From Xanthobacter sp. YC-JY1 (lineage in GTDB: Bacteria > Pseudomonadota > Alphaproteobacteria > Rhizobiales > Xanthobacteraceae): 64,000 bases of DNA. The notes under the pieces were generated by a model that was given only the letters and a program-made list of their open reading frames with translations, searched no databases and was not told where the DNA came from. Of this stretch, positions 1 to 64,000 are shown in pieces (position 1 is the first letter of the stretch; every line of letters starts with the position of its first letter). The stretch is taken from NCBI RefSeq assembly GCF_021730305.1, contig NZ_CP032674.1, forward strand, positions 1,039,001-1,103,000, read 5' to 3'. The position numbers and the translations under genes were made by a program.

Positions 1-661
1 TGCCCAGCCAGTCGAACCGCGCCGCGGGGACGGGATGCTTCGGCGCATCCACGGCATTGGGCAGATAGCGCGAGACCAGAAGGAAGGCCAGAAGCCCGAA
101 CGGCAGGTTGACCCAGAACACCGCCTGCCAGCCGAAGGCGGCCAGCGCCAGCGAGCCGAGCGAGGGCCCAAGCGCGATGCCGAAGGACACCATGGTGGAG
201 AGCACGCCCATGGCGAAGCCGGTGCGCTCCTTGGGAAACACCTCGCCAACGAAGGCGAAGGAGAGCGCCATCAGGATGGCGCCGCCAAGCCCCTGGCCGG
301 CGCGACCGGCGATCAGCAGCGGCAGGCTGGTGGAGAGGGCGCACAGCACCGAGGCAGCCATGAAGACGGCGAGCCCCCACAGATAGAGCCGCTTCTTGCC
401 GAGCTGGTCACCGAAACGGCCCACGCCGACGATGAGGGCGGTGACGACGAGCAGATAGCTCACCACCACCCATTGGACGGCCGCGAAGTCCACACCGAGG
501 CTTTTGACCAAGGTGGGCAGGGCGACGTTGATGATGTTGGTGCCGAGCTGCGACAGCAGGATGGCAAGGGAAAGCCCGGTCAGCACCATGCCGGAATGGA
601 TGGGCCGGTGCGCGGCCGCGGCGTGCGGCTGGGCGGTGGGGGAAGAGGTTTGTCGTGTCAT
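1..661 (-). CDS. MFS drug transporter (DHA2-like), 3' end beyond window
   Basis: The N-terminal 220 residues of a multidrug-type major facilitator are visible; the gene continues past the left edge. The start is the ATG at 661. A hydrophilic head of about 24 residues is followed by a first membrane helix containing SQLGTNIINVALPTL, then the loop GRFGDQLGKKRLY, which matches motif A (GxxxDrxGrkr). Helix 4 reads AGRAGQGLGGAIL (motif B-like R and G pattern) and helix 5 has LGPSLGS (motif C-like). These point to proton-driven efflux by a 12- or 14-helix DHA2/DHA1 carrier in the inner membrane. It is divergent from a LysR gene 130 bp away, which probably controls it. The substrate is unknown. Confidence 0.85.
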   Translation of the reverse strand, partial: MTRQTSSPTAQPHAAAAHRPIHSGMVLTGLSLAILLSQLGTNIINVALPTLVKSLGVDFAAVQWVVVSYLLVVTALIVGVGRFGDQLGKKRLYLWGLAVFMAASVLCALSTSLPLLIAGRAGQGLGGAILMALSFAFVGEVFPKERTGFAMGVLSTMVSFGIALGPSLGSLALAAFGWQAVFWVNLPFGLLAFLLVSRYLPNAVDAPKHPVPAARFDWLG

Positions 662-760
662 GTGGGGTCCTGTCGAAAGCAGCGCGCAGGCGCGTTGAAC
701 TGGTCTTTCGATAGGGGCGGGCCTTGTTTGCATACAGTGCAATGTCGCTATTATATGATT

Positions 761-779
761 GCATCAGATGCACTGATGC
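761..779. promoter_or_regulatory. Inverted repeat in the MFS/LysR divergent promoter
   Basis: GCATCAG, a 5-bp spacer and CTGATGC form a perfect 7-bp inverted repeat ending just before the ribosome-binding site of the LysR gene. An AT-rich stretch (TATTATATGAT, 749-759) beside it could hold a -10 element. The position suits an autoregulatory LysR site also acting on the MFS gene. Binding is inferred. Confidence 0.45.
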
Positions 780-791
780 GGAGGCGCTCCC

Positions 792-1724
792 TTGCCTGCC
801 AAACCGACGCGACGCCAAGTGTCGCGCCATATGCCGCCGCTCGACATGAACCTGCTGGTGACGCTCGACGCGCTCCTCTCGGAAGGCAGCGTCGTGGGGG
901 CGGCCCAGCGGTTGAACCTTTCCGCGCCGGCTATGAGCCGCCAGCTCGCGCGCATCCGTCACCTCCTGGGCGATCCGGTGCTGGTTCGCGCGGGGCGGGG
1001 GCTCGTGCCGACCCCGCGTGCCGAGGCCCTGCGCGAACGGCTGCGCGGCCTCGTGGCCGAGGCCGAGGCGCTGGTGCGCGGCGACGAGATCGATCTGCTG
1101 CGGTTGGAGCGCACCTTCGTCATCCGCGCCAATGACGGGTTTGTCGGCACCTTCGGTGCGGCGCTGGCGTCATTGGCCGCGCAGGAGGCGCCCTTGGTCC
1201 GGCTACGCTTCGCCCATCAGGACCAGGAGGATGTGGAGGCCCTGCGCGAGGGGCGGATCGACGCCGATGTGGGCGTCATCGGCGCCATGGGGCCGGAGAT
1301 CCGCTTGCAGGCGCTGTTCCACGATCGTTTCGTCGGGGTCGTGCGCCCCGGCCATCCGCTCGCCGGGGAGGTGACGCCGGAGCGGTTCGCGGCCTTTCCC
1401 CATGTCTCCGTCTCGCGCCGGGGGCGTTTCTCGGGGCCCATCGACTTGGCGCTGGCGGCGCTGGGACTGAAGCGCTTCGTGGCCATCGCGGTGGCGAACT
1501 TCAACGATGCGCTGGCCATCGTGCGCACCTCGGACCATGTCGCCGCGGTGCCGGCCCGGCTGACGGAGCCGGCGCGTGCCGGCCTCCACAGCTTCGACCT
1601 GCCGGTGAAGACCGATGCGCTCGCCGTGTCCCTTGCCTGGCATCCCCGCTTCGATGCCGATCCCGCGCACCGATGGCTGCGCGCGGCGCTGCGGGCGGCG
1701 TGTTCGTTCCGCGCCCCGGGATGA
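792..1724 (+). CDS. LysR-family transcriptional regulator
   Basis: A 310-residue LysR-type regulator. The winged helix-turn-helix lies at about residues 18-75 (LDALLSEGSVVGAAQRLNLSAPAMSRQLARIR), followed by a linker helix and a periplasmic-binding-like effector domain to the C terminus. The TTG at 792 is preferred because a GGAGG sits about 8 bp upstream; the ATG at 831 (MPPLDMNLL) is the alternative and would lose only a basic tail. The domain starting PPLDMNLLVTLDALL resembles the NodD/PcpR-like subgroup that senses aromatic compounds. It is divergent from the MFS efflux gene, so control of efflux by an aromatic or toxic ligand is plausible. It is not obviously part of the sulfonate island. 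Confidence 0.88.
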   Translation: MPAKPTRRQVSRHMPPLDMNLLVTLDALLSEGSVVGAAQRLNLSAPAMSRQLARIRHLLGDPVLVRAGRGLVPTPRAEALRERLRGLVAEAEALVRGDEIDLLRLERTFVIRANDGFVGTFGAALASLAAQEAPLVRLRFAHQDQEDVEALREGRIDADVGVIGAMGPEIRLQALFHDRFVGVVRPGHPLAGEVTPERFAAFPHVSVSRRGRFSGPIDLALAALGLKRFVAIAVANFNDALAIVRTSDHVAAVPARLTEPARAGLHSFDLPVKTDALAVSLAWHPRFDADPAHRWLRAALRAACSFRAPG

Positions 1725-1747
1725 CGCAGGCGGAGTGCCGGCCGCCC

Positions 1748-2800
1748 CTATGACGGCTCCCGGGCGAGAGCCGGAATTCCGGCCGGCGCCGTGGCCGAAC
1801 GGCGGATCACCAGCTCGATGGGCAGCTCCACGCGCTGCGGCTGCGCTTCGCCGCGGAGGCGAGCCAGCAGATGGCGCGCCACCGTGCGTCCGAGCTCGGT
1901 GGTGGGCAGATGAACCGTGGTCAAAGGCGGGGCGAGGTGGGCGGCGATTTCCAGATTGTCGATGCCCACGACCGACAGCGCGCCGGGCACGGCGATGCCG
2001 CTCGCCTGGGCCTCGAACAATGCACCCGCCGCGAGAAGATCGTTGCCGCAGACCACGGCCGTCGGCGGCGTCGCCCGCGCCATCAGCTCGGCCAGCCCCG
2101 CTCGGCCGCCGGCGAGGGTAAAGGGGGCCTCCACCACGCAGGACGAGGGCAGCTCGATCCCGCGCGCGGCGAGGGCGGCACGGACCCCGGCGACGCGGGA
2201 GCGGGCGCGGTCGTTGGCGTGGGTGAAGCCGGAGATCATCCCGAACCGGCGGTGGCCGAGATCGAGCAGGTGATCGGCGATGAGCCACCCCGCCTTCTCG
2301 TTGTCGAAGCCGATGGCGGGCAAACGCGCGTCGAACGACCAGGACAGCACCACCGGAACGGACGCCGTGGTGAGCAGCGCCCATGTCTCCTCCAGATGGT
2401 CCGCGCCCACCACCATCAGCGCATCGACGCCGCGCGCCAGCATCGCCCGCACCGCTGCCGCCTCCTGCGCCGGGGCATAATCGTGGGCGGCGACGAGGAG
2501 CTGATAGCCGTTGCCCGCAAGCTCGGTCTGCATGGCCTGGATGGCGCGGGCGAAGATGGCGTGATCGAGGGTGGGCACCACCGCGCCGATGGTCAGCGTC
2601 TTGCCCGAGGCGAGGGCGCGGGCCGCGCCGCCCGGCACATAGTTTAGCCGCGCGATGGCGTCGCTCACGCGCGCCAGGGTTTCCTCCTGCACCAGGTCCG
2701 GGCGCGAGAGGGCGCGCGAGACCGTGGCCGTGGAGACCCCGGCCATCTGAGCCACATCCTGAAGCGTCGCCCGCGCCTTGCGATTCATGCTCGTCATCAT
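1748..2800 (-). CDS. LacI-family regulator of the DHPS transport/oxidation operon
   Basis: About 350 residues. The N-terminal LacI helix-turn-helix reads TLQDVAQMAGVSTATVSRALSRP, followed by the hinge helix with VPGGAARALASGKT and a periplasmic-binding-like ligand domain (IGAVVPTLDHAIF, VVCGNDLLAAGAL, GIDNLE). ATG codons at 2800, 2797 and 2788 are all possible; a longer upstream reading exists but adds non-conserved sequence across the promoter. The gene is divergent from the ABC transporter/HpsN-like operon, with two LacI-type palindromes in the gap. The effector is probably DHPS or a downstream metabolite; that is inference from position. Confidence 0.9.
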   Translation of the reverse strand: MMTSMNRKARATLQDVAQMAGVSTATVSRALSRPDLVQEETLARVSDAIARLNYVPGGAARALASGKTLTIGAVVPTLDHAIFARAIQAMQTELAGNGYQLLVAAHDYAPAQEAAAVRAMLARGVDALMVVGADHLEETWALLTTASVPVVLSWSFDARLPAIGFDNEKAGWLIADHLLDLGHRRFGMISGFTHANDRARSRVAGVRAALAARGIELPSSCVVEAPFTLAGGRAGLAELMARATPPTAVVCGNDLLAAGALFEAQASGIAVPGALSVVGIDNLEIAAHLAPPLTTVHLPTTELGRTVARHLLARLRGEAQPQRVELPIELVIRRSATAPAGIPALAREPS

Positions 2801-2828
2801 GCCAGCAGGCGGCCGGAATGAACAGGGA

Positions 2829-2842
2829 TGAATGCGCTTGCA
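2829..2842. promoter_or_regulatory. LacI-type operator, proximal to lacI
   Basis: TGAATGCGCTTGCA matches the second site at 2941 in 12 of 14 positions and has the central GCGC step typical of LacI/GalR operators. It lies about 30 bp upstream of the lacI start, suited to autoregulation. The centre-to-centre distance to the second site is 112 bp. Confidence 0.55.
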
Positions 2843-2940
2843 GCCTTGTGCCAGCAAGGTAATTACCGCAGTGCAGCAGTGAAAATAGAGATCTCCGGCG
2901 GATGGCCGCTTGACACTCGGAGGCTCGATGATAGCTTTCA

Positions 2941-2954
2941 TGTAAGCGCTTGCA
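2941..2954. promoter_or_regulatory. LacI-type operator, proximal to the ABC operon
   Basis: TGTAAGCGCTTGCA is a near-perfect palindrome (only the T/C pair at the third position breaks symmetry) with the GCGC centre of the LacI family. It lies 76 bp upstream of the first permease start, where a repressor would block the transporter/dehydrogenase operon. Confidence 0.65.
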
Positions 2955-3029
2955 TTAACCGCCGACGAAGCGGAGACGCAGCGTGCCGATGCTCCCGCAG
3001 ATGGAGCACGCAATGACGGGAGGAGACGA

Positions 3030-3815
3030 ATGCCGCTCGGGCGCAGGTCCGCCATCGGCGTGACGACGCTCGGCTTGCTGGTGCTCGCGTGGTTCATGGC
3101 CACCGGCGCCAACGGGCTGATCTCACCGGGACGTTTCCCGACGCCGGCCGATACGTGGACCGCCGGCCTCCAGGCCATGGTGCGGGGCTACGGCGACGCG
3201 ACGCTTGTGGTGCATGTGCTGCAATCGCTGAAGCTGGTGGCGCTGGGCTTCGTGGTGTCGGTGGCGGTGGGGGTGCCCCTCGGCCTGCTGATGGGCACCA
3301 GCGCGACGGCCGAGGCGGTGCTGAACCCGGTGTTCATGCTGCTGCGTCCCATTCCGCCGCTGGCCTGGATCCCGCTCGCCATCCTGTGGTTCGGGCTCGG
3401 GGACACGGCCAAGATCATGGTCATCTTCTTCGCCGCCTTCGTCCCTTCGGTCATCAACACCCAGGCCGGCGTGCGCACCATCGAGCGCCCCCTCATCGAG
3501 GCGGCGCGCATGCTCGGCACGCCACACGGCCGCTTCATACGCGAGGTGGTGGTGCCCGGCGCGGCGCCGATGATCTTCACCGGCCTGCGCCTGTCCCTGC
3601 AGGCGAGCTGGACCACCCTGGTGGCAGCCGAACTCGTGGGCGCCCTCGCTGGGCTCGGGCACCTGCTCAACCTCGCGCAGCAGGACCTTTATCCCGGCAT
3701 GATCCTCGTGGGCATGATCTGCGTCGCCATCTTCGGCGCGCTCACCACCGCTCTGCTGGGGCTTGTCGAGCGCCGCACCCTGACCTGGGTCCGCATCAAG
3801 GGAGACACGGCATGA
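3030..3815 (+). CDS. ABC transporter permease (SsuC/TauC family), first of two
   Basis: 261 residues and about six membrane helices, BPD_transp_1 family. The cytoplasmic EAA loop reads IEAARMLGTPHGRFIREVVVPGAAP, the contact site for the ATPase. Helices before it contain PIPPLAWIPLAILWFGLGDTAKI, the characteristic stretch of nitrate/sulfonate/bicarbonate permeases. The start ATG has GGGAGGAGACGA directly upstream. It overlaps the next permease by 4 bp and begins an operon with a second permease, an ATPase, a binding protein and DHPS dehydrogenases. Having two different permease genes makes a heterodimeric channel likely. The substrate is inferred from the neighbours to be DHPS. Confidence 0.9.
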   Translation: MPLGRRSAIGVTTLGLLVLAWFMATGANGLISPGRFPTPADTWTAGLQAMVRGYGDATLVVHVLQSLKLVALGFVVSVAVGVPLGLLMGTSATAEAVLNPVFMLLRPIPPLAWIPLAILWFGLGDTAKIMVIFFAAFVPSVINTQAGVRTIERPLIEAARMLGTPHGRFIREVVVPGAAPMIFTGLRLSLQASWTTLVAAELVGALAGLGHLLNLAQQDLYPGMILVGMICVAIFGALTTALLGLVERRTLTWVRIKGDTA

Positions 3816-4594
3816 CCGGCGCGCTGGACCCTGCCCGGCGCATGGTGCTGGGCCTCGCCGGTCTCGTCGGCTTCTTCGGCCTGTGGGCGCTGGTCGCGGC
3901 GAGCGGGCTTGTGGGCAAGGCCTTCCTTCCCGGCCCGCTGGAGGTGGCCGAGCGGCTGGTGACGTTGCTCCATACCTCGTTCGCGGGGGGCACGCTGCCG
4001 CAGCATCTCGCCTCCAGCCTCCAGCGCTTTTCCGCCGGCTACCTGCTGGCGGCGGCGGTGGGCGTGCCGCTGGGCCTGCTCATGGGGCGCTTCCGGCTGC
4101 TCGACGACATCGTCTCGCCGCTGTTCGACGCCCTGCGCTTCATCGCGCCCATCGCGTGGGTGCCGTTCGCCGCCTTGTGGTTCGGCACCGGCTTCGGCGG
4201 CCCCGTCCTCATCATCTTCTCCGGCGCCTTTCCGCCCTGCCTGCTCAACGCCTATCGCGGCGCCCGCCAGGTGGAGCCGCGCTACATCGAGGCGGCCGAG
4301 ATGCTGGGCACGCCGACCCATCGCCTGATCCTGGAAGTGCTGCTGCCGGCCGCCACCCCCTCCATCGTGGCTGGCCTCAGGATCGGCGCCGGTCTCGGCT
4401 GGCAGTCGCTGGTGGGGGCCGAGCTGATCGTAGCCTCCACCGGCGTCGGCTACATGATGGTGCAGGCCCAGAGCGGCGTCGCCACCGCAACGGTGATGGT
4501 CGGCATGGCGGCCATCGGCCTCGTCGGCGTCCTCATCGACATCGCCCTTCGTGCCCTCGAGGCGCGCATCCACAACCGCCTCGAGCGAGCCTGA
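3812..4594 (+). CDS. ABC transporter permease (SsuC/TauC family), second of two
   Basis: 260 residues, start ATG overlapping the previous stop (ATGA). It has a membrane segment at residues 11-30, RFIAPIAWVPFAALWFGTGFGGPVLI in the middle, and the EAA loop IEAAEMLGTPTHRLILEVLLPAATP. It pairs with the upstream permease, with which it shares the family fold but only moderate identity, so the importer is probably a heterodimer with two copies of the downstream ATPase. It ends 9 bp before the ATPase start. Confidence 0.9.
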   Translation: MTGALDPARRMVLGLAGLVGFFGLWALVAASGLVGKAFLPGPLEVAERLVTLLHTSFAGGTLPQHLASSLQRFSAGYLLAAAVGVPLGLLMGRFRLLDDIVSPLFDALRFIAPIAWVPFAALWFGTGFGGPVLIIFSGAFPPCLLNAYRGARQVEPRYIEAAEMLGTPTHRLILEVLLPAATPSIVAGLRIGAGLGWQSLVGAELIVASTGVGYMMVQAQSGVATATVMVGMAAIGLVGVLIDIALRALEARIHNRLERA

Positions 4595-4603
4595 GAGGAC
4601 AAG

Positions 4604-5395
4604 ATGAGCTCCATCCGCTTCGATGCCGTGAGCAAGAGTTTCGGCGCCGGCCAGGTGAAGGCGCTGGACGACGTGGACCTTGCCATCGCCGACAAGGAAT
4701 TCCTTGCCATCGTCGGCCCCTCCGGCTGCGGCAAGACCACCTGCCTGAGGCTCGCCGCGGGCTTCGAGTTTCCCACCTCCGGCCGCGTGCTGGTGGGCAA
4801 TGCCGAGGTGCGCGAGCCGGGGCCGGACCGGGCGGTGGTGTTCCAGCAGTTCGCCCTCTTTCCGTGGAAGACGGTGGTCGAGAATATCGAGCTGGGCCTG
4901 CGCAACCGGAACATGCCGCGCGAGGAGCGGCGCATCCGCGTCATGGAGGCGGTCGAGCTGATTGGCCTCAATGGCTATGAGGGCGCCTATCCGCACCAGC
5001 TCTCGGGCGGGATGCAGCAGCGCGTGGCCATCGCCCGCGCCTATGTGCTCGATCCCCAGGTGCTGCTGATGGACGAGCCCTTCGGCGCCCTCGACGCCCA
5101 GACCCGCGTGGTGATGCAGGAAGAGCTGGTGCGCCTCGCCCGGCGCAATCCGCGCACGGTGCTGTTCATCACCCATGGCGTGGAAGAGGCGGTCTATCTC
5201 GCCGATCGCGTGGCGATCATGACCCGCCGCCCCGGCCGCCTGAAGGAGATCGTGGACGTGAAGTCGATCCGCGAGGCGGAGGGCTGGGAGCGCTACAGCC
5301 GCATCGAGGACGTGATGGACCTCGAATCCTTCGTCCACCTGCGCACCCACATCTGGCGATCGCTCCGCGAGGAAAAGACCGGCGCCGCGCACTGA
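4604..5395 (+). CDS. ABC transporter ATPase (SsuB/TauB family)
   Basis: 263 residues. Walker A is GPSGCGKTT (about residues 37-45), the Q-loop FQQFALFPWKTV, the signature LSGGMQQR, Walker B VLLMDEPFGALD and the switch His in FITHG. The C-terminal tail after the nucleotide domain ends in a segment with LESFVHLRTHIWRSLREE, typical of nitrate/taurine/sulfonate transporter ATPases. It powers the two permeases just upstream. The nearby binding protein and HpsN-like dehydrogenase suggest uptake of a C3 sulfonate. Confidence 0.93.
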   Translation: MSSIRFDAVSKSFGAGQVKALDDVDLAIADKEFLAIVGPSGCGKTTCLRLAAGFEFPTSGRVLVGNAEVREPGPDRAVVFQQFALFPWKTVVENIELGLRNRNMPREERRIRVMEAVELIGLNGYEGAYPHQLSGGMQQRVAIARAYVLDPQVLLMDEPFGALDAQTRVVMQEELVRLARRNPRTVLFITHGVEEAVYLADRVAIMTRRPGRLKEIVDVKSIREAEGWERYSRIEDVMDLESFVHLRTHIWRSLREEKTGAAH

Positions 5396-7942
<2,547 letters not shown>

Positions 7943-7945
7943 GCC

Positions 7946-8707
7946 ATGTTCAATCTGTCTTCCCTGTTCGGCCTTTCCGGCCGCACCGCTTTGGTGACGG
8001 GCGGAAGCTCCGGCATCGGCCTCGCCATCGCCGCGGGGCTGGGGCAGGCGGGGGCTAGCGTTGTCCTCGCCGCCCGCCGCGCGGCGGAGCTGGACGCCGC
8101 CTGCGCCGATCTCGCCCGCAACGGCATCGCCGCCCGCGCCATCGTCGCCGACCTTGCGGCTGATGACGGGGCCGAGCTTCTGGCCGAAGCGGCCGGCGAT
8201 GGCATCGACATCCTCGTCAATGCCGCCGGAATGAACCTGCGCCAGCCGTTCGGCGCGGTGACGCGGGAGGCCTTCGACCTGCACATGGCCGTGCATGTGC
8301 GCGCGCCGTTCATGCTGGTGCAGAAGCTCGCGCCGGCCATGGCGGGGCGGGGGTGGGGGCGCGTGCTCAATATCGCCTCGCTGCAATCCTTCCGCGCCTT
8401 TCCCAATTCCGCGCCCTATGGCGCGGCGAAGGGCGCCGTCGCCCAGCTCACGCGGGCCATGGCGGAGGAATGGTCTCGCCATGGTATTACCGCCAACGCC
8501 ATCGCCCCGGGCTTCTTCCCCACCGCGCTCACGCAGGCGGTGTTCGAGGACGAGGCGCGCGCCGCCCACAATGCGGCTCAGACCGCCATCGGCCGCAACG
8601 GGCGGCTGGAGGATCTGGTGGGCCCCGCCGTGTTCCTCGCCTCCGACGCCGGGGCCTATGTCACCGGTCAGGTGCTGGCGGTGGACGGCGGGTTCACCGC
8701 CAAGTAG
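7946..8707 (+). CDS. SDR-family dehydrogenase, probable DHPS 2-dehydrogenase
   Basis: 253 residues, classical short-chain dehydrogenase. The cofactor loop is TGGSSGIG (residues 19-26), NNAG is varied to NAAG, the catalytic Ser is in NIASLQS and the Tyr-Lys pair is in YGAAK; the C terminus is the usual VDGGFT. It begins 3 bp after hpsN. In the known DHPS route, two 2-dehydrogenases (HpsO and HpsP) interconvert the enantiomers through the 2-oxo compound, feeding HpsN with the (R) form. This SDR and the next gene are the natural counterparts; which one acts on which enantiomer cannot be read from sequence. Confidence 0.85.
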
Positions 8708-8733
8708 CGCGCCGCAAGATGAAAGCCCCATAA

Positions 8734-9729
8734 ATGAAAGCCCTGGTCTATACCGGCCCCCACCGGCTGGAATTCCGCAGCGAGCCCGAGCCCCTGCCGG
8801 CCAATGACGAAGTGCTTGTGCGGGTCGAGGCGGTCGGCATCTGCGGATCCGACATGCACGCCTATCACGGCCATGACGCGCGGCGTCCGGCGCCGCTTGT
8901 GCTGGGGCACGAGGCTGCGGGGCGCGTCGCCTCCGGGCCACGGGCGGGACAGCGCGTCACCGTCAATCCGCTGGTCACCTGCGGCACCTGCCCGGCCTGC
9001 GAGGCGGGGCGCGCGCATCTGTGTCCCGACCGGCAGATCCTCTCCATGCCGCCGCGCCCCGGTGCGTTCGCCGAGCTGGTGCGGGTGCCAGAGCGCAATC
9101 TGGTGCCCATCCCCGACGACTTCCCCATCGCCCATTCCGCGCTCGCCGAGCCGGTGGCGGTGAGCTACCACGCGGTGAACCAGGGGGCGCGCCTTCTGGG
9201 CTTACCCCTTCCCGCCGCCCGCTGCCTCGTGCTCGGGGGCGGGGCCATCGGGCTTGCGGCGGCTTTGGTGCTGGCCATGCAGGGCGCGGCGGAGATCTTC
9301 GTCGCCGAGCCCAATGCGGCCCGGCGGGACACGGTGGAGCGCGCCGGCCCGTTCCGCAGCTACGCGCCGGGGGAAAGTGGGGAGCCGAAGGACGGCAGCA
9401 TCGATCTCGTTGTTGATGCGGTGGGCGCAGTTGCGACCCGCGCCGCGGCCTGCCGGCTTGTGCGGCCGGGGGGCGTCATCGTCCATGCCGGACTTCTGCC
9501 CGGCACGGAAGGGCTCGATATCCGCCGCATCACGCTTCAGGAGATCATCGTCTCCGGCACCTATTGCTACACCCCCGCCGACTTCCGGGCGACGGTGGAC
9601 GCGCTCGCCTCGGGGCGCCTCGGCGGGCTCGGCTGGATCGAGGAGCGCGGATTCGCGGAGGCCATTTCCGCCTTCGCCGACATCGATGCCGGCCGCACCG
9701 GCGCGGCGAAGATCGTCCTGCGGCTCTGA
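8734..9729 (+). CDS. Zinc-dependent alcohol dehydrogenase (MDR), probable second DHPS 2-dehydrogenase
   Basis: 331 residues, medium-chain dehydrogenase. Catalytic zinc ligands are C37, H59 and E60 (GICGSD, GHEAAG); structural zinc cysteines are C83, C86, C89 and C97. The Rossmann motif is CLVLGGGAIGLAAALVLA. Last gene of the LacI-controlled operon, followed after 8 bp by a strong terminator. With the SDR upstream it would form a pair that epimerises DHPS by oxidation and reduction at C2, the role of HpsO/HpsP in the known pathway. The general enzyme class is certain; the sulfonate substrate is inferred. Confidence 0.87.
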   Translation: MKALVYTGPHRLEFRSEPEPLPANDEVLVRVEAVGICGSDMHAYHGHDARRPAPLVLGHEAAGRVASGPRAGQRVTVNPLVTCGTCPACEAGRAHLCPDRQILSMPPRPGAFAELVRVPERNLVPIPDDFPIAHSALAEPVAVSYHAVNQGARLLGLPLPAARCLVLGGGAIGLAAALVLAMQGAAEIFVAEPNAARRDTVERAGPFRSYAPGESGEPKDGSIDLVVDAVGAVATRAAACRLVRPGGVIVHAGLLPGTEGLDIRRITLQEIIVSGTYCYTPADFRATVDALASGRLGGLGWIEERGFAEAISAFADIDAGRTGAAKIVLRL

Positions 9730-9737
9730 TCGACTGC

Positions 9738-9763
9738 GCGCCCCGGCCAGTCCGGGGCGCTTT
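9738..9763 (+). terminator. Intrinsic terminator of the DHPS operon
   Basis: A perfect 9-bp stem GCGCCCCGG/CCGGGGCGC with a 5-nt loop is followed by TTT, starting 8 bp after the MDR stop. Confidence 0.8.
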
Positions 9764-9878
9764 CCTCATCCCTCGATCCTGTCCCCGCCTGCTGCTCCGG
9801 CGCAGGCGCCCGCTCCGCGCGGCCAGACGCGCCTTTCATTCGAAAAACCAGAAAGAACGCCGGCGCCCGACGGGCCGC

Positions 9879-9908
9879 TTGACAGGGTTTTGTTCGAAGT
9901 TTTATGTA
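9879..9908 (+). promoter_or_regulatory. suyAB promoter
   Basis: TTGACA at 9879-9884 and TATGTA at 9903-9908 are separated by 18 bp, a good sigma-70 promoter. The GntR-type palindrome begins 6 bp past the -10 box, covering the expected transcription start, which fits repression. Confidence 0.6.
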
Positions 9909-9913
9909 CTATA

Positions 9914-9925
9914 TCTTATATAAGA
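9914..9925. promoter_or_regulatory. Shared operator copy 1 (TCWTATATAWGA), upstream of suyAB
   Basis: TCTTATATAAGA, a perfect 12-bp palindrome at the suyAB transcription start. It is one of four copies (others at 13652, 14643 and 17363) that all fit TCWTATATAWGA. Binding by one or both GntR/HutC proteins of this cluster is inferred. Confidence 0.75.
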
Positions 9926-9969
9926 CTTGGCCGACACGAGCCGGCCAAGACGGCAACGAGGAGGCAAGC

Positions 9970-10257
9970 GTGAGTGCGCCGCAACTGTTGGTTCACGAGA
10001 AGAAGGACACCGTGGGTGTCGTCGTGGTGGAGGGCCTGAAGGCCGGCACCGACATGCTGTGCGTGGTGACGCACGACAATTCGGCGTTCCACCTCACCTC
10101 CAAGATGGACGTGCCCATCGGCCACAAGGTCGCCCTCGCGGACATCAAGGCCGGGGACACCATCTGGAAGTACGGCCAGGACATCGGCATCGCCAAGGCC
10201 GACATCGCCAAGGGCGAGCACGTCCACGTCCACAATGCCAAGACCAAGCGCTGGTGA
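9970..10257 (+). CDS. suyA: (2R)-sulfolactate sulfo-lyase, small subunit
   Basis: 95 residues, an SAF domain related to the N-terminal part of altronate dehydratase (UxaA). Together with SuyB it cleaves (R)-3-sulfolactate to pyruvate and sulfite in the cytoplasm. The start is GTG at 9970 with GAGGAGG about 6 bp upstream; an upstream ATG at 9904 would read through the promoter and operator and is rejected. The core reads [11 protein letters not shown]-like [21 protein letters not shown], then [15 protein letters not shown] and the conserved GEHVHVHN end. The large subunit follows 8 bp later. Separate small and large genes are the SuyA/SuyB arrangement, unlike fused sugar-acid dehydratases. Confidence 0.88.
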
Positions 10258-10265
10258 GGGAAGAA

Positions 10266-11546
10266 ATGTCCAACATCGCCATGTTCCACGCCCAGACCGC
10301 GCCCAACCCCTTCCGCGGCGGCGCGCCCGACCAGCTCATCACCAAGGCGACCCCCACGGCGCTCGCCTCGGCCGACTATGCCAACGCCACCGTCCGCGGC
10401 TGGCGCCGCGAGAATGGCCGGGTGGGCGTGCGCAACCACGTCGTCATCCTGCCCCTCGACGACCTCTCCAACGCCGCCTGCGAGGCCGTGGCCGCCCATG
10501 TGAAGGGCACCATGGCGCTGCCCCACGCCTATGGCCGTCTGCAGTTCGGCGAGGATCTGGAAATCCACTTCCGCACCCTCATCGGCATCGGCTCCAATCC
10601 GAACGTCGCCGCGGTGGTGGTGATCGGCATCGAGGACCAGTGGACCAACCGGGTGGTCGAGGGCATCGCCAAGACCGGCAAGCCGGTGGTGGGCTTCGGC
10701 ATCGAGCTGAACGGCGACATCGCCACCGTGGCCAAGGCCTCCTACGAGGCCAAGCGCTTCGTGCAGTGGGCCAACGAGCTGCCGCAGGAGGACTGCCCCC
10801 TCTCCGACCTGTGGATCTCCACCAAATGTGGTGAGAGCGACACCACCACGGGCCTATCCTCCTGCCCCACCGTGGGCAACATGTATGACAAGCTGATCCC
10901 GCACGGCATCTACGGCGTGTTCGGCGAGACCTCGGAAATCACCGGTGCCGAGCACCTGTGCAAGGAGCGCGCGGCCACCCCGGAAGTGGCCGAGAAGTGG
11001 TTCAAGATGTGGAAGTCGTACCAGGACGACGTGATCGAGGCTCACAAGACCGACGATCTCTCGGACAGCCAGCCCACCAAGGGCAACATCGCCGGCGGCC
11101 TCACCACCATCGAGGAGAAGGCGCTGGGCAATCTGGAGAAGATCGGCCGCGAGTGCCGCTACATCGACGCCCTCGAGCCCGCCGAGGCTCCGGCCAAGGG
11201 CCCCGGCCTCTATTACATGGACACCTCCTCCGCGGCGGCCGAATGCGTGACGCTGATGGCGGCGGCGGGCTACGTGATCCACACCTTCCCCACCGGGCAG
11301 GGCAACGTGATCGGCAACCCCATCGTCCCGGTCATCAAGATCTCGGGCAACCCGCGCACCATCCGCACCATGGGCGAGCATATCGACGTGGACGTGTCGG
11401 GCGTGCTGCGGCGGGAGATGACCATTCCGGAGGCCGGCGACGCGCTCATCGACATGATCGTGCGCACCGCCAACGGGCGCCTCACGGCGGCCGAATCCCT
11501 CGGCCACCGCGAGTTCGTGATGACCAAGCTCTACCGCAGCGCGTGA
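10266..11546 (+). CDS. suyB: (2R)-sulfolactate sulfo-lyase, large subunit
   Basis: 426 residues, homologous to the C-terminal part of UxaA/GarD dehydratases. It opens with the family segment [22 protein letters not shown] and contains [17 protein letters not shown] and [20 protein letters not shown], regions that carry metal and substrate residues in this superfamily. With SuyA it desulfonates (R)-sulfolactate; the sulfite must be exported or oxidised, and a TauE-type exporter lies 9 kb downstream. No sulfite dehydrogenase is visible in the window. The context with comC and slcC makes sulfolactate a better substrate than altronate or galactarate. Confidence 0.88.
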
Positions 11547-11585
11547 GGGCAGGGCGGCCGGGAGCGGCCGCCTTCTCCCCGCACG

Positions 11586-11623
11586 AAAAAGGGCCGCCGG
11601 CAGGATATGCTGGCGGCCCTTTT
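11586..11623. terminator. Bidirectional terminator between suyB and comC
   Basis: A 12-bp stem (11591-11602 with 11608-11619, one G-T pair) with a GGATA loop. It has AAAAA on the left and TTTT on the right, so it can stop the convergent suyAB and slcC-comC transcripts. Confidence 0.85.
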
Positions 11624-11635
11624 CTGTTTCCCGTC

Positions 11636-12640
11636 TCAGGCGGCGGAGCGGCGCTGGAGGTCTTCCAGCAGGTCGGCGGGGATGGTGATGCCCTCGGCCT
11701 CGCTCACGGCCCGCGCCTTCAGCCGCCGCTCGCCGGGCAGGCGCGTGCCCTCCTGCCCCAGGATGGCGCCGAGCAGCAGCTCCAGCCGCACGAGATAGTC
11801 CGGCCCGCCCAGCCGCACCGGGTCCATCACCAGGAACAGGTGACCGATGGCGGGGGAGGGGCCTTCGGCAGTGAAGAAGGACGCCGCCTCGAAGCCGAAC
11901 TGGCCGCCGGTCAGCGCCGCGGCGAGGATCTCCACCATCAGCACCAGCGCCGCCCCCTTGGCATCGCCGATGGGCAGCATGGTGCCGGCCAAAGCGGCCT
12001 TGGGATCGGTGGTGGGGGTGCCCTGCGCATCCAGCGCCCAGTCGCCGGGAATGGGATTGCCGCGCTGGGCGGCGACCATGATCTTGCCGCGCGCCACCTT
12101 GCTCAGGGAGGCGTCGATGACGAGGGGCGCGGCATCCTTGCGCGGGGTGGCAAACGCGATGGGATTGGTGCCGAACACTCCGGCCTGCCCGCCCCACGGC
12201 GCGATGGCCTGCGGCGAGTTGGAGAAGGCGAGGGCGGCCAGCCCCCGCTCCGCCATCTGCTCCACATGATGACCCATGACGCCCGCATGGTGCGAGGCGA
12301 AGACGGAAACCGCGACAATGCCGCTCTCGGCGACGCGGCCTGCGGCGGCATCGAGGCCGGCGGCGATGGCGGGAAAGGCGAGGCCCTCGCGCGCATCCAC
12401 CCGCAGAGTGGAGACGGAGGTCCATTCGAGCGCCGGCTCCGCCTGTCCCTTCACCTTGCCGGAGCGGATCTGGTCCGCATAGGCCGGCAGGCGGGAGAGG
12501 CCGTGGCTGGCGATGCCGTCCGCGTCCGCCGCAACCAAAGCCTCGGCGGTCGCATCCGCCGCCGTGCGGCCGGCGCCGGCCGCGATCAGCACGGAGCGGG
12601 CGAGGGCGCGTGCCGCGTGGAGGGAAAGTTGCTCGCTCAT
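11636..12640 (-). CDS. comC: (R)-sulfolactate dehydrogenase, malate/L-lactate dehydrogenase-2 family
   Basis: 334 residues of the Ldh2/MDH2 fold. Visible family features are HGLSRLPAYADQIRSG near residue 45, the catalytic-region text SHHAGVMGHHVEQM and GVFGTNPIAFATPR, and GDAKGAALVLMVEIL in the nucleotide-binding part. ComC interconverts (R)-sulfolactate and sulfopyruvate with NAD(P)H. Its ATG overlaps the slcC stop by 4 bp and has AGGAG upstream. With SlcC it forms the known sulfolactate racemising pair: SlcC makes sulfopyruvate from (S)-sulfolactate and ComC reduces it to the (R) form that SuyAB accepts. Confidence 0.85.
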   Translation of the reverse strand: MSEQLSLHAARALARSVLIAAGAGRTAADATAEALVAADADGIASHGLSRLPAYADQIRSGKVKGQAEPALEWTSVSTLRVDAREGLAFPAIAAGLDAAAGRVAESGIVAVSVFASHHAGVMGHHVEQMAERGLAALAFSNSPQAIAPWGGQAGVFGTNPIAFATPRKDAAPLVIDASLSKVARGKIMVAAQRGNPIPGDWALDAQGTPTTDPKAALAGTMLPIGDAKGAALVLMVEILAAALTGGQFGFEAASFFTAEGPSPAIGHLFLVMDPVRLGGPDYLVRLELLLGAILGQEGTRLPGERRLKARAVSEAEGITIPADLLEDLQRRSAA

Positions 12641-13572
12641 GCCGCCTTCTCCTGAAGCACCTGCGCCACCGCGACGGCCACCGCCTCGCTGACACGCACG
12701 TTGGATTCCACGGTGACGCCCGCAATGTGCGGGGTGAGGATGAGGTTCGGCACCCCCTCGAGCGGGCCGCCGCCGGGCAGAGGCTCCGTCTCGAACACGT
12801 CCAGCATGGCGCCGGCAAGCCGGCCCGCCTTCAGCGCCTCGGCCAAAGCCGCCTCGTCCACCACGCCGCCGCGCGCGGCGTTGATGAGCACCGCATCCGG
12901 CCGCATGCAAGCGAGGGCGTCGGCGCCGATGAGCCCGCGCGTTTTGGCCGTCAGCGGCACATGGAGGCTCACCGCGTCGGCGTTCCGCAGCACCGCGTCG
13001 AGCGAGGCCGGGCGCGCGCCGTTGGCGGCGAAGGCGGGATTGCCGGCGTCGAGAAAAGGATCGTGGGCGATCACCTCCATGCCCAGCGCCACGGCGCGCC
13101 GCGCCGTCTCCCGCGCGATGGCGCCGAAGCCGACGAGGCCGAGGATGCGGCCGGACGTTTCCCGCCCCATGAGGCGCGTGCGCGGCCAGCCGCCGCCCGC
13201 CACCTCTGCGGAGGCGTGGTAGGCGCCGCGCAGCAGCATCATCACACCGCAGATGACATATTCGGCCACCGCCAGGTCGTTGGCGCCGGTGGCCGGGCGC
13301 ACGGCGATGCCGCGGGCGCGGCAGGCCTCCACGTCGATATTGTCGAGGCCGACCCCGAGCCGCCCCACCACTTCCAGCCCGGGCGCCGCCGCGAGCAGCG
13401 CGCCGCGCACCTGCGTCCGGTTGCGGACGATGAGGGCGCGCGCGTCCTTGAGGAGGCCGTGGAGGGCATCGGGCTGGTCCACCAGCGCCGGATCATAATG
13501 GACCTCGTGACGGTCGCGCAGCGCGGCGAGCGCCGCCTCGTCCATGAACTCGGTGACGACGATGTCGGGCAT
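12637..13572 (-). CDS. slcC: (S)-sulfolactate dehydrogenase, D-2-hydroxyacid dehydrogenase family
   Basis: 311 residues. The Rossmann motif is GLVGFGAIA (about residue 145); the catalytic Arg is in INAARGGVVDE, the Glu in DVFETEPL and the His in LTPHIAG, the Arg/Glu/His set of this family. SlcC oxidises (S)-sulfolactate to sulfopyruvate with NAD+. The ATG at 13572 (MPDIVVTEF) matches the family start; an upstream extension would run across the operator. It is the first gene of slcC-comC, divergent from gntR1, and controlled from the palindrome at 13652. A phosphoglycerate dehydrogenase label would be generic; context favours sulfolactate. Confidence 0.85.
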   Translation of the reverse strand: MPDIVVTEFMDEAALAALRDRHEVHYDPALVDQPDALHGLLKDARALIVRNRTQVRGALLAAAPGLEVVGRLGVGLDNIDVEACRARGIAVRPATGANDLAVAEYVICGVMMLLRGAYHASAEVAGGGWPRTRLMGRETSGRILGLVGFGAIARETARRAVALGMEVIAHDPFLDAGNPAFAANGARPASLDAVLRNADAVSLHVPLTAKTRGLIGADALACMRPDAVLINAARGGVVDEAALAEALKAGRLAGAMLDVFETEPLPGGGPLEGVPNLILTPHIAGVTVESNVRVSEAVAVAVAQVLQEKAA

Positions 13573-13651
13573 GGGCGTTTCCGGTTGTCGTTTTCGGATA
13601 TTGTCGTTCTGGGCGCGGAACGAGGGCATTGCATGCGCTTCTATTCCGTTA

Positions 13652-13663
13652 TCATATATAAGA
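13652..13663. promoter_or_regulatory. Shared operator copy 2, between slcC and gntR1
   Basis: TCATATATAAGA inside the longer near-palindrome TATCATATATAAGATA (13650-13665, 14 of 16 symmetric). It lies 80 bp upstream of slcC and 108 bp upstream of gntR1, so a single site can serve both divergent transcripts. Confidence 0.75.
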
Positions 13664-13770
13664 TATGAGACTGACGGGCGTTGCAAGCTCTACGGGGGGA
13701 GATGCAAGCCGGGCCAGCCGCACCTATAAGCGTCGGAGAAAGACGCGCCGGACCAGGGGGCGAGAGGATC

Positions 13771-14568
13771 GTGAGCAAGCCAAACATCGCCGCCGGGGCC
13801 GAGCCCCGCAGGGCGCAGGAGAGAAGCCCGGCCGGCGCCGCCCATCGCGGCGAGGGCGAAGGACTCGAATCCAAGCCGCTCTACCGGCAGGTCCGCGAAA
13901 CCCTGATCCGCCGCATGGTGGACGGCGTGTGGGCCCCGGGAGAGCCTCTGCCCAGTGAGATCCAGCTCGCCGCTGAACTCGGTGTCAGCCAGGGCACGGT
14001 GCGCAAGGCGCTGGACGAGATGGCGGCCGAGAACATCGTGGTGCGCCGGCAGGGCCGGGGCACCTTCGTCGCGCGCCACGACGAGGAGCGCATCCTGTTC
14101 CAGTTCTTCAAGCTGGTGGGGGATGACGGCGAGCGCCACTTTCCTGAAAGCCGGGTGCTAGGCATCGAGCGGGCGAAGGGAAGCGCCGCCGAATGCGCCG
14201 CCCTCGCCTTACCGCGCAACGGGCGCGTCCTGCGCATCCGCCGCCTGCGCACGTTCGATGGCGCGCCGCTCATCATCGAAAGCCTGATCTTGCCCGACCA
14301 GATGTTCCCGGGCCTCGCCGACGCGCCCGTGCCGAACAATCTCTATGGCCTCTACGCGCAGCGCTACGGCATCACCGTGGCGCGGGCGCGGGAGCAGCTG
14401 AAGGCCGTCGGCGCGGATGCCGACACTGCGGCCATGCTGCATGTGGAGCCCGGCGCGCCGGTGCTGCTCATCGACCGCCTCGCCTATTCGCTCGACGGCA
14501 CGCCGGTGGAGTGGCGCGTCAGCTTCTGCCTCACGGCCGGTTTCCACTATCTCTCCGACCTGACCTGA
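13771..14568 (+). CDS. GntR-family (HutC-type) regulator of sulfolactate genes
   Basis: 265 residues from the GTG at 13771, chosen because GAGAGG lies just upstream; longer starts at 13681 (TTG) and 13702 would add a non-conserved tail. The GntR winged helix-turn-helix (PLYRQVRETLIRRMVDGVW, LPSEIQLAAELGVSQGTVRKALDEM, RRQGRGTFVA) is followed by a UTRA ligand domain with LRIRRLRTFDGAPLIIES and VEWRVSF. It is divergent from slcC-comC and precedes the ABC operon. UTRA domains bind small metabolites; sulfolactate or a related C3 sulfonate is the natural guess. It shares architecture with the second GntR gene at 16.6 kb. Confidence 0.9.
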   Translation: MSKPNIAAGAEPRRAQERSPAGAAHRGEGEGLESKPLYRQVRETLIRRMVDGVWAPGEPLPSEIQLAAELGVSQGTVRKALDEMAAENIVVRRQGRGTFVARHDEERILFQFFKLVGDDGERHFPESRVLGIERAKGSAAECAALALPRNGRVLRIRRLRTFDGAPLIIESLILPDQMFPGLADAPVPNNLYGLYAQRYGITVARAREQLKAVGADADTAAMLHVEPGAPVLLIDRLAYSLDGTPVEWRVSFCLTAGFHYLSDLT

Positions 14569-14923
14569 TTTCTCCTAAGCCGTTGAGAAAAGTTCATCTT
14601 TCGGCGCGAAGCGGCCGCCGAAGTGGTGCGAAAAAACTTATGTCTTATATATGATAGTAGATGACCTTTACAGGCCTACCAGCCTTGTCTATCGTCATCA
14701 CACCTGAGGCGGCGCGACAGGAGTCCGCAGCCCGCAGGAAAAGCCGAAGAACGGCGGGGCGGATGCGCCATTTCGCGCGCCCCGACCGCGGGATCCCAAC
14801 AGACACGACAAGGCCTGCCGCCCCGCCAAGGGTGGTCCGGCACCATGAAGACCGGGAGCAGAAACGACGCCTCGCCAGAACGGCCAATAAAGGTCGCGGC
14901 GACAGGTCCCAAGGGAGGGATGC
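14569..14923. other. 355-bp leader region of the second ABC operon
   Basis: No gene is supported here. It contains the shared operator copy at 14643 and otherwise GC-rich sequence ending in AAGGGAGGGATGC, the ribosome-binding site of the ATPase gene. The roughly 260 bp between operator and start would be a long untranslated leader; no riboswitch fold was recognised. Confidence 0.5.
14643..14654. promoter_or_regulatory. Shared operator copy 3, upstream of the second ABC operon
   Basis: TCTTATATATGA, fitting TCWTATATAWGA, preceded by the AT-rich AAAAAACTTATG. It lies between gntR1 and the ATPase/permease genes. Confidence 0.75.
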
Positions 14924-15694
14924 ATGGGTTCGCAGAAACCTCTTCTGGAGGTGAGTGGCGTAACGCTGCAGTACAAGACGCCGAATCTACTCGTCACCGC
15001 CACCTACCGGGTGGATTTCAACGTTCTCGAGGGCGACCGCTTCATCCTGCTGGGACCGTCCGGCTGCGGGAAATCCACCCTGCAGAAGGCCGTCGGCGGC
15101 TACATCACGCCCACCGAGGGCGAGATGCGCCTCAAGGGGCAGGTGATCCGCGCCCCCGGGCCGGACCGCATGATGGTGTTCCAGGAATTCGACCAGCTCC
15201 TGCCCTGGAAGACCGTGCGCCAGAACGTGGCCTTCGCCCTCACCGCCGCCCGCAAGCTCAAGGGCAGGGAGGCGGACGAGCGGGCCATGCACTACATCGA
15301 GAAGGTCAACCTCACCAAGTTCGCGGACACCTATCCGCACATGCTCTCCGGCGGCATGAAGCAGCGCGTGGCCATCGCCCGCGGCATGGCCATGGAGCCC
15401 GACATCCTCTTGATGGACGAGCCCTTCGCCGCCCTCGATGCGCTGACGCGCCGGAAGATGCAGGACGAGCTTCTGCAATTGTGGGCGGACACCCGCTTCA
15501 CCGTGCTGTTTGTCACCCATTCCATCGCCGAGGCCATCAAGATCGGCAACCGCATCCTCCTGCTCTCGCCCCATCCGGGCCGGGTGAAGGCCGAGCTCAA
15601 CAGCACCACCGATCCCAAGGACGCCGCGCTCCTCGAGCAGCGCATCCAGCACATGCTGTTCGCCGACGAGGCGAAGGAGATCATCGATGCCTGA
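14924..15694 (+). CDS. ABC transporter ATPase (nitrate/sulfonate/taurine type)
   Basis: 256 residues. Walker A GPSGCGKST (about residues 44-52), Q-loop FQEFDQLLPWKTV, signature LSGGMKQR, Walker B ILLMDEPFAALD and switch His in FVTHS. A strong GGGAGGG precedes the ATG. It overlaps the downstream permease by 8 bp. The operon has no binding protein of its own; the two paralogous binding proteins at 17.6 and 25.9 kb, under the same operator type, probably complete it. It is a distinct paralogue of the ATPase at 4.6 kb. Confidence 0.92.
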   Translation: MGSQKPLLEVSGVTLQYKTPNLLVTATYRVDFNVLEGDRFILLGPSGCGKSTLQKAVGGYITPTEGEMRLKGQVIRAPGPDRMMVFQEFDQLLPWKTVRQNVAFALTAARKLKGREADERAMHYIEKVNLTKFADTYPHMLSGGMKQRVAIARGMAMEPDILLMDEPFAALDALTRRKMQDELLQLWADTRFTVLFVTHSIAEAIKIGNRILLLSPHPGRVKAELNSTTDPKDAALLEQRIQHMLFADEAKEIIDA

Positions 15695-16580
15695 GATCGC
15701 CACCCTGAAGGTCATTCCCGCCACCGAGGCGCGTCCGGAAATCTTTCGCGAGGACACGCCCGCCGACGCCATGACGGTGGTGGAAAAGCCGCTTTCCACC
15801 TGGGAGCTGCTCTACAACTGGAGCTTTTTCCGCAAGCTCATCATCCTCGCCGCGCTGGCATTGGCGTGGGAGATCTACGGGCGCGTCCTCAACAACGATT
15901 TGCTCTTTCCCACCTTCAGCGCCACCGTCTCCGCCTTCTTCACCAACGTGATGAACGGCGTGCTGCCGGAGCGCGCGTGGGGGTCGCTGCGGGTGCTGCT
16001 GATGGGATACGCCATCGGCATCACGCTGGCGGCGGTGCTGACGGCACTCGCCATCGCCTCGCGCATCGGCACGGACTTCCTGGAGACCATGACCTCCATG
16101 TTCAATCCGCTGCCGGCCATCGCACTGCTGCCGCTGGCGCTGATCTGGTTCGGGCTCGGCACCGCCAGCCTGGTCTTCGTGCTGGTGCACTCGGTGACAT
16201 GGGCCATCGCCCTCAACACCCACTCGGGCTTTCTCTCGGTGAGCCGGACGCTGAAGATGGTGGGCCGGAACTACGGGCTGAGGGGGCCGCGCTTCATCGC
16301 CACCATCCTCATCCCGGCGGCGTTTCCCTCCATCCTCACCGGGCTGAAGATCGGCTGGGCGTTTGCGTGGCGCACGCTGATCGCGGCGGAGCTGGTCTTC
16401 GGCGTGTCGTCCGGCTCCGGCGGCCTCGGCTGGTTCATCTTCGAGAACAAGAACATGCTGGACATCTCCAACGTGTTCGCCGGCCTCCTGACGGTGATCC
16501 TCATCGGCCTCGTGGTGGAAAACCTGATCTTCCAGACCATCGAGCGCCACACCATCCAGCGATGGGGCATGCAGGCCTGA
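15687..16580 (+). CDS. ABC transporter permease (SsuC/TauC family)
   Basis: 297 residues with about six membrane helices and a long cytoplasmic N-terminus of about 45 residues. Family stretches are NPLPAIALLPLALIWFGLGTASLVF and a loop equivalent to EAA (LKMVGRNYGLRGPRFIATILIPAAFP), although the Glu-Ala-Ala core itself is poorly kept. One permease gene implies a homodimer, unlike the DHPS transporter. A perfect hairpin terminator follows within 26 bp. Confidence 0.9.
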   Translation: MPEIATLKVIPATEARPEIFREDTPADAMTVVEKPLSTWELLYNWSFFRKLIILAALALAWEIYGRVLNNDLLFPTFSATVSAFFTNVMNGVLPERAWGSLRVLLMGYAIGITLAAVLTALAIASRIGTDFLETMTSMFNPLPAIALLPLALIWFGLGTASLVFVLVHSVTWAIALNTHSGFLSVSRTLKMVGRNYGLRGPRFIATILIPAAFPSILTGLKIGWAFAWRTLIAAELVFGVSSGSGGLGWFIFENKNMLDISNVFAGLLTVILIGLVVENLIFQTIERHTIQRWGMQA

Positions 16581-16605
16581 GCGGCGCCGGGAGGCGCGAA
16601 GCTTG

Positions 16606-16629
16606 GACCGCCCTCACTCGAGGGCGGTC
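16606..16629. terminator. Terminator after the second ABC operon, inside the gntR2 3' end
   Basis: GACCGCCCTC/GAGGGCGGTC, a perfect 10-bp stem with a 4-nt ACTC loop, followed by TTGTATTT on the plus strand. It overlaps the gntR2 stop codon at 16614-16616, so it serves a convergent gene pair. Confidence 0.75.
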
Positions 16630-17366
16630 TTGTATTTGAGGTGGGCGGTGAAGCTCTCGCGATATTCCACGCGCCGTCCATCGAGCGCGTAGGCGACGCG
16701 TCGCACCTCCAGAACCGGGGCGCCCATCGCGATGCCCAGGTGCTGCGCCATGAGGGCGTCCGCCATCGCCAGGCCCACCTCGTCCATGGTGCGCATGATG
16801 GTGACGCCGCAGCGCTCCTGATAGAAGACGTACACCTCCTCCACGATATCCTCGCCGGTCTCCAGCCCCAGCGCGGCGAAGGTCTGCGCCGGCAGCGCCA
16901 GGCGTTCGTAGACCAGCGGCTGGTCCTTCTCACTGCGGATGCGGGTGAGCGCCAGCACCTTGCCATTGGGATCGAGATCGAGCTGCCGGCGCTCTTCGGC
17001 ACTCGCCGCGCGAACGGTCTGGGTGAGGAGATGCGCCACCGGATCGAGCGGACGCCCATCCCCGTGCACGAAGCGCAGGAAGCGGAAGCGCGACTTGGCG
17101 CTGGAGTGGGGCACCACCCGCGTGCCGCGTCCGTGCTGACGCTCCAGAAGCCCGTGGATCACCAGTTCCTCGGTGGCCTTGCGGATGGTGCCGATGGACA
17201 CGCCCAGCTCGCCGCAGAGCTGCTGCTCGCTCGGCAAATAGCCGCCGGGCTTCCAGACGCCATCGATGATGCGCTTCAGCAGCAGGTCGCGTGTCTGCTG
17301 GTAAAGCGGCCGTGCCTCGATGGCCGTGGCGCGGGCGTTTGTGGGGGCGATAGATTCCGATGTCAT
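16614..17366 (-). CDS. GntR-family (HutC-type) regulator, second copy
   Basis: 250 residues. N-terminal winged helix (PLYQQTRDLLLKRIIDGVW, LPSEQQLCGELGVSIGTIRKATEEL, RQHGRGTRVV) and C-terminal UTRA domain (LALTRIRSEKDQPLVYERLALP, VEYRESFTAHLKY). Its recognition helix (SIGTIRKATEEL) closely resembles that of GntR1 (SQGTVRKALDEM), so both may bind the same palindrome with different ligands. The start codon lies inside operator copy 4, which would give tight autorepression. It is divergent from the binding protein that heads the SDH/fumarase-like operon. Confidence 0.9.
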   Translation of the reverse strand: MTSESIAPTNARATAIEARPLYQQTRDLLLKRIIDGVWKPGGYLPSEQQLCGELGVSIGTIRKATEELVIHGLLERQHGRGTRVVPHSSAKSRFRFLRFVHGDGRPLDPVAHLLTQTVRAASAEERRQLDLDPNGKVLALTRIRSEKDQPLVYERLALPAQTFAALGLETGEDIVEEVYVFYQERCGVTIMRTMDEVGLAMADALMAQHLGIAMGAPVLEVRRVAYALDGRRVEYRESFTAHLKYKTALE

Positions 17367-17375
17367 ATATATGAC
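17362..17375. promoter_or_regulatory. Shared operator copy 4, over the gntR2 start codon
   Basis: GTCATATATATGAC, a perfect 14-bp palindrome containing TCATATATATGA. It includes the gntR2 ATG (17366-17364, minus strand) and lies 9 bp upstream of the -35 box of the plus-strand promoter. Confidence 0.75.
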
Positions 17376-17384
17376 CTAAGACTA

Positions 17385-17412
17385 TTGACACCTGTCTTGC
17401 CGAGGGTACTCT
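17385..17412 (+). promoter_or_regulatory. Promoter of the SDH/fumarase-like operon
   Basis: TTGACA (17385-17390), a 16-bp spacer, TACTCT (17407-17412). It is directly downstream of operator copy 4 and about 180 bp before the first gene of the operon at 17594. Confidence 0.5.
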
Positions 17413-17593
17413 GCCCCTGCCGACACTCAATCGGAAAATGGTCGCGCGCCGGAATCAAAACCCGAGCGGACATGTCCATCGGCCTTTGATCCCGGAAACG
17501 AAAACAAGACCGCACGCCCGCAGCGCGCGGCCAGGGCAGCCCTCGGCATGCCGGCTGCGAGGCGCCAGGGAGTCTGCCACCAGGGAGAACGCA

Positions 17594-18616
17594 ATGGGTC
17601 TCTTCTTCAAACGCGCGGCCGTGTTCGCCGCCGCAGCGCTAGCCCTTGTTCCGCTGTCGCTCGCCGCAGGAGCGGCGCGCGCGGAAACCGGAACGGTCCG
17701 CCTCGCCAAGCAGTTCGGCATCTCCTATCTGCCGATGACGGTGATGGAGGAGTTGAACCTCATCGAGAAGCAGGCCAGCGCCAAGGGCTTTGCCCTGAAG
17801 ACCGAATGGCTGCGCTTTACCGGCGGCTCGGGCATGAACGAAGCCCTCATCTCCGGCAATCTGGATATCGCCGCCGGCGGCGTCGGGCCGATGCTCACCA
17901 TCTGGGCCCGCACCCGCGGCAATCTCAAGGTGAAAGGCATCGCGGCGCTGAACGCCATGCCGCTCTACCTCGTCTCGGTGAACCCGAACGTGAAGACCAT
18001 CAAGGACTTCACCGCCGCCGACAAGATCGCCCTGCCGGCGGTGAAGACCTCCATCCAGGCGGTGACGCTGCAGATGGCCGCCGAGCAGGCCTTCGGCGCG
18101 GGCCAGCAGAACAAGCTGGATTCCCTGACCGTCTCCATGGGTCACCCGGACGCCCAGCTCACCATGATGGGCGGCAAGTCCGAGGTGACCGCGCATTTCG
18201 GCTCCTCCCCCTTCCAGGAACTGGAGCTGAAGGATCCGCGCGCCCACAAGGTGCTGGACAGCTATCAGGTGCTTGGCGGGCCGCACACCTTCAACGTCAT
18301 CTGGACCACCGAGAAGTTCGCCACCGAGAACCCCAAGGCCCTCGCCGCCGTCCTCGCCGCGCTGGAGGAGGCCAATGCCCTGATCCGCAAGGATCCTGCC
18401 GCCATGGCCGCGCTGTGGATCAAGGCCGAGGGCTCCAAGATGAGCGTCGACGAGGCGGTGGCCATCATCAAGGCGCCGGAGAACGAGTGGACCACCACCC
18501 CGAAGAAGGTGCTGTCCTATCTCGATTACATGCACCGGGCCGGCCTCGTCGGTGCCACCACCAAGGACTGGAAGGACATCTTCTTCCCCGCCATCCACGG
18601 TGCGCCGGGGGGCTGA
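17594..18616 (+). CDS. ABC transporter periplasmic binding protein, first of a paralogous pair
   Basis: 340 residues. The signal peptide has a cut site near GAARA|ET (about residue 30). Mature sequence opens VRLAKQFGISYLPMTVMEELNLIEKQ, an NMT1/SsuA-like fold; GSGMNEALISGNLDIAAGGVGPML lines the presumed cleft. GGGAG is placed before the ATG. It shares blocks such as KDFTAADKIALPAVK, HTFNVIWTTEKFA and the tail DWKDIFFPAIHG with the binding protein at 25.9 kb. These two bracket the same operon and probably feed the ATPase/permease at 14.9-16.6 kb, which lacks its own binding protein. The ligand is probably a sulfonated C3 acid. Confidence 0.88.
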   Translation: MGLFFKRAAVFAAAALALVPLSLAAGAARAETGTVRLAKQFGISYLPMTVMEELNLIEKQASAKGFALKTEWLRFTGGSGMNEALISGNLDIAAGGVGPMLTIWARTRGNLKVKGIAALNAMPLYLVSVNPNVKTIKDFTAADKIALPAVKTSIQAVTLQMAAEQAFGAGQQNKLDSLTVSMGHPDAQLTMMGGKSEVTAHFGSSPFQELELKDPRAHKVLDSYQVLGGPHTFNVIWTTEKFATENPKALAAVLAALEEANALIRKDPAAMAALWIKAEGSKMSVDEAVAIIKAPENEWTTTPKKVLSYLDYMHRAGLVGATTKDWKDIFFPAIHGAPGG

Positions 18617-18706
18617 ATATCTCCTAGGCCGGCGCGCGGCCATCGCGTGCCCTCCCGTCGCGGGCGGCAGCCTGCGGCGTCTCAAGAAGCCCTCAGGACG
18701 AACGAC

Positions 18707-19483
18707 ATGACCAGCACGAGCCAGAACGGGCGGCCGGCGGCAGCGCCGGCCGAGGAGACCCTGCGCGTCCGCGTGTGGCGCGGCCAGGCCGATGGCGCCT
18801 TCGAGGACTTCGCGGTGCCGCGCCGCGCCAGCCAGACCGTTCTCGACGTGGTGACGGAGATCCAGCGTGCACAGGACCCGACGCTCTCCTACCGCTTCGC
18901 CTGCCGGGTCGGGATGTGCGGCTCCTGCGCGATGGTGGTGAACGGCCGGCCGCGCTGGACCTGCCGCACCCGCGTCTCCGAAGCGGTGGACGGCGACATC
19001 CTCGTGCTGGAGCCCCTGCGCAACCTGCCGATCGTGAAGGATCTGACGGTCGACATGGTCCCCTTCTTCGAGAAATGGCGCGATGCCCACGGCGCCTTCG
19101 AGCCGGGCGAGGCCCCGCCCTCAGATTTCGCGCCGGTGCGGCCCGACAGCCCGAAGCGTAAGGCCGCCGATGCCGGCGTCGAGTGCATCAATTGCGGCGT
19201 GTGCTATTCCGCCTGCGACGTGGTGGCCTGGAACAAGGACTATCTCGGCCCGGCCGCCCTCAATCGCGCCTGGACGCTGGTGAATGACGAGCGCGACCGG
19301 GGCAATGCGGCGCGGCTCGCCGCGGTGTCCGGGGACGTGGGCTGCCACTCCTGCCACAGCCACATGAGCTGCACCGAGTTCTGCCCCAAGGATCTGGCGC
19401 CCACCTACGCCATCGCCGGCCTCAAGCGCGCCACCGCGCCCTCGCCGATCGGCCGCCTCCTCGCGCTGCTGGTGAAGTCATGA
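18707..19483 (+). CDS. Succinate dehydrogenase-like iron-sulfur subunit
   Basis: 258 residues with all cluster ligands of SdhB/FrdB. The [2Fe-2S] set is C66, C71, C74 and C86 (CRVGMCGSC plus WTC). C160, C163, C166 and C226 fit the [4Fe-4S] cluster, and C170, C216 and C222 the [3Fe-4S] cluster. It should carry electrons from the flavoprotein encoded at 22.4 kb to the membrane anchor subunits that follow. The gene order (B-C-D, exporter, hydratase, A) is not that of a housekeeping sdhCDAB operon. The ATG is 6 residues before the first unconserved stretch; the next start overlaps the stop (ATGA). The true electron donor is inferred to be a succinate analogue. Confidence 0.88.
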   Translation: MTSTSQNGRPAAAPAEETLRVRVWRGQADGAFEDFAVPRRASQTVLDVVTEIQRAQDPTLSYRFACRVGMCGSCAMVVNGRPRWTCRTRVSEAVDGDILVLEPLRNLPIVKDLTVDMVPFFEKWRDAHGAFEPGEAPPSDFAPVRPDSPKRKAADAGVECINCGVCYSACDVVAWNKDYLGPAALNRAWTLVNDERDRGNAARLAAVSGDVGCHSCHSHMSCTEFCPKDLAPTYAIAGLKRATAPSPIGRLLALLVKS

Positions 19484-19824
19484 ATCCCCTTCTCTACATG
19501 GCCCAGCGCGGAACGGCCGCGCTGCTGGCGCTCGCGGTGGCCGTGCATCTCGCCACCATGGTGCACGCCGTGCGCGGCGGGCTCAGCGCGACGGAAATCC
19601 TGTCGCGCACGGCAGGCAATGGCTGGTTCCTCGCCTTCTATTGCGTGTTCGTCTGCGCCGCCGCCATTCACGCCCCCATCGGCCTGCGCAGCGTGATCCG
19701 CGAATGGACCGGCTGGCGCTCACGCTCCCTCGACATGGCCATGCTCGCCTTCGCCACCGCCATCCTGGTGCTGGGGCTGCGCGCGGCGCTGGCGGTCTAC
19801 CAGCCGGGAGGACTGGTGCCGTGA
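19480..19824 (+). CDS. SDH-like membrane anchor subunit (small, three helices)
   Basis: 114 residues with three hydrophobic segments (about 9-30, 50-70 and 85-105). Histidines H23 and H64 fall inside or beside helices and could ligate heme b. Start and stop overlap both neighbours by 4 bp, so translation is coupled to the iron-sulfur and second anchor genes. Sequence similarity to standard SdhC/SdhD is weak; the assignment rests on size, topology and gene position. Confidence 0.75.
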   Translation: MNPLLYMAQRGTAALLALAVAVHLATMVHAVRGGLSATEILSRTAGNGWFLAFYCVFVCAAAIHAPIGLRSVIREWTGWRSRSLDMAMLAFATAILVLGLRAALAVYQPGGLVP

Positions 19825-20201
19825 AGCCCTCCGCCCTCTCCTCCACGACCCGCCCCGGCCTGCGCGAGGCTTCCCACCTGAAGCCGGGCTTCATCGCGGC
19901 GCTGCTCCACCGCCTGTCGGGCGTGGCGCTGGCGGTGTTTCTGCCCATGCACTTCATCGCGCTGGGCACCGCCCTCTCCGGCGCCAACGCGCTCGACAGC
20001 TTCCTGGCGGTCACCCACAGCCCGCTGGTGAAGATCGCCGAATGGGGCCTCGTGAGTGCCCTTGCCGTGCACATGGCCCTCGGCCTCCGGGTGCTGGCCA
20101 TCGAGTGGTTCTCCTTCCGCGGCCACACCGCCGGTGTAGTGGCGGGCGCCATCGCGGCAGGGCTCGCCGTGGGGCTCCTCTTCCTGCTGAGCGGGTGGTG
20201 A
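19821..20201 (+). CDS. SDH-like cytochrome b556 membrane anchor subunit
   Basis: 126 residues, GTG start overlapping the previous stop (GTGA). Contains HRLSGVALAV in the first helix (the HR-x-SG quinone-site signature of SdhC) and HMALGLRVLAIEW in the second, the H-x3-G-x-R pattern of the cytochrome b556 subunit, where His ligates heme b. Three helices. With the previous gene it should anchor the flavoprotein/iron-sulfur pair and pass electrons to ubiquinone. That makes the substrate oxidation respiratory. Confidence 0.85.
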   Translation: MKPSALSSTTRPGLREASHLKPGFIAALLHRLSGVALAVFLPMHFIALGTALSGANALDSFLAVTHSPLVKIAEWGLVSALAVHMALGLRVLAIEWFSFRGHTAGVVAGAIAAGLAVGLLFLLSGW

Positions 20202-20203
20202 GC

Positions 20204-20935
20204 ATGCTCGGCATTCCGCTCGCCACGCTGTCCGTGCTCTGGGCCGGCGCCTTTCTCGGCGCGCTGGCCGCGGGCGGGGCAGGCTTTGCCTTCGCCCTCG
20301 CCGCCTCCGCCATCTGGCTGCACGCGCTGGACCCGATCCAGACCACCGCGCTGATCGTCGCCTGCGGCAGCATCCTGCATCTCACGCTGGTCTGGCCCAT
20401 CCGCCGGTCCATCGACGGCGTGCGCCTCGCGCCCTTCCTCGTGGGCGCTTTGGTGGGGGTGCCGCTGGGCGTCCTCGTGCTCACCGCGGTGAACCCCGCT
20501 CCGCTGAAGCTTGCTCTGGGCCTCGGCATGGCGGCCTACGCCCTCTACGCGCTGCTCGCCCCGCGCCTTCCGGTGATCGTCGCCGGCGGCCGGTGGGCCA
20601 ATGCGGGCATCGGCTTCGTGGGCGGCATCCTCGGCGGCCTAGGCGGCTATTCCGGGGTTGTCCCCACCATCTGGACCCAACTGCGCGGCTGGCCGAAGGA
20701 GGTGGCGCGCGGGGTGTACCAGCCCTTCATCCTGTTCGCGCACGTGGTGACGCTGGCGGCCGTCGGGGTGGTGGGCATCGACGGGCGCTCCTGGCAGCTC
20801 ATCATCCTGGCCCTGCCGCCGCTCGCCATCGGCGCCGTGCTCGGCCTCCAGATCTACGGCCGTCTGAACGAGAAGGCATTCAAGCAGATGCTGTCGCTGA
20901 TGATCCTGATCTCGGGTCTGGCGCTGGTCTTCTAG
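20204..20935 (+). CDS. TauE/SafE-family membrane exporter
   Basis: 243 residues with about eight membrane segments. It carries the family pattern of two repeated halves with GAFLGALAAGGAGFAFAL near the N terminus and GIGFVGGILGGLGGYSGVVPTIWTQLRGWPKE in the middle. TauE/SafE proteins are linked to export of sulfite or organosulfur anions. Here it lies inside the SDH/fumarase-like operon, 2 bp after one gene and 9 bp before the next. A sulfite-export role would fit SuyAB- and Xsc-mediated desulfonation and is one of the best local hints that the operon handles a sulfonate. Actual cargo and direction are not visible from sequence. Confidence 0.87.
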   Translation: MLGIPLATLSVLWAGAFLGALAAGGAGFAFALAASAIWLHALDPIQTTALIVACGSILHLTLVWPIRRSIDGVRLAPFLVGALVGVPLGVLVLTAVNPAPLKLALGLGMAAYALYALLAPRLPVIVAGGRWANAGIGFVGGILGGLGGYSGVVPTIWTQLRGWPKEVARGVYQPFILFAHVVTLAAVGVVGIDGRSWQLIILALPPLAIGAVLGLQIYGRLNEKAFKQMLSLMILISGLALVF

Positions 20936-20944
20936 GAGCACCCC

Positions 20945-21817
20945 ATGGACCTCAACCTCGACGAAGTCGAAAAGATCTGCGCCGACCTCTATCTGCGCGC
21001 GCTCCAGTTGCTGCCGCCGGATATCAAGGCGGGCTTCTCGGAACTCCAGCGGACGGAGACGGACGCGACCGGCCAGGCCATCCTCGGCACCATGGTGGAG
21101 AACATCAAGGTCGCCGAGCGCACCCGCAACATCCTGTGTCAGGACACGGGTATCCCCATCTACAACATCACCATCGGCCGCAACGTGGCCTTCGACGGGG
21201 CAGGGCTGAAGGAGGCGGTGCGCCGCGGCGCGGCGCGCTCGACCAGGGAGAACTCCCTGCGCTCGTCGGTGGTGCATCCCATCACCCGCAAGAACGACCA
21301 GAATTCCTGTGGCATCCGCGTGCCGGTGATCCACATCGACTTCGACGACCGGGAGGAGACCGTCTCCATCGAGATGATCCCCAAGGGCTCGGGCTCGGAA
21401 AACGGCTCGTTCCTCAAGATGCTGCTGCCTTCGGACGGCATCACCGCCGTGAAGCGCTTCGTGGTGGACCGGGTGATCGAGCTGGGCGGCCGGGTGTGCC
21501 CGCCCACCATCGTCGGCGTCGGCATCGGCGGCACCTCGGACCTGTGCATGCACCTCGCGAAGATCGCCGCCACGCGGCCCTTGCGCACGATGTGCGAGGA
21601 CGCCGAAGGCGCGAAGATCGAGGCCGAGCTTTCCCGCGCGGTGAACGAATTGGGCATCGGGCCGCAGGGCCTCGGCGGGCGGTCCACGTCCTTCGCCGTC
21701 CATGTGGAAGTCGCCGCCACCCACATCACCCAGAACCCGGTCGCGGTGAACATCCAGTGCCATTCCGCCCGCCGCGCGCGGGCCACCCTCACCCCCGGCG
21801 GCATCGCCTTCAGCTGA
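20945..21817 (+). CDS. Class I fumarase/tartrate dehydratase-like hydratase, alpha subunit
   Basis: 290 residues of the FumA/TtdA N-terminal family. C65 (ILCQDTG), C185 (VCPPT) and C272 (NIQCHSARR) have the spacing of the three cysteines that hold the catalytic [4Fe-4S] cluster (71/190/277 in TtdA from memory). The KGSGSEN segment (147-153) corresponds to the usual KGGGSEN. The paired beta gene follows. Reaction of the family: reversible trans-hydration of fumarate-like acids. Standing between SDH-like genes and a ThDP enzyme inside a sulfolactate regulon, hydration of 3-sulfoacrylate to sulfolactate is the proposal. Ordinary fumarate or tartrate is the alternative. Confidence 0.87.
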   Translation: MDLNLDEVEKICADLYLRALQLLPPDIKAGFSELQRTETDATGQAILGTMVENIKVAERTRNILCQDTGIPIYNITIGRNVAFDGAGLKEAVRRGAARSTRENSLRSSVVHPITRKNDQNSCGIRVPVIHIDFDDREETVSIEMIPKGSGSENGSFLKMLLPSDGITAVKRFVVDRVIELGGRVCPPTIVGVGIGGTSDLCMHLAKIAATRPLRTMCEDAEGAKIEAELSRAVNELGIGPQGLGGRSTSFAVHVEVAATHITQNPVAVNIQCHSARRARATLTPGGIAFS

Positions 21818-21831
21818 TCCGGAGCGCCCCG

Positions 21832-22443
21832 ATGGCCCACCATGTCCTTGAAATGCCGGTTGATGCCGATCAGGTCCGCGCCCTGAAGGTCGGCGATACG
21901 GTGACGCTCCAGCGCACCCTGTTCGGCATCCGCGATGCGACGCAGATCCACATGTTCGACCGCGGCCGCACCACCCGCCTCGATCTCAAGGGGCATGCGG
22001 TGATCCACACCGCGCCCAACGTGCACCGCGTGGCGAAGTCCCCCGCCGCGCCCGCCGGCTACACGCCCTTCTGCATCGGCACCACCACCTCCATGCGCAT
22101 GGAGCGCTTCACCCGCCCGCTGATGGAGCGGGAAGGGGTACGCCTCATCGTCGGAAAGGGCGGCATGGGGCCGGCGACGCAGGAAGCCTTCCGCGACCTC
22201 GGCGGCGCCTATCTCGCCATCGTCGGCGGGGCGGCGGCGCTGGAGACCACGTGGATCGAGGAGATCGAGGACGTGGACATGGACGATCTCCACCCCGAGA
22301 GCCTCTGGAAATTCCGCATCCGCGATTTCGGCCCGTTGCTGGTGGGCATGGACGCCCATGGCGGCTCCCTGTTCGACCGGGTTCAGGCGGACGTCGCCAG
22401 CCGCCGCGACGCTGTGCTGGCCGGCATCGGAGCCTCCGAATGA
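21832..22443 (+). CDS. Class I fumarase/tartrate dehydratase-like hydratase, beta subunit
   Basis: 203 residues of the FumA C-terminal/TtdB family. VGDTVTLQ, GTTTSMRMERFT (the usual GPTTSxRM) and VGKGGMG are conserved. In contrast the active-site stretch normally written RDAAHKR reads RDATQIHMFDRG, with Gln where the family has His, and the next region is longer and unlike fumarases (KGHAVIHTAPNVHRV). This suggests a changed substrate while the cluster-bearing alpha subunit stays canonical. The ATG follows a GGAG; the stop overlaps the flavoprotein start (ATGA). Confidence 0.85.
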   Translation: MAHHVLEMPVDADQVRALKVGDTVTLQRTLFGIRDATQIHMFDRGRTTRLDLKGHAVIHTAPNVHRVAKSPAAPAGYTPFCIGTTTSMRMERFTRPLMEREGVRLIVGKGGMGPATQEAFRDLGGAYLAIVGGAAALETTWIEEIEDVDMDDLHPESLWKFRIRDFGPLLVGMDAHGGSLFDRVQADVASRRDAVLAGIGASE

Positions 22444-24170
22444 CCCCCGCCGTCGCGATCCGGGAGACGGACGTCCTCATCCTAGGCTCGGGCGGAGCTG
22501 GCCTGTTCGCCGCGCTTCACACCAAGAAGGCCGCGCCCGACCTCGACGTGACGGTGGCGGTGAAGGGCCTCATCGGCAAATGCGGCTGCACGCGCATGGT
22601 GCAGGGCGGTTACAACGTGGCTCTGGCGCCGGGCGACAGCGTCGAGCGCCATTTCATGGACACGGTCGAAGGCGGCAAGTGGCTCAACGACCAGGACCTC
22701 GCCTGGACGCTGGTGACCGAGGCGCAGGTGCGCATCCGCGAGCTGGAGACCGAGCTCGGCTGCTTCTTCGATCGCAATCCGGATGGCAGCGTCCACCAGA
22801 AGGCCTTCGCCGGCCAGACCTTCGACCGCACGGTGCACAAGGGCGACCTCACCGGCATCGAGATCATCAACCGCCTCATGGAACAGGTGTGGCGGCGCGA
22901 CGTGAACCGCATGGAGGACCACCGCGCCCTCGACCTCATCCCCGCCGCGGACGGCTCGGGCCTTGCCGGGGTGCTCATGCTGGACATGCGGACCGGCGTT
23001 CCGGTGCTGGTGAAGGCGCGTGCGGTGCTGCTCGCCACCGGCGGCGGGCCGACCATGTACAAGTACCACACCCCCTCCGGCGACAAGTCCTGCGATGGGC
23101 TCGCCATGGCCCTGCGCGCTGGCCTGGCGCTGCGCGACATGGAGATGGTGCAGTTTCACCCCACCGGCCTCCTCGCCGGACCCGGCACGCGCATGACCGG
23201 CACTGTGCTGGAGGAGGGGCTGCGCGGCGCCGGCGGCTGGCTCACCGACCGCACCGGCGCGCGTTTCATGCACCTCTATGACCCGCGCGGCGAGCGGGCC
23301 ACCCGCGACATCGTCAGCCGCTCCATCATGCGCCGCATCCGCGACGGCTACGCCACCGCCCATGGGGGCGTGCACATCGAGATGGGGCATCTCGGCCCCG
23401 ACCATGTGCGCAAGACCTTCAAGGGCATGGTGGAGCGCTGCGCCGATTGCGGCTTCGACCTGGCCGGAGGGCGGGTGGAGGTGATCCCGACCGCCCATTA
23501 CATGATGGGCGGCGTGGTGTTCGGCGGAAATTGCGGCACCGCCATGTCCCGTCTTTACGCGGCCGGGGAGGATACGGGCGGCGTGCACGGCGCCAACCGC
23601 CTGGGCGGCAACGGCGTCGCCAACTCCACCGTGTTCGGCGGCATCGCCGGCGATGCCATGGCGCGGGAAGTGGAGCGCGGGCGGGCCCTTGCCGATCCCG
23701 ATCCGGCGGCCATGGAACATGCGCTGGAGCGCGCCTTCTCTCCGCTGGGCCGCGATGCGCGGGACCTGCCCACCATCCGCGAGGCGCTCTACGAGGCCAT
23801 GTGGGATGACGTGGGCATCCTGCGCACGGCGCAGGGGCTGAAGCGTGCGCAGGCGACGCTGGGCAGCCTCGGCGATGCCGTCTCCCGCGCCGGCGCACCG
23901 GATGGGGATCGCCGCTACAACCTCACCTGGATGGACCGGCTGAACCTTGAGAATCTGGTGCTTGTCAGCCAGGCCATCACCGCCGCTGCGCTCGCCCGCG
24001 AGGACAGCCGGGGCGCCCATTTCCGCGAGGACTTCCCCGAGACCTCGGACCTTGATACCTCGCGCTACACGCTGGTGCGGCAGGAGGCGGGCCGCCTCGA
24101 CATTTCCACGGCCGCGGTGGCCTTCACCCGCGTCGCGCCCGGCCAGAGCCTGCTGAAGGACGTCGCATGA
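22440..24170 (+). CDS. SDH/fumarate reductase-like flavoprotein subunit with altered FAD-linkage site
   Basis: 576 residues. FAD dinucleotide motif GSGGAG (16-21). The catalytic framework of SdhA/FrdA is intact: MVQFHPTG, LEEGLRGAGG, RDIVSRSI, PTAHYMMGG and VHGANRLGGN supply the expected His, Glu, Arg and second His/Arg of dicarboxylate binding. The segment that in SdhA reads SHTxxAQGG, with the His that binds FAD covalently, reads GCTRMVQGG here with Cys50 at that position. FAD is therefore either non-covalent or linked differently. It starts inside the hydratase stop and is followed by the ThDP enzyme (ATGA). With the B, C and D subunits at 18.7-20.2 kb it makes a full quinone-reducing complex; 3-sulfopropanoate is the proposed substrate. 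Confidence 0.88.
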   Translation: MTPAVAIRETDVLILGSGGAGLFAALHTKKAAPDLDVTVAVKGLIGKCGCTRMVQGGYNVALAPGDSVERHFMDTVEGGKWLNDQDLAWTLVTEAQVRIRELETELGCFFDRNPDGSVHQKAFAGQTFDRTVHKGDLTGIEIINRLMEQVWRRDVNRMEDHRALDLIPAADGSGLAGVLMLDMRTGVPVLVKARAVLLATGGGPTMYKYHTPSGDKSCDGLAMALRAGLALRDMEMVQFHPTGLLAGPGTRMTGTVLEEGLRGAGGWLTDRTGARFMHLYDPRGERATRDIVSRSIMRRIRDGYATAHGGVHIEMGHLGPDHVRKTFKGMVERCADCGFDLAGGRVEVIPTAHYMMGGVVFGGNCGTAMSRLYAAGEDTGGVHGANRLGGNGVANSTVFGGIAGDAMAREVERGRALADPDPAAMEHALERAFSPLGRDARDLPTIREALYEAMWDDVGILRTAQGLKRAQATLGSLGDAVSRAGAPDGDRRYNLTWMDRLNLENLVLVSQAITAAALAREDSRGAHFREDFPETSDLDTSRYTLVRQEAGRLDISTAAVAFTRVAPGQSLLKDVA

Positions 24171-25846
24171 GCCCCGCACCCGCCCCCACTGCCGCTGCCC
24201 CTCTCCCCGCCGCGGGGCAGGACCTCGCCCCGCGTGGTGCGGACCTCGTTGTCCGCGCGCTTCAGGCGCATGGGGTGAAGCGCATCTTTTCCCTGTCCGG
24301 CAACCACATCATGCCCATCTATGATGCGTTGCTGGAAACGGACATCGCCCTTGTCCACGTGCGCCAGGAAGCGGCAGCGGTGCACATGGCGGATGCCCAT
24401 GCGCGCCTGACCGGTGAGGTGGGTGTGGCGCTCGTCACCGGCGGGCAGGGCTTGTCCAATGGCGCGGCCGCCTTGTTCACGGCCCTCGGGGCTGAATCCC
24501 CGGTGCTTCTGCTGTCCGGCCAGGCCGGCATCGGCGAATTGGGCCGAGGCGCCTTTCAGGAGATGGATCAGGCGGCCGTCGCGCGGCCCATGGCCAAGGC
24601 CTCGTGGATGGTGGAAAGCGTCGAAGCGCTCGGCGCCGACATCGCGCGGGCCATGCGCATTGCACGGGAGGGGCGGCCCGGCCCCGTTCATCTCGCGCTG
24701 CCGGTGGATCTGCTGGAACAGCGGCTGGCCGCATCGCAGCCGGCCGTGACGATCGAGCAGCCGGCCGGCACGCCGGATGCGCAGGCCATCGCAGGGCGCC
24801 TCGCGGGGCTGCTGGAGAGCGCGGACCGGCCGCTCATCCTGTGCGGTCCCGCCTTGTGCACGCCGCGCGGACGGGGCGCCATGGCGCGGCTGGAGGCCGC
24901 CACGGGCGTTCCGGTGATCGGCATGGAGAGCCCGCGCGGGGTGAACGATCCCGGCCTCGGCGCTTTTGCGGAATTGCTGGCCGAGGCGGACCTCGTAGTG
25001 CTGCTCGGCAAGGCGCTGGATTTCACGCTCAAGTTCGGCGCGCCGCCGGCGGTGGCGGCGGCCTGCCGCTTCGCGGTGGTGGACGCGGACCCGGACCTTC
25101 TGGCGCGTGCCGCCAAGGCGAAGGGTCCGCTCCTCGTGGAGCGCGTGGAAGGGGAGGCCGGCAGCGTGCTCGCCGCCCTCGCCGTATCCCCGCCTGCTCC
25201 CGCAGCCGTCCGTGCATCCTGGCTGGCGCGGGCGCGGGAGGCACTGGCCTTCCTGCCGGCGGCCTGGGCGAGCGCGCGGGCCGCCTCGGGGCGTATCCAT
25301 CCGGTGGAGCTGTGCGCCGCGGTGCGCGATTTCCTCGCCCGCCATCCCCATGGGACGCTCGTCTGCGACGGCGGCGAGATCGGCCAATGGCCGCAAGCCG
25401 TCGTCAAGACGCAGAACCGCATCATCAATGGGGTTTCCGGCACCATCGGCGCCTCCATTCCCTTCGCCATCGCGGCCCGGCTCGCCCGGCCGGAGGCGCC
25501 GGTGGTGGCGGTGATGGGGGACGGCACCTTCGGCTTCCACATGGCGGAGTTCGATACGGCGTTGCGCGTCGGCGCGCCCTTCATCGCGGTCATCGGAAAC
25601 GACGCCCGCTGGAACGCCGAGCACCAGATCCAGCTGCGCACCTATGGCACCGAGCGGACCCGCTACTGCGATCTGCTGCCCACCCGCTATGACGAGGTGG
25701 TGCGGGCGCTGGGCGGATACGGTGCCCTCGTCACCGATGCCGCCGACCTGCCGGCCGCCCTCGCCGAGGCCCGTGCGAGCGGGCTCCCGGCAGCGATCAA
25801 CGTGATGATCGAGGGCGTTCCCGCTCCGGTCATCCGGCGCGGCTGA
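24167..25846 (+). CDS. ThDP-dependent enzyme, candidate sulfopyruvate decarboxylase
   Basis: 559 residues, three-domain acetolactate synthase/benzoylformate decarboxylase fold. Glu68 in VRQEAAAVHMADAHAR is the ThDP-activating residue; the Mg-ThDP motif is GDG (about 449-451), 24 residues, then N (IGNDARWN). The central domain around GPALCTPRGRG is the nucleotide-like fold. It is not Xsc, which is at 28.6 kb and much more similar to known Xsc. Known sulfopyruvate decarboxylase is usually split in two subunits (ComD/ComE); a single-chain form would link SlcC-made sulfopyruvate to Xsc through sulfoacetaldehyde. Other 2-oxoacid decarboxylases or carboligases cannot be excluded. Confidence 0.8.
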   Translation: MSPAPAPTAAAPLPAAGQDLAPRGADLVVRALQAHGVKRIFSLSGNHIMPIYDALLETDIALVHVRQEAAAVHMADAHARLTGEVGVALVTGGQGLSNGAAALFTALGAESPVLLLSGQAGIGELGRGAFQEMDQAAVARPMAKASWMVESVEALGADIARAMRIAREGRPGPVHLALPVDLLEQRLAASQPAVTIEQPAGTPDAQAIAGRLAGLLESADRPLILCGPALCTPRGRGAMARLEAATGVPVIGMESPRGVNDPGLGAFAELLAEADLVVLLGKALDFTLKFGAPPAVAAACRFAVVDADPDLLARAAKAKGPLLVERVEGEAGSVLAALAVSPPAPAAVRASWLARAREALAFLPAAWASARAASGRIHPVELCAAVRDFLARHPHGTLVCDGGEIGQWPQAVVKTQNRIINGVSGTIGASIPFAIAARLARPEAPVVAVMGDGTFGFHMAEFDTALRVGAPFIAVIGNDARWNAEHQIQLRTYGTERTRYCDLLPTRYDEVVRALGGYGALVTDAADLPAALAEARASGLPAAINVMIEGVPAPVIRRG

Positions 25847-25933
25847 GCCTCAGGCCGCCCAAGACCCGATCCGGGCATCAGACCCGGCGACGCCCGCGGG
25901 ACGGGCGAGGAAACGCAGACGGAGGGCTCAAGG

Positions 25934-26941
25934 ATGATCGCATTCAAACGGAAGCTGGCAGGCGCGCTCGTGCTGCTGGCCGCGATGACGTCGGTCGCGG
26001 CGGCGGAGGTGGATAATGTGACCATCGCCCGTCAGCCGAGCCTCGGCCATCTGCCGCTGATGATCATGGAAGACCGCGGCCTGCTGGAAAAGGAGGCGGC
26101 GGCGCGCGGCGTGGCGAACCTGAAAACCCGCTACATCAAGCTCGCCGGTGGCGCGGCGATGAATGATGCCCTGCTGTCCGGCGCCATCCAGTTCGCTGCC
26201 GGGGGCGTGCCGCCTCTGGTGCTGCTGTGGGCCAAGACCAAGGACGGTTCCAATCCGGTCAAGGCGGCGGCCGCCATGAACTCCATGCCGCTCTTGCTCA
26301 ATACGTCCAACCCCAATGTGCGCTCGCTGAAAGACTTCACGGCGAAGGACAAGATTGCCCTGCCGGCGGTGAAGGTCTCGGTGCAGGCCATGTTCCTGCA
26401 AATGGCCGCGGAGAAGGAGCTGGGACCGGATCGCCGCAACGACCTCGACAAATTGACCGTCACGCTGTCCCACCCGGATGGCATGGCGGCGCTGCTCGCC
26501 GGCAATGAGGTGACCGCGCATTTCACCGCCGCGCCCATTCAGGAGCTGGAACTCAGGAAGCCCGGCGTCCACACGGTGCTCAACACGTTCGACGTGCTGG
26601 GCCAGCCGTCCACCTTCAACGTGGTGTGGACGACGACGCGCTTCGCCAATGACAATCCGAAAATCTATGCCGCCTTCTTCGCCGCGCTCGAAGAGGCCAT
26701 CGCCATCATCAACCGCGACAAGTCCGCTGCCGCCCGGGACTATGTCCGCCTCGCCAGCGACGGCAGCGAAGTGGCGCTCATCGAGGGCATCCTGAACGAC
26801 CCGCAGGTGACCTTCACCACCACCCCGCAGGCGATCCAGAAATATGCTGACTTCATGACCCGCACCGGCATGATCGCCGCCACGGCGCAGAGCTGGAAGG
26901 ACCTCTTCCTGCCCAACGTGCACGGCAAGCCCGGAAGCTGA
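25934..26941 (+). CDS. ABC transporter periplasmic binding protein, second of a paralogous pair
   Basis: 335 residues. Signal peptide with a likely cut after SVAAA (about residue 24). It opens VTIARQPSLGHLPLMIMEDRGLLEK and keeps the paired blocks seen in the protein at 17.6 kb (KDFTAKDKIALPAVK, STFNVVWTTTRFA, SWKDLFLPNVHG). Last gene of the long operon and followed by a terminator. Duplicate binding proteins may give the single ATPase/permease set two substrate specificities, for instance a sulfonated acid and its relative. Confidence 0.88.
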   Translation: MIAFKRKLAGALVLLAAMTSVAAAEVDNVTIARQPSLGHLPLMIMEDRGLLEKEAAARGVANLKTRYIKLAGGAAMNDALLSGAIQFAAGGVPPLVLLWAKTKDGSNPVKAAAAMNSMPLLLNTSNPNVRSLKDFTAKDKIALPAVKVSVQAMFLQMAAEKELGPDRRNDLDKLTVTLSHPDGMAALLAGNEVTAHFTAAPIQELELRKPGVHTVLNTFDVLGQPSTFNVVWTTTRFANDNPKIYAAFFAALEEAIAIINRDKSAAARDYVRLASDGSEVALIEGILNDPQVTFTTTPQAIQKYADFMTRTGMIAATAQSWKDLFLPNVHGKPGS

Positions 26942-26956
26942 CGTCGCTTCAATACG

Positions 26957-26998
26957 AAGGGGCGCCGCCGCCGGAGAGTGTGGCGCCGCCTTGTTTTT
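26957..26998 (+). terminator. Terminator of the SDH/fumarase-like operon
   Basis: AAGGGGCGCC (26957-26966) pairs with GGCGCC-G-CCTT (26982-26992, one bulged base), followed by TTTTT at 26994-26998. Confidence 0.75.
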
Positions 26999-27006
26999 CC
27001 GACAAT

Positions 27007-27021
27007 TGTTGCGGCGCAACA
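27007..27021. repeat. Palindrome upstream of the small-protein promoter
   Basis: TGTTGC-GGC-GCAACA is a perfect 6-bp inverted repeat; a degenerate second copy, TGTTGCGCCGCA, follows at 27030. The pair lies just upstream of a promoter at 27043 and could be a regulator site. Confidence 0.4.
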
Positions 27022-27042
27022 GAGCGCGATGTTGCGCCGCAT

Positions 27043-27071
27043 TTGGCGACGGATGCGGCTGGGGATATAAT
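27043..27071 (+). promoter_or_regulatory. Promoter of the small secreted protein gene
   Basis: TTGGCG (27043-27048), 17-bp spacer, consensus TATAAT (27066-27071). It is about 30 bp before the ATG at 27102. Confidence 0.55.
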
Positions 27072-27101
27072 GGGCGCTTGAAACGACGCTCGTGACCCCA
27101 G

Positions 27102-27284
27102 ATGAACACGCAAGACGAACTGCGAAAGGTTTTCCTGCCGCTCGTGCTGGTTGCGGCGCTGTTCGCGGCCGCAGCACCGCGCGCGGCCGGGCAGCCGATC
27201 TCGCTGTCGGCCGTCTCGAAGACGCTCGCGCAGTGGGGCGAGGCCTATGCGGCCTCCGAGTCCATGCTCCAGATGGGCAACTGA
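27102..27284 (+). CDS. Small putative exported protein of unknown function
   Basis: 60 residues: a short charged head (MNTQDELRK), a hydrophobic core (VFLPLVLVAALFAAAAP) and a possible signal cleavage near RAAG, leaving about 28 residues. I do not recognise the family. A near-consensus promoter upstream supports expression, but the ribosome-binding site is poor. It is convergent with pta and ends 9 bp before the pta stop codon. It may be a real small protein or a short transcribed region. Confidence 0.45.
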   Translation: MNTQDELRKVFLPLVLVAALFAAAAPRAAGQPISLSAVSKTLAQWGEAYAASESMLQMGN

Positions 27285-27293
27285 TCCGTCCCT

Positions 27294-28373
27294 TCAGCCG
27301 GCCCGCGTCTCACCGAGGCTGGTTGCGGCCGGCCGTGAGTTCTGCCAGACGCTGTCGATCTTTCCAGACATCGCGACCGGAAGCGTGCGGCCGGCCTGGG
27401 CGCAGGTCAGCGCGATCATGTGGAACACGTCGTCCTGCGAGCAGCCGCGGGAGAGATCATTGGCGGGCTTGGCGAGGCCCTGAAGCACCGGCCCGATGGC
27501 CTTCGCCCCGCCGATCCGCTGGGCGATCTTGTAGCCGATGTTCGCGGCATCCAGATTGGGGAAGACGAAGACGTTGGCATCGCCCCGGATCCTCGATCCG
27601 GGCGCCGTCTTGGCCGCGCCCACCGTGGCGACGAAGGCGGCGTCGAACTGCAATTCCCCTTCGATCACCAGATCCGGTTCCGCCTGACGCACGAGGCGCA
27701 CCGCCTCCACTACCTTGTCCACCCGCTGGTGGCGCGCGCTGCCGTTGGTGGAGAAGGAGAGCATGGCCACGCGGGGCGCCTCGCCGGTCATGGCGTTGTA
27801 GGAGTGCGCCGCCGCGCGGGCGATATCGGCCAGCTCGGCCGCGTCGGGGTCGATCACCAGCCCGCAGTCGGAGAACACATAGGCCCCCTTCTGCTCGTGA
27901 TAGTCCTCGCACAGGATCATGAGGAAGAAGCTGGAGACGATCTTCGCGCCCGGCGCGAGGCCGATGATCTGGAGCGCGGCGCGCACCGTCTCGGCCGTGG
28001 TCGCCACCGCGCCGCCGACCGTGCCGTCGGCATCCCCCTGCCGCACCATCATGGCGGCGAAGGCGAGCGGCTCGCGCACGCGGCGCGAGGCGGTGGCGAG
28101 GTCCATGCCCTTGGCGTGGCGCAAGAGGTGCAGGGCCTTGGCATAGGCTTGAAGGCGCGGCGAGGTGGCGGGATCCTCGATGGCAATGCCCCGCGCATCA
28201 CCATCGAGGGCCGCCAAAACCTCCTCGCGGGCACCGAGGAGGATCGGCCGGGCAATCCCTTCCCGCGCGGCGCGACGGGCGCCGGCGGCAATGCGCGGGT
28301 CGCTGCCTTCCGGCAGAACGATGCTGCGGGGGGCGGCACGCGCGGCGTCGATGATCCGGTCGAGGGCGAGCAT
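27294..28373 (-). CDS. pta: Phosphate acetyltransferase
   Basis: 359 residues, the short Pta form (PTA_PTB domain only, no N-terminal regulatory part). It converts acetyl phosphate, released by Xsc, to acetyl-CoA. Family stretches include VLPEGSDPRI, ADGTVGGAVATTAETVRAAL, SFSTNGSARH and DANVFVFPNLDAANIGYKI. The ATG at 28373 has AGAGGAAG about 5 bp upstream; an upstream start falls in the repeat region. Last gene of the isethionate-type set; the xsc terminator and two hairpins separate it from xsc by 187 bp, so read-through or its own promoter is needed. Confidence 0.92.
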   Translation of the reverse strand: MLALDRIIDAARAAPRSIVLPEGSDPRIAAGARRAAREGIARPILLGAREEVLAALDGDARGIAIEDPATSPRLQAYAKALHLLRHAKGMDLATASRRVREPLAFAAMMVRQGDADGTVGGAVATTAETVRAALQIIGLAPGAKIVSSFFLMILCEDYHEQKGAYVFSDCGLVIDPDAAELADIARAAAHSYNAMTGEAPRVAMLSFSTNGSARHQRVDKVVEAVRLVRQAEPDLVIEGELQFDAAFVATVGAAKTAPGSRIRGDANVFVFPNLDAANIGYKIAQRIGGAKAIGPVLQGLAKPANDLSRGCSQDDVFHMIALTCAQAGRTLPVAMSGKIDSVWQNSRPAATSLGETRAG

Positions 28374-28401
28374 GGCCTTCCTCTGGGGACTAGAGCACGC
28401 G

Positions 28402-28430
28402 CCGACCTGATTGCATCGCAATCACGTCGG
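28402..28430. repeat. Palindromic intergenic repeat, copy A, between xsc and pta
   Basis: A 13-bp inverted repeat (one mismatch) CCGACCTGATTGC / GCAATCACGTCGG around a central ATC. It resembles the small mobile hairpin elements common in Hyphomicrobiales intergenic DNA; that comparison is from memory. Confidence 0.55.
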
Positions 28431-28468
28431 ATAACGCGTTCTCTTTCTTAAGGTTAGAGGGCGATTCA

Positions 28469-28495
28469 CCGAACGGATTGATCCAATCCGTTCGG
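28469..28495. repeat. Palindromic intergenic repeat, copy B, between xsc and pta
   Basis: A perfect 12-bp inverted repeat CCGAACGGATTG / CAATCCGTTCGG, also around ATC, 38 bp after copy A. Both together make the gap able to fold in RNA. Confidence 0.6.
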
Positions 28496-28512
28496 ATCGC
28501 GCTCTGGGGCAG

Positions 28513-28553
28513 AAAAAGCCGGGCGGAGCGTGTGGAGGAGCGACCCCGCCCGG
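28513..28553 (-). terminator. Terminator downstream of xsc
   Basis: On the minus strand, CCGGGCGG...CCGCCCGG (8-bp stem, 19-nt loop) is followed by CTTTTT. It begins 8 bp after the xsc stop codon. Confidence 0.65.
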
Positions 28554-28560
28554 ATCTCAG

Positions 28561-30336
28561 TCAGCGCGCGATCTGCTCACGCATGTCGGAGCGCGCGATG
28601 CCGGCCACTGGAACGGGCTTCTTCATGGCATCCCGGCGGAATGGCTCGCCGAGCTCCTGGTTCAGCACCACCTCGATGAAGGTGGTGATGCCCTTCTTCT
28701 GCTCCTCGGCGGCGGTGTGGATGGCCTCCTTGAGGCTCTCCGGCGTGTCCACGCGCACCCCCTTGAAGCCACAGCCCTCGGCGATCTTCGCGTAGGAGAG
28801 CTTGGGGTCGAGCTCGGTGCCGACGAAGTTGTTGTCGTACCAGAGCGTGGTGTTCCGCTTCTCGGCGCCCCACTGGAAATTGCGGAACACCACCATGGTC
28901 ACCGGCGGCCATTCCTCGCGGCCGATGGAGGTCATCTCGTTGATGGAGATGCCGAACGCGCCGTCGCCGGCAAATCCGAACACGGGCACGTCGGGGCAGC
29001 CGATCTTGGCGCCGATGATGGCCGGGAAGGCATAGCCGCAGGGCCCGAACATGCCCGGCGCGAGATATTTCCGCCCGATCTCGAAGCTCGGATAGGCGTT
29101 GCCGATGGCGCAGTTGTTGCCGATGTCCGTGGACATGATGACGTCCTTCGGCAGCGCCGACTGGATGGCCCGCCACGCCTGACGGGGCGACATGCGGCCC
29201 TTGTCGCGGGCGCGGGCGTCCTCGTTCCAGCGGGTGCCGGGATCGTCGTCCTCATGGTCCATGGAGGCGAGCTGCTGGAGCCAGCGCGAGCGGGTCTGGT
29301 GGATCAGCGCGCGGCGCTCCGCCCGTCCGGCTTCGCCGGCGCTGGACGCGAGCTGGTCCAGCAACTGTCCGGCCACTTCCTTGGCGTCGCCGCAGATGCC
29401 CACGGTGATCTTCTTGGTGAGGCCGATGCGGTCCGGGTTGATGTCCACTTGGATGATCTTGGCCTGGCGCGGCCAGTAGTCGATGCCGTAGCCGGGCAGG
29501 GTGGAGAAGGGGTTGAGCCGGGTGCCCAGCGCCAGCACCACGTCGGCCTGCGCGATCAGCTCCATGGCGGCCTTGGAGCCGTTGTAGCCCAGCGGGCCGA
29601 CGGCGAGCGGATGGCTGCCGGGGGCGGCGTCATTGTGCTGGTAGCCGGAGCAGACGGGCGCATCGAGCCGCTCGGCCAGCGCCATGGCTTCGCCGATGGC
29701 GTTGCCGATGACCACGCCCGCGCCGTTGAGGATCACCGGGAACTTCGCCTCGGAGAGGATCTGCGCCGCCTCGGCGATGGCGTTGCGGCCGCCGGCGGGA
29801 CGCTCGAGGCGCACGATCTGCGGCAGCTCGATGTCGACCACCTGAGTCCAGAAATCGCGGGGCACGTTGATCTGCGCCGGGGCGCAGGCGCGCCAGGCCT
29901 TCTCGATCACGCGGTTGAGCACTTCGGCGACGCGGGAGGGGTCGCGCACCTCCTCCTGGTAGCAGACCATGTCCTGGAACATGGCCATCTGCGAGACTTC
30001 CTGGAACCCGCCCTGCCCGATGGTCTTGTTGGCCGCCTGGGGCGTCACCAGCAGCATGGGGGTGTGGTTCCAGTAGGCGGTCTTCATGGCGGTGACGAAG
30101 CCCGTCACGCCCGGTCCGTTTTGGGCGATGGCCATGGCCATGCGGCCGGTGGCGCGGGTGTAGCCGTCGCAGATCAGGCCCGCATTGGTCTCGTGGGCGC
30201 AATCCCAGAAGCGGATGCCGGCCTTGGGGAAGAGGTCGGAGACCGGCATCATGGCCGAGCCGATGATGCCGAAGGCCTCGTTGATGCCGTGCGCCTGCAG
30301 GACTTTGATGAACGCCTCTTCGGTGGTCATCTTCAT
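28561..30336 (-). CDS. xsc: Sulfoacetaldehyde acetyltransferase
   Basis: 591 residues, ThDP enzyme. It converts sulfoacetaldehyde and phosphate to acetyl phosphate and sulfite. Diagnostic Xsc text is present: MTTEEAFIKVLQ, GIIGSAMMPVSDLFPKAGI, CAHETNAGLICDGYTRATG with the catalytic Glu, TIGQGGFQEVSQM and GDGAFGISINEMTSIGR with the ThDP motif. Start ATG at 30336 (or 30330, six bases later). A pta gene follows, the usual pairing. Sulfoacetaldehyde can come from isethionate through the GMC dehydrogenase upstream, and possibly from sulfopyruvate through the ThDP enzyme at 24.2 kb. Confidence 0.96.
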   Translation of the reverse strand: MKMTTEEAFIKVLQAHGINEAFGIIGSAMMPVSDLFPKAGIRFWDCAHETNAGLICDGYTRATGRMAMAIAQNGPGVTGFVTAMKTAYWNHTPMLLVTPQAANKTIGQGGFQEVSQMAMFQDMVCYQEEVRDPSRVAEVLNRVIEKAWRACAPAQINVPRDFWTQVVDIELPQIVRLERPAGGRNAIAEAAQILSEAKFPVILNGAGVVIGNAIGEAMALAERLDAPVCSGYQHNDAAPGSHPLAVGPLGYNGSKAAMELIAQADVVLALGTRLNPFSTLPGYGIDYWPRQAKIIQVDINPDRIGLTKKITVGICGDAKEVAGQLLDQLASSAGEAGRAERRALIHQTRSRWLQQLASMDHEDDDPGTRWNEDARARDKGRMSPRQAWRAIQSALPKDVIMSTDIGNNCAIGNAYPSFEIGRKYLAPGMFGPCGYAFPAIIGAKIGCPDVPVFGFAGDGAFGISINEMTSIGREEWPPVTMVVFRNFQWGAEKRNTTLWYDNNFVGTELDPKLSYAKIAEGCGFKGVRVDTPESLKEAIHTAAEEQKKGITTFIEVVLNQELGEPFRRDAMKKPVPVAGIARSDMREQIAR

Positions 30337-30419
30337 GACGGAAAAATCCTCTTGGAACTTTGGAAGTCTTTGGGGAGAGGGAGGCGGCGGCCGCGCGCCG
30401 CCTCCGGATCGGCGGGGGA

Positions 30420-31760
30420 TCAGCGCGCGGGCTGCCGGGCCGCTTCAGGGGTGGTGCGCCGGGCGTCGGATAACTGGGCGCGGGTGACCGGCACCCGGAT
30501 CGCCAGGGCCGAGACCATCGAGACCAGCGCCGCGAACACCACGTAGGCGCACACCTGCCAGGGCTGTCCGTCGCCGCGGGCGAGCAGATAGGTGGCGATG
30601 ATGGGGGTGATGCCGCTCGCGACGATGCCGGAGAACTGGTAGACGAACGAGATGCCGGTGTAGCGCACCCGGGCGTCGAACAGGTCCGAGAACAGCGCGG
30701 CTTCAGGCCCGTAGCACATGGCGTAGAGCACGCCGAACGGGAACACGATGCCGAGCGCGATCAGCGGCAGGGACCCGGTGGAGAACAGCCAGAAGGCCGG
30801 GAACACCACCAGCGCCAGCAGCGCGGAGCCGATCGCATAGGTGCGCGGGCGGCCCCATTTGTCGGAGAGCTTGCCGAACATGGGGATGGTGAAGATCATC
30901 ACGAAGGCGGCGAGCGTCACCAGCCAGAGCGCCGTCGTGCGGGGTACCTTCACGTAGTTCGCCAGATAGACGATGGAGAACACCGCGAAGACGTTGAAGA
31001 ACACGCCGTCGATGTAGCGCACGCCCATGCCCAGCAACACGTTGCGCGGATATTCCCTGAGCATGGTGATGAAGGGGATGGCCTCCGCCTTGTTGGCGGC
31101 CTTCACCTGCTCGAACTCGGGCGTCTCTTGCACCTTCAGGCGGATGTACATGCCCACGATGATGAGCACGATGGAGCCGATGAAGCCCACGCGCCAGCCC
31201 CAGCTCATGAACTGCTCGTCCGGCAGCATGGAGACGATGGCGGTGACGCCCGAGGCGAGGCACAGGCCGAGCGCGAGGCCGATCTGCGGGATGGAGGCGA
31301 AGAAGCCGCGCTTGTCTTCCGGCGCGTATTCATACGCCATCAGCACCGCGCCGCCCCATTCGCCGCCGATGCCGATGCCCTGCGCCACGCGCAGCAGCAG
31401 CAGCAGGATGGGCGCGGCGATGCCGATCTGCGCATAGGTGGGCAGAAGGCCGATGGCCACCGTCGCCACGCCCATGATCATCAGCGTGATGATGAGCATG
31501 CTCTTGCGGCCCAGCTTGTCGCCGAAATGGCCGAAGATGAGCCCGCCCACCGGCCGCGCCACGAAGCCCACCGCGAAGGTGGTGTAGGCGAGCAGGATGG
31601 AGATGACCGGATCGTCGGCCGGGAAATACAGCTTATTGAAGACGATGCCGGCGACGATGCCGTACAGGAAGAAGTCATACCATTCGATGGTCGCGCCGAT
31701 GACGCTGGCGCCGACCACGCGCCTCAGCTCGCGACTTGAAGCTCCCGCTTGCCCAGCCAT
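30420..31760 (-). CDS. iseU: MFS carrier (metabolite:H+ symporter type), probable isethionate uptake
   Basis: 446 residues, 12 membrane helices, MHS family. Features: ASVIGATIEWYDFFLYGI at the N terminus, the motif GHFGDKLGRKSML between helices 2 and 3, and GIGIGGEWGGAVLMAYEYAP in helix 4-5. The ATG at 31760 has GGGAGGA 7 bp upstream, inside the end of the dehydrogenase gene, giving a 37-bp overlap of coding regions. Its place between a GMC dehydrogenase and xsc matches the isethionate cluster of Cupriavidus necator (IseJ, IseU, Xsc). Substrate by analogy. Confidence 0.85.
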   Translation of the reverse strand: MAGQAGASSRELRRVVGASVIGATIEWYDFFLYGIVAGIVFNKLYFPADDPVISILLAYTTFAVGFVARPVGGLIFGHFGDKLGRKSMLIITLMIMGVATVAIGLLPTYAQIGIAAPILLLLLRVAQGIGIGGEWGGAVLMAYEYAPEDKRGFFASIPQIGLALGLCLASGVTAIVSMLPDEQFMSWGWRVGFIGSIVLIIVGMYIRLKVQETPEFEQVKAANKAEAIPFITMLREYPRNVLLGMGVRYIDGVFFNVFAVFSIVYLANYVKVPRTTALWLVTLAAFVMIFTIPMFGKLSDKWGRPRTYAIGSALLALVVFPAFWLFSTGSLPLIALGIVFPFGVLYAMCYGPEAALFSDLFDARVRYTGISFVYQFSGIVASGITPIIATYLLARGDGQPWQVCAYVVFAALVSMVSALAIRVPVTRAQLSDARRTTPEAARQPAR

Positions 31761-33430
31761 TGTTGTGTCCTCCCGTCATTGATTTGATTTGGGGCGTTGT
31801 CTCGCCCATTCCTGTTGTTCATCGCGTCCTCGCGGATCATGTCGGCGGCTTTTTCTCCGATCATGATCGCGGGGATGTTGGTGTTGCCGGACACAAGGCT
31901 CGGCATCACGGAGCAATCCACCACCCACAGGCCATCGACGCCACGGACCCTTAGGCGCGGGTCCACCACCGCATCGCGGTCGTCGTCGGGGCCCATCCGG
32001 CAGGTGCCGGCGGGGTGGAAGATGGTGGCGCCGTATTCGCGGGCGAAAGCGAGGAGACCCTCGTCGTCGGTGACGCCCGGTCCCGGCAGCTTCTCCTCCG
32101 CCACATAGCTCTTCAGCGGCTCGGTGGCGGCGAGCTTGCGGGCGAATGTCATGGCGGCGACGGCACACCGCCGGTCCGTGTCGGCGGCCAGATAATTGGC
32201 GGTGATCTTCGGCGGCGCGAGCGGATCGCCCGAGCCGAGCCGCACCCAGCCCTTGCTCTCCGGCCGAAGCTGGCACACCGAGAGGGTGAAGCCGGAATAG
32301 TCATGCACCTTGCCGCCGGCCATGTCCGCCGAAAGGGTGCCGATGTGGAACTGGATGTCGGGGGTCTTCGATTCCGGCAGCACGCGGGTGAACAGGCCGC
32401 CCTGGTTGATGCCGATGGCCAGCGGTCCGCCCCGGAACAGGAGATATTCCAGCCCCATCTTGAGGCGCCCGAACAGGGAGTTCAGCGCATCGTTGGTGGT
32501 GATGGGCTTGGTGCAGCGATAGAGCAGGCGCAGCTGGAGATGGTCCTGCAGGTTGCCGCCGACGCCGGGGCTGTCCACGTGGACGCCGATGCCGTTGGCC
32601 TTGAGGTGCTCCGCCGGCCCGATGCCCGAGAGCATGAGCAGATGCGGGGACTGCACCGCCCCCGCTGACAGCACCACGCCCCGGCGCGCCCGGATGACCT
32701 TTACCCGCCCGCCTACGCTCACCTCCACGCCCACGGCGCGGCCATTCTCAAACAGCACGCGGCGCGCCTGTGTGTCGGTGAGGATGGAGAGATTGGCGCG
32801 GCCCTTGGCGGGGGAGAGATAGGCCTTGGCCGCGCTCATGCGGAAGCCGTTGCGGGTGGTGAGCTGATAGTAGCCCACGCCCTCCTGACGGACGCCGTTG
32901 AAGTCCGCCGTCTCCGGCACGCCCAGCTTGCGGCCAGCCTCCTTGATGACCTCGATCAGCTCGTGCTTGCGCGGGATGGAGCTGACGCGCACGGGACCAT
33001 CGGTGCCGTGGAGCGGATCGCCGGCGAAGGCGGGGTTGTCCTCCAGCTTGCGGAAATAGGGCAGCACATCCTCGAAGCCCCAGCCAGTGGCGCCCTGCGC
33101 CGCCCAGCCGTCGTAATCCTCCTGCTGTCCGCGGATGACGATGAGGCCGTTGATGGAGGAGCATCCACCGAGCACGCGGCCGCGCGGCCAATAGATGCGC
33201 CGGTCGCCCATGGTGGGTTCCGGCTCGGTGTGGAAGCGCCAGTTCAGGCGATCATTCCACATGGTCTTCCCGTAGCCGATCGGCACGTGAATCCAGGGGT
33301 TCGTGTCCTTTGGTCCGGCTTCCAGCAGGGCGACGCGGCTCTTGCCGTCTTCGCTCAGCCGATTGGCCAGAACACACCCCGACGACCCGGCACCGATGAC
33401 GACGAAGTCGAAGTTTTCCTCGCCTTGCAT
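31724..33430 (-). CDS. iseJ: GMC-family FAD dehydrogenase, probable isethionate dehydrogenase
   Basis: 568 residues. N-terminal FAD motif VVIGAGSSGCVLANRLSE, the GMC signature region GRVLGGCSSINGL, and the C-terminal active-site stretch IFHPAGTCRMG with His plus SGNTNIPAIMIGEKAA with the second catalytic residue Asn. Usually labelled choline dehydrogenase-like. The first gene of a minus-strand operon ending in xsc and pta, so it should oxidise isethionate to sulfoacetaldehyde, passing electrons to the respiratory chain as known for IseJ. The start is the ATG at 33430 behind GAGGAAA; a longer start at 33511 crosses the promoter. Confidence 0.85.
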   Translation of the reverse strand: MQGEENFDFVVIGAGSSGCVLANRLSEDGKSRVALLEAGPKDTNPWIHVPIGYGKTMWNDRLNWRFHTEPEPTMGDRRIYWPRGRVLGGCSSINGLIVIRGQQEDYDGWAAQGATGWGFEDVLPYFRKLEDNPAFAGDPLHGTDGPVRVSSIPRKHELIEVIKEAGRKLGVPETADFNGVRQEGVGYYQLTTRNGFRMSAAKAYLSPAKGRANLSILTDTQARRVLFENGRAVGVEVSVGGRVKVIRARRGVVLSAGAVQSPHLLMLSGIGPAEHLKANGIGVHVDSPGVGGNLQDHLQLRLLYRCTKPITTNDALNSLFGRLKMGLEYLLFRGGPLAIGINQGGLFTRVLPESKTPDIQFHIGTLSADMAGGKVHDYSGFTLSVCQLRPESKGWVRLGSGDPLAPPKITANYLAADTDRRCAVAAMTFARKLAATEPLKSYVAEEKLPGPGVTDDEGLLAFAREYGATIFHPAGTCRMGPDDDRDAVVDPRLRVRGVDGLWVVDCSVMPSLVSGNTNIPAIMIGEKAADMIREDAMNNRNGRDNAPNQINDGRTQQWLGKRELQVAS

Positions 33431-33505
33431 GGCAGTTTCCTCTCTGCGGAGCAGACGATGCGACGAAGGGATGAGATGAGTCAATCCATTTTTTGAAATG
33501 AAACG

Positions 33506-33520
33506 TCTCATTCAGTGAGA
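33506..33520. promoter_or_regulatory. Inverted repeat in the iseJ/iclR intergenic region
   Basis: TCTCA-TTCAG-TGAGA, next to AT-rich TTTTTTGAAATGAAAC, in the gap between the divergent dehydrogenase and IclR genes. A candidate IclR operator. Confidence 0.4.
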
Positions 33521-33622
33521 TTTATGTTGTGCAATGCGAAGGCCGCCGTGTGCACCTGCGTTCCGTTTGACACCCCGCTGCCAGCCGCTAAGGCTGCACG
33601 TAGCGAGAGGCTGACGATTCAG

Positions 33623-34450
33623 ATGGCCAAGGCAAAGCAGCAGCTGGAGAGCGTGGAGAAGCCGGAGAAGCCCGAGGAGCGGGACAACGCCTCGGCCATG
33701 CTGCGGGCGCTCGATCTGCTGGGCGAGATCGCGCGGTCCGAAACGCCCCTCGGCGTGCCCGAGCTCTGCGTGCGGCTCTCCTTGCCCAAGCCCACCGTCC
33801 ATCGCCTGTGCCAGAAGCTGGAGGCCGAATCCTATCTGCTGCGCGAGCCGGATGGACGGCGCTTCGCGGTGGGGCCGCGCTTCCTGCGCATGGGGTTCGA
33901 CATGCTGCGCAATTCGGTGAGCACCGAGCGGCGAGGCATCCTGGAGGCGCTGGTGGACGTGGCGGGCGAGACCTGCAATTTCGTCACCCGCGTGGGCTCC
34001 GAGGCGATCTATCTCGACCGCGTCGAGGCCGCCTGGCCCCTGCGCCTGCATCTGGAGGTGGGCTCGCGGGTGCCCATGCATTGCACGGCCTCCGGCAAGC
34101 TGTTCCTCTCCGCCATGCGTCCCGTCCAGCGCCGGCGCATTCTGGAGACGCTGCACCTGAAGGCGCAGACGCCGAACACCATCACCACCGTCGAGGAACT
34201 GGACGCCGAGCTGGAGCGCATCGCGAAGAATGGCTACAGCACGGACGATCAGGAGTTTCTGGAAGGGCTCGTCGCCATCGCCGTGCCGGTGAAGGACCGA
34301 CGCGGCACGGTGGTGGCCGCGGTGGCCTGCCACGGCCCCCTGCCGCGCTTCTCGCTGGAGAAGGCGAGGGCTCTGGTACCCAACCTCAAGGAAGCGGCGG
34401 AACGGCTCCAAGCCACCCTTCCCGATTCCGGCGACGTCACGGACGACTGA
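33623..34450 (+). CDS. iseR: IclR-family regulator of the isethionate operon
   Basis: 275 residues from the ATG at 33623 (MAKAKQQ). The N-terminal winged helix reads MLRALDLLGEIARSETPLGVPELCVRLSLPKPTVHRLCQKLE; the C-terminal effector domain contains LEVGSRVPMHCTASGKLFLSAM, the IclR signature, and a late FLEGLVAIAVPVKD. Upstream extension to 33515 has no ribosome-binding site. Divergent from the iseJ-iseU-xsc-pta operon with 192 bp between, a standard arrangement for a specific regulator; ligand presumably isethionate or sulfoacetaldehyde. Confidence 0.88.
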   Translation: MAKAKQQLESVEKPEKPEERDNASAMLRALDLLGEIARSETPLGVPELCVRLSLPKPTVHRLCQKLEAESYLLREPDGRRFAVGPRFLRMGFDMLRNSVSTERRGILEALVDVAGETCNFVTRVGSEAIYLDRVEAAWPLRLHLEVGSRVPMHCTASGKLFLSAMRPVQRRRILETLHLKAQTPNTITTVEELDAELERIAKNGYSTDDQEFLEGLVAIAVPVKDRRGTVVAAVACHGPLPRFSLEKARALVPNLKEAAERLQATLPDSGDVTDD

Positions 34451-34547
34451 CGCGTGGCCGGCCAGCGGAATGGCGGGGACGGGGCAGGCCCGACATTCTT
34501 ACGACGCGAAAGCCCAACGTTCGTTAAGGCACGATCCGCGCCTCCAC

Positions 34548-37500
34548 TCAGGCTTGCGCATCCTGTTCCGTCCGGGCGGCGTCATCCAGCGTCTTCAGGC
34601 TGAAATAGAAGACGCTTCCCTCTCCCACGGTCGAGCGTGCCCGGAGCACCCCGCCGTGCGCCTCGATGATCGAGCGGCAGATGGACAGCCCGATGCCCAT
34701 GCCGGCGTGCTTGGTGGTGAAGAAGGGTTCGAAGATGCGGGAGAGGACATCCTCGCTCATGCCGCAACCGGTGTCGGCGATGCTCAGGCGAACCATGCCC
34801 GCGTCCTGAGACGTCTCGATGGTCAGGCGCCGCCGGCCGGGATCGACCGCTTCCATGGCGTGAATGGCGTTGGTGATGAGGTTGAAGACGACTTGCTGCA
34901 ACTGGACAGGATCGGCCTCCACGTGGCGCCGGTCCACCGCCAGCAGGTCGACCAGCTCGACACCGTTCGACTGGAGGTCCTTGACCACCAGCCGCATCAC
35001 GTCCTCGGTGAGATCTTCGAGGCGGATCGGCTCCAGCACCGGGGCAGTGCGCTTGGCCAGCGCGCGCAGGGACTTGACGATGCCCGCCGCGCGCATGCCC
35101 GAGGCCCGGATCTGCTCGACGCCCTGCAAGGCTTCATCCACGTCCGGCTCCGCGCGCCGCAGCCAGCGCATGGCCGCATCGGCGCTCGCAACGATGCTGG
35201 TCAGGGGCTGGTTGATCTCGTGCGCGATAGAGGCGGCATAGTTGCCCATGGCCATCATGCGGGAGGCGCGACCGAGTTCCGCGCGCGTCTCCCTGAGGTC
35301 GAACTCCGCGCTCGCCCGCCGCGTGTTCTCGTCCACGAGATCGTTGTAGAGGCGGGCGGCATCCAGCGAGATGGCCGCCTGCGTCGCCAGCAGTTCCAGC
35401 AGCGCCGTGCGGTTTGGCGTGAAGACGTCCGCGGCGAGGTTGTTCTCGAGATAGAGAATGCCGACGAGCGTGCCGCGCTTGATCAGCGGCATGAACAGGA
35501 GCGAGCGCGCGGGCGTCCCCCCGTGGCCGGCGGCGCGCAGGCCCGGTTCCTCGCTGGCGGCATCGGCGAAGACCGCCGTCCTGCGCGTGCGCATGACCGT
35601 GTTGAGCATGGCCAGCGGCAGGTCGCGCGCGGTGGGAACGGCGGAGTGGACGTCCACTTCCACCTGCTGGTTCTCCACACGCGCCGAGGCCTCGATCACG
35701 GGATCGCCGCCGCGCATGAGGATCAGGAGACCGTATTGGGCGCCGGCATGGACGATCATCTCCCGCATCAGCGTGCGGATGACCTGATCGAGCCCCACCG
35801 TCTCGGCCAGCGTCTGCGCGGCCTTGGTCATCACCTCAAGATTGAGGCCGCCCTGTCCCGCCGAGATGCCCGTTGCGTCTGCCGCTCCGTCGCCGGCCCG
35901 GTGCTGGCGCGCGCCGGCGCCGCCATCGAGCAGGAGGGGGAAGCTGCGCATGAGCTGCTCCGCCTTCCCCTCCGCGCCCCAGTGCCGGTAGTGGCTGATC
36001 GCCGCCTGGACGTATCCGGAAGTGGGAATGCCGAGCCCGGCCTCCCGGCAGCAATAGGCCGCCAGCTCGTAGGCCAGCGCCTGCTCATGGACAAACCCGC
36101 TGGCCGCCGCCGCGTCCGCGGCCTGCTCGTACAGGCGCTGCGCGTCCGCAGGAATGCCGGAGAGCCGTGCCGCCTCGGCCTCCAGCAGCAGGTGCTTGCA
36201 CTCGAAGGTGGACGGATTGAGTCGCGCGCGATCGGCAAAGCGCCGCCGCAGCTCGTCGATCCTCCCCAGCGCCACCTTCCGGGCGGGCGCGCCTGCACTG
36301 GTGCGGGCCAGCGCGAGGGCGAGGAAGAGCGCGCATGAGGCGGTGTCGATATGCGCTGGCGCCGCCCAGCTCAGCGCCGCCGCCTGTTCCAGTTGGAGGA
36401 CGGCGCGCTCGAAATCGCCGAACAGGAAGGCAGTCACGCCCGCATAATGGCGGACCCAGAAGAGGGTCGCCAGCGAGGTGATTTCCGCTTCCGGAACGCC
36501 CTGTGCGCCGTCGTAATCGCCGGATGCGAGTGTATCCACGAAGCGGAACTGCGCCGCCAGGATGAGCTCGATGTCGCGATACTTGAACTGGCGCGTCCAC
36601 GCCAATCCTTCCTCGATGTCGTCCCGCACCGCGGAGAGGGGCGCGCCCAGCATGAGCATGTTGGACGCGATGTGGTTGCGGGCATAGCAGGCCCAGCCGA
36701 GATCGCCCGCCGTCAGGCCGATCTGCGCCGCCTCGCGCGCGCGATCGAGGGCGAAGCGCAGCGGCCGTGTCCACGCGCCCACCTGGTCGAGGGCCAGCAG
36801 AACCGCCGTCTGCTGCGCCTCGTAGCCGCCCCGCTGGACGATGTCCTGCGCCATCATGGCGTAGGTCTCGCCATCCTCGTAGGCGCCGTAGAGATCCGCG
36901 CAGAACACGCCGAACCACGCAAACCCGTAGGCAGCCTCCGGCGTCATGCCGTGGTCGAGGGTGAGTTCGACGATCTTGATGAGATGCAGCACGCGCAGGC
37001 CGCCGCGCACGAAGAAGGCCGCGCTCAGGGCAGAGAGCAGGGCGAGCGCCGACCGCATGGCGGGATCGGTGATTTCCGGCAGGTTGCGCAGGTGGGACAC
37101 GTCGAGGGCGTTGAGGCGGGCGCTGCACGCCTGATAGGCCTGCGCGAGCTGTTCGTCCGTCACGGACCGCGCGAGTTCGACACCGAGGAGCGCGAGCCCC
37201 GCCAGGGCCTCGTCGATCGCCCCTTCGTAGTCCGACCGGATGGTCCGCGCGATGGCCTTCAGGCGGTAGAGGTCGGCCTGCTCCACCGGGGTGGCGGCAA
37301 TGGCGAGCGAGCGTTCAATGGCCGGCAGGGCCTCATCGATGCGCCCGAGGGCGATGAGGATTTCGCAATGGAGCCATTTCACCTCCGCGAACAAGGCGCG
37401 ATGGCTCACTTGCCAGACGTCGGGCATGAGGCTGCGGGCCATCTCGATATGGCCGGCAGCCACGTGGACGGCGCCGGAATTGCGGGCGCGGCGGGCCGCG

Positions 37501-39722
37501 GTCCGCAAGGCCCTCACGAAGCTCAGGCGCTCCGCCTCATCCAGTGTGGTGCGATCGGCGCGCTCGATCTGCGCCGCCATGGCGAAGGCCCAATCGGCGT
37601 CGCCGTCGCGCTCGACTGCGATCATGCGCCGGGCGATGGCCAGATGCTCGGTCGGGCGATCCGGCTCGGGAATGGAGGCGTAGGCGGCTTCGAGAACGCG
37701 GTCATGGGCGATGACGTAGTCCGCATCCCGCCGCAGGAGCAGGCCAGCTTCCACGAGGCCAACCGCGACGAGCTCCGCTTCGGCCTCGGACTGGCCGACA
37801 AGGTGCGCAAAGGTCTCGCCCGAAACCCGCCCGCCGACGCTCGCGAGCCGCTGCAGGACGCCGCGCTGGCTCGGCGGTAGCGCATCGAGCCGCTGCAGCA
37901 TGAAGTCCGAAACCGAATTGTACGCGCCGAAGCGCAGCGGATCCCAGCGCCAGCGTTGCGCCTCCGGATCGAAGGTGATCACCCTGTCATCGAAAAGCTT
38001 CTGCAGGAGCTGCCGGACGAAGAAGGCATTGCCCCCGGTCTTACGATGGATGCTGTCCGCGAGCTCGCCGAGTTCGGCCGGTGCGCCGTTCAGCGCGCTG
38101 GCGACGAATTCGAGGGTCTCCGTGCTCGAGAGCGGGCCGACGCGGATCTCCAAGGTCGGCAGCAGGCCGGTGTGCGCCTCCGCCAGCAGGCTGACCAGCT
38201 CGGGATGGCGGGCGACCTCTTCCTCGCGATAGCTGCCGATGAGCAGCACATGCGGCGGCGCTTCGCGCCACAGCGCCTGAAGGGCGCCGAGGCTTGCCGC
38301 GTCCATCCATTGCAGGTCGTCGAGGAACAGGACGAGCGGGCGGGACGGCGTCGCGAAGGCCTTGAGGGTCTGGAGCACGATCCGCACCACGCGCGCCTGC
38401 GCCATGCTTGCGGCAACCTCGGGCAGCGCGCCACCGTCCGAGAGGATGAATTCGGCCTCGGGCACGAGATCGATCAGCAGGCTGCTGTAGCCCGACAACT
38501 GCGCGGCAAGGCGCTCGCGGATGCCGTCCAGCACGTCCGCGCTCTCGCCCAGCGCCCGCATCACCAAGGTGCGCAGCGCCTGGGCGAAGGGGGCGTAGGG
38601 CATGCCCTCCTGCAGCAGGACGCTCTTGCCGGCCGCGAACTGGGCGTCCGCCGGCAGCCAGGCCTTCGACAATTGCTCGACGAGGGCGGATTTGCCGGCG
38701 CCGGCTTCGCCGCGCAGCAGGATCAGCTCGCTCCGGCCCGTGTGGGACACGCGCCCGAAGGCCTCCACGAGCTGCGACAGCTCCAGCGCCCGGCCGAACA
38801 GCCCGCGCGCCTCGATCCCCTTTCGGGCGAACTCGCCGCGGCCGAGAGCGAAGGTCGCCGCGCCGTCGCCGGCCGCCAGCGCGGTGCGGGCGAGGCGCAG
38901 GTCGATTTGGAGCGCTTCGGCGCTCTGGTAGCGCTGCTCCGGATCCTTATCGATGAGCTTCATGAGAATGGCGTCGAGCATGGGCGGGACGTCGCCGCGT
39001 ACGGCGCCGGGCCGCACGGGCTCGACCGCCACATGGGCGTGCAGCCACTCCGCCATGCTGGTGGCCTGGACCGGCAGGCGCCCGACGAGCAGCGCATAGA
39101 GCAGCACGCCCAGCGAATAGAGATCGCTGCGCGCATCGCTGGCCGGGCGATGAAGCCGCGCCTGCTCCGGCGCGGCGTAGGCGATGGCGTCGGCCGCCAT
39201 GAACCCGGCCGCTTGCGGGGCGTCGGTGCCGATGGGGCCGACGAGATGGCGGAAGCGGACCCGTCCCCGCTCTTCCAGAAGCACGCTCGGTGGCCTGAGG
39301 CCGCCATGGATGGTGCCGAGCGCGTGCAGCCGGGAGAGCGCGGCGGCGATGGCCGTACCGAGATCGAGGAGCGCTTCGGGGGCGAGCGTGCCGGGAGTGA
39401 GGTCGCCGAGGGTCGCGGTGGGGCGATCCGGGTAGAGGAGGAGCACCCGGTTGCGATGCTCCAGCCGATGGGGCGGGTCGGCGAGGTCGGTGGGAAGCCC
39501 CTGCGCCAGGGCCGCCTCGCGATCGAGAATCGCCGCCGCCGGACTGCCGCGCAAAGCGGATTTCACCCGCCAGCGCTCGCCCGTCAGCTCGTCCTGGGCG
39601 AGACAGGATTCGATGGCGTCAACGGTGCCCTCGGACGTCAGCGCGAGGCGGTCGAAGGATGCGGCGTCCATCCCGCTGCGCAGCGGAGGGCTGTTGCCGT
39701 CGATGTCTCGCACGCTGTCCAC
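34548..39722 (-). CDS. Giant pseudokinase / AAA ATPase / TPR-like / GAF / histidine kinase
   Basis: 1724 residues in one chain, cytoplasmic, no membrane segment seen. Order: Ser/Thr kinase-like domain (about 20-290) with YAAPEQARL and SDLYSLGVLLYALLVGRLP kept, but the HRDLKPxN loop degenerate (IHGGLRPPSVLL, catalytic Asp replaced by Gly) and no DFG. Next an AAA/STAND ATPase with Walker A GEAGAGKS (about 336) and Walker B LVLFLDDLQWMD. A long helical TPR-like region follows (about 700-1250), then a GAF domain (about 1290-1440). Last is the kinase core with H-box SIAHEINQPLTS (His at about 1500), N-box NLITNAIHAM and DTGCGM. No response regulator is adjacent. The family is known as trifunctional kinases of rhizobia; the signal is unknown. 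Confidence 0.9.
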   Translation of the reverse strand: MDSVRDIDGNSPPLRSGMDAASFDRLALTSEGTVDAIESCLAQDELTGERWRVKSALRGSPAAAILDREAALAQGLPTDLADPPHRLEHRNRVLLLYPDRPTATLGDLTPGTLAPEALLDLGTAIAAALSRLHALGTIHGGLRPPSVLLEERGRVRFRHLVGPIGTDAPQAAGFMAADAIAYAAPEQARLHRPASDARSDLYSLGVLLYALLVGRLPVQATSMAEWLHAHVAVEPVRPGAVRGDVPPMLDAILMKLIDKDPEQRYQSAEALQIDLRLARTALAAGDGAATFALGRGEFARKGIEARGLFGRALELSQLVEAFGRVSHTGRSELILLRGEAGAGKSALVEQLSKAWLPADAQFAAGKSVLLQEGMPYAPFAQALRTLVMRALGESADVLDGIRERLAAQLSGYSSLLIDLVPEAEFILSDGGALPEVAASMAQARVVRIVLQTLKAFATPSRPLVLFLDDLQWMDAASLGALQALWREAPPHVLLIGSYREEEVARHPELVSLLAEAHTGLLPTLEIRVGPLSSTETLEFVASALNGAPAELGELADSIHRKTGGNAFFVRQLLQKLFDDRVITFDPEAQRWRWDPLRFGAYNSVSDFMLQRLDALPPSQRGVLQRLASVGGRVSGETFAHLVGQSEAEAELVAVGLVEAGLLLRRDADYVIAHDRVLEAAYASIPEPDRPTEHLAIARRMIAVERDGDADWAFAMAAQIERADRTTLDEAERLSFVRALRTAARRARNSGAVHVAAGHIEMARSLMPDVWQVSHRALFAEVKWLHCEILIALGRIDEALPAIERSLAIAATPVEQADLYRLKAIARTIRSDYEGAIDEALAGLALLGVELARSVTDEQLAQAYQACSARLNALDVSHLRNLPEITDPAMRSALALLSALSAAFFVRGGLRVLHLIKIVELTLDHGMTPEAAYGFAWFGVFCADLYGAYEDGETYAMMAQDIVQRGGYEAQQTAVLLALDQVGAWTRPLRFALDRAREAAQIGLTAGDLGWACYARNHIASNMLMLGAPLSAVRDDIEEGLAWTRQFKYRDIELILAAQFRFVDTLASGDYDGAQGVPEAEITSLATLFWVRHYAGVTAFLFGDFERAVLQLEQAAALSWAAPAHIDTASCALFLALALARTSAGAPARKVALGRIDELRRRFADRARLNPSTFECKHLLLEAEAARLSGIPADAQRLYEQAADAAAASGFVHEQALAYELAAYCCREAGLGIPTSGYVQAAISHYRHWGAEGKAEQLMRSFPLLLDGGAGARQHRAGDGAADATGISAGQGGLNLEVMTKAAQTLAETVGLDQVIRTLMREMIVHAGAQYGLLILMRGGDPVIEASARVENQQVEVDVHSAVPTARDLPLAMLNTVMRTRRTAVFADAASEEPGLRAAGHGGTPARSLLFMPLIKRGTLVGILYLENNLAADVFTPNRTALLELLATQAAISLDAARLYNDLVDENTRRASAEFDLRETRAELGRASRMMAMGNYAASIAHEINQPLTSIVASADAAMRWLRRAEPDVDEALQGVEQIRASGMRAAGIVKSLRALAKRTAPVLEPIRLEDLTEDVMRLVVKDLQSNGVELVDLLAVDRRHVEADPVQLQQVVFNLITNAIHAMEAVDPGRRRLTIETSQDAGMVRLSIADTGCGMSEDVLSRIFEPFFTTKHAGMGIGLSICRSIIEAHGGVLRARSTVGEGSVFYFSLKTLDDAARTEQDAQA

Positions 39723-40254
39723 TGGCGATCTTTCATCCGTTCATTGCATATATGTACACAAAATCGATGTTATTGATTATTTGTATTGCGTTATTGCAAG
39801 TGCGTCCAGCGCGCCGTTGGCGCTCGCGGCTGGCGGTCGACGCGCCGGAGAGGACGCGAAAAACCGGCTATTTATCGTTCGATCAAATATTCCGGGATAG
39901 TCGCCCGCGTCAAGGTGTCTACCGTCGGCATCGGCGTGGCGGCGAGGGGCGCGGCGATCACATGTCGGGCATCGCCCGCGCGCCCCGCGCCTGCGGGCTA
40001 GTCGAAAGCGAGCGGGCACGCTGCCGCGACGCCAGTCTCACATTGCCGCCGCGGCGACGAGCAGGCGCCTGGCTCATGGTCATCGATCCTCGCATCCGAT
40101 GCGTCCCGGAAAATCGTTGCCATTTTGCCGGTGTTCGGGAGCGGTCTCTTGTCGAATATGCCGGTCGCTTTGTACGATTTTGGGAAGACGATGACGGCGG
40201 CGGTGCTTCTGCCTCGCGTCCTCGGGGCAAGAGATCACGGGCGTCGCCCGGAAC
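39723..40254. other. Gene-free 532-bp region upstream of the giant kinase
   Basis: No coding region was supported on either strand: the open frames have arginine- and proline-rich out-of-frame composition. The first 70 bp (39723-39795) are AT-rich and likely hold the kinase promoter on the minus strand. No tRNA or repeat array was recognised. Confidence 0.5.
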
Positions 40255-40303
40255 AAAAACGGCAATCGCTCGCCCCGTGCCATGTGGCTTCGGGACGAGC
40301 GAT
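40255..40303 (-). terminator. Terminator of the fdhF-like/cydAB operon
   Basis: A 13-bp stem with one mismatch (40265-40277 with 40291-40303) and, on the minus strand, a downstream GCCGTTTTTG. It starts 20 bp after the cydB stop. Confidence 0.75.
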
Positions 40304-40323
40304 CGCGAACCGGGCGGGGGTCG

Positions 40324-41352
40324 TCAGCCGTAGCCGCCGTGCCCCGCTTCGTGCTGCACCTTCCCCCGGAAGATCCAGTAGGCGTGGGCCTGATAGGCCA
40401 GCACCACCGGGATGATGACCACGACGCCCACCCCGAGGAAGGCGAGGGATCGGGGATCCGACAGCCCGTCCCACACCGTGACCTGGCGCGGCACCACATA
40501 GGGCCACATGCTCACCACGAGGCCGAACAGACCGAGGGCGAACAGCACGAGGGACAGGACGAACGTCTGCGCCTCCCGGCCATTCCAGATGGCCCACCAG
40601 ATCCCCACGATCACCGCCAGGGTGAGGAGGGGGACGGGCACGAGCCACAGCAGGTTGGGAAGGGCGAACCAGCGGGCCGCGACCTCGGGCACGCTCCAGG
40701 CGCTCCACAGGCTCACCAGCAGCATCATCGCGCTGGTCAGGATCAGCGCCGCGCGGGCGATCTCCCGGCCGAACACCTGGGTCGGTCCCTGCGCCTTCCA
40801 GATCAGCCAGCCGGCGCCGATGAGCGCGTATCCGCCCACGAGGCCGATGCCGCACATGACGCCGAGCACGCTGAGGAAGCTGAAGGCGCCGCCGGCGAAC
40901 ATGCCGTTCTCCACCGGCACGCCGTCGATCAGCCCGCCGAGGATGAGGCCCTGGCAAAAGGTGGCGAGGAGGGAGCCGGCGAAGAAGGCGGCATCCCACA
41001 CCGGCCGGAACCGCGTCGCCTGCAGGCGGAAGCCGAAGGCGACGCCCCGGAAGATGAGGGCGAACAGCATGAACATGATGGGCAGATAGAAGGCCGGCAG
41101 GAGGATGTAGTAGCCAGCGGGGAAGGCGGCGAACAGCAGCGTGCCGCCCATCACCAGCCACGTCTCGTTGCCGTCCCAGACGGGTTCGATGGAGGCCATC
41201 ATCACATCGCGGTCTACGTCGCGCGGGGCGGCGAGGAAGAGGATACCGACGCCGAGGTCCAGCCCGTCGGCGAGCACGTAGACCGTGACGCAAAAGAGGG
41301 CGGCGGCGGCGAAGAGGAGCGGCACATGGTCCGCCTGCATCAGCTCGGTCAT
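40324..41352 (-). CDS. cydB: Cytochrome bd-type quinol oxidase subunit II (CIO type)
   Basis: 342 residues and about eight to nine membrane helices. Family text: YVLADGLDLGVGIL near the N terminus, the PVWDGNETWLV segment, and GVAFGFRLQATRFRPVWD. The C-terminal HAYWIFRGK is typical. It starts 2 bp after the cydA stop; a longer upstream frame overlapping cydA is spurious. Works with CydA as a terminal quinol oxidase. Small accessory subunit CydX and the maturation ABC genes cydCD are not visible in this window. Confidence 0.94.
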   Translation of the reverse strand: MTELMQADHVPLLFAAAALFCVTVYVLADGLDLGVGILFLAAPRDVDRDVMMASIEPVWDGNETWLVMGGTLLFAAFPAGYYILLPAFYLPIMFMLFALIFRGVAFGFRLQATRFRPVWDAAFFAGSLLATFCQGLILGGLIDGVPVENGMFAGGAFSFLSVLGVMCGIGLVGGYALIGAGWLIWKAQGPTQVFGREIARAALILTSAMMLLVSLWSAWSVPEVAARWFALPNLLWLVPVPLLTLAVIVGIWWAIWNGREAQTFVLSLVLFALGLFGLVVSMWPYVVPRQVTVWDGLSDPRSLAFLGVGVVVIIPVVLAYQAHAYWIFRGKVQHEAGHGGYG

Positions 41353-41354
41353 GG

Positions 41355-42779
41355 TCAGGCCTTCGCTTGTCCGGCGCCGTAGGCGGGCGACGGGGAGGTG
41401 GGGGAGCCGGTGAAGAGGCCGACGCTGGCGCGCTCCATGCCCGGACGCTCGGCGACCTGGGGCGTGGTGTCGGTCGGGCCTTTGAACGCCACCCGTCCGG
41501 CGAACCAGAGGAAGGCGAGCAGCAGCAGATTGTAGACGGCGAAGAAGATGATGAGGCTGGTGGTTACCGCGCCGGCGGTCACCGGGGCGACGGCATCGGC
41601 GGTGCGCAGCACGCCGTAGATGATCCAGGGCTGCCGGCCAGCCTCCGTCACCGTCCATCCGGCGAGCACCGCGACGAGACCGAGGGGCGTGGTCGCCATG
41701 GCCAGGTACTGGAACCAGCGCGCGTCATAGAGCCGGCCGCGCAGCCGCAGCACCAGTCCGGTCACCGCCGTCGCCAGCAGCACCATGCCGATGCCGGCCA
41801 TGATGCGGAAGGCGAAGAACACGATGGGCACGTTGGGCTGGTCGGCGGGCGGCACCGCCTTCAGGCCCTCGACCTTGCCGTTCCAGCTGTGGGTGAGGTA
41901 GAGGCTGGCGAGGTGGGGGATTTCCACCGCATAGAGGTTCTTCTGCGCCGCCATGTCCGGCCAGGCGATGACCGTCATGGCCGGGCCGCGCGTGGTGTCC
42001 CACAGGCCTTCCATGGCGGCGAGCTTGGTCGGCTGGTGCACGAGCGTATTGCGGCCGTGCAGGTCGCCGATGAAGATCTGGAGCGGGGCGAGCACCAGCG
42101 CCAGCCACAGCGCCATGGAGAAGGCAGTGCACGAGGCAGCGACATGCTGGCCGCGCCACATGTGGAAGGCGGAGACGCCGGCGATCACGAAGGCGCAGGT
42201 GAGGAAGCTCGCGCACACCATGTGGGCGAGGCGATAGGGGAAGGAGGCGGTGAAGATCACCTGCCACCAGTCGACCACGTGATAGATGCCGCTGGCATCC
42301 GCGACGGCCCCCGCCGGGGTCTGCATCCAGCTGTTGGAAGCGATGATCCAGGTGGTGCTGATGAGCGCGCCGCCGGCCACCATGAGGCAGGCGAAGAAAT
42401 GCGTCGCCTTCGATACGCGGGACTCGCCGAACAGCATGATCCCGATGAAGCCGGCCTCCAGGAAGAAGGCGGTCATGGTCTCGTAGGCGAGAAGCGGGCC
42501 GAGCACGTTGGCGACGGAGCGCGAGAAGCCGGCCCAGTTGGTGCCGATCTCGTAGCTCAGCACGATGCCGCTCACCACCCCCATGCCGAAGACCAGCGCG
42601 AACAGGCGCATCCAGAAGCGCATGAGGTCGCGATAGACCGTCTTGCCCGTCCGCCACCACAGGAAGCTGAGCAGGGTGACGAACCAGGCGGTGCCGATGG
42701 TGAGTGTCGGCCACAGGATGTGGAAGCCAACGGTGAAGGCGAATTGCAGGCGCGACAGCGCGAGGGCGTCCATGGTCAT
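41355..42779 (-). CDS. cydA: Cytochrome bd-type quinol oxidase subunit I (CIO type)
   Basis: 474 residues, about nine helices. H20 (VGFHILWPT) is the high-spin heme ligand position. GRQPWIIYGVLRT is the conserved quinol-site motif. The Q-loop is short, placing it with the cyanide-insensitive CioA subgroup. It reduces O2 with quinol at high affinity without proton pumping. The ATG at 42779 overlaps the stop of the molybdoprotein upstream by 4 bp, so the two are transcriptionally and translationally coupled. The coupling suggests that the molybdoprotein and the oxidase work together under stress or low oxygen. Confidence 0.94.
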   Translation of the reverse strand: MTMDALALSRLQFAFTVGFHILWPTLTIGTAWFVTLLSFLWWRTGKTVYRDLMRFWMRLFALVFGMGVVSGIVLSYEIGTNWAGFSRSVANVLGPLLAYETMTAFFLEAGFIGIMLFGESRVSKATHFFACLMVAGGALISTTWIIASNSWMQTPAGAVADASGIYHVVDWWQVIFTASFPYRLAHMVCASFLTCAFVIAGVSAFHMWRGQHVAASCTAFSMALWLALVLAPLQIFIGDLHGRNTLVHQPTKLAAMEGLWDTTRGPAMTVIAWPDMAAQKNLYAVEIPHLASLYLTHSWNGKVEGLKAVPPADQPNVPIVFFAFRIMAGIGMVLLATAVTGLVLRLRGRLYDARWFQYLAMATTPLGLVAVLAGWTVTEAGRQPWIIYGVLRTADAVAPVTAGAVTTSLIIFFAVYNLLLLAFLWFAGRVAFKGPTDTTPQVAERPGMERASVGLFTGSPTSPSPAYGAGQAKA

Positions 42780-45073
42780 TTCGCTCCGGTGGCGGGGGCG
42801 GATTTCACGAGGCGTACGGGCACGCCCTTCGAAGCCGGGGTGAAGCTCTGCGGGTCGTGCGCGTAGAGCGGCACGAGGGGGTTGGTCTCCGGGTAGTAGG
42901 CCGCGCAGCTCGCCTCCGGGAACGGATGGAGCACCACGCGGAAGCCGCGGACCGCGCGCTCGATCCCATCGGTGGAGAGGGTCACAATGTCGACGCGGTC
43001 GTCCGGCTTCAGCCCGCGCTTTTCCATCTCCTTCTCGCCGAGGAAGATCACGTCGCGCGCGCCATGGACGCCGCGATAGCGGTCGGAGAGCGAATAGAGC
43101 GTGGTGTTGTACTGGTCGTGGCTGCGCACGGTGGTGAGCCAGAGCGGATGGCCGCTGACGCCGGGGTCCTCGCACAGCCCCTCGCAGACGATGAAGTTCG
43201 CCTTGCCCGAGGGGGTGGCCCAGATGCGCTCGCGGGCGGTGGAGGTGAGGTGGAAGCCGCCCGGCGCCTTGATGCGTTCGTTGTAGCCCTGGAAGATCGG
43301 GAACACCGCCTCGATGTCCTCGCGGATCAGCGCATAGTCCGCAGTCAACGCTTCCCAGTTCACCTTCGAGCGGCTGCCGAGCGTCGCCCGCGCCATGCCG
43401 GCGATAATCGCCGGCTCGCTCTTCAGATGCGCGGAGGCCGGCGGATTGTGGCCGGTGGAGGCGTGCACCATGGACATGGAATCCTCCACCGTGACCGATT
43501 GCGGCCCGCTCGCCTGCATGTCGATCTCCGTCCGGCCGAGACAGGGCAGGATCAGCGCGTCCCGTCCGTGGACCAGGTGGCTGCGGTTGAGCTTGGTGGC
43601 GATGTGGACGGTGAGGTCCAGCCGGCGCATGGCGTCCTGGGTCTGCTGCCAGTCCGGGATGGCGGCGGCAAAATTGCCGCCGAGGCCGATGAACACCTTC
43701 GTCTCGCCGCGCAGCATGGCCTCCAGCGCGGTGACCACGTTGTGGCCGAACGCGCGCGGCGGGGTGAAGCCGAAGCGCGCCTCGATGGCATCGAGCAGCG
43801 CATCGGACGGCACCTCGGTGATGCCCACCGTGCGGTCGCCCTGCACGTTGGAATGGCCGCGCACCGGGCAGATGCCGGCGCCCTCGCGCCCCACATTGCC
43901 GCGCAGCAGCGCGAGATTGGCGATCTGCTGCACGTTCTTCGTGCCGTGGCGGTGCTGGGTGATGCCCATGCCGTAGACGAGGATGGCCCGCTCCGCCTGC
44001 ATGTAGGCCTCGGCGGCCGTCTCGATGTCGGCCCGGGCGATGCCGCTCTTGCGCTCGATGTCCTCCCAGGAGGTCGCGGCGAGGTCGGCGATGAGCGCGT
44101 CGATGCCGGCGGTGTGGCCGCGGATGAAGTCCCAGTCGAGCACCGCGGCAGCCTTGCGCACGCGGGCCGCCTCGTCCGCCGCGACGAGATGCTTCATCAT
44201 ACCCTTGATGAGGGCCACGTCGCCGCCGACCCGCACCTGGAAGATGCGCGAGGATATGGGCGTGGAGGTCAGCGTCGCCATTTCCACCGGGTTCTGCGGC
44301 GCCTGGAAGCGCTCCAGCGCTCGCTCGCGGAACGGGTTGAACGACATGATGGTGGCGCCCCGGCGCGATGCGTTGCGCAGGTCGCTCATCATGCGCGGCG
44401 AGTTGGTGCCCGGGTTCTGGCCGAAGATGAAGATGCAGTCGGCGCGCGCGAAATCCTCCAGCAGCACGGTGCCCTTGCCGACGCCGATGGACTGGGGAAG
44501 CCCGACGCTGGTGGCCTCGTGGCACATGTTGGAGCAGTCGGGAAAGTTGTTCGTGCTGTATTCGCGGGCGAAGAGCTGGTAGAGGAAGGCTGCTTCATTG
44601 GAGGCGCGGCCCGAGGTGTAGAAATCCGCCATGTTCGGATCGGGCAGGGCATTGAGATGCCGGCCCACCAGCGCGAAGGCCTCCTCCCAGGTCACCGGCA
44701 GGTAGCGGTCGCTTGCCGCGTCGTAGCGCATGGGGTGGGTGAGGCGGCCTTCCATCTCCAGTTCGTAATCGCCGAGGGCACTGAGCGCGGTGACGGTGTG
44801 GGCGGCGAAGAATTCGGGCGTGCAGCGCTTCGTGGTCGCCTCCCAGGCCACCGCCTTGCCGCCGTTCTCGCAATATTCGAAGGGCGAGGTGTGCTTGGGG
44901 TCGCCCCACCCGCAGCCGGGACAATCGAAGCCGCCCGGCTGGTTCATGCGGGCGAGGGTGGCCATGCCGGACACGGCGACGTGCTGCTCCACCAGCGCGC
45001 TGCCCATGGCCTTCAGGGCCCCCCAGCCGCCGGCGGGCTCGTGATAGGGAAGGATGGTTTTCGCGATGCCCAT
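42776..45073 (-). CDS. FdhF/YdeP-family molybdopterin oxidoreductase
   Basis: 765 residues from the ATG at 45073. N-terminal cysteine motif CPGC (C51, C54) near EYCENGG suggests an iron-sulfur cluster, followed by the molybdopterin fold with SGRASNEAAFLYQLFARE, NMCHEATSVGL (Cys possibly on Mo), FGQNPGTNSPRMM and the C-terminal dinucleotide-binding segment TLYSLSDRYRGVHGARDVIFL. YdeP relatives are linked to acid stress in enteric bacteria; the true substrate is unknown, and formate is not assured. Head of a three-gene operon with cydAB, which suggests it delivers electrons to quinol. Confidence 0.9.
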   Translation of the reverse strand: MGIAKTILPYHEPAGGWGALKAMGSALVEQHVAVSGMATLARMNQPGGFDCPGCGWGDPKHTSPFEYCENGGKAVAWEATTKRCTPEFFAAHTVTALSALGDYELEMEGRLTHPMRYDAASDRYLPVTWEEAFALVGRHLNALPDPNMADFYTSGRASNEAAFLYQLFAREYSTNNFPDCSNMCHEATSVGLPQSIGVGKGTVLLEDFARADCIFIFGQNPGTNSPRMMSDLRNASRRGATIMSFNPFRERALERFQAPQNPVEMATLTSTPISSRIFQVRVGGDVALIKGMMKHLVAADEAARVRKAAAVLDWDFIRGHTAGIDALIADLAATSWEDIERKSGIARADIETAAEAYMQAERAILVYGMGITQHRHGTKNVQQIANLALLRGNVGREGAGICPVRGHSNVQGDRTVGITEVPSDALLDAIEARFGFTPPRAFGHNVVTALEAMLRGETKVFIGLGGNFAAAIPDWQQTQDAMRRLDLTVHIATKLNRSHLVHGRDALILPCLGRTEIDMQASGPQSVTVEDSMSMVHASTGHNPPASAHLKSEPAIIAGMARATLGSRSKVNWEALTADYALIREDIEAVFPIFQGYNERIKAPGGFHLTSTARERIWATPSGKANFIVCEGLCEDPGVSGHPLWLTTVRSHDQYNTTLYSLSDRYRGVHGARDVIFLGEKEMEKRGLKPDDRVDIVTLSTDGIERAVRGFRVVLHPFPEASCAAYYPETNPLVPLYAHDPQSFTPASKGVPVRLVKSAPATGAK

Positions 45074-45224
45074 GGGCGGCTCCCGCAGCAATGAGGGGGT
45101 GAGGCCGTCAAGCGAGGGGGCTCGTCTCGACTGCACAGGTCGCCGGACGTGAAAGTAACCGGAAGACGAGGGTATGATTGCCGCAGGAACAGCCCGAATA
45201 AATGGGCTTCACATATGTCCGGCG

Positions 45225-45238
45225 CATACCTTGGTATG
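45225..45238. promoter_or_regulatory. Palindrome upstream of the fdhF-like/cydAB operon
   Basis: CATACC-TT-GGTATG, a perfect 6-bp inverted repeat about 150 bp upstream of the molybdoprotein start. A second hairpin, AGCCC...GGGCT, lies at 45191-45208. Possible regulator site; no FNR box was recognised. Confidence 0.35.
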
Positions 45239-45299
45239 GCGCGGGACAGTCTTTGCGCAGGATGAAGGCGGGGCAGGGCGCTGAGGGGCGCGAACGCAT

Positions 45300-45327
45300 A
45301 CGGCCCGCCCGTTTCGGGGCGGGCCGT
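45300..45327 (-). terminator. Terminator of the efflux operon
   Basis: ACGGCCCGCCC / GGGCGGGCCGT, a perfect 11-bp stem with a short loop, 20 bp after the HlyD stop. The T-tract is weak. Confidence 0.6.
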
Positions 45328-45347
45328 CGGTCGGCTCGGGTCGGTCG

Positions 45348-46247
45348 TTACTTTCCGGAGATCGACACCGTCGCGGTGAGGCCGGCGGACAGGGTGACCG
45401 AGGGCGGCACGGGATCCAGCGCGATGCGTACCGGCACGCGCTGGGCGAGGCGGACCCAGGTGAAGACGGGGTTGACCGAGGCGAGGCCGGAGACATCCGG
45501 CGCCACATTGGGGATGGCGATCCCCCGGCCGATGCCGGTGACGTGTCCGGTGAGCGGCATGGGATAGGCCATCAGCGCGACCTTCGCCCTGTCGCCAACG
45601 TGGATGCCGGCAAGGACGGTTTCCTCGAAATAGCCGTCCACCCAGAAACTGTCGCTGTCCACCACGGAGAGCGCGCGCTGGCCGCTGGTGCCGTAGTCGC
45701 CCACTTGGGTGAGGAGGTTCGTGACATAGCCGTTCACCGGGGAGACAATGCGCGTGCGGCTGAGGTTGAGCTTCGCCTGGTCGCGATCGGCGAGGGCCTG
45801 CTGATAGGCCGCCACCGCCATGTCCGCCGAGGCCGCGAAGCTCTGCTTTTCCTCGTCCGACGCGGCGATGGCACTCAGCTTCGTCCGCCGTTCCGCCTCT
45901 GCCCTCTTGTTCTCGAGGTCGGCCTTGGCGCGGGCCACGGCGGCCTCGGCGTTGGCGAGCGCGATCCGATAGTCGGACGGCTCGATCACCATCAGGAGGT
46001 CGCCCTTGTGGACGAACTGATCGGCCTTCACGGGAAGCTCGACGATGCGCCCGGAGATCTGCGGCGCGACGGTGACCACATAGGCCCGCACGGTGCCGTC
46101 GCGGGTCCAGGGCGTGGTCATGTAGGTCTCCCACATCCGCCATCCGAGGACGCCGGCAACGCCGACGACGGCGAGGGTTAGGAGCACGCCCATCACGCGA
46201 CGCGAAACGGAGGTCCCCTTTTTGGCAGGGATGTCGATGGCGGTCAT
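45348..46247 (-). CDS. Membrane fusion protein, HlyD/EmrA/AaeA type
   Basis: 299 residues: one N-terminal membrane anchor (VMGVLLTLAVVGVAGVLGW), then a biotinyl-lipoyl/barrel-sandwich part (YVVTVAPQISGRIVELPVKADQFVHKGDLL) enclosing a helical hairpin rich in Ala, Lys and Glu (residues about 90-170), and a beta-barrel with YFEETVLAGIHVGDRAKV. It bridges the inner-membrane FUSC pump to an outer-membrane channel. Overlaps the DUF1656 gene by 4 bp. The FUSC-DUF1656-HlyD order corresponds to AaeB-AaeX-AaeA, exporters of aromatic carboxylic acids. Confidence 0.9.
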   Translation of the reverse strand: MTAIDIPAKKGTSVSRRVMGVLLTLAVVGVAGVLGWRMWETYMTTPWTRDGTVRAYVVTVAPQISGRIVELPVKADQFVHKGDLLMVIEPSDYRIALANAEAAVARAKADLENKRAEAERRTKLSAIAASDEEKQSFAASADMAVAAYQQALADRDQAKLNLSRTRIVSPVNGYVTNLLTQVGDYGTSGQRALSVVDSDSFWVDGYFEETVLAGIHVGDRAKVALMAYPMPLTGHVTGIGRGIAIPNVAPDVSGLASVNPVFTWVRLAQRVPVRIALDPVPPSVTLSAGLTATVSISGK

Positions 46248-46450
46248 GAACCTGCTCCTATGATCAGGACGGTGAGGGACAGCACGATCACGTAGATCGC
46301 GAGGTTGAACAGGGCCGGGTGCCACACCACGCGCGACAGGCCGGTGCGGTTGCCGAGCATGATGAGCGGGATGGTCATGATCCACGCCGCCAGCATCATG
46401 GCTGCAAAGGGCGAGAACAGAACGCCAAGGAGATTGAGTTCCGAGAACAT
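46244..46450 (-). CDS. DUF1656 (AaeX-like) small membrane protein
   Basis: 68 residues with two membrane segments (about 8-30 and 45-66) and the usual MFSELNLLGVLFSPF opening. Function of AaeX-like proteins is unclear; they occur between FUSC pumps and their fusion proteins. Coupled to the HlyD start by ATGA overlap. Confidence 0.88.
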   Translation of the reverse strand: MFSELNLLGVLFSPFAAMMLAAWIMTIPLIMLGNRTGLSRVVWHPALFNLAIYVIVLSLTVLIIGAGS

Positions 46451-46473
46451 GGGTGGATCTCGTCTTTCCTGAT

Positions 46474-48510
46474 CTAGCCGATGTGTGCGCGCTGACCGTC
46501 CGTCGCCTTCAGGAGATCTGAACAGGCATCGAGTGCGTCCGTGATGATCTTGATCTGCACGAACGACGGCAGGCCCGCCAGCGTCTCGGAGGGCTGGGCG
46601 GCCGGCCGCTCCGAGAGCACGCGCTCCATGTCGCCGAAGGCGATGCGCGCGAGCGTGACCCGTCCCTCCGCAAGCGCGGCACTGGCGTCCGAAATCCGCC
46701 GGCGCTCCACCTCGTTCGCCGATGCTTCGCGCAGGAGGATCAGGGCGCGGCCGAGGATGAAGAGCGTCATGAGGGAACTCGCCTGCGCGTCCGTCGCCTG
46801 GGGCGGCAGATCCTCGACACGGCGTGTCATCACCGCCGTCCAGCGCGCCGCGTCCCGGGCCTGTGACCGCGCCGCGAGCCGTCGCAGGTCGCGAACCGAG
46901 AGGGCGAGAAGACGCCGCGTCCGCACCTCGGGCGACAGTCCCGGGATGATGATGAAGAACAGCGTTCCGATGATGTTGCCCACGATGATCGTCAGCGCGA
47001 TGTTGAAGAAAGTGGACGCGTCATAGGAAATCGGGTTTCCGACCCCGAGCAGAGGCAGGAGATTGATGGACATCGCCAGGAACAGCGGCGTGTGCCAGCT
47101 TCCCGCCTGCATCAGGCCGATCGGCACCAGGACGAGCGCGAGCACCACAGCGAGCTGCGGGAAGGTGGAGATGGACGGCATGACGCCGAAATAGAGCCCG
47201 CAGCCGATCACCGTCACGAGGATGGAGCCGATGGTGAAGTCGGTGACGAGCATGCGGGCTTGATCGCCCGCCGGAGCGAAGATCAGGGCGGCGATGGCAA
47301 CGAAGGCAATGGCGAGGGGGCCGTTCGGCCATTCGGTGGCGATGGTGAAGGCTGCCGCCGCGGCGACTGCAGAGAAGACACGGAAGCCGCTCAGCAGGGG
47401 CAGAAGCGGATCGCCGACGACGATGGTCCACGGTGCGGCCCGACGTTCAGCTCTCGCACCCATGAGCAAGGCGATACTTCCGGCTGTTTCGCGCAGGCAA
47501 AGGAGGAGGTCGCGGGTCGCGTCGGCTAGAATTGAGGCGCGGGCGTCATCGCGCGGAAGCGCCTCAAGGGTCTGCAAAGCTCGCGCGCAGGCGCTGCGGA
47601 GCCGCTCCGGGTCTCGGCCCAGATCGGCCGGGTCGAGGCGGGAGAGCAGGGTGTCCAGACATTTGCGAACGTCCTCACCCGGTTGGCCGGAAGCCTCCTG
47701 CTCCAGGGTAATCTTCTGCCAGCCGAGCACCGCGTCCATGAGGCGTGCCCCGGCATCGCGCAGATGACCGCTGCGTGAGCGCAGATACGGGGAATCCGCC
47801 ATGGCCGCATCGGCTGCGGCCTGAAACAGGCTCAGCTTCCGCAGGACGTCCCTGGGGCTGAAGCGTTCCTCGCGCGCGCCTTTTGGCGCGGCGAGGGTCG
47901 AGCGGAAGCCGCGGACCAACTGACGGGCCAGATCTTCCAGAAGGCTGGCGAAGGTCCTGCGCGCGGCGCCGAAATCGGTGAGGAGGATGACGAAGAGGGT
48001 CGATCCGATGCCGATGCAGATTTCGCTGACACGGACTATGGAGAAAAAGAAGGCCGACGTCGGATCGGCGATGGTGTCGGCGAAGATTACGGCTGCGGTA
48101 AAGCCGGCCAGGGCCGCGGCGTAGGATGCGAAGTTCCGGAGTACCACGACGGCAAGGCCGCACAGGCCGCACCACGCGGCGAGGCAGAAGGCGAGGGTGT
48201 ATCGGCTCTGGGCGAAGAGCCCGAGCACCGTCACCATGGCCAGCGCGCCCGCCACCGTTCCGATGATCCGCCAGCGCCCCTTCTGCAGGGACGTGCCGAG
48301 GTTCGGCTGGCACACGATGGCCGCCGTCGTCGCCGCCCAGAAGGAATTCTGGAGCTCAAGCGCATAGGTGATGTAGAGCGCCAGACAAACCGACGCCGCA
48401 AGGCGCACACCGAACAAGGCGCGAGGACCCCAGGAGCGAAGACGCGCGCGCAGGGCCCCGGAATTTGTCTCCGGGCGACTGTCGAGAGTGCCTTGTGCAG
48501 TGGAACTCAT
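46474..48510 (-). CDS. FUSC-family (AaeB-like) aromatic acid efflux transporter
   Basis: 678 residues. Two blocks of membrane helices (about residues 30-170 and 370-520), each followed by a cytoplasmic helical part, the FUSC layout. FWAATTAAIVCQPNLGTSLQKGRWRIIGTVAGA in the first block is the conserved core. It should export hydroxylated aromatic or other organic acids with the HlyD protein. The start at ATG 48510 follows weak AAGG; longer upstream reading has no conserved sequence. A TATAAT on the minus strand lies 66 bp upstream. No regulator gene adjoins. Confidence 0.88.
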   Translation of the reverse strand: MSSTAQGTLDSRPETNSGALRARLRSWGPRALFGVRLAASVCLALYITYALELQNSFWAATTAAIVCQPNLGTSLQKGRWRIIGTVAGALAMVTVLGLFAQSRYTLAFCLAAWCGLCGLAVVVLRNFASYAAALAGFTAAVIFADTIADPTSAFFFSIVRVSEICIGIGSTLFVILLTDFGAARRTFASLLEDLARQLVRGFRSTLAAPKGAREERFSPRDVLRKLSLFQAAADAAMADSPYLRSRSGHLRDAGARLMDAVLGWQKITLEQEASGQPGEDVRKCLDTLLSRLDPADLGRDPERLRSACARALQTLEALPRDDARASILADATRDLLLCLRETAGSIALLMGARAERRAAPWTIVVGDPLLPLLSGFRVFSAVAAAAAFTIATEWPNGPLAIAFVAIAALIFAPAGDQARMLVTDFTIGSILVTVIGCGLYFGVMPSISTFPQLAVVLALVLVPIGLMQAGSWHTPLFLAMSINLLPLLGVGNPISYDASTFFNIALTIIVGNIIGTLFFIIIPGLSPEVRTRRLLALSVRDLRRLAARSQARDAARWTAVMTRRVEDLPPQATDAQASSLMTLFILGRALILLREASANEVERRRISDASAALAEGRVTLARIAFGDMERVLSERPAAQPSETLAGLPSFVQIKIITDALDACSDLLKATDGQRAHIG

Positions 48511-48575
48511 GGATACCGTGCCTTGCTGAACCCATCGTGGCTCTGGTGAGCATAGGTCCTGCGGGGCAACGGCCA

Positions 48576-48593
48576 ATTATACACTAGGTAGTG
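48576..48593 (-). promoter_or_regulatory. Promoter -10 and operator of the efflux operon
   Basis: On the minus strand a consensus TATAAT (48581-48576) is directly preceded by CACTA-CC-TAGTG (48593-48582), a 5-bp inverted repeat occupying the space between -35 and -10. No good -35 is visible, and a repressor at the palindrome would block the promoter. Confidence 0.45.
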
Positions 48594-48625
48594 AGGCCCT
48601 ACCTTGGTTTAACTATAGTGCCGGG

Positions 48626-49741
48626 CTAGCCGAGCGAACCGCCGAGGCGCTGGCCGTAGGCGACGATCGCCGCCCCCACCGGCGCGCGTTCGGCGGCATA
48701 GGCGGCGAGGGCGGCGTCCATGTCCGGGGTGTGGGTGAGCGCATCGCGGAGCGCGAAGGCATCGCCCGCCGCCTTCGCCACGCCCATGGCGGTGTGCGGC
48801 CGGGCGATGAACGCTGCATCGCCCATGAGCGCGACGCGGGCGGAAACCATCTGCGGCGGCGCGTAGTCGAAGATGGCATGCAGGAAGGGGCGCGGCTCCG
48901 CCGCCACCACGGCGGCGAAGGCCGGGGGCAGCAGCCGCGCGGCATTGGATTTCATCGCGGCCGCCACGTCCGGGCGCACGCGGCCGGGCGCGAGGGAGAA
49001 GGGGCGCCGCACGCCGTCCACATCGGTGAGGACGCCATCGAGTTCATCCGGCGTGTAGCGCCGGTACCAGACCCAGTTGTAACGGCGTCGGCCGGCGGTG
49101 GTGGAGCCGTCCGGGCCGGGCACGAGATAGCCGAGAATGTGCGAGCCCGGCATTTCGTAGAAGGCGAAGCGGTCGAAGAGCTGTCCCGCGGCCACCGCCG
49201 GTACCTCGGCCTCGGGGACGAGGCCGCGCCAGGTGGCGTAGCCCACATAAGTTGGCCGGGACTTTGGGCCCGCAACCGCGCTGCGCAGCGTCGAGCCCAC
49301 GCCGTCTGCGCCGATGACGAGATCCGCACGCTCCTCGGTGCCGTCGGAATAGGTCACGCGGGCGCCGCCCGGTTCCTGAGCCACGGAAACAGCCTGCTGG
49401 TCGATGTGGTAGCGATCATCCGGCAGCAGATGGCGGAAGGTGCGGAACAGCACGTCCCAGGAAAGCTGGGTCTGGGGGGTGCGCTGGCGATGGATGATGG
49501 CCCCGGCCTGATCGAGATAGATGCGCTCGTGGGCCGTCACCCCCACATGCGCGACGTGCTCCACGCCGACTTCCCGCAGGATTTCGAACACCTCGCGCTG
49601 GGCGACGAGGCCGGCGCCCCGCCCCTCCAGCCCATGCACCGAGCGTTCCGTCACGCGCACGTCGAAGCCGGCACGGTGCAGCAGCACGGCGGCGAACAGG
49701 CCGCCGATAGATCCGCCGACGATGAGGATGCGAGGGGGCAT
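48626..49741 (-). CDS. FAD-dependent aromatic hydroxylase, 2,6-dihydroxypyridine 3-monooxygenase-like
   Basis: 371 residues. FAD motif GGSIGGLFAAVLL at the N terminus, DLVIGADGVGSTLR (the DG motif) in the middle, and GDAAFIARPHTAMGVAKAAGDAFALRDAL near the end for FAD ribityl binding. The HTxMGxxKAxxDAxAL pattern resembles the dihydroxypyridine hydroxylase subgroup. Start ATG at 49741 (MPPRILIVGG). Last gene of an operon after a molybdenum hydroxylase, cytochrome c and SDR, so a second hydroxylation of an N-heteroaromatic ring is plausible. Substrate unproven. Confidence 0.85.
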   Translation of the reverse strand: MPPRILIVGGSIGGLFAAVLLHRAGFDVRVTERSVHGLEGRGAGLVAQREVFEILREVGVEHVAHVGVTAHERIYLDQAGAIIHRQRTPQTQLSWDVLFRTFRHLLPDDRYHIDQQAVSVAQEPGGARVTYSDGTEERADLVIGADGVGSTLRSAVAGPKSRPTYVGYATWRGLVPEAEVPAVAAGQLFDRFAFYEMPGSHILGYLVPGPDGSTTAGRRRYNWVWYRRYTPDELDGVLTDVDGVRRPFSLAPGRVRPDVAAAMKSNAARLLPPAFAAVVAAEPRPFLHAIFDYAPPQMVSARVALMGDAAFIARPHTAMGVAKAAGDAFALRDALTHTPDMDAALAAYAAERAPVGAAIVAYGQRLGGSLG

Positions 49742-49763
49742 GGCCTGTCTCTCCGGGTGAAAG

Positions 49764-50540
49764 CTAGACGATGAAATCGATGACGCCGCCATCGACCCGC
49801 AGGGCGGCGCCGGTGGTGGCCGAGGCGAGCGGCGAGGCGATGTAGACCGCCATGTTGGCGACCTCCTCCACGCTCGCCGGCCGCTGGATGATGGAGGTCG
49901 GTCGGTGGGCCTTCACGAAGTCGGCGCCGGCCTCCTCCAGCGTCTTCCCGGTCGCCACCGCGTCCTTCAGCATGGCCGCGACGCCCTCCGAAAGGGTGGG
50001 GCCGGGGAGAATGGAATTCACGGTCACGCCCGTGCCCGCCATGCGCTTGGCGAGGCCGCGCGCGAGGGAGACGTCGGCCGTCTTGCTGACGCCGTAGTGG
50101 ATCATGTCCGCCGGGATGTTGAAGGCGGATTCCGAGCCGAGGAACAGCATGCGCCCCCAGCCGCGCTCCGCCATGCCCGGCAGGTAGGCGCGGGCCAGGC
50201 GCACGCCGGACATGACGTTGATCGCCCAATGCCGGTCCCACACCGCGTCGTCGGTTTCGAAGAAGTCGGACGGCTGGAAGATGCCGAGATTGTTCACGAC
50301 GATATCGAACGCCGGCTCGGCCGCCACCAGCGCGGCGGCGCCGTCCGCCGTGCCGAGGTCGATGGCCTGCCCCCGCGTCGTGCCGCCGATGCGCGCCACG
50401 GCCTCGGCCACCTTCGCCTCCGAGCGTCCGTTGACGACGACGCTCGCGCCGGCCTGCGAAAGCCCCTTGGCGATGGCGAAGCCGATGCCTTCGCTCGACC
50501 CGGTGACGAGGGCGGTCTTGCCCGACAGATTGATCTTCAT
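49764..50540 (-). CDS. SDR-family oxidoreductase in the molybdenum-hydroxylase operon
   Basis: 258 residues. Cofactor loop TGSSEGIG, NNLG in place of NNAG, catalytic Ser in LGSESAF and Tyr-Lys in YGVSK. The C terminus VDGGVIDFIV is typical. Lies 22 bp upstream of the flavin hydroxylase and 54 bp after the molybdenum subunit. The reaction is unknown; it probably handles an alcohol or keto intermediate of the same pathway. Confidence 0.87.
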   Translation of the reverse strand: MKINLSGKTALVTGSSEGIGFAIAKGLSQAGASVVVNGRSEAKVAEAVARIGGTTRGQAIDLGTADGAAALVAAEPAFDIVVNNLGIFQPSDFFETDDAVWDRHWAINVMSGVRLARAYLPGMAERGWGRMLFLGSESAFNIPADMIHYGVSKTADVSLARGLAKRMAGTGVTVNSILPGPTLSEGVAAMLKDAVATGKTLEEAGADFVKAHRPTSIIQRPASVEEVANMAVYIASPLASATTGAALRVDGGVIDFIV

Positions 50541-50594
50541 GGCTGTCTCCTGTGGGTGTGCCGATGCCGCGCCCGGCGCGGGATCGGGCTCCGG

Positions 50595-52850
50595 TCAGCG
50601 GAGCGGCGGTGGATCCATCATGGCATGGCGGATGCGGCTTGCATCGAGGGGCAGGGTGGCGAGGCGCTGGCCGCTGGCGTCGCGGATGGCATTGCCCAGC
50701 GCCGCCCCCATGGGCCCTTGCGCCGCCTCCCCCGCGCCGAGGAAGGGCAGGCCCGGCCGCGGGATGATGTGGACCTCCACGGCGCGGGGCACGCGGGAGA
50801 AGCGCAGGATGGGATAGGCCGCCCAATCCACCGAGGTGATGCGTCGGCGGTCGAAGCGCACGCCCTCGAACAGCGTCCAGCTCGTCGCCTGCACGATGCC
50901 GCCCTCGATCTGGTTGCGCACCCCGTCCGGATTCACCACCTGCCCGGTGTCCACCGCCGCCGCCACGCGCGTGACGAGGAGGCGGCCGGTGTCCGCATCG
51001 ATGGCGACCTCCAGCGCGATGGCGCAATAGGCCTCGAGGTTCTTGTAGCGCGCGAAGGCGAAGCCGTAGCCGCCTCCGGCGGGAGGCTTCGGCCGGTCCT
51101 TCCAGTCGAAGCGCTCGGCGGCGGTGGTGATGACCGCCTTCGCCCGCTCGTCCTGAAGATGGCGCATGCGGAAAGCCACCGGGTCCTGCCCCGCCCGGCG
51201 GGCGAGTTCGTCCATGGTGCTCTCGATGGCGAAGACGTTGAGATAGCCGCCCAGCGAGCGCATGGAGGAGCCGCGCAGCGGCATCTCCGGCAGGAAGTGG
51301 TTCACCGCCCGCGCATTGGGTAGCACATAGAGCGGCACGGCGTTGCGGTCGCCGCCGCCTTCAGGCATGGGCAGGTCCACCGGCGGCGCCGGGGGGAACG
51401 GCTCGGCCTTGTCGCGGGCGGCGAGGAGAGTGCCGGGCGGGCCGGGGCGCATCATGTGCGACTGGCTCCACACATCGTGCTGCCAGGCGGAGATCGCGCC
51501 GTCCGGCCCCAGCGCCGCGCGCACGCGGGCCACCATGCCCGGCCCGAACGGCTCCCAGGCATGCTCCTGCTCGCGCATCCACTGCACGCGCACCGGACGG
51601 CCGGGGAGGGCGCGGGCGAGCATCGCCGCGTCGGCGCCGGCATCGTCCGCCCCGTTCTGGCCATAGCAGCCGGCCCCCTCCGCATGGATGCAGCGCACCT
51701 TCTCCGGGGGCATGGCGAGGAGACCGGCCAGGGCATCGCGCAGGGGATAGACGCCCTGGGTGTGGGTCCACACCGTCATGGCGTCGCCCTCCAGATACGC
51801 GATGGCGCAGGAGGGGCCGATGGAGCCATGGGCGAGATAGGGGCGGCTGAACAGGGTATCGAGGGTGAAGGCCGGCGCATCCGGCTGCCCCACGTCGAGG
51901 ATGGTGGTGTCCCGCGTGGGCAGGGCCATCAGCGCCTCGGGCAGGCGGGCCTCGTCGGGAAGCTGCGCGGTCTCCTCCCAGCGGGCGAGGGTGGCGAGCC
52001 AGCGCATGGCCTTGATCGCCGTCCATTCCTGCTCGGCGATCACCCCCAGGAAGGCGCCGTCGCGCACCACCTTGAGCACGCCGGGCATGGCCTCCACCGG
52101 CCCCGCGTCGAGCGCGACCAGCCGGGCGCCGTAGCTCGGCGGGCGCACGATACGGCCGTGGACCATGCCGGGCAGGCGCATGTCCTGCACATAGGCCGCC
52201 CCGCCCGTGACCTTCGCCGGAATGTCGACGCGCGGCACGGGGCGATCCATCACCGTGAAATCGCGCGGATCGGTGAGGGTCGAGGTAGGCGCGGCATCCA
52301 CGTGCAGCAAGGTGTCGGAGACCAGCTCGCCATAGCCGAGGCTGAGGCCGGCGGGGCCGGTGACGACGCCGTCGCGGGCGGTCAGATCCGCGCGGGAGAC
52401 GCCTGACCGGCGCGCGGCCTCGCCGATGAGGATTTCGCGCACCTGCGCCGCCGCATTGCGGATGGCGGTGCCGGAATCCTGCACCGAGTGGCTGGCGGCG
52501 GTGTAGCCCTCGTTGGGGGTGCGGCCTGTGTCGGCGGTGATGAGGTCGAGCCGTGAGAGGGGCAGCTTCAGCTCTTCCGCCGCCACCTGAAGCAGAGCGG
52601 TACGGATGCCCTGTCCCAGCTCCGCCTTGCCGGTGAAGATGGTGGCGTTGCCGTCCGGCGCGATGCGGATCCAGGCGTCGAGCCGGGGCGTGGCATCGAG
52701 GCTGCCGGGCAGGCCCCGCAGGGGTGTCGCGCTCGCCCCGGTTTCGGTCTGGGCGAAGGCCCGGCCAGACAGGCTGAAGGCGAGGATGAGGGCGCCGGTG
52801 CCGCGCAGCACCGCGCGGCGGGAGAGGGCGTGTATCGTCGGCTTTGTCAT
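50595..52850 (-). CDS. Molybdenum-binding subunit of an isoquinoline/nicotinate dehydrogenase-like hydroxylase
   Basis: 751 residues of the xanthine oxidase family (IorB/NicB type). The N terminus SRRAVLRGTGALILAFSLSGRAFA is a twin-arginine export signal, so it is a periplasmic or membrane-attached enzyme. Family stretches: GKAELGQGIRTALLQVAAEEL, SHSVQDSGTAIRNAA, and PFLGAGEAAQGPMGAALGNAI containing the catalytic Glu (GAGE) near the C terminus. Oxidation with water oxygen, electrons leaving through the small [2Fe-2S] subunit and the cytochrome c encoded upstream. Candidates: aldehydes or N-heterocycles such as nicotinate; context with a dihydroxypyridine-type hydroxylase favours heterocycles. 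Confidence 0.9.
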   Translation of the reverse strand: MTKPTIHALSRRAVLRGTGALILAFSLSGRAFAQTETGASATPLRGLPGSLDATPRLDAWIRIAPDGNATIFTGKAELGQGIRTALLQVAAEELKLPLSRLDLITADTGRTPNEGYTAASHSVQDSGTAIRNAAAQVREILIGEAARRSGVSRADLTARDGVVTGPAGLSLGYGELVSDTLLHVDAAPTSTLTDPRDFTVMDRPVPRVDIPAKVTGGAAYVQDMRLPGMVHGRIVRPPSYGARLVALDAGPVEAMPGVLKVVRDGAFLGVIAEQEWTAIKAMRWLATLARWEETAQLPDEARLPEALMALPTRDTTILDVGQPDAPAFTLDTLFSRPYLAHGSIGPSCAIAYLEGDAMTVWTHTQGVYPLRDALAGLLAMPPEKVRCIHAEGAGCYGQNGADDAGADAAMLARALPGRPVRVQWMREQEHAWEPFGPGMVARVRAALGPDGAISAWQHDVWSQSHMMRPGPPGTLLAARDKAEPFPPAPPVDLPMPEGGGDRNAVPLYVLPNARAVNHFLPEMPLRGSSMRSLGGYLNVFAIESTMDELARRAGQDPVAFRMRHLQDERAKAVITTAAERFDWKDRPKPPAGGGYGFAFARYKNLEAYCAIALEVAIDADTGRLLVTRVAAAVDTGQVVNPDGVRNQIEGGIVQATSWTLFEGVRFDRRRITSVDWAAYPILRFSRVPRAVEVHIIPRPGLPFLGAGEAAQGPMGAALGNAIRDASGQRLATLPLDASRIRHAMMDPPPLR

Positions 52851-53341
52851 CGCACGGCCTCCACCTTGCCAGCCATCGGTTTGCCGGCCATGGTGCGGGC
52901 GGCGCGCTTCACGGCGCGGACGATGCGCACATGGGTGCCGCACCGGCATAGGCTGGGTTCCAGAGCGGCGAGAATGGCGTCGTCGTCCGGGTCGCCATCG
53001 CGCTCCAGCAGCGCCTGCGCGCGCATGACCATGCCGGCGATGCAATAGCCGCACTGCGCCGCCTGCTCGGCGATGAAGGCGGCCTGCACCGGCCCCGGCG
53101 CATCGGCGCTGCCGAGCCCCTCGATGGTGCGCACTGTCCGCTCGTCCAGCAGCATCACCGGCGTGATGCAGGAGAAGACGGGCTCCCCGTCCACCAGCAC
53201 CGTGCAGGCGCCGCACTGGCCGAGGCCGCAGCCGAATTTCGCGCCGTTCAATTCGAGTTCGCCGCGCAGCACATAGAGCAGGGGCGTGTCCGGCGCGGCG
53301 GCGATGGTGCGGCGCGTGCCGTTGACGGTGAACGTGATCAT
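52847..53341 (-). CDS. [2Fe-2S] subunit of the molybdenum hydroxylase
   Basis: 164 residues. First cluster in CGLGQCGACTVLVDGEPVFSC (plant-type), second in CGYCIAGMVMRAQ with CRCG. Typical small subunit of IorA/NicA kind. Coupled to the molybdenum subunit (ATGA overlap) and to the cytochrome (ATGA overlap). Carries electrons from Mo to the c-type hemes. No signal peptide; probably exported in complex with the Tat-targeted partner. Confidence 0.93.
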   Translation of the reverse strand: MITFTVNGTRRTIAAAPDTPLLYVLRGELELNGAKFGCGLGQCGACTVLVDGEPVFSCITPVMLLDERTVRTIEGLGSADAPGPVQAAFIAEQAAQCGYCIAGMVMRAQALLERDGDPDDDAILAALEPSLCRCGTHVRIVRAVKRAARTMAGKPMAGKVEAVR

Positions 53342-54687
53342 GGGGCGCCTTTCGCGGGGTTCGCGGTGGTCTGGGGAGCGGCGGCGCGGCGGGCCGCTGT
53401 GATGGCGGCGGCGAGGTCCAGCCAGGCCGGCCGGGCGGCGATATCGCGGCGCAGGTAATCGAGAAGCGCGGTCAGCGCGGTGTCGTCCATGGCGGCGAAG
53501 GGCGGCATGATGGGCGCCGCCACGCCGTCCGCGGCCGGAACGCCGCGCAGGATGAGGTTGAGCAGGTTTCGCGGCGTCTCGGCCGCAACGGCCGTGGAGA
53601 GGGCGAGGTCCACGCCTCCGAGCGGCAGTGGCCGGCCCGCCTGGTGGCAGGCGGCACAGGCGGCGGCGAAGACCCGACGGCCCGCGCTCGCATCCGTGGG
53701 CAGGGCCATGGCGGCCGCCTGCCAGCCCGCCGATTGCGGACGCTGGCCGGAGGCGTCGGGCGCGGGCGCCTTCGGCGTCGCAGTCTCGCTTGCGGGCGCG
53801 CCGAGCGAGGCGAGATAGTCCGCCATCGCCTCGATATCCTGCGCGGGCGCCTCGGCGAGGTTCTCCGTCACGGGCCCCATGGGGCCGAGCGCGACGCCAT
53901 GGTCCGTCTGCCAGCCCTCGCGCAGATACTGGGCGAGGGCAGCCTTCGTCCACGGCACGCGGGCGGGCGACTGCGCGTCCAGGGGGTAGGCGGTCCAGCC
54001 CTCGGCCTCGCCGCCGGCGAAGGCGCGGGAGCGGATTTCCGCTCCCATCAGGTTGCGCGGCGTGTGGCAGGCGCCGCAATGGGCGAGGCCTTCCACCAGA
54101 TAGCGGCCTCGGTTCCACGCGGCATCGCGCGAGGGGTCATCTTTGAAAGGCTCGGGATGGAAGAACAGGAGCTTCCAGCCGGCGAGCACGAGGCGGATGT
54201 TGATGGGGAAGGGCAGCTGGTTCGCCGGCGCCGTGGCGACCACCGGCGTGCGGGTCATCAGGAAAGCGTAAAGCGCCGCGAGATCCGCGTCGGTGGTCAG
54301 GCTGAAATGGTCGTAGGGAAAGGCCGGGTAGAGGTGCCGGCCTTCGCGGTCCACGCCCTCGCGCATGGCCCGCACAAAGGCTGCAAGCGGCCAGCGCCCG
54401 ATGCCGGTTTCCGGATCGGGGGTGATGTTGGTGGAATAGATCGTGCCGAAGGGTGTCGGCATGGCGAGCCCGCCGGCGAAGGTCGTCCCGCCCGGCGCGG
54501 TGTGGCAGGTGCGGCAATCCCCGATCAGGGCGAGCGCCGCGCCCCGCTCGATCTGCGCGCGGTCGAACGTGGCGGCGGGCGGGGGCGAGATGGGCGCTAT
54601 CTCCCCATGCCAGGCATAGGCCAGCGCGGCGAGCGCGCCGCAGCCGGCGGCAACGAGGGTTAGCAGCAACACGCGCTTCATCATCAT
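53338..54687 (-). CDS. Triheme cytochrome c subunit
   Basis: 449 residues with a signal-anchor (KRVLLLTLVAAGCGALAALAYAW) and three CxxCH sites: CRTCH at about 58, CGACH at about 205 and CAACH at about 347. Resembles the cytochrome subunits of membrane-bound alcohol/aldehyde dehydrogenases and of nicotinate dehydrogenase. It would take electrons from the molybdenum hydroxylase to the respiratory chain. Start among three consecutive ATGs (54687-54681), AAAGGG upstream. First gene of the five-gene operon; divergent from peroxiredoxin with 185 bp between. Confidence 0.92.
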   Translation of the reverse strand: MMMKRVLLLTLVAAGCGALAALAYAWHGEIAPISPPPAATFDRAQIERGAALALIGDCRTCHTAPGGTTFAGGLAMPTPFGTIYSTNITPDPETGIGRWPLAAFVRAMREGVDREGRHLYPAFPYDHFSLTTDADLAALYAFLMTRTPVVATAPANQLPFPINIRLVLAGWKLLFFHPEPFKDDPSRDAAWNRGRYLVEGLAHCGACHTPRNLMGAEIRSRAFAGGEAEGWTAYPLDAQSPARVPWTKAALAQYLREGWQTDHGVALGPMGPVTENLAEAPAQDIEAMADYLASLGAPASETATPKAPAPDASGQRPQSAGWQAAAMALPTDASAGRRVFAAACAACHQAGRPLPLGGVDLALSTAVAAETPRNLLNLILRGVPAADGVAAPIMPPFAAMDDTALTALLDYLRRDIAARPAWLDLAAAITAARRAAAPQTTANPAKGAP

Positions 54688-54872
54688 CCGCACCCTTTCT
54701 GGGGGTGCACCATGCGGCTGCCCGGCGCTCTCATCTTTCCGAAACGCACTAAAGGGGCACCCGCCAAACCCAAGTATGAGCAGGCCACGCCAATGGCCGA
54801 TTTCCCCCGGCCCGTCCCCCCGACACTCTCGCAGCCGACATTGGACACCTGCGACGCAGAGAGGGATGAGGC

Positions 54873-55427
54873 ATGCACATGGCCGATCCGCACGACGCTT
54901 CCACACATGCCTTGCTGCAGCCGGGCCAGGCCGCGCCCGACTTCACCCTGCCGGCGACGCCCGACCAGAAGCTGTCCCTCTCCGACCTGAGGGGCGCGCC
55001 CGTCATCCTCGCCTTCTATCCGGCCGATTGGAGCCCGGTGTGCGGCGACCAGATGGGCCTCTACAACGAGATGCTGCCGGAGTTTCACCGCTCGGGTGCC
55101 CAGCTCGTGGGGATCTCCACGGACGGCGTGTGGTGCCACGCGGCCTTCGCGGAGACGCGCAAGCTGCATTTCCCGCTGCTCGCCGATTTCGAGCCCAAGG
55201 GCGAGGTCGCCCGGCGCTATGACGCCTACCGCGCGCAGGATGGCGTCGCCGAGCGGGCGCTGTTCGTGATCGATGCCGAGGGCGTTATCCGCTGGAGCTA
55301 CCTTTCGCCTCTCGGCCTGAACCCCGGCGCGGACGGCATTCTCGATGCGCTCGACGCGCTCGTTCCCACCCCAAAGACCCCCACCTCGAATACCCCCACT
55401 TCGAACACTTATGGAGCGCAGGCATGA
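54873..55427 (+). CDS. Peroxiredoxin, AhpC/TSA family
   Basis: 184 residues. Thioredoxin fold with PADWSPVCGDQMGLYNE; the Cys of SPVC is the peroxidatic residue, in the T/S-x-x-C context of the family. A resolving Cys is not clear: VWCHAAF holds the only other cysteine. The C-terminal tail contains a short repeat PTSNT-PTSNT not found in the core. Coupled to the DsbA-like gene (ATGA overlap), an uncommon pairing that could provide its reductant. Removes peroxides in the cytoplasm; no signal peptide seen. Confidence 0.9.
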   Translation: MHMADPHDASTHALLQPGQAAPDFTLPATPDQKLSLSDLRGAPVILAFYPADWSPVCGDQMGLYNEMLPEFHRSGAQLVGISTDGVWCHAAFAETRKLHFPLLADFEPKGEVARRYDAYRAQDGVAERALFVIDAEGVIRWSYLSPLGLNPGADGILDALDALVPTPKTPTSNTPTSNTYGAQA

Positions 55428-55969
55428 CGCGCCGTCTTCCTCCCGTGAGCGCCACCGACAAGGTGGCCGGGCCGGCCGATGCGCCGGTGACCCTGATCGA
55501 GTACGGCGATTACGAATGCCCCTATTGCGGCGAGGCCTATCCGGTGCTCAAGGCCGTGCAGGAGGCGATGGGCGCGCGGCTGCGCTTCGTGTTCCGCAAT
55601 TTCCCGCTGACCGAGATGCACGCCCATGCCCTGCGCGCCGCGCAGTTCGCCGAGGCGGCCGCCGCGTCCGGGGTGTTCTGGGCCGCCCATGACATGCTCT
55701 ACGAGCACCAGGACGCGCTCGATGTGGCGAGCCTCACGTCCTATGGCGCGCAGCTCGGCATTGAACGCCGCGTACTGCAGGCGGCCTTCCAGGGCCAATA
55801 CGACGCCATCATCCAGCAGGACTTCGTGGGCGGTGCGCGCGCCGGCGTGAACGGCACGCCCTGCCTCTTCATCAACGGTGTCCGCTACGACGGGCCGAGG
55901 GACAGGCAGAGCCTGATCGAGGTGCTCGATCGCGCCGCTGCCGCCGCCGCGATCGACGTCCCGGCCTGA
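55424..55969 (+). CDS. DsbA/thioredoxin-like oxidoreductase (CPYC)
   Basis: 181 residues. Thioredoxin fold with helical insertion; active site ECPYCGEA, cis-Pro loop GVNGTPCLFING with a Cys adjacent to the Pro. VTLIEYGDYECPYC is the opening shared with the DsbA-like proteins fused to NhaA antiporters. No signal peptide, so cytoplasmic. Translation is coupled to the peroxiredoxin, suggesting it recycles it or shares its oxidative stress regulation. Confidence 0.9.
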   Translation: MTRRLPPVSATDKVAGPADAPVTLIEYGDYECPYCGEAYPVLKAVQEAMGARLRFVFRNFPLTEMHAHALRAAQFAEAAAASGVFWAAHDMLYEHQDALDVASLTSYGAQLGIERRVLQAAFQGQYDAIIQQDFVGGARAGVNGTPCLFINGVRYDGPRDRQSLIEVLDRAAAAAAIDVPA

Positions 55970-55999
55970 GCCAGCATGCACCCGCCCGAGGAGGCAACC

Positions 56000-57235
56000 A
56001 TGATCTTCAAGCAGACTTCAACCCTGCGTCCCGGTGCGCCCGCACTCGCCGACACCGCGCCCGAGCCCCGCGCGCTGGGGTTCGGCGCCACGCTCGCCAT
56101 GGCCACTGCGGCCGGCCTCGCGGTGGCGAACATCTATTACAACCAGCCCATGCTCGCGCTGATCGAGCAGGATCTGCCGGGCGCCCTCACGGGGGCCATT
56201 CCCACCGCCACTCAACTCGGCTACGCCACCGGCCTCGTGCTGCTCGTTCCGCTGGGCGACCTCGTGGAACGCCGGCGCCTGATCGTGGTGCAGTTCGTGC
56301 TGCTTGCGGCGGCGCTGCTGCTGGCCGCGGTGGCGCCCACGGCGCTGCTGCTCGTGGCGGCCTCGCTGGCGGTGGGGCTCGCCTCCACGGTGGCCCAGCA
56401 GATCGTGCCCCTCGCGGCCCATTTCGCGGCGCCCGAGAAGCGAGGCGCGACGGTGGGAACGGTGATGGCCGGGCTGTTGACGGGCATCCTCCTCAGCCGC
56501 ACCGTCGCCGGTTTCGTCGCCTCGCACGGCGGCTGGCGCGAGATGCTGTGGCTCGCGGCGCCCATGGCGCTCGCCGGTGCGGTGCTGATGGCGGTGACGC
56601 TCCCCAGCAGCAAGCCGGACTCGCGCCTGAGCTATCACCGGCTGCTCCATTCCGTGTGGCAGCAGTGGCTGGATTTTCCCGCACTGCGGCTCGCGGCCAT
56701 CACGCAGGCTGCGCTGTTTGCGGCCTTCACCGTGTTCTGGACCATCCTCGCCTTCCGGCTCGCCGAGCCGCGCTTCGGCCTCGGTGCCGAGGTGGCGGGA
56801 TTGTTCGGCCTGGTGGGCGCCGTCGGCATCCTCGCCGCGCCGCTGGCCGGCCGGTTCGCGGACAAGCGCGGCCCGAAGCTGGCGGTGATGGTGGGCTCCA
56901 TCGTCACGCTCGCCGCATGGGTCGTGATCGGCGCGTGGGGCTCGCTCGTCGGGCTGATCGTCGGCGTGATGTTGCTGGATTTCGGCATGCAGAGCGCCCT
57001 CGTCTCCAACCAGCACATCGTCTTTGCTCTGCGGCCGGAGGCGCGGGCGCGGATCAACACGGTGCTCATGAGCGCCATGTTCCTCGGCGGCTCCATCGGC
57101 TCGGCCACGGCGACGCTCGCCTGGGGGGCCGGCGGCTGGTTCCTCGTCACGCTGCTGGGGACGGCGTTCGCCGCCTTCGCGGTCGGCCTCCAGCTGCTGG
57201 CGGCCCGCAGTCGCCGGGCCGATCCGGCGCACTGA
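56000..57235 (+). CDS. MFS transporter (DHA1-like)
   Basis: 411 residues, 12 helices. [16 protein letters not shown] at the first helix, [11 protein letters not shown] (motif A) between helices 2 and 3, and a second half with [13 protein letters not shown]. Start ATG at 56000 with GAGGAGG 7 bp upstream. The YNQPML subgroup is common next to oxidative-stress genes; substrate unknown. It follows the DsbA-like gene by 30 bp and may be cotranscribed. Confidence 0.9.
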
Positions 57236-57273
57236 ACGGCACCGGCCGGAAGAAGGGTCAAGGAGGCTCCGCC

Positions 57274-57971
57274 ATGCGCACGGGACGCTGTTTTGCCCTT
57301 CTTCTGGCCGTCGCCCTGTGGCCGTCGCGCGCCCTCTGCGCCGACAGGGCGGCCACGCCGCGCTGTTCACCGCCGCCACCGCCCGGGCCTACGCGCCGGA
57401 GCTGCACCTCGCCGGCGTCGCCGCGGCGGCCGCGCCGACGGAACTGCGGCGCCTGCTGCGCGACGATATCGGCACGCTGCCGGGGCAGGTCGTGGCCTCC
57501 TTCGCCGCATGGTCCTGGGGCCAGGCCTATGGATTGCCGCTCGACGGCATCGTCCGCCCGCAGGCGATCGGGACGGTGGACGGGATCGCCGCCGATTGCA
57601 GCCTCGATCCGGCGGGCGATGTGGCGCTCGGCCTCTCCGCGCTGGGCTATGCCCAGACGGGCTTCCTGCGCAGCGCCGCCGACCGGCGGCCCGGCTGGGA
57701 TCAGCTGATCGCGCGCAATTCCAATCCGGATCCTAGGGGCGTGCCCGTCTTCTTCGCGCAGGGGAGCCTTGATGCCCTCGTGGAGCCGGCCACCACGCGG
57801 GACTATGTGGGGCGCCTCTGCCGGGCGGGGACGTCCGTCACCTATGTGGAAGTGCCATGGGCGTCCCATGGAGGGGTGGTCAAGGCCGTGGCGCCCATGG
57901 CCGTGTCCTGGCTTCTCGCGCGGCTTTCGGGCGCCCCCGTGCCGAACGGCTGCTTGCGGGCCGGCCGCTGA
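57274..57971 (+). pseudogene. Deleted secretory lipase-family gene
   Basis: The first part (57274-57345) is a good signal peptide, MRTGRCFALLLAVALW...ALCAD. About 24 codons on, the reading frame shifts and a different frame carries the C-terminal part of a LIP-type lipase: QGGHAALFTAATARAYAPELHLAGV, which in intact homologues follows Gly-His-Ser to form the nucleophile elbow, then QGSLDALVEP and WASHGG with the catalytic Asp and His. The region that would hold the lid, the N-terminal half and the catalytic Ser is missing. A single internal deletion joining signal and elbow out of frame explains it. Expressed protein would be inactive; a GTG-initiated fragment starting at 57318 exists. Confidence 0.75.
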
Positions 57972-58008
57972 GGCGGCCGGGGTGGGATGCTGAAAAAGTC
58001 CACCCCCC

Positions 58009-58032
58009 TATATTGATGTGCGATCCAATATA
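58009..58032. promoter_or_regulatory. Inverted repeat upstream of the alpha/beta hydrolase
   Basis: TATATTG, a 10-bp spacer and CAATATA form a perfect 7-bp inverted repeat 130 bp upstream of the hydrolase start. The 189-bp gap otherwise contains an AT-rich patch suited to a promoter. Candidate operator. Confidence 0.4.
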
Positions 58033-58160
58033 CCCGCGTATAAGCTCATTTCCCCTCTCCCTATTCTAGAGTGATCTTGTGTCGGTGCTGGATCTCAGGC
58101 TGTGCCCCGCCTGCCGTCACGGACAGTTTCATCCTGGAACACAGCGAGAGGAACAGGATC

Positions 58161-58997
58161 ATGGCTTACGTCACCACCAAAGACGGCGTCGACATCTTCT
58201 ACAAGGATTGGGGTCCGAAGGACGCCCAGCCCATCGTCTTCCATCACGGCTGGCCTCTCTCCTCCGATGACTGGGATGCGCAGATCCTGTTCTTCCTGCA
58301 GCACGGCTTCCGGGTGGTCGCGCACGACCGCCGCGGGCATGGCCGCTCGGCGCAGGTGAGCGAGGGCCATGACATGGACCATTATGCCGCTGACGCCGCC
58401 GCTGTGATGGAGCATCTCGACCTGCGCAACGCCGTGCATATCGGCCATTCCACCGGCGGCGGCGAGGTGGCCCGCTATGTGGCGCGGCACGGCCAGCCGC
58501 AGGGGCGCGTGGCGAAGGCGGTGCTGGTCAGCGCCGTGCCGCCGCTGATGGTGAAGACCGCGGCCAATCCCGGCGGAACGCCCCTCGAGGTGTTCGACGG
58601 CTTCCGCTCGGCGCTCGCGGCCAATCGCTCCCAGTTCTTCATGGATGTGGCGTCCGGCCCCTTCTACGGCTTCAACCTGCCCGGCGCGACGCCGGTGCCG
58701 GGTGTGATCCAGAATTGGTGGCGCCAGGGCATGACCGGCGGCGCGAAGGCGCACTATGACGGCATCAAGGCCTTCTCCGAGACCGACCAAACCGAGGATC
58801 TCAAGCTCATCACCGTGCCGACCCTCGTCATGCACGGTGATGCCGACCAGGTGGTGCCCATCGATGATGCCGCCCGGCTGAGCGTGAAGCTGCTGAAGAA
58901 CGGCACGCTGAAGGTCTATGCCGGCTATCCCCACGGCATGCTGACCGTCCACGCCGACGTCATCAATCCCGATCTGCTCGCCTTTGTGAAGGCCTGA
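58161..58997 (+). CDS. Alpha/beta hydrolase, non-heme chloroperoxidase-like
   Basis: 278 residues. Nucleophile elbow GHSTGG (Ser about 98), oxyanion-hole region [11 protein letters not shown], acid residue in [10 protein letters not shown] and His in YPHGM: complete Ser-Asp-His triad. Typical of the bacterial perhydrolase/chloroperoxidase group that also acts as esterase. ATG at 58161 with GAGAGG upstream. No signal peptide. Physiological substrate not indicated by neighbours. Confidence 0.92.
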
Positions 58998-59149
58998 CGG
59001 GCTGACGCGCACAGCGCCGGTTGCGGCCGTCCCGCACCGGCGCTGCCGTCCGCTCCCGCGGGCGACGAGACTTCCGACGAGATCTGGAACGTGAGCGCGC
59101 CAACGCACGCGCCGCGTGCGCACGGCGCCGAGACAGGCCGGTGGTGCGC

Positions 59150-60790
59150 ATGACCGACATTCGCTACATCCTCGTGCTCCTTGCCGGCGTGGTGCTCACC
59201 AACTGGATGGGCCGCGTGCTGGGCGATCGCGTGGCGCTGCCCCTCATTCAGGTTGCGGTGGGCGCCGCCATCGGCTCGGTCACCAGCCTCGGCGCGCCGC
59301 TGAAGCCGGATCAGTTCTTCCTCATTTTCCTGCCGCCGCTCCTGTTCTTCGACGGGTGGCGCGTGTCCAAGACGGATCTTGCGGCGAATGCGCCGCTCAT
59401 CCTGTCCATGGCGCTGGGGCTGGTGGTGGTCACGGTCGGCTGCGTGGGGCTGATGCTCCATTGGCTCATCCCGGCGATGCCGCTGGCCGTGTGCTTCGCG
59501 CTCGCGGCGGTCCTGTCGCCCACCGATGTGGTGGCGGCCGGCGCGGTGGCGCGGCACATTCCCATTCCGCGCGGCGTGCTGCGCCTGCTGGAGGGCGAAG
59601 CCCTCTTCAACGATGCCGCCGCGCTGATCTGCCTGCGCCTCGCCATCGCGGCGGTGGTGACGGGGACGGTGCCGGTGCTCGATTCCCTCGCTGCCTTCGT
59701 CTGGGCGGCCGGAGGCGGCATCGCCATCGGCATCGCCTTCAGCTGGATGGTGGCCACGGCCAAGGCTTTCATGGTGCGCCGGGTGGGCGAGGACACTTCC
59801 GGCCAGATTCTCATCAGCCTGCTCATTCCCTACGGTGCCTATCTGCTGGCCGAAGTGGCCGGCAGCTCCGCCGTGCTCGCGGCCGTGGCCGCCGGCATGA
59901 TGATGAGCCGCATTGAGGTGTCGGGCCGCGCGCTTCCCTTGACGCGCCTGAGGCGCGGCGCGGTGTGGGAGACGCTCCAGTTCACCCTCAACGGCGTCAT
60001 GTTCCTGCTGCTGGGCGAACAGATGCCGTGCATCCTCAGCGGCGCGGCGCGCAGCATCGCCGAGGGCGGACATCACGCCGTGGGGTGGCTCGGGCTCTAT
60101 GTGGCGGCCACCGTTCTCGCCCTCGCGGCCTTGCGCTTCGCATGGGTACTCGCCGCACTCTGCTGCTGGCCCGCCGGCCGGGGGCAAAGCGGTGCGCCGC
60201 GCGCCTTTCCCCGGTGGCGCCTGGTGGCGGTGATGGCGTTCGGCGGGGTCCGCGGCGCGGTCACGCTCGCCGCGGCGCTCAGCCTGCCTTTGGTCTTGAC
60301 GGGTGGCATGCCTTTTCCCGCGCGTGATCTTGCCGTGTTCATCGCCGCCGCGGTCATTCTCGTGTCCTTGGCGCTCGCCAACGTGGCGCTGCCCATCCTC
60401 CTGCGGGGCATCGATGTGCCGCCCGACGTGGCCGATGCGGCGCAGGAGCACGAGGCCCGCGCCGAGGCGCTGCAGGCCGCCCTGGACGCACTCGCGGAGA
60501 CGGCCGAGACGCAGACGGCCGATGCCGACGCACCGACCGTCGCCGCCATCGTTGCCGACCATTACAGGCACCGACTCGACCAGCTCCAGGCCGAGGGCGT
60601 CGATGGCGGAACAGCCGCCTGGCCGGAAGAGCGGCGGATGCATCTCCTCGCGATCCAGGCCGAGCGCCGATCCATCGTCAGTCTCGTCCAGCGCCGGCGC
60701 ATCCCCATCGATCTGGCGCACAAGCTGTTGCGGGAGACCGATGCCGAGGAGGTCGCCCTGCCCGTCGCGCCCGGCATGGGCGAGGGCTGA
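59150..60790 (+). CDS. CPA1-type Na+/H+ antiporter
   Basis: 546 residues, about twelve helices then a hydrophilic tail from about 410. FLPPLLFFDGWRVSKTDL in helix 3 region, LSPTDVVAAGAVAR and LEGEALFNDAAAL carry the Asp and Glu of the ion site (CPA1 pattern), and MAFGGVRGAVTLAAALSLP is the late conserved helix. The tail is Ala/Glu/Gln-rich helical, probably a regulatory cytoplasmic part. Starts at ATG 59150; GTGs at 59141 and 59144 are alternatives. Exchanges monovalent cations for protons in pH or salt homeostasis. Confidence 0.9.
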   Translation: MTDIRYILVLLAGVVLTNWMGRVLGDRVALPLIQVAVGAAIGSVTSLGAPLKPDQFFLIFLPPLLFFDGWRVSKTDLAANAPLILSMALGLVVVTVGCVGLMLHWLIPAMPLAVCFALAAVLSPTDVVAAGAVARHIPIPRGVLRLLEGEALFNDAAALICLRLAIAAVVTGTVPVLDSLAAFVWAAGGGIAIGIAFSWMVATAKAFMVRRVGEDTSGQILISLLIPYGAYLLAEVAGSSAVLAAVAAGMMMSRIEVSGRALPLTRLRRGAVWETLQFTLNGVMFLLLGEQMPCILSGAARSIAEGGHHAVGWLGLYVAATVLALAALRFAWVLAALCCWPAGRGQSGAPRAFPRWRLVAVMAFGGVRGAVTLAAALSLPLVLTGGMPFPARDLAVFIAAAVILVSLALANVALPILLRGIDVPPDVADAAQEHEARAEALQAALDALAETAETQTADADAPTVAAIVADHYRHRLDQLQAEGVDGGTAAWPEERRMHLLAIQAERRSIVSLVQRRRIPIDLAHKLLRETDAEEVALPVAPGMGEG

Positions 60791-60923
60791 GAAGGTGCAG
60801 TGACGAAAAGTAAACCGACGTATAGTTCGGTGAAACATCGATATTCATGGAATGAATTTGAGTTCGATACCGGCGAAGGCTGCGGGATGCAAAACTAAAT
60901 CATCGAAAACACAGGAGGTTCTC

Positions 60924-61211
60924 ATGACTGCGAATTCTAAGTTCATCATGGCGTTCGGCGCTCTTGCCTTCTTGGTGGCCGGCGTGGCGGGCACCGCCCA
61001 CGCGGACACCAGCTTCCCCACCGAAGCGCGCGGCGAGACCACCTTCTTCGATGCCCAGTCGGGCGCCGTGGTCCAGCCGTTCAACATCTTCCAGATGCCC
61101 TCCGCCGCGAAGCTGCGGGCCATGAACTCCGCCCGTCCGTTCATCGGCCAGCCGGCCCAGCCCGACGCCCACTGGGGTCCGGCCCAGGATGCCACTTCGC
61201 CGGGGGCGTGA
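60924..61211 (+). CDS. Small exported protein of unknown function
   Basis: 95 residues with a clear signal peptide (FIMAFGALAFLVAGVAGTAHA, cut before DTS) and a mature part of about 66 residues rich in Ala, Pro and Phe (TTFFDAQSGAVVQPFNIFQMPSAAKLRAMNSARPF). A perfect AGGAGG precedes the ATG. Followed by a strong terminator, so it is a single-gene unit. I do not recognise the family. Confidence 0.75.
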   Translation: MTANSKFIMAFGALAFLVAGVAGTAHADTSFPTEARGETTFFDAQSGAVVQPFNIFQMPSAAKLRAMNSARPFIGQPAQPDAHWGPAQDATSPGA

Positions 61212-61236
61212 GCCACCCGACATGCGCTGCAACGAA

Positions 61237-61267
61237 AAGGCCGGCGTCCCCTGAGGGCGCCGGCCTT
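61237..61267 (+). terminator. Terminator of the small exported protein gene
   Basis: AAGGCCGGCG / CGCCGGCCTT, 10-bp perfect stem (61237-61246 with 61258-61267), ending in TTCTC. Confidence 0.75.
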
Positions 61268-61335
61268 CTCGCTATTGCGGGTGTAGGTGCGCTGGAAGGC
61301 CTGCCTTCGCTCTATCCCGGGGGGGCGGCGCGCAC

Positions 61336-61365
61336 AAAAAGCCCGCCGGGTTTGACCGGCGGGCT
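61336..61365 (-). terminator. Terminator of dps
   Basis: AGCCCGCCGG / CCGGCGGGCT, perfect 10-bp stem; on the minus strand it is followed by TTTTT (plus-strand AAAAA at 61336-61340). 26 bp past the dps stop. Confidence 0.8.
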
Positions 61366-61391
61366 CAGGCGGGGAGGAAGGGGAGGGCAGG

Positions 61392-61907
61392 TCAGTGCGA
61401 GCGGGTGGCCTCGAAGAGGAACCACACGCGGCGTTCAGCCTCGTCGATCCAGACCTCGATGAGGCTGGTGGTGGCGACGTCGTTATAGTTCTCGCAGACC
61501 ACATGGGCTTCCCGCAGGAAGGTGATGAGGCGCTTGTTGTCCTCGCCGAGCTCGGCCAGCATGTCCTCGGCGGTCACGTAGTCCGCGTCATTGTCGGGGA
61601 GACGCTGGAGGCGCGCGATGTGGCCCACCGACCGCAGCGTGGTGCCGCCCACCTTGCGGGCCCGCTCAGCGATGGCATCGGTGGTGGCGAAGATCTGGTC
61701 GCCGTGCTCGTCCAGCAGAAGATGGTAGTCGCGGAAGTGCGGGCCGGACATGTGCCAGTGGAAATTCTTGGTCTTCAGATAAAGCGCGAACATGTCGGCC
61801 AGAAGAACGGTGAGGGCGCCGGCAATGTCGCGGGTGGCGTCTTCGCCGAGATCGGTGGGGGTCCGAAGCGGTGCCAGCTGGCGCAGTTTCGTGATGGTCT
61901 TGTCCAT
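61392..61907 (-). CDS. dps: Dps/ferritin-like DNA-protecting protein
   Basis: 171 residues. Ferroxidase site at the dimer interface: KTKNFHWHMSGPHFRDYHLLLDEHGDQI with the conserved His, Asp and Glu. N-terminal basic segment (KTITKLRQL) is short. Binds and oxidises Fe(II) with peroxide in a dodecamer and protects DNA. AAGGA precedes the ATG. Own promoter region upstream (61908-62172), where no gene is seen. Confidence 0.93.
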   Translation of the reverse strand: MDKTITKLRQLAPLRTPTDLGEDATRDIAGALTVLLADMFALYLKTKNFHWHMSGPHFRDYHLLLDEHGDQIFATTDAIAERARKVGGTTLRSVGHIARLQRLPDNDADYVTAEDMLAELGEDNKRLITFLREAHVVCENYNDVATTSLIEVWIDEAERRVWFLFEATRSH

Positions 61908-62172
61908 GGGTGTCGTCCTTATGGAAAAGCTGTAGGGCAGCGGTCGGGTGGTGGCTGAGATGCCGCGGCGACCGCTCTGTGAATGTCACGGTGGTCACCA
62001 TAGGACCGGGGCGCGGACGAAAGAATTGGGCGCTCGTTTGCCTGGATCATACGAGGGTATGGGGCTCGAAGGCGTGCGCAGGCGCGTGCGCGCGAACCCG
62101 CGAGGGTCGCCGCAGCGCAGATTTAGGGGGCAGAGGTGGCAGGGCGCGAAAGGCCGCGAGCGCGTCGGCGCG

Positions 62173-62553
62173 TCAGCGGCGCGGGGAAGCCTGCAGCGCG
62201 CGATCGATGCAATCGATCATTTCGTTCCCGTCGAACGGCTTCGCCAGGAAGCCGAAGGCGCCGGCCGCGTCGACCTGCCGGCGGATGCGATCCTCGGGAA
62301 AGGCGGTGATGAAGATCAGCGGCACCGGGTCGCCTTCGGCGCGCAGCCGGCTCTGAAGCTCGACGCCGCTCATGCCCGGCATCTGGACATCGGTGATGAC
62401 GCACGCGGTCCGGCTGCGCTCCGTGGAACCGAGGAAGTCCTCGGCGGACGCGAAGGATCGCGCGCCGAACCCAAGGGAGCGGACGAGACTTTCCGTAGCG
62501 ACGCGAACGGATTCGTCGTCATCGATAATCGTTATGGTTGGAGCGCGTGACAC
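62173..62553 (-). CDS. Single-domain response regulator (FixJ-type receiver)
   Basis: 126 residues from the GTG at 62553 (GAGG 8 bp upstream); a TTG at 62574 would add seven. Receiver fold only: acid pair in IIDDDESVRVA, phospho-Asp in VITDVQMPGMSG, Thr in FITAF and Lys in LAKPFDGNEM. No output domain. Lies near a FixJ-like regulator and kinase on the same strand, with 105 bp between; probably modulates that pair or acts as a phosphate sink. Confidence 0.87.
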   Translation of the reverse strand: MSRAPTITIIDDDESVRVATESLVRSLGFGARSFASAEDFLGSTERSRTACVITDVQMPGMSGVELQSRLRAEGDPVPLIFITAFPEDRIRRQVDAAGAFGFLAKPFDGNEMIDCIDRALQASPRR

Positions 62554-62658
62554 TCGGGGCACCTCGACGTGCAATCATTCGGCACGCGATGACGCGCCGG
62601 TCTGACCCTATATAGCCTGCCGCCTGCCCAACCCGTAATCATACAGACGTTTGCAACT

Positions 62659-63312
62659 TTAGCTTTTTGCACTGAGCCCCAGGGCCTCCGCCATCCGGAC
62701 CAGATCCGCGAGGGAATGGGCCTCCATCTTCCTCATGACGTTACCGCGATGAATTTTCACGGTAATTTCGCTCAGCCCCACCTCGGCGGCGACCTGCTTG
62801 TTCATGAGGCCGGAGGTCACGAGGGCCATGATCTGCCGCTCGCGCTCGGTCAGCGTGTCGTAAAGCGCGCGCAGCTTCGAGGAGGAGGCGCGCTCGGCGC
62901 GGCGGCCCCGGTCGATCTCGATGGCGGCGGAGACCGCATCCAGCATGTCCTGGTCGCGGAACGGCTTGGTGAGGAAGTCCACCGCGCCCGCCTTCATGGC
63001 GCGCACGCTCATGGGGATGTCGCCATGCCCGGTCATGAAGATGATGGGTAGCTCCATGTCCGAGCGCGCCAGCTGCGCCTGGAAGTCGAGCCCGCTCACG
63101 CCCGGCAGGCGGATGTCCAGCACCAGGCAGCGCGGCGCATCCGGCAGCTTGGCGGCCAGGAGCTCGGCGGCGGAGGCAAAGAGCGCCACCTCGAGCCCGA
63201 TTGAGCGGAACAGGCTGGACAGCGCGTCGCGCAGGCTGGCGTCATCGTCCACGACGATCACGACGGGGGCGCTCGGGGGCGGCGCCGGGCGGGGCAGCGG
63301 TCGACTGGTCAC
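62659..63312 (-). CDS. FixJ/NarL-type response regulator
   Basis: 217 residues, GTG start overlapping the kinase stop (GTGA). Receiver: VVDDDASLRDALSS, phospho-Asp in LVLDIRLPGVSGLDF, FMTGHGDIPMSV and LTKPFRDQD. LuxR-type DNA-binding domain: LTERERQIMALVTSGLMNKQVAAEVGLSEITVKIHRGNVMRKM. Coupled with the upstream sensor kinase. Such pairs control anaerobic, nitrogen or organic-acid responses; target genes unknown. Confidence 0.93.
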   Translation of the reverse strand: MTSRPLPRPAPPPSAPVVIVVDDDASLRDALSSLFRSIGLEVALFASAAELLAAKLPDAPRCLVLDIRLPGVSGLDFQAQLARSDMELPIIFMTGHGDIPMSVRAMKAGAVDFLTKPFRDQDMLDAVSAAIEIDRGRRAERASSSKLRALYDTLTERERQIMALVTSGLMNKQVAAEVGLSEITVKIHRGNVMRKMEAHSLADLVRMAEALGLSAKS

Positions 63313-64000
63313 GGGCGGGTGTCCCTGGTGCTGGAAGAGGGGGGCGTGCTCGCAAGTGGCATCGTGAGGGTGAAGCACATTCCCCCCTCGGGGTGAGGCG
63401 TGGCGTCGATCCGGCCGCCATGGGCCTGCGCGATCGAGCGGGAGACGGAGAGGCCGAGGCCCATCCCGTCCTGCTTCGTGGAAACGAAGGGCGAGAATAG
63501 GGAGGCGAACACATCCGGCGCGATCCCCGGTCCGGTATCGCGCACGGAAATGGTCAGCTCCGCCGTGCCATCCATTGACCACGTCGGTGTTTCGAGCGCG
63601 TTGCGGACAGTGAGGATACGCTGGCCCTCGGGCACTTCGTCCATGGCCTGGATGGCGTTGAGGACCAGATTGATGAGCACCTGCTGCAATTGGATGCGGT
63701 CGCCTTCGATGCGCGGCAAATCGGGGGCGAGGGCGAGTTCGAGCCGGACGCGATGGTTCGACAGTTCCCGCTCCAGCAGCAGCACGCAATCCTCCACCAG
63801 CTCGGTGCTGTCGAGTGCGTCGCGCAGCGGCTCTCCGCGCCGGGCGAAGGCGCGCAGCCGTTCCACCACCTCACTCGCGCGGCGGGCATTGGCGATCATG
63901 CGGGTGACGGAGGCTTCCGCCTCGCCGAGGTCGGCCACTGGGCGGCGCAGCCAGCGCAGGCAGGCCTCGCCGTTGGTCACCACCGCCGCGAGCGGCTGGT
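63309..64000 (-). CDS. Sensor histidine kinase, C-terminal part; 5' end beyond window
   Basis: About 230 C-terminal residues. The visible portion starts inside the H-box just after the phospho-His (QPLAAVVTNGEACLRWLRR), then QQVLINLVLNAIQAMDE (N-box), VRDTGPGIAPD (G1), FSPFVSTKQDGMGLGLSVSRSI (F and G2) and GMCFTLTMPL. A FixL/DctB-like kinase with the FixJ-type partner downstream; sensor domain not in the window. Confidence 0.9.
   Translation of the reverse strand, partial: QPLAAVVTNGEACLRWLRRPVADLGEAEASVTRMIANARRASEVVERLRAFARRGEPLRDALDSTELVEDCVLLLERELSNHRVRLELALAPDLPRIEGDRIQLQQVLINLVLNAIQAMDEVPEGQRILTVRNALETPTWSMDGTAELTISVRDTGPGIAPDVFASLFSPFVSTKQDGMGLGLSVSRSIAQAHGGRIDATPHPEGGMCFTLTMPLASTPPSSSTRDTRP

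Follow-up and report, generated by a model that had tools for sequence, protein, structure and literature searches.

Homotaurine breakdown in Roseovarius nubinhibens ISM runs through 3-sulfopropionate, sulfoacrylate and sulfolactate according to the Konstanz thesis of Jutta Mayer, as cited in PMC11489063, whose excerpted text names no genes for this route. The same source states that 3-sulfopropionate arises from DHPS fermentation by Enterococcus gilvus and from homotaurine metabolism, and that its degradation by bacteria had gone unreported except in the thesis, while its degradation is said in PMC9594981 to require further investigation. For sulfolactate, the hpsNOP families of DHPS degradation have been described (PMC11382572) and SuyAB cleaves R-sulfolactate (PMC12421959). 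In the available portions of the open-access PMC literature, no gene assignment for 3-sulfopropanoate degradation was found. The thesis route corrects the first-pass annotation of this DNA, which knew of no described pathway of such a form.

The window, which means the whole stretch of 64,000 nucleotides analysed here, carries a module at 17594-26941 on the + strand. Profile searches and ORFs placed there everything that had been read from the sequence earlier, namely SDH-like B, C, D and A subunits, a class I hydratase with its alpha and beta chains, TauE, a ThDP enzyme and two binding proteins; the adjoining suyAB, slcC and comC are also present, named by family and synteny. Across related modules the dehydrogenase is the constant part, and the hydratase, which is of A-type in the window, is sometimes a divergent class I paralogue (B-type). 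The features are as follows.

3030-3815 and 4604-5395: permease and ATPase of the upstream (DHPS-side) transporter; ORFs named by eye
5478-6581, +: substrate-binding protein of the upstream (DHPS-side) ABC transporter; ORF named by eye
6626-7942, +, start uncertain: hpsN, DHPS (sulfopropanediol) 3-dehydrogenase with (R)-sulfolactate as product; matches the solved HpsN 8v35 closely (E=3.2e-219, 731 bits), PF00815
7946-8707, +: SDR dehydrogenase, candidate DHPS 2-dehydrogenase (hpsO/P-like); PF13561, role from the hpsNOP families as given in PMC11382572
8734-9729, +: Zn alcohol dehydrogenase, candidate DHPS 2-dehydrogenase (hpsO/P-like); PF08240/PF00107, role from the same families
9970-10257, +, start uncertain (ORF extends to 9904): suyA, (R)-sulfolactate sulfo-lyase small subunit; precedes suyB, pairing conserved, no match in profile searches
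10266-11546, +: suyB, (R)-sulfolactate sulfo-lyase large subunit; PF20629/PF04295, no SuyB-specific model, named from family and synteny
11636-12640, -: comC-like sulfolactate dehydrogenase; NF040650 193.7 bits (cut-off 500), synteny
12637-13572, -: slcC-like 2-hydroxyacid dehydrogenase; 2-hydroxyacid dehydrogenase families, all under cut-offs, synteny
13771-14568, +: GntR regulator 1; ORF named by eye, recurs in related clusters
14924-15694, +: ATPase of the module ABC transporter; ORF, homologues by other A-type modules and (80%) by three B-type modules
15687-16580, +: permease of the module ABC transporter; ORF, homologues by other A-type modules and (76-77%) by the same three B-type modules
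16614-17366, -: GntR regulator 2; ORF named by eye
17594-18616, +: SBP1, sulfonate-type substrate-binding protein; TIGR01728 SsuA_fam E=3.1e-21, under cut-off
18707-19483, +: sdhB-like iron-sulfur subunit; TIGR00384 190.5 bits (cut-off 88), PF13085
19480-19824, +: sdhC, SDH-type membrane anchor; PF01127
19821-20201, +: sdhD, cytochrome b556-type membrane anchor; PF01127, TIGR02970 49 bits (cut-off 52.3; query began at 19692)
20204-20935, +: tauE, TauE/SafE family exporter, candidate for sulfite; PF01925
20945-21817, +: fumA, class I hydratase alpha, candidate sulfoacrylate hydratase; PF05681, NF004885 above cut-off, key residues retained
21832-22443, +: fumB, class I hydratase beta; PF05683, key residues retained
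22440-24170, +: sdhA-like flavoprotein, candidate 3-sulfopropanoate:quinone dehydrogenase; PF00890, PF02910, residue comparison
24167-25846, +: thdp, ThDP enzyme; PF02775/PF02776, closest solved chain 2-hydroxyacyl-CoA lyase 7pt1
25934-26941, +: SBP2, sulfonate-type substrate-binding protein; TIGR01728 E=6.3e-19, under cut-off
27294-28373, -: pta, phosphate acetyltransferase; TIGR00651 353.7 bits (cut-off 311.2)
28561-30336, -: xsc, sulfoacetaldehyde acetyltransferase; TIGR03457 977.8 bits (cut-off 676.4)
30420-33430, -: MFS transporter and GMC oxidoreductase; GMC by NF002550 606.8 bits (cut-off 605), MFS by eye

From sdhB to thdp, genes overlap by 4 bases at sdhB/sdhC, sdhC/sdhD, fumB/sdhA and sdhA/thdp, and gaps of only 2, 9 and 14 bases separate sdhD from tauE, tauE from fumA and fumA from fumB, so the module genes are likely carried on one transcript. 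Their grouping is more than chance, since related genomes carry the block as well, and so do named alpha- and betaproteobacteria.

Judged from sequence, the operon probably encodes, for a sulfonate, a counterpart of the steps from succinate to malate, leading from 3-sulfopropanoate through sulfoacrylate and (R)-sulfolactate to pyruvate and sulfite. The ABC transporter with SBP1 and SBP2 would import 3-sulfopropanoate, the SdhABCD-like complex would oxidise it to 3-sulfoacrylate and pass the electrons to quinone, and the class I FumAB would add water onto C2 of sulfoacrylate to yield (R)-sulfolactate. This product would be the sulfo-analogue of (S)-malate and, at the same time, the enantiomer that SuyAB cuts to pyruvate and sulfite, a stereochemical match which by analogy supports the route. 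TauE may export the sulfite. SlcC and ComC would convert one sulfolactate enantiomer into the other and give access to sulfopyruvate, a branch that Xsc may serve where SuyAB is absent, while HpsN would bring dihydroxypropanesulfonate into the same sulfolactate pool. The locus thus shares the downstream genes and the sulfolactate hub with the SuyAB/SlcC/ComC and HpsNOP systems, as those are presented in PMC12421959 and PMC11382572, but differs in a redox and hydration arm that would feed the hub besides HpsN. The first-pass annotation had proposed this route, and it stood as the best reading on presence/absence, synteny, a separate SDH and FumC, and stereochemistry, from which we infer the substrate; the alternatives offered with it, sulfosuccinate and ordinary tartrate or malate, are less likely than 3-sulfopropanoate.

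The dehydrogenase has the four subunits of canonical complex II (A, B and two membrane anchors; PF00890/PF02910, PF13085 and PF01127), and its SdhA retains H240, R289, H353 and R387, which we take to be the substrate residues of complex II. It departs from the canonical complex in gene order (sdhBCD-tauE-fumAB-sdhA) and in its SdhA, which is at most 36% identical to other homologues in the same genome. Besides, C50 aligns with the flavin His of FrdA, the residue that holds FAD covalently in canonical complex II, whereas the genome's own SdhA (L003) keeps the His, and E258 stands at the position of an active-site Thr. Every one of the 141 aligned rows that have a residue at the flavin-His position carries Cys, as do all 124 rows from the family in the tree set, many rows being overlapping loci of one genome, and Glu258 extends across the SdhA family. 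Both residues are common to A- and B-type modules and were rejected as a discriminator of their substrates.

E. coli FrdA that lacks the flavin His is spared in fumarate reduction and impaired in succinate oxidation, so the Cys bears on the direction in which the module reaction would run. The top NCBIfam match of SdhA, the fumarate reductase TfrA (496.7 bits, under the cut-off of 718), would likewise fit an operation in reverse, in which sulfolactate is turned through sulfoacrylate into 3-sulfopropanoate as an electron sink. However, the adjoining SuyAB, TauE and sulfonate uptake genes indicate consumption, and Methylobacterium and its relatives live aerobically; we consider such a sink very improbable.

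For the hydratase, the alignment retains the three [4Fe-4S] cysteines and the catalytic residues of class I fumarase/TtdAB (solved 7xky), with C65, D67, R106, C185 and C272 shared in alpha and R34, T85, R89 and K109 in beta, whose roles we assume from the Leishmania enzyme. A-type alpha differs from 7xky near the catalytic residues, at S107/S108 (P/N in 7xky) and S121 (N), and A-type beta carries G32, I33 and T84 where both 7xky and 2isb have T, A and P.

FumA even exceeds the NCBIfam equivalog cut-off for fumarate hydratase (NF004885, 296.7 vs 276 bits), as would be expected if the module were made of ordinary C4-acid enzymes, that is, a spare succinate dehydrogenase with a fumarase or tartrate dehydratase inside a sulfonate island. 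Against this, SdhA misses the SDH cut-offs (TIGR01816, 328.5 vs 727.35 bits; TIGR01812, 422.1 vs 567.3 bits), tartrate dehydratase identity was rejected with both subunits under cut-off (alpha 172.2 vs 365, beta 156.4 vs 264 bits), a canonical SDH and FumC are encoded elsewhere in the genome, apart from the module, and SuyB accompanies the A-type genes in every family genome that has them. A C4-acid role is accordingly rated improbable.

Because our own gene caller misses some GC-rich genes (hpsN, sdhD and fumB among others in one run), neighbourhoods were based on tblastn of the window proteins and on deposited annotation. Co-occurrence with suyAB in other genomes had been proposed as a check, and it turned out that A-type SdhA is present in 20 of 296 family genomes (10 genera), SuyB being found in 20 of these 20 and in 16 of the 276 without A-type SdhA (Fisher p 1.3e-21, ancestry ignored). 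The same 20 genomes carry A-type FumA at 76% or more, G048 with no more than 72 residues of it, at the end of a contig. Within the window's genus, SuyB occurs in 3 of 3 genomes with the module and in 1 of 11 without. The genes fumAB-sdhA-suyAB-slcC-comC are contiguous in eight congeneric genomes (L039-L046) and in Methylocella (L068), with a different order elsewhere; Methylobacterium radiotolerans pMRAD01 also carries a linked module, and in named alpha- and betaproteobacteria the module adjoins suyAB/slcC/comC. Of 54 A-type named loci, 33 have suyB, slcC or comC in the examined flank. The named genomes whose flank lacks suyB number 29; 19 of them are of A-type (L103 judged from its beta subunit alone), 15 of these having SuyB elsewhere and the remaining four Xsc. 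These genome comparisons support a sulfonate function of the module.

They would also suit another sulfonated or succinate-like substrate, such as sulfosuccinate or a substituted sulfopropanoate, with suyAB nearby as part of a shared sulfonate-catabolism island and not as the consecutive step. The transporters vary, with DctA by suyAB in pMRAD01 and genes for tripartite tricarboxylate transporters close to many of the modules (partly by eye), and the Glu in place of the active-site Thr throughout the SdhA family could be read in the same way. The contiguous order in one genus and Methylocella argues against this, as does the reasoning that sulfoacrylate is the sole simple alkene hydrating to sulfolactate, and we regard a different substrate as unlikely.

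The linkage of dehydrogenase and hydratase to sulfolactate consumption holds for A-type modules and mostly fails for B-type modules. Near the latter, suyB was seen at 1 of 14 named loci and at none of 12 family loci, 9 plasmid loci and 20 further ones; of the 21 family genomes with a B-type module 1 has SuyB, whereas 4 of 5 B-type genomes examined separately carry it elsewhere in the genome. Since B-type modules are mostly without a nearby suyB, the dehydrogenase is not strictly bound to sulfolactate. On two haloarchaeal plasmids an ArgH-like lyase takes the hydratase's place, and the SuyB-like proteins of haloarchaea are just 32-35% identical, which makes the haloarchaeal case weaker. XcbC-type lyases have a role in sulfoacrylate chemistry; the literature excerpts examined on them do not mention sulfoacrylate.

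One might extend the 3-sulfopropanoate reading to a widespread bacterial and haloarchaeal core of 3-sulfopropanoate:quinone oxidoreductases, combined with varying hydratases or lyases, where B-type enzymes would hydrate the sulfonate-bearing carbon and release sulfite and malonate semialdehyde with no need for a sulfo-lyase. This extension is speculative and rated unlikely. Malonate semialdehyde as the B-type product was demoted to speculation, with methylmalonate-semialdehyde dehydrogenase near 5 of 33 B-type vs 3 of 77 A-group loci (three profiled) and SlcC or ComC homologues near 5 of 55 B-type/B-branch loci. A common transporter was rejected as proof of one substrate for both types and kept as a hint: a 76-80% match in ATPase and permease was seen at 3 of 55 B-type/B-branch loci (0 of 12, 0 of 14, 2 of 9 and 1 of 20), two of the three on Paracoccus plasmids.

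In the family of G348 (titled Rhodobacteraceae), SdhA at 61-67% identity occurs in 37 of 345 genomes, and all 20 modules examined are B-type, in contrast to the A-type hydratase of the window. Roseovarius nubinhibens counts among the rhodobacterial relatives, and the thesis route, with which the window would share the sequence of 3-sulfopropionate, sulfoacrylate and sulfolactate given in PMC11489063, may therefore run on a B-type module.

The ThDP gene belongs to 22 of 54 A-type and 6 of 14 B-type named clusters, and its presence in both makes a step ahead of the hydratase more likely for this enzyme. A sulfopyruvate decarboxylase feeding Xsc was rejected, as Xsc is found in 9 of 20 genomes with a flanking ThDP gene vs 14 of 20 without, the gene being scored in the module flank only.

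The module would provide concrete candidate genes for 3-sulfopropanoate degradation in culturable Methylobacterium strains, an SDH paralogue for which respiration of a sulfonate is predicted, and a marker family traceable in soil, phyllosphere and sea. What's more, hpsN, the xsc/pta block (27294-34450) and the canonical SDH with FumC are additions to the first-pass annotation; within the block, we take the MFS/GMC pair to be iseU/iseJ-like.

The operon described in the first-pass annotation is present and complete in the window, with the following gene order.

Gene order of the operon
17594-26941, + strand: sulfonate-type binding protein, iron-sulfur subunit, two small membrane anchors, TauE/SafE exporter, class I hydratase alpha, beta, SdhA-like flavoprotein, ThDP enzyme, second binding protein

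From sdhB to the ThDP gene, neighbouring genes overlap by 4 bases or are separated by 2-14 bases. The upstream side contains an ABC ATPase, a permease, slcC, comC, suyAB and hpsN with two dehydrogenases, and the downstream side, on the opposite strand, contains pta, xsc, an MFS transporter and a GMC oxidoreductase. The identity of hpsN is close to certain from its 731 bits to 8v35 (a solved sulfopropanediol (DHPS) 3-dehydrogenase). The putative names suyA, suyB, slcC and comC rest on family membership and gene order, and in the profile search of the window their specific model was absent or its cut-off was not reached. The stretch 27294-34450, which carries pta and xsc, the MFS transporter, the GMC oxidoreductase and an IclR-type regulator recognized by eye, resembles an isethionate (ise) cluster, so C2 and C3 sulfonate routes adjoin in the window. 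Besides, 3030-9729 is a DHPS degradation block, made up of another ABC transporter and of hpsN with its two dehydrogenases, that leads into the same sulfolactate hub. At 40282-45136 on the minus strand, genes identified by eye alone as those of a cytochrome bd-type oxidase adjoin a molybdoenzyme resembling formate dehydrogenase.

Since a dehydrogenase, a hydratase and SuyAB stand in one run, 3-sulfopropanoate is pointed to as the substrate, which would be dehydrogenated to 3-sulfoacrylate and then hydrated to (R)-sulfolactate, and SuyAB would cleave the latter. Among simple alkenes, only 3-sulfoacrylate could give sulfolactate by hydration; 3-sulfopropanoate is the corresponding saturated acid. 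The product of class I fumarases is (S)-malate, and by reasoning on the same spatial arrangement (R)-sulfolactate would be its sulfo-counterpart. According to excerpts of the papers, (R)-sulfolactate is the SuyAB substrate (PMC12421959) and is also supplied by HpsN (PMC11382572). Judged from sequence, the catabolic module is real and conserved, and its substrate is most likely 3-sulfopropanoate.

The first-pass annotation knew of no such pathway. For the intermediates this needs correcting, since the conversion of 3-sulfopropionate through sulfoacrylate to sulfolactate in Roseovarius nubinhibens is reported in Jutta Mayer's thesis, as cited in an excerpt of PMC11489063. No gene-level assignment for 3-sulfopropanoate degradation was found in excerpts of the open-access literature. 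In the excerpts, PMC11489063 states that 3-sulfopropionate degradation had no earlier report, PMC9594981 calls for further investigation of it, and PMC12890257 describes the Bilophila mechanism as unclear. Within the open-access literature searched, what appears to be new is the assignment of genes, their SDH/fumarase origin and how widely the family occurs.

The first-pass annotation also proposed a search for co-occurrence with suyAB. Modules are called A-type here if their hydratase is like the window's, and B-type if it is a divergent class I paralogue. Among 296 genomes of the window's family, the SdhA family (E 1e-120 or better) is present in 41, namely 20 A-type (at least 71% identity) and 21 B-type (63-66%). 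It turned out that SuyB (E 1e-80) occurs in each of the 20 A-type genomes, which represent 10 genera, versus 16 of the remaining 276 (Fisher p 1.3e-21 over the 296 genomes, shared ancestry not corrected for). The same 20 genomes contain A-type FumA (at least 76%), one as a fragment of 72 residues where its contig ends, and in the window's genus SuyB is found in 3 of 3 genomes with the module versus 1 of 11 without. Thus, the A-type module travels with sulfolactate sulfo-lyase across genomes. The best 80 of 584 named relatives comprise 54 with A-type hydratase, 14 with B-type, 3 with the A-type beta subunit only and 9 with none in the stretch examined. Among these best 80 of 584, suyB, slcC or comC lies in the flank of at least 33 of 54 A-type loci (suyB in at least 25) versus at least 2 of 14 B-type loci (suyB in at least 1), which are lower bounds from flanks of unequal length. 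SuyB exists somewhere in 23 of the 29 named genomes whose examined flank shows no suyB (15 of 19 A-type, 4 of 5 B-type, 4 of 5 without visible hydratase), and the four A-type genomes without SuyB (L088, L097, L103, L141) have Xsc in flank or genome. M. radiotolerans pMRAD01 has the deposited order binding protein, sdhBCD, fumAB, sdhA, ThDP enzyme, binding protein, TauE, two UxaA-family genes (suyAB), DctA, slcC-like, comC-like and GntR.

The module is an additional SDH/fumarase-like set in its genome. The window flavoprotein falls below the SDH cut-offs and shares at most 36% identity with its homologues there, and canonical SdhA (966.9 bits) and FumC (756.3 bits) are encoded elsewhere, both above cut-off. 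No second class I alpha subunit was found in this genome at E 0.001. FumA scores above the fumarate hydratase cut-off, which counts against the sulfonate reading. In the hydratase, those cysteines and polar residues by which class I fumarases bind cluster and substrate are conserved, and changes specific to the A-type lie next to them, as judged against one solved alpha chain and two solved beta chains. In the flavoprotein, H240, R289, H353 and R387 are conserved. Cys50 replaces the flavin-linking His of FrdA and the genome's own SdhA in 141 of 141 rows that are ungapped there, and Glu258 stands where both have Thr in 146 of 146 rows, many rows being overlapping loci of one genome; in the tree set Cys50 is found in 124 of 124, including haloarchaeal and Rhodococcus members. 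In these alignments, both residues mark the SdhA family as a whole. Cys50 may bind FAD, or the flavin may be free as it is in TfrA; in the latter case the reaction direction should be read with caution.

The dehydrogenase is the constant component across modules. The B-type alpha subunit is only 32-38% identical, and suyB is mostly absent nearby. In the family of G348, a genome titled Rhodobacteraceae, 37 of 345 genomes contain the SdhA family (61-67% identity), and the 20 examined are all B-type, none with suyB in the flank. SuyB is present in 4 of 5 B-type genomes outside the window's family, so the contrast between types is not absolute. As a speculation, the B-type hydratase could add water at the sulfonate-bearing carbon, which would release sulfite and malonate semialdehyde without a sulfo-lyase. 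Malonate semialdehyde is suggested as a possible product by a methylmalonate-semialdehyde dehydrogenase of the CoA-acylating kind that is encoded near B-type modules (L193 13409-14899, L125 4075-5589, L201 5624-7144; TIGR01722, 681-695 bits). Genes for sulfite handling accompany several B-type modules, namely sulfite dehydrogenase or oxidase, a YeiH-type or putative sulfate exporter, and TauE. At the B-type locus L198 none of these sulfite, exporter or TauE genes was found. If R. nubinhibens is B-type, its hydratase may also make sulfolactate, perhaps the other enantiomer, which would make such desulfonation less likely. Three B-type loci have beside them an ATPase and a permease that share 76-80% identity with those of the window, a hint at one imported compound for both types; sharing at only three slightly lowers confidence in both the 3-sulfopropanoate reading and B-type desulfonation. 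The ThDP gene (24167-25846 in the window) is linked to A- and B-type modules alike, without a tie to Xsc, and perhaps acts ahead of the dehydrogenase.

A FastTree tree was built from 127 sequences, rooted on three paralogues from the window's genome and read without support values; its deepest branches are Rhodococcus jostii RHA1, whose hydratase is A-type (51% and 48%), and two haloarchaea. In the latter, Haloarcula sp. GH36 and Natribaculum luteum, sdhA and sdhB adjoin an ArgH-like lyase, TauE and two UxaA-family genes.

Haloarchaeal plasmid blocks (SdhA/SdhB of the family, ArgH-like lyase, TauE, UxaA-family genes)
L194: 6518-14515
L197: 7584-14552

It is possible, from this arrangement, that the lyase replaces the hydratase; it scores 257-260 bits to XcbC, below the 575 cut-off. 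Two facts cut against this: the ArgH-like proteins are also above the argininosuccinate lyase cut-off (323 bits to argH), and identity in the match to SuyB is no higher than 32-35%. Besides, aconitase X and DUF3604 genes lie near some SdhA-family members, at L146 (3099-8573) and L134 (about 3800-8000), with no fumAB in the examined stretch of either, and at L198 (5126-6771).
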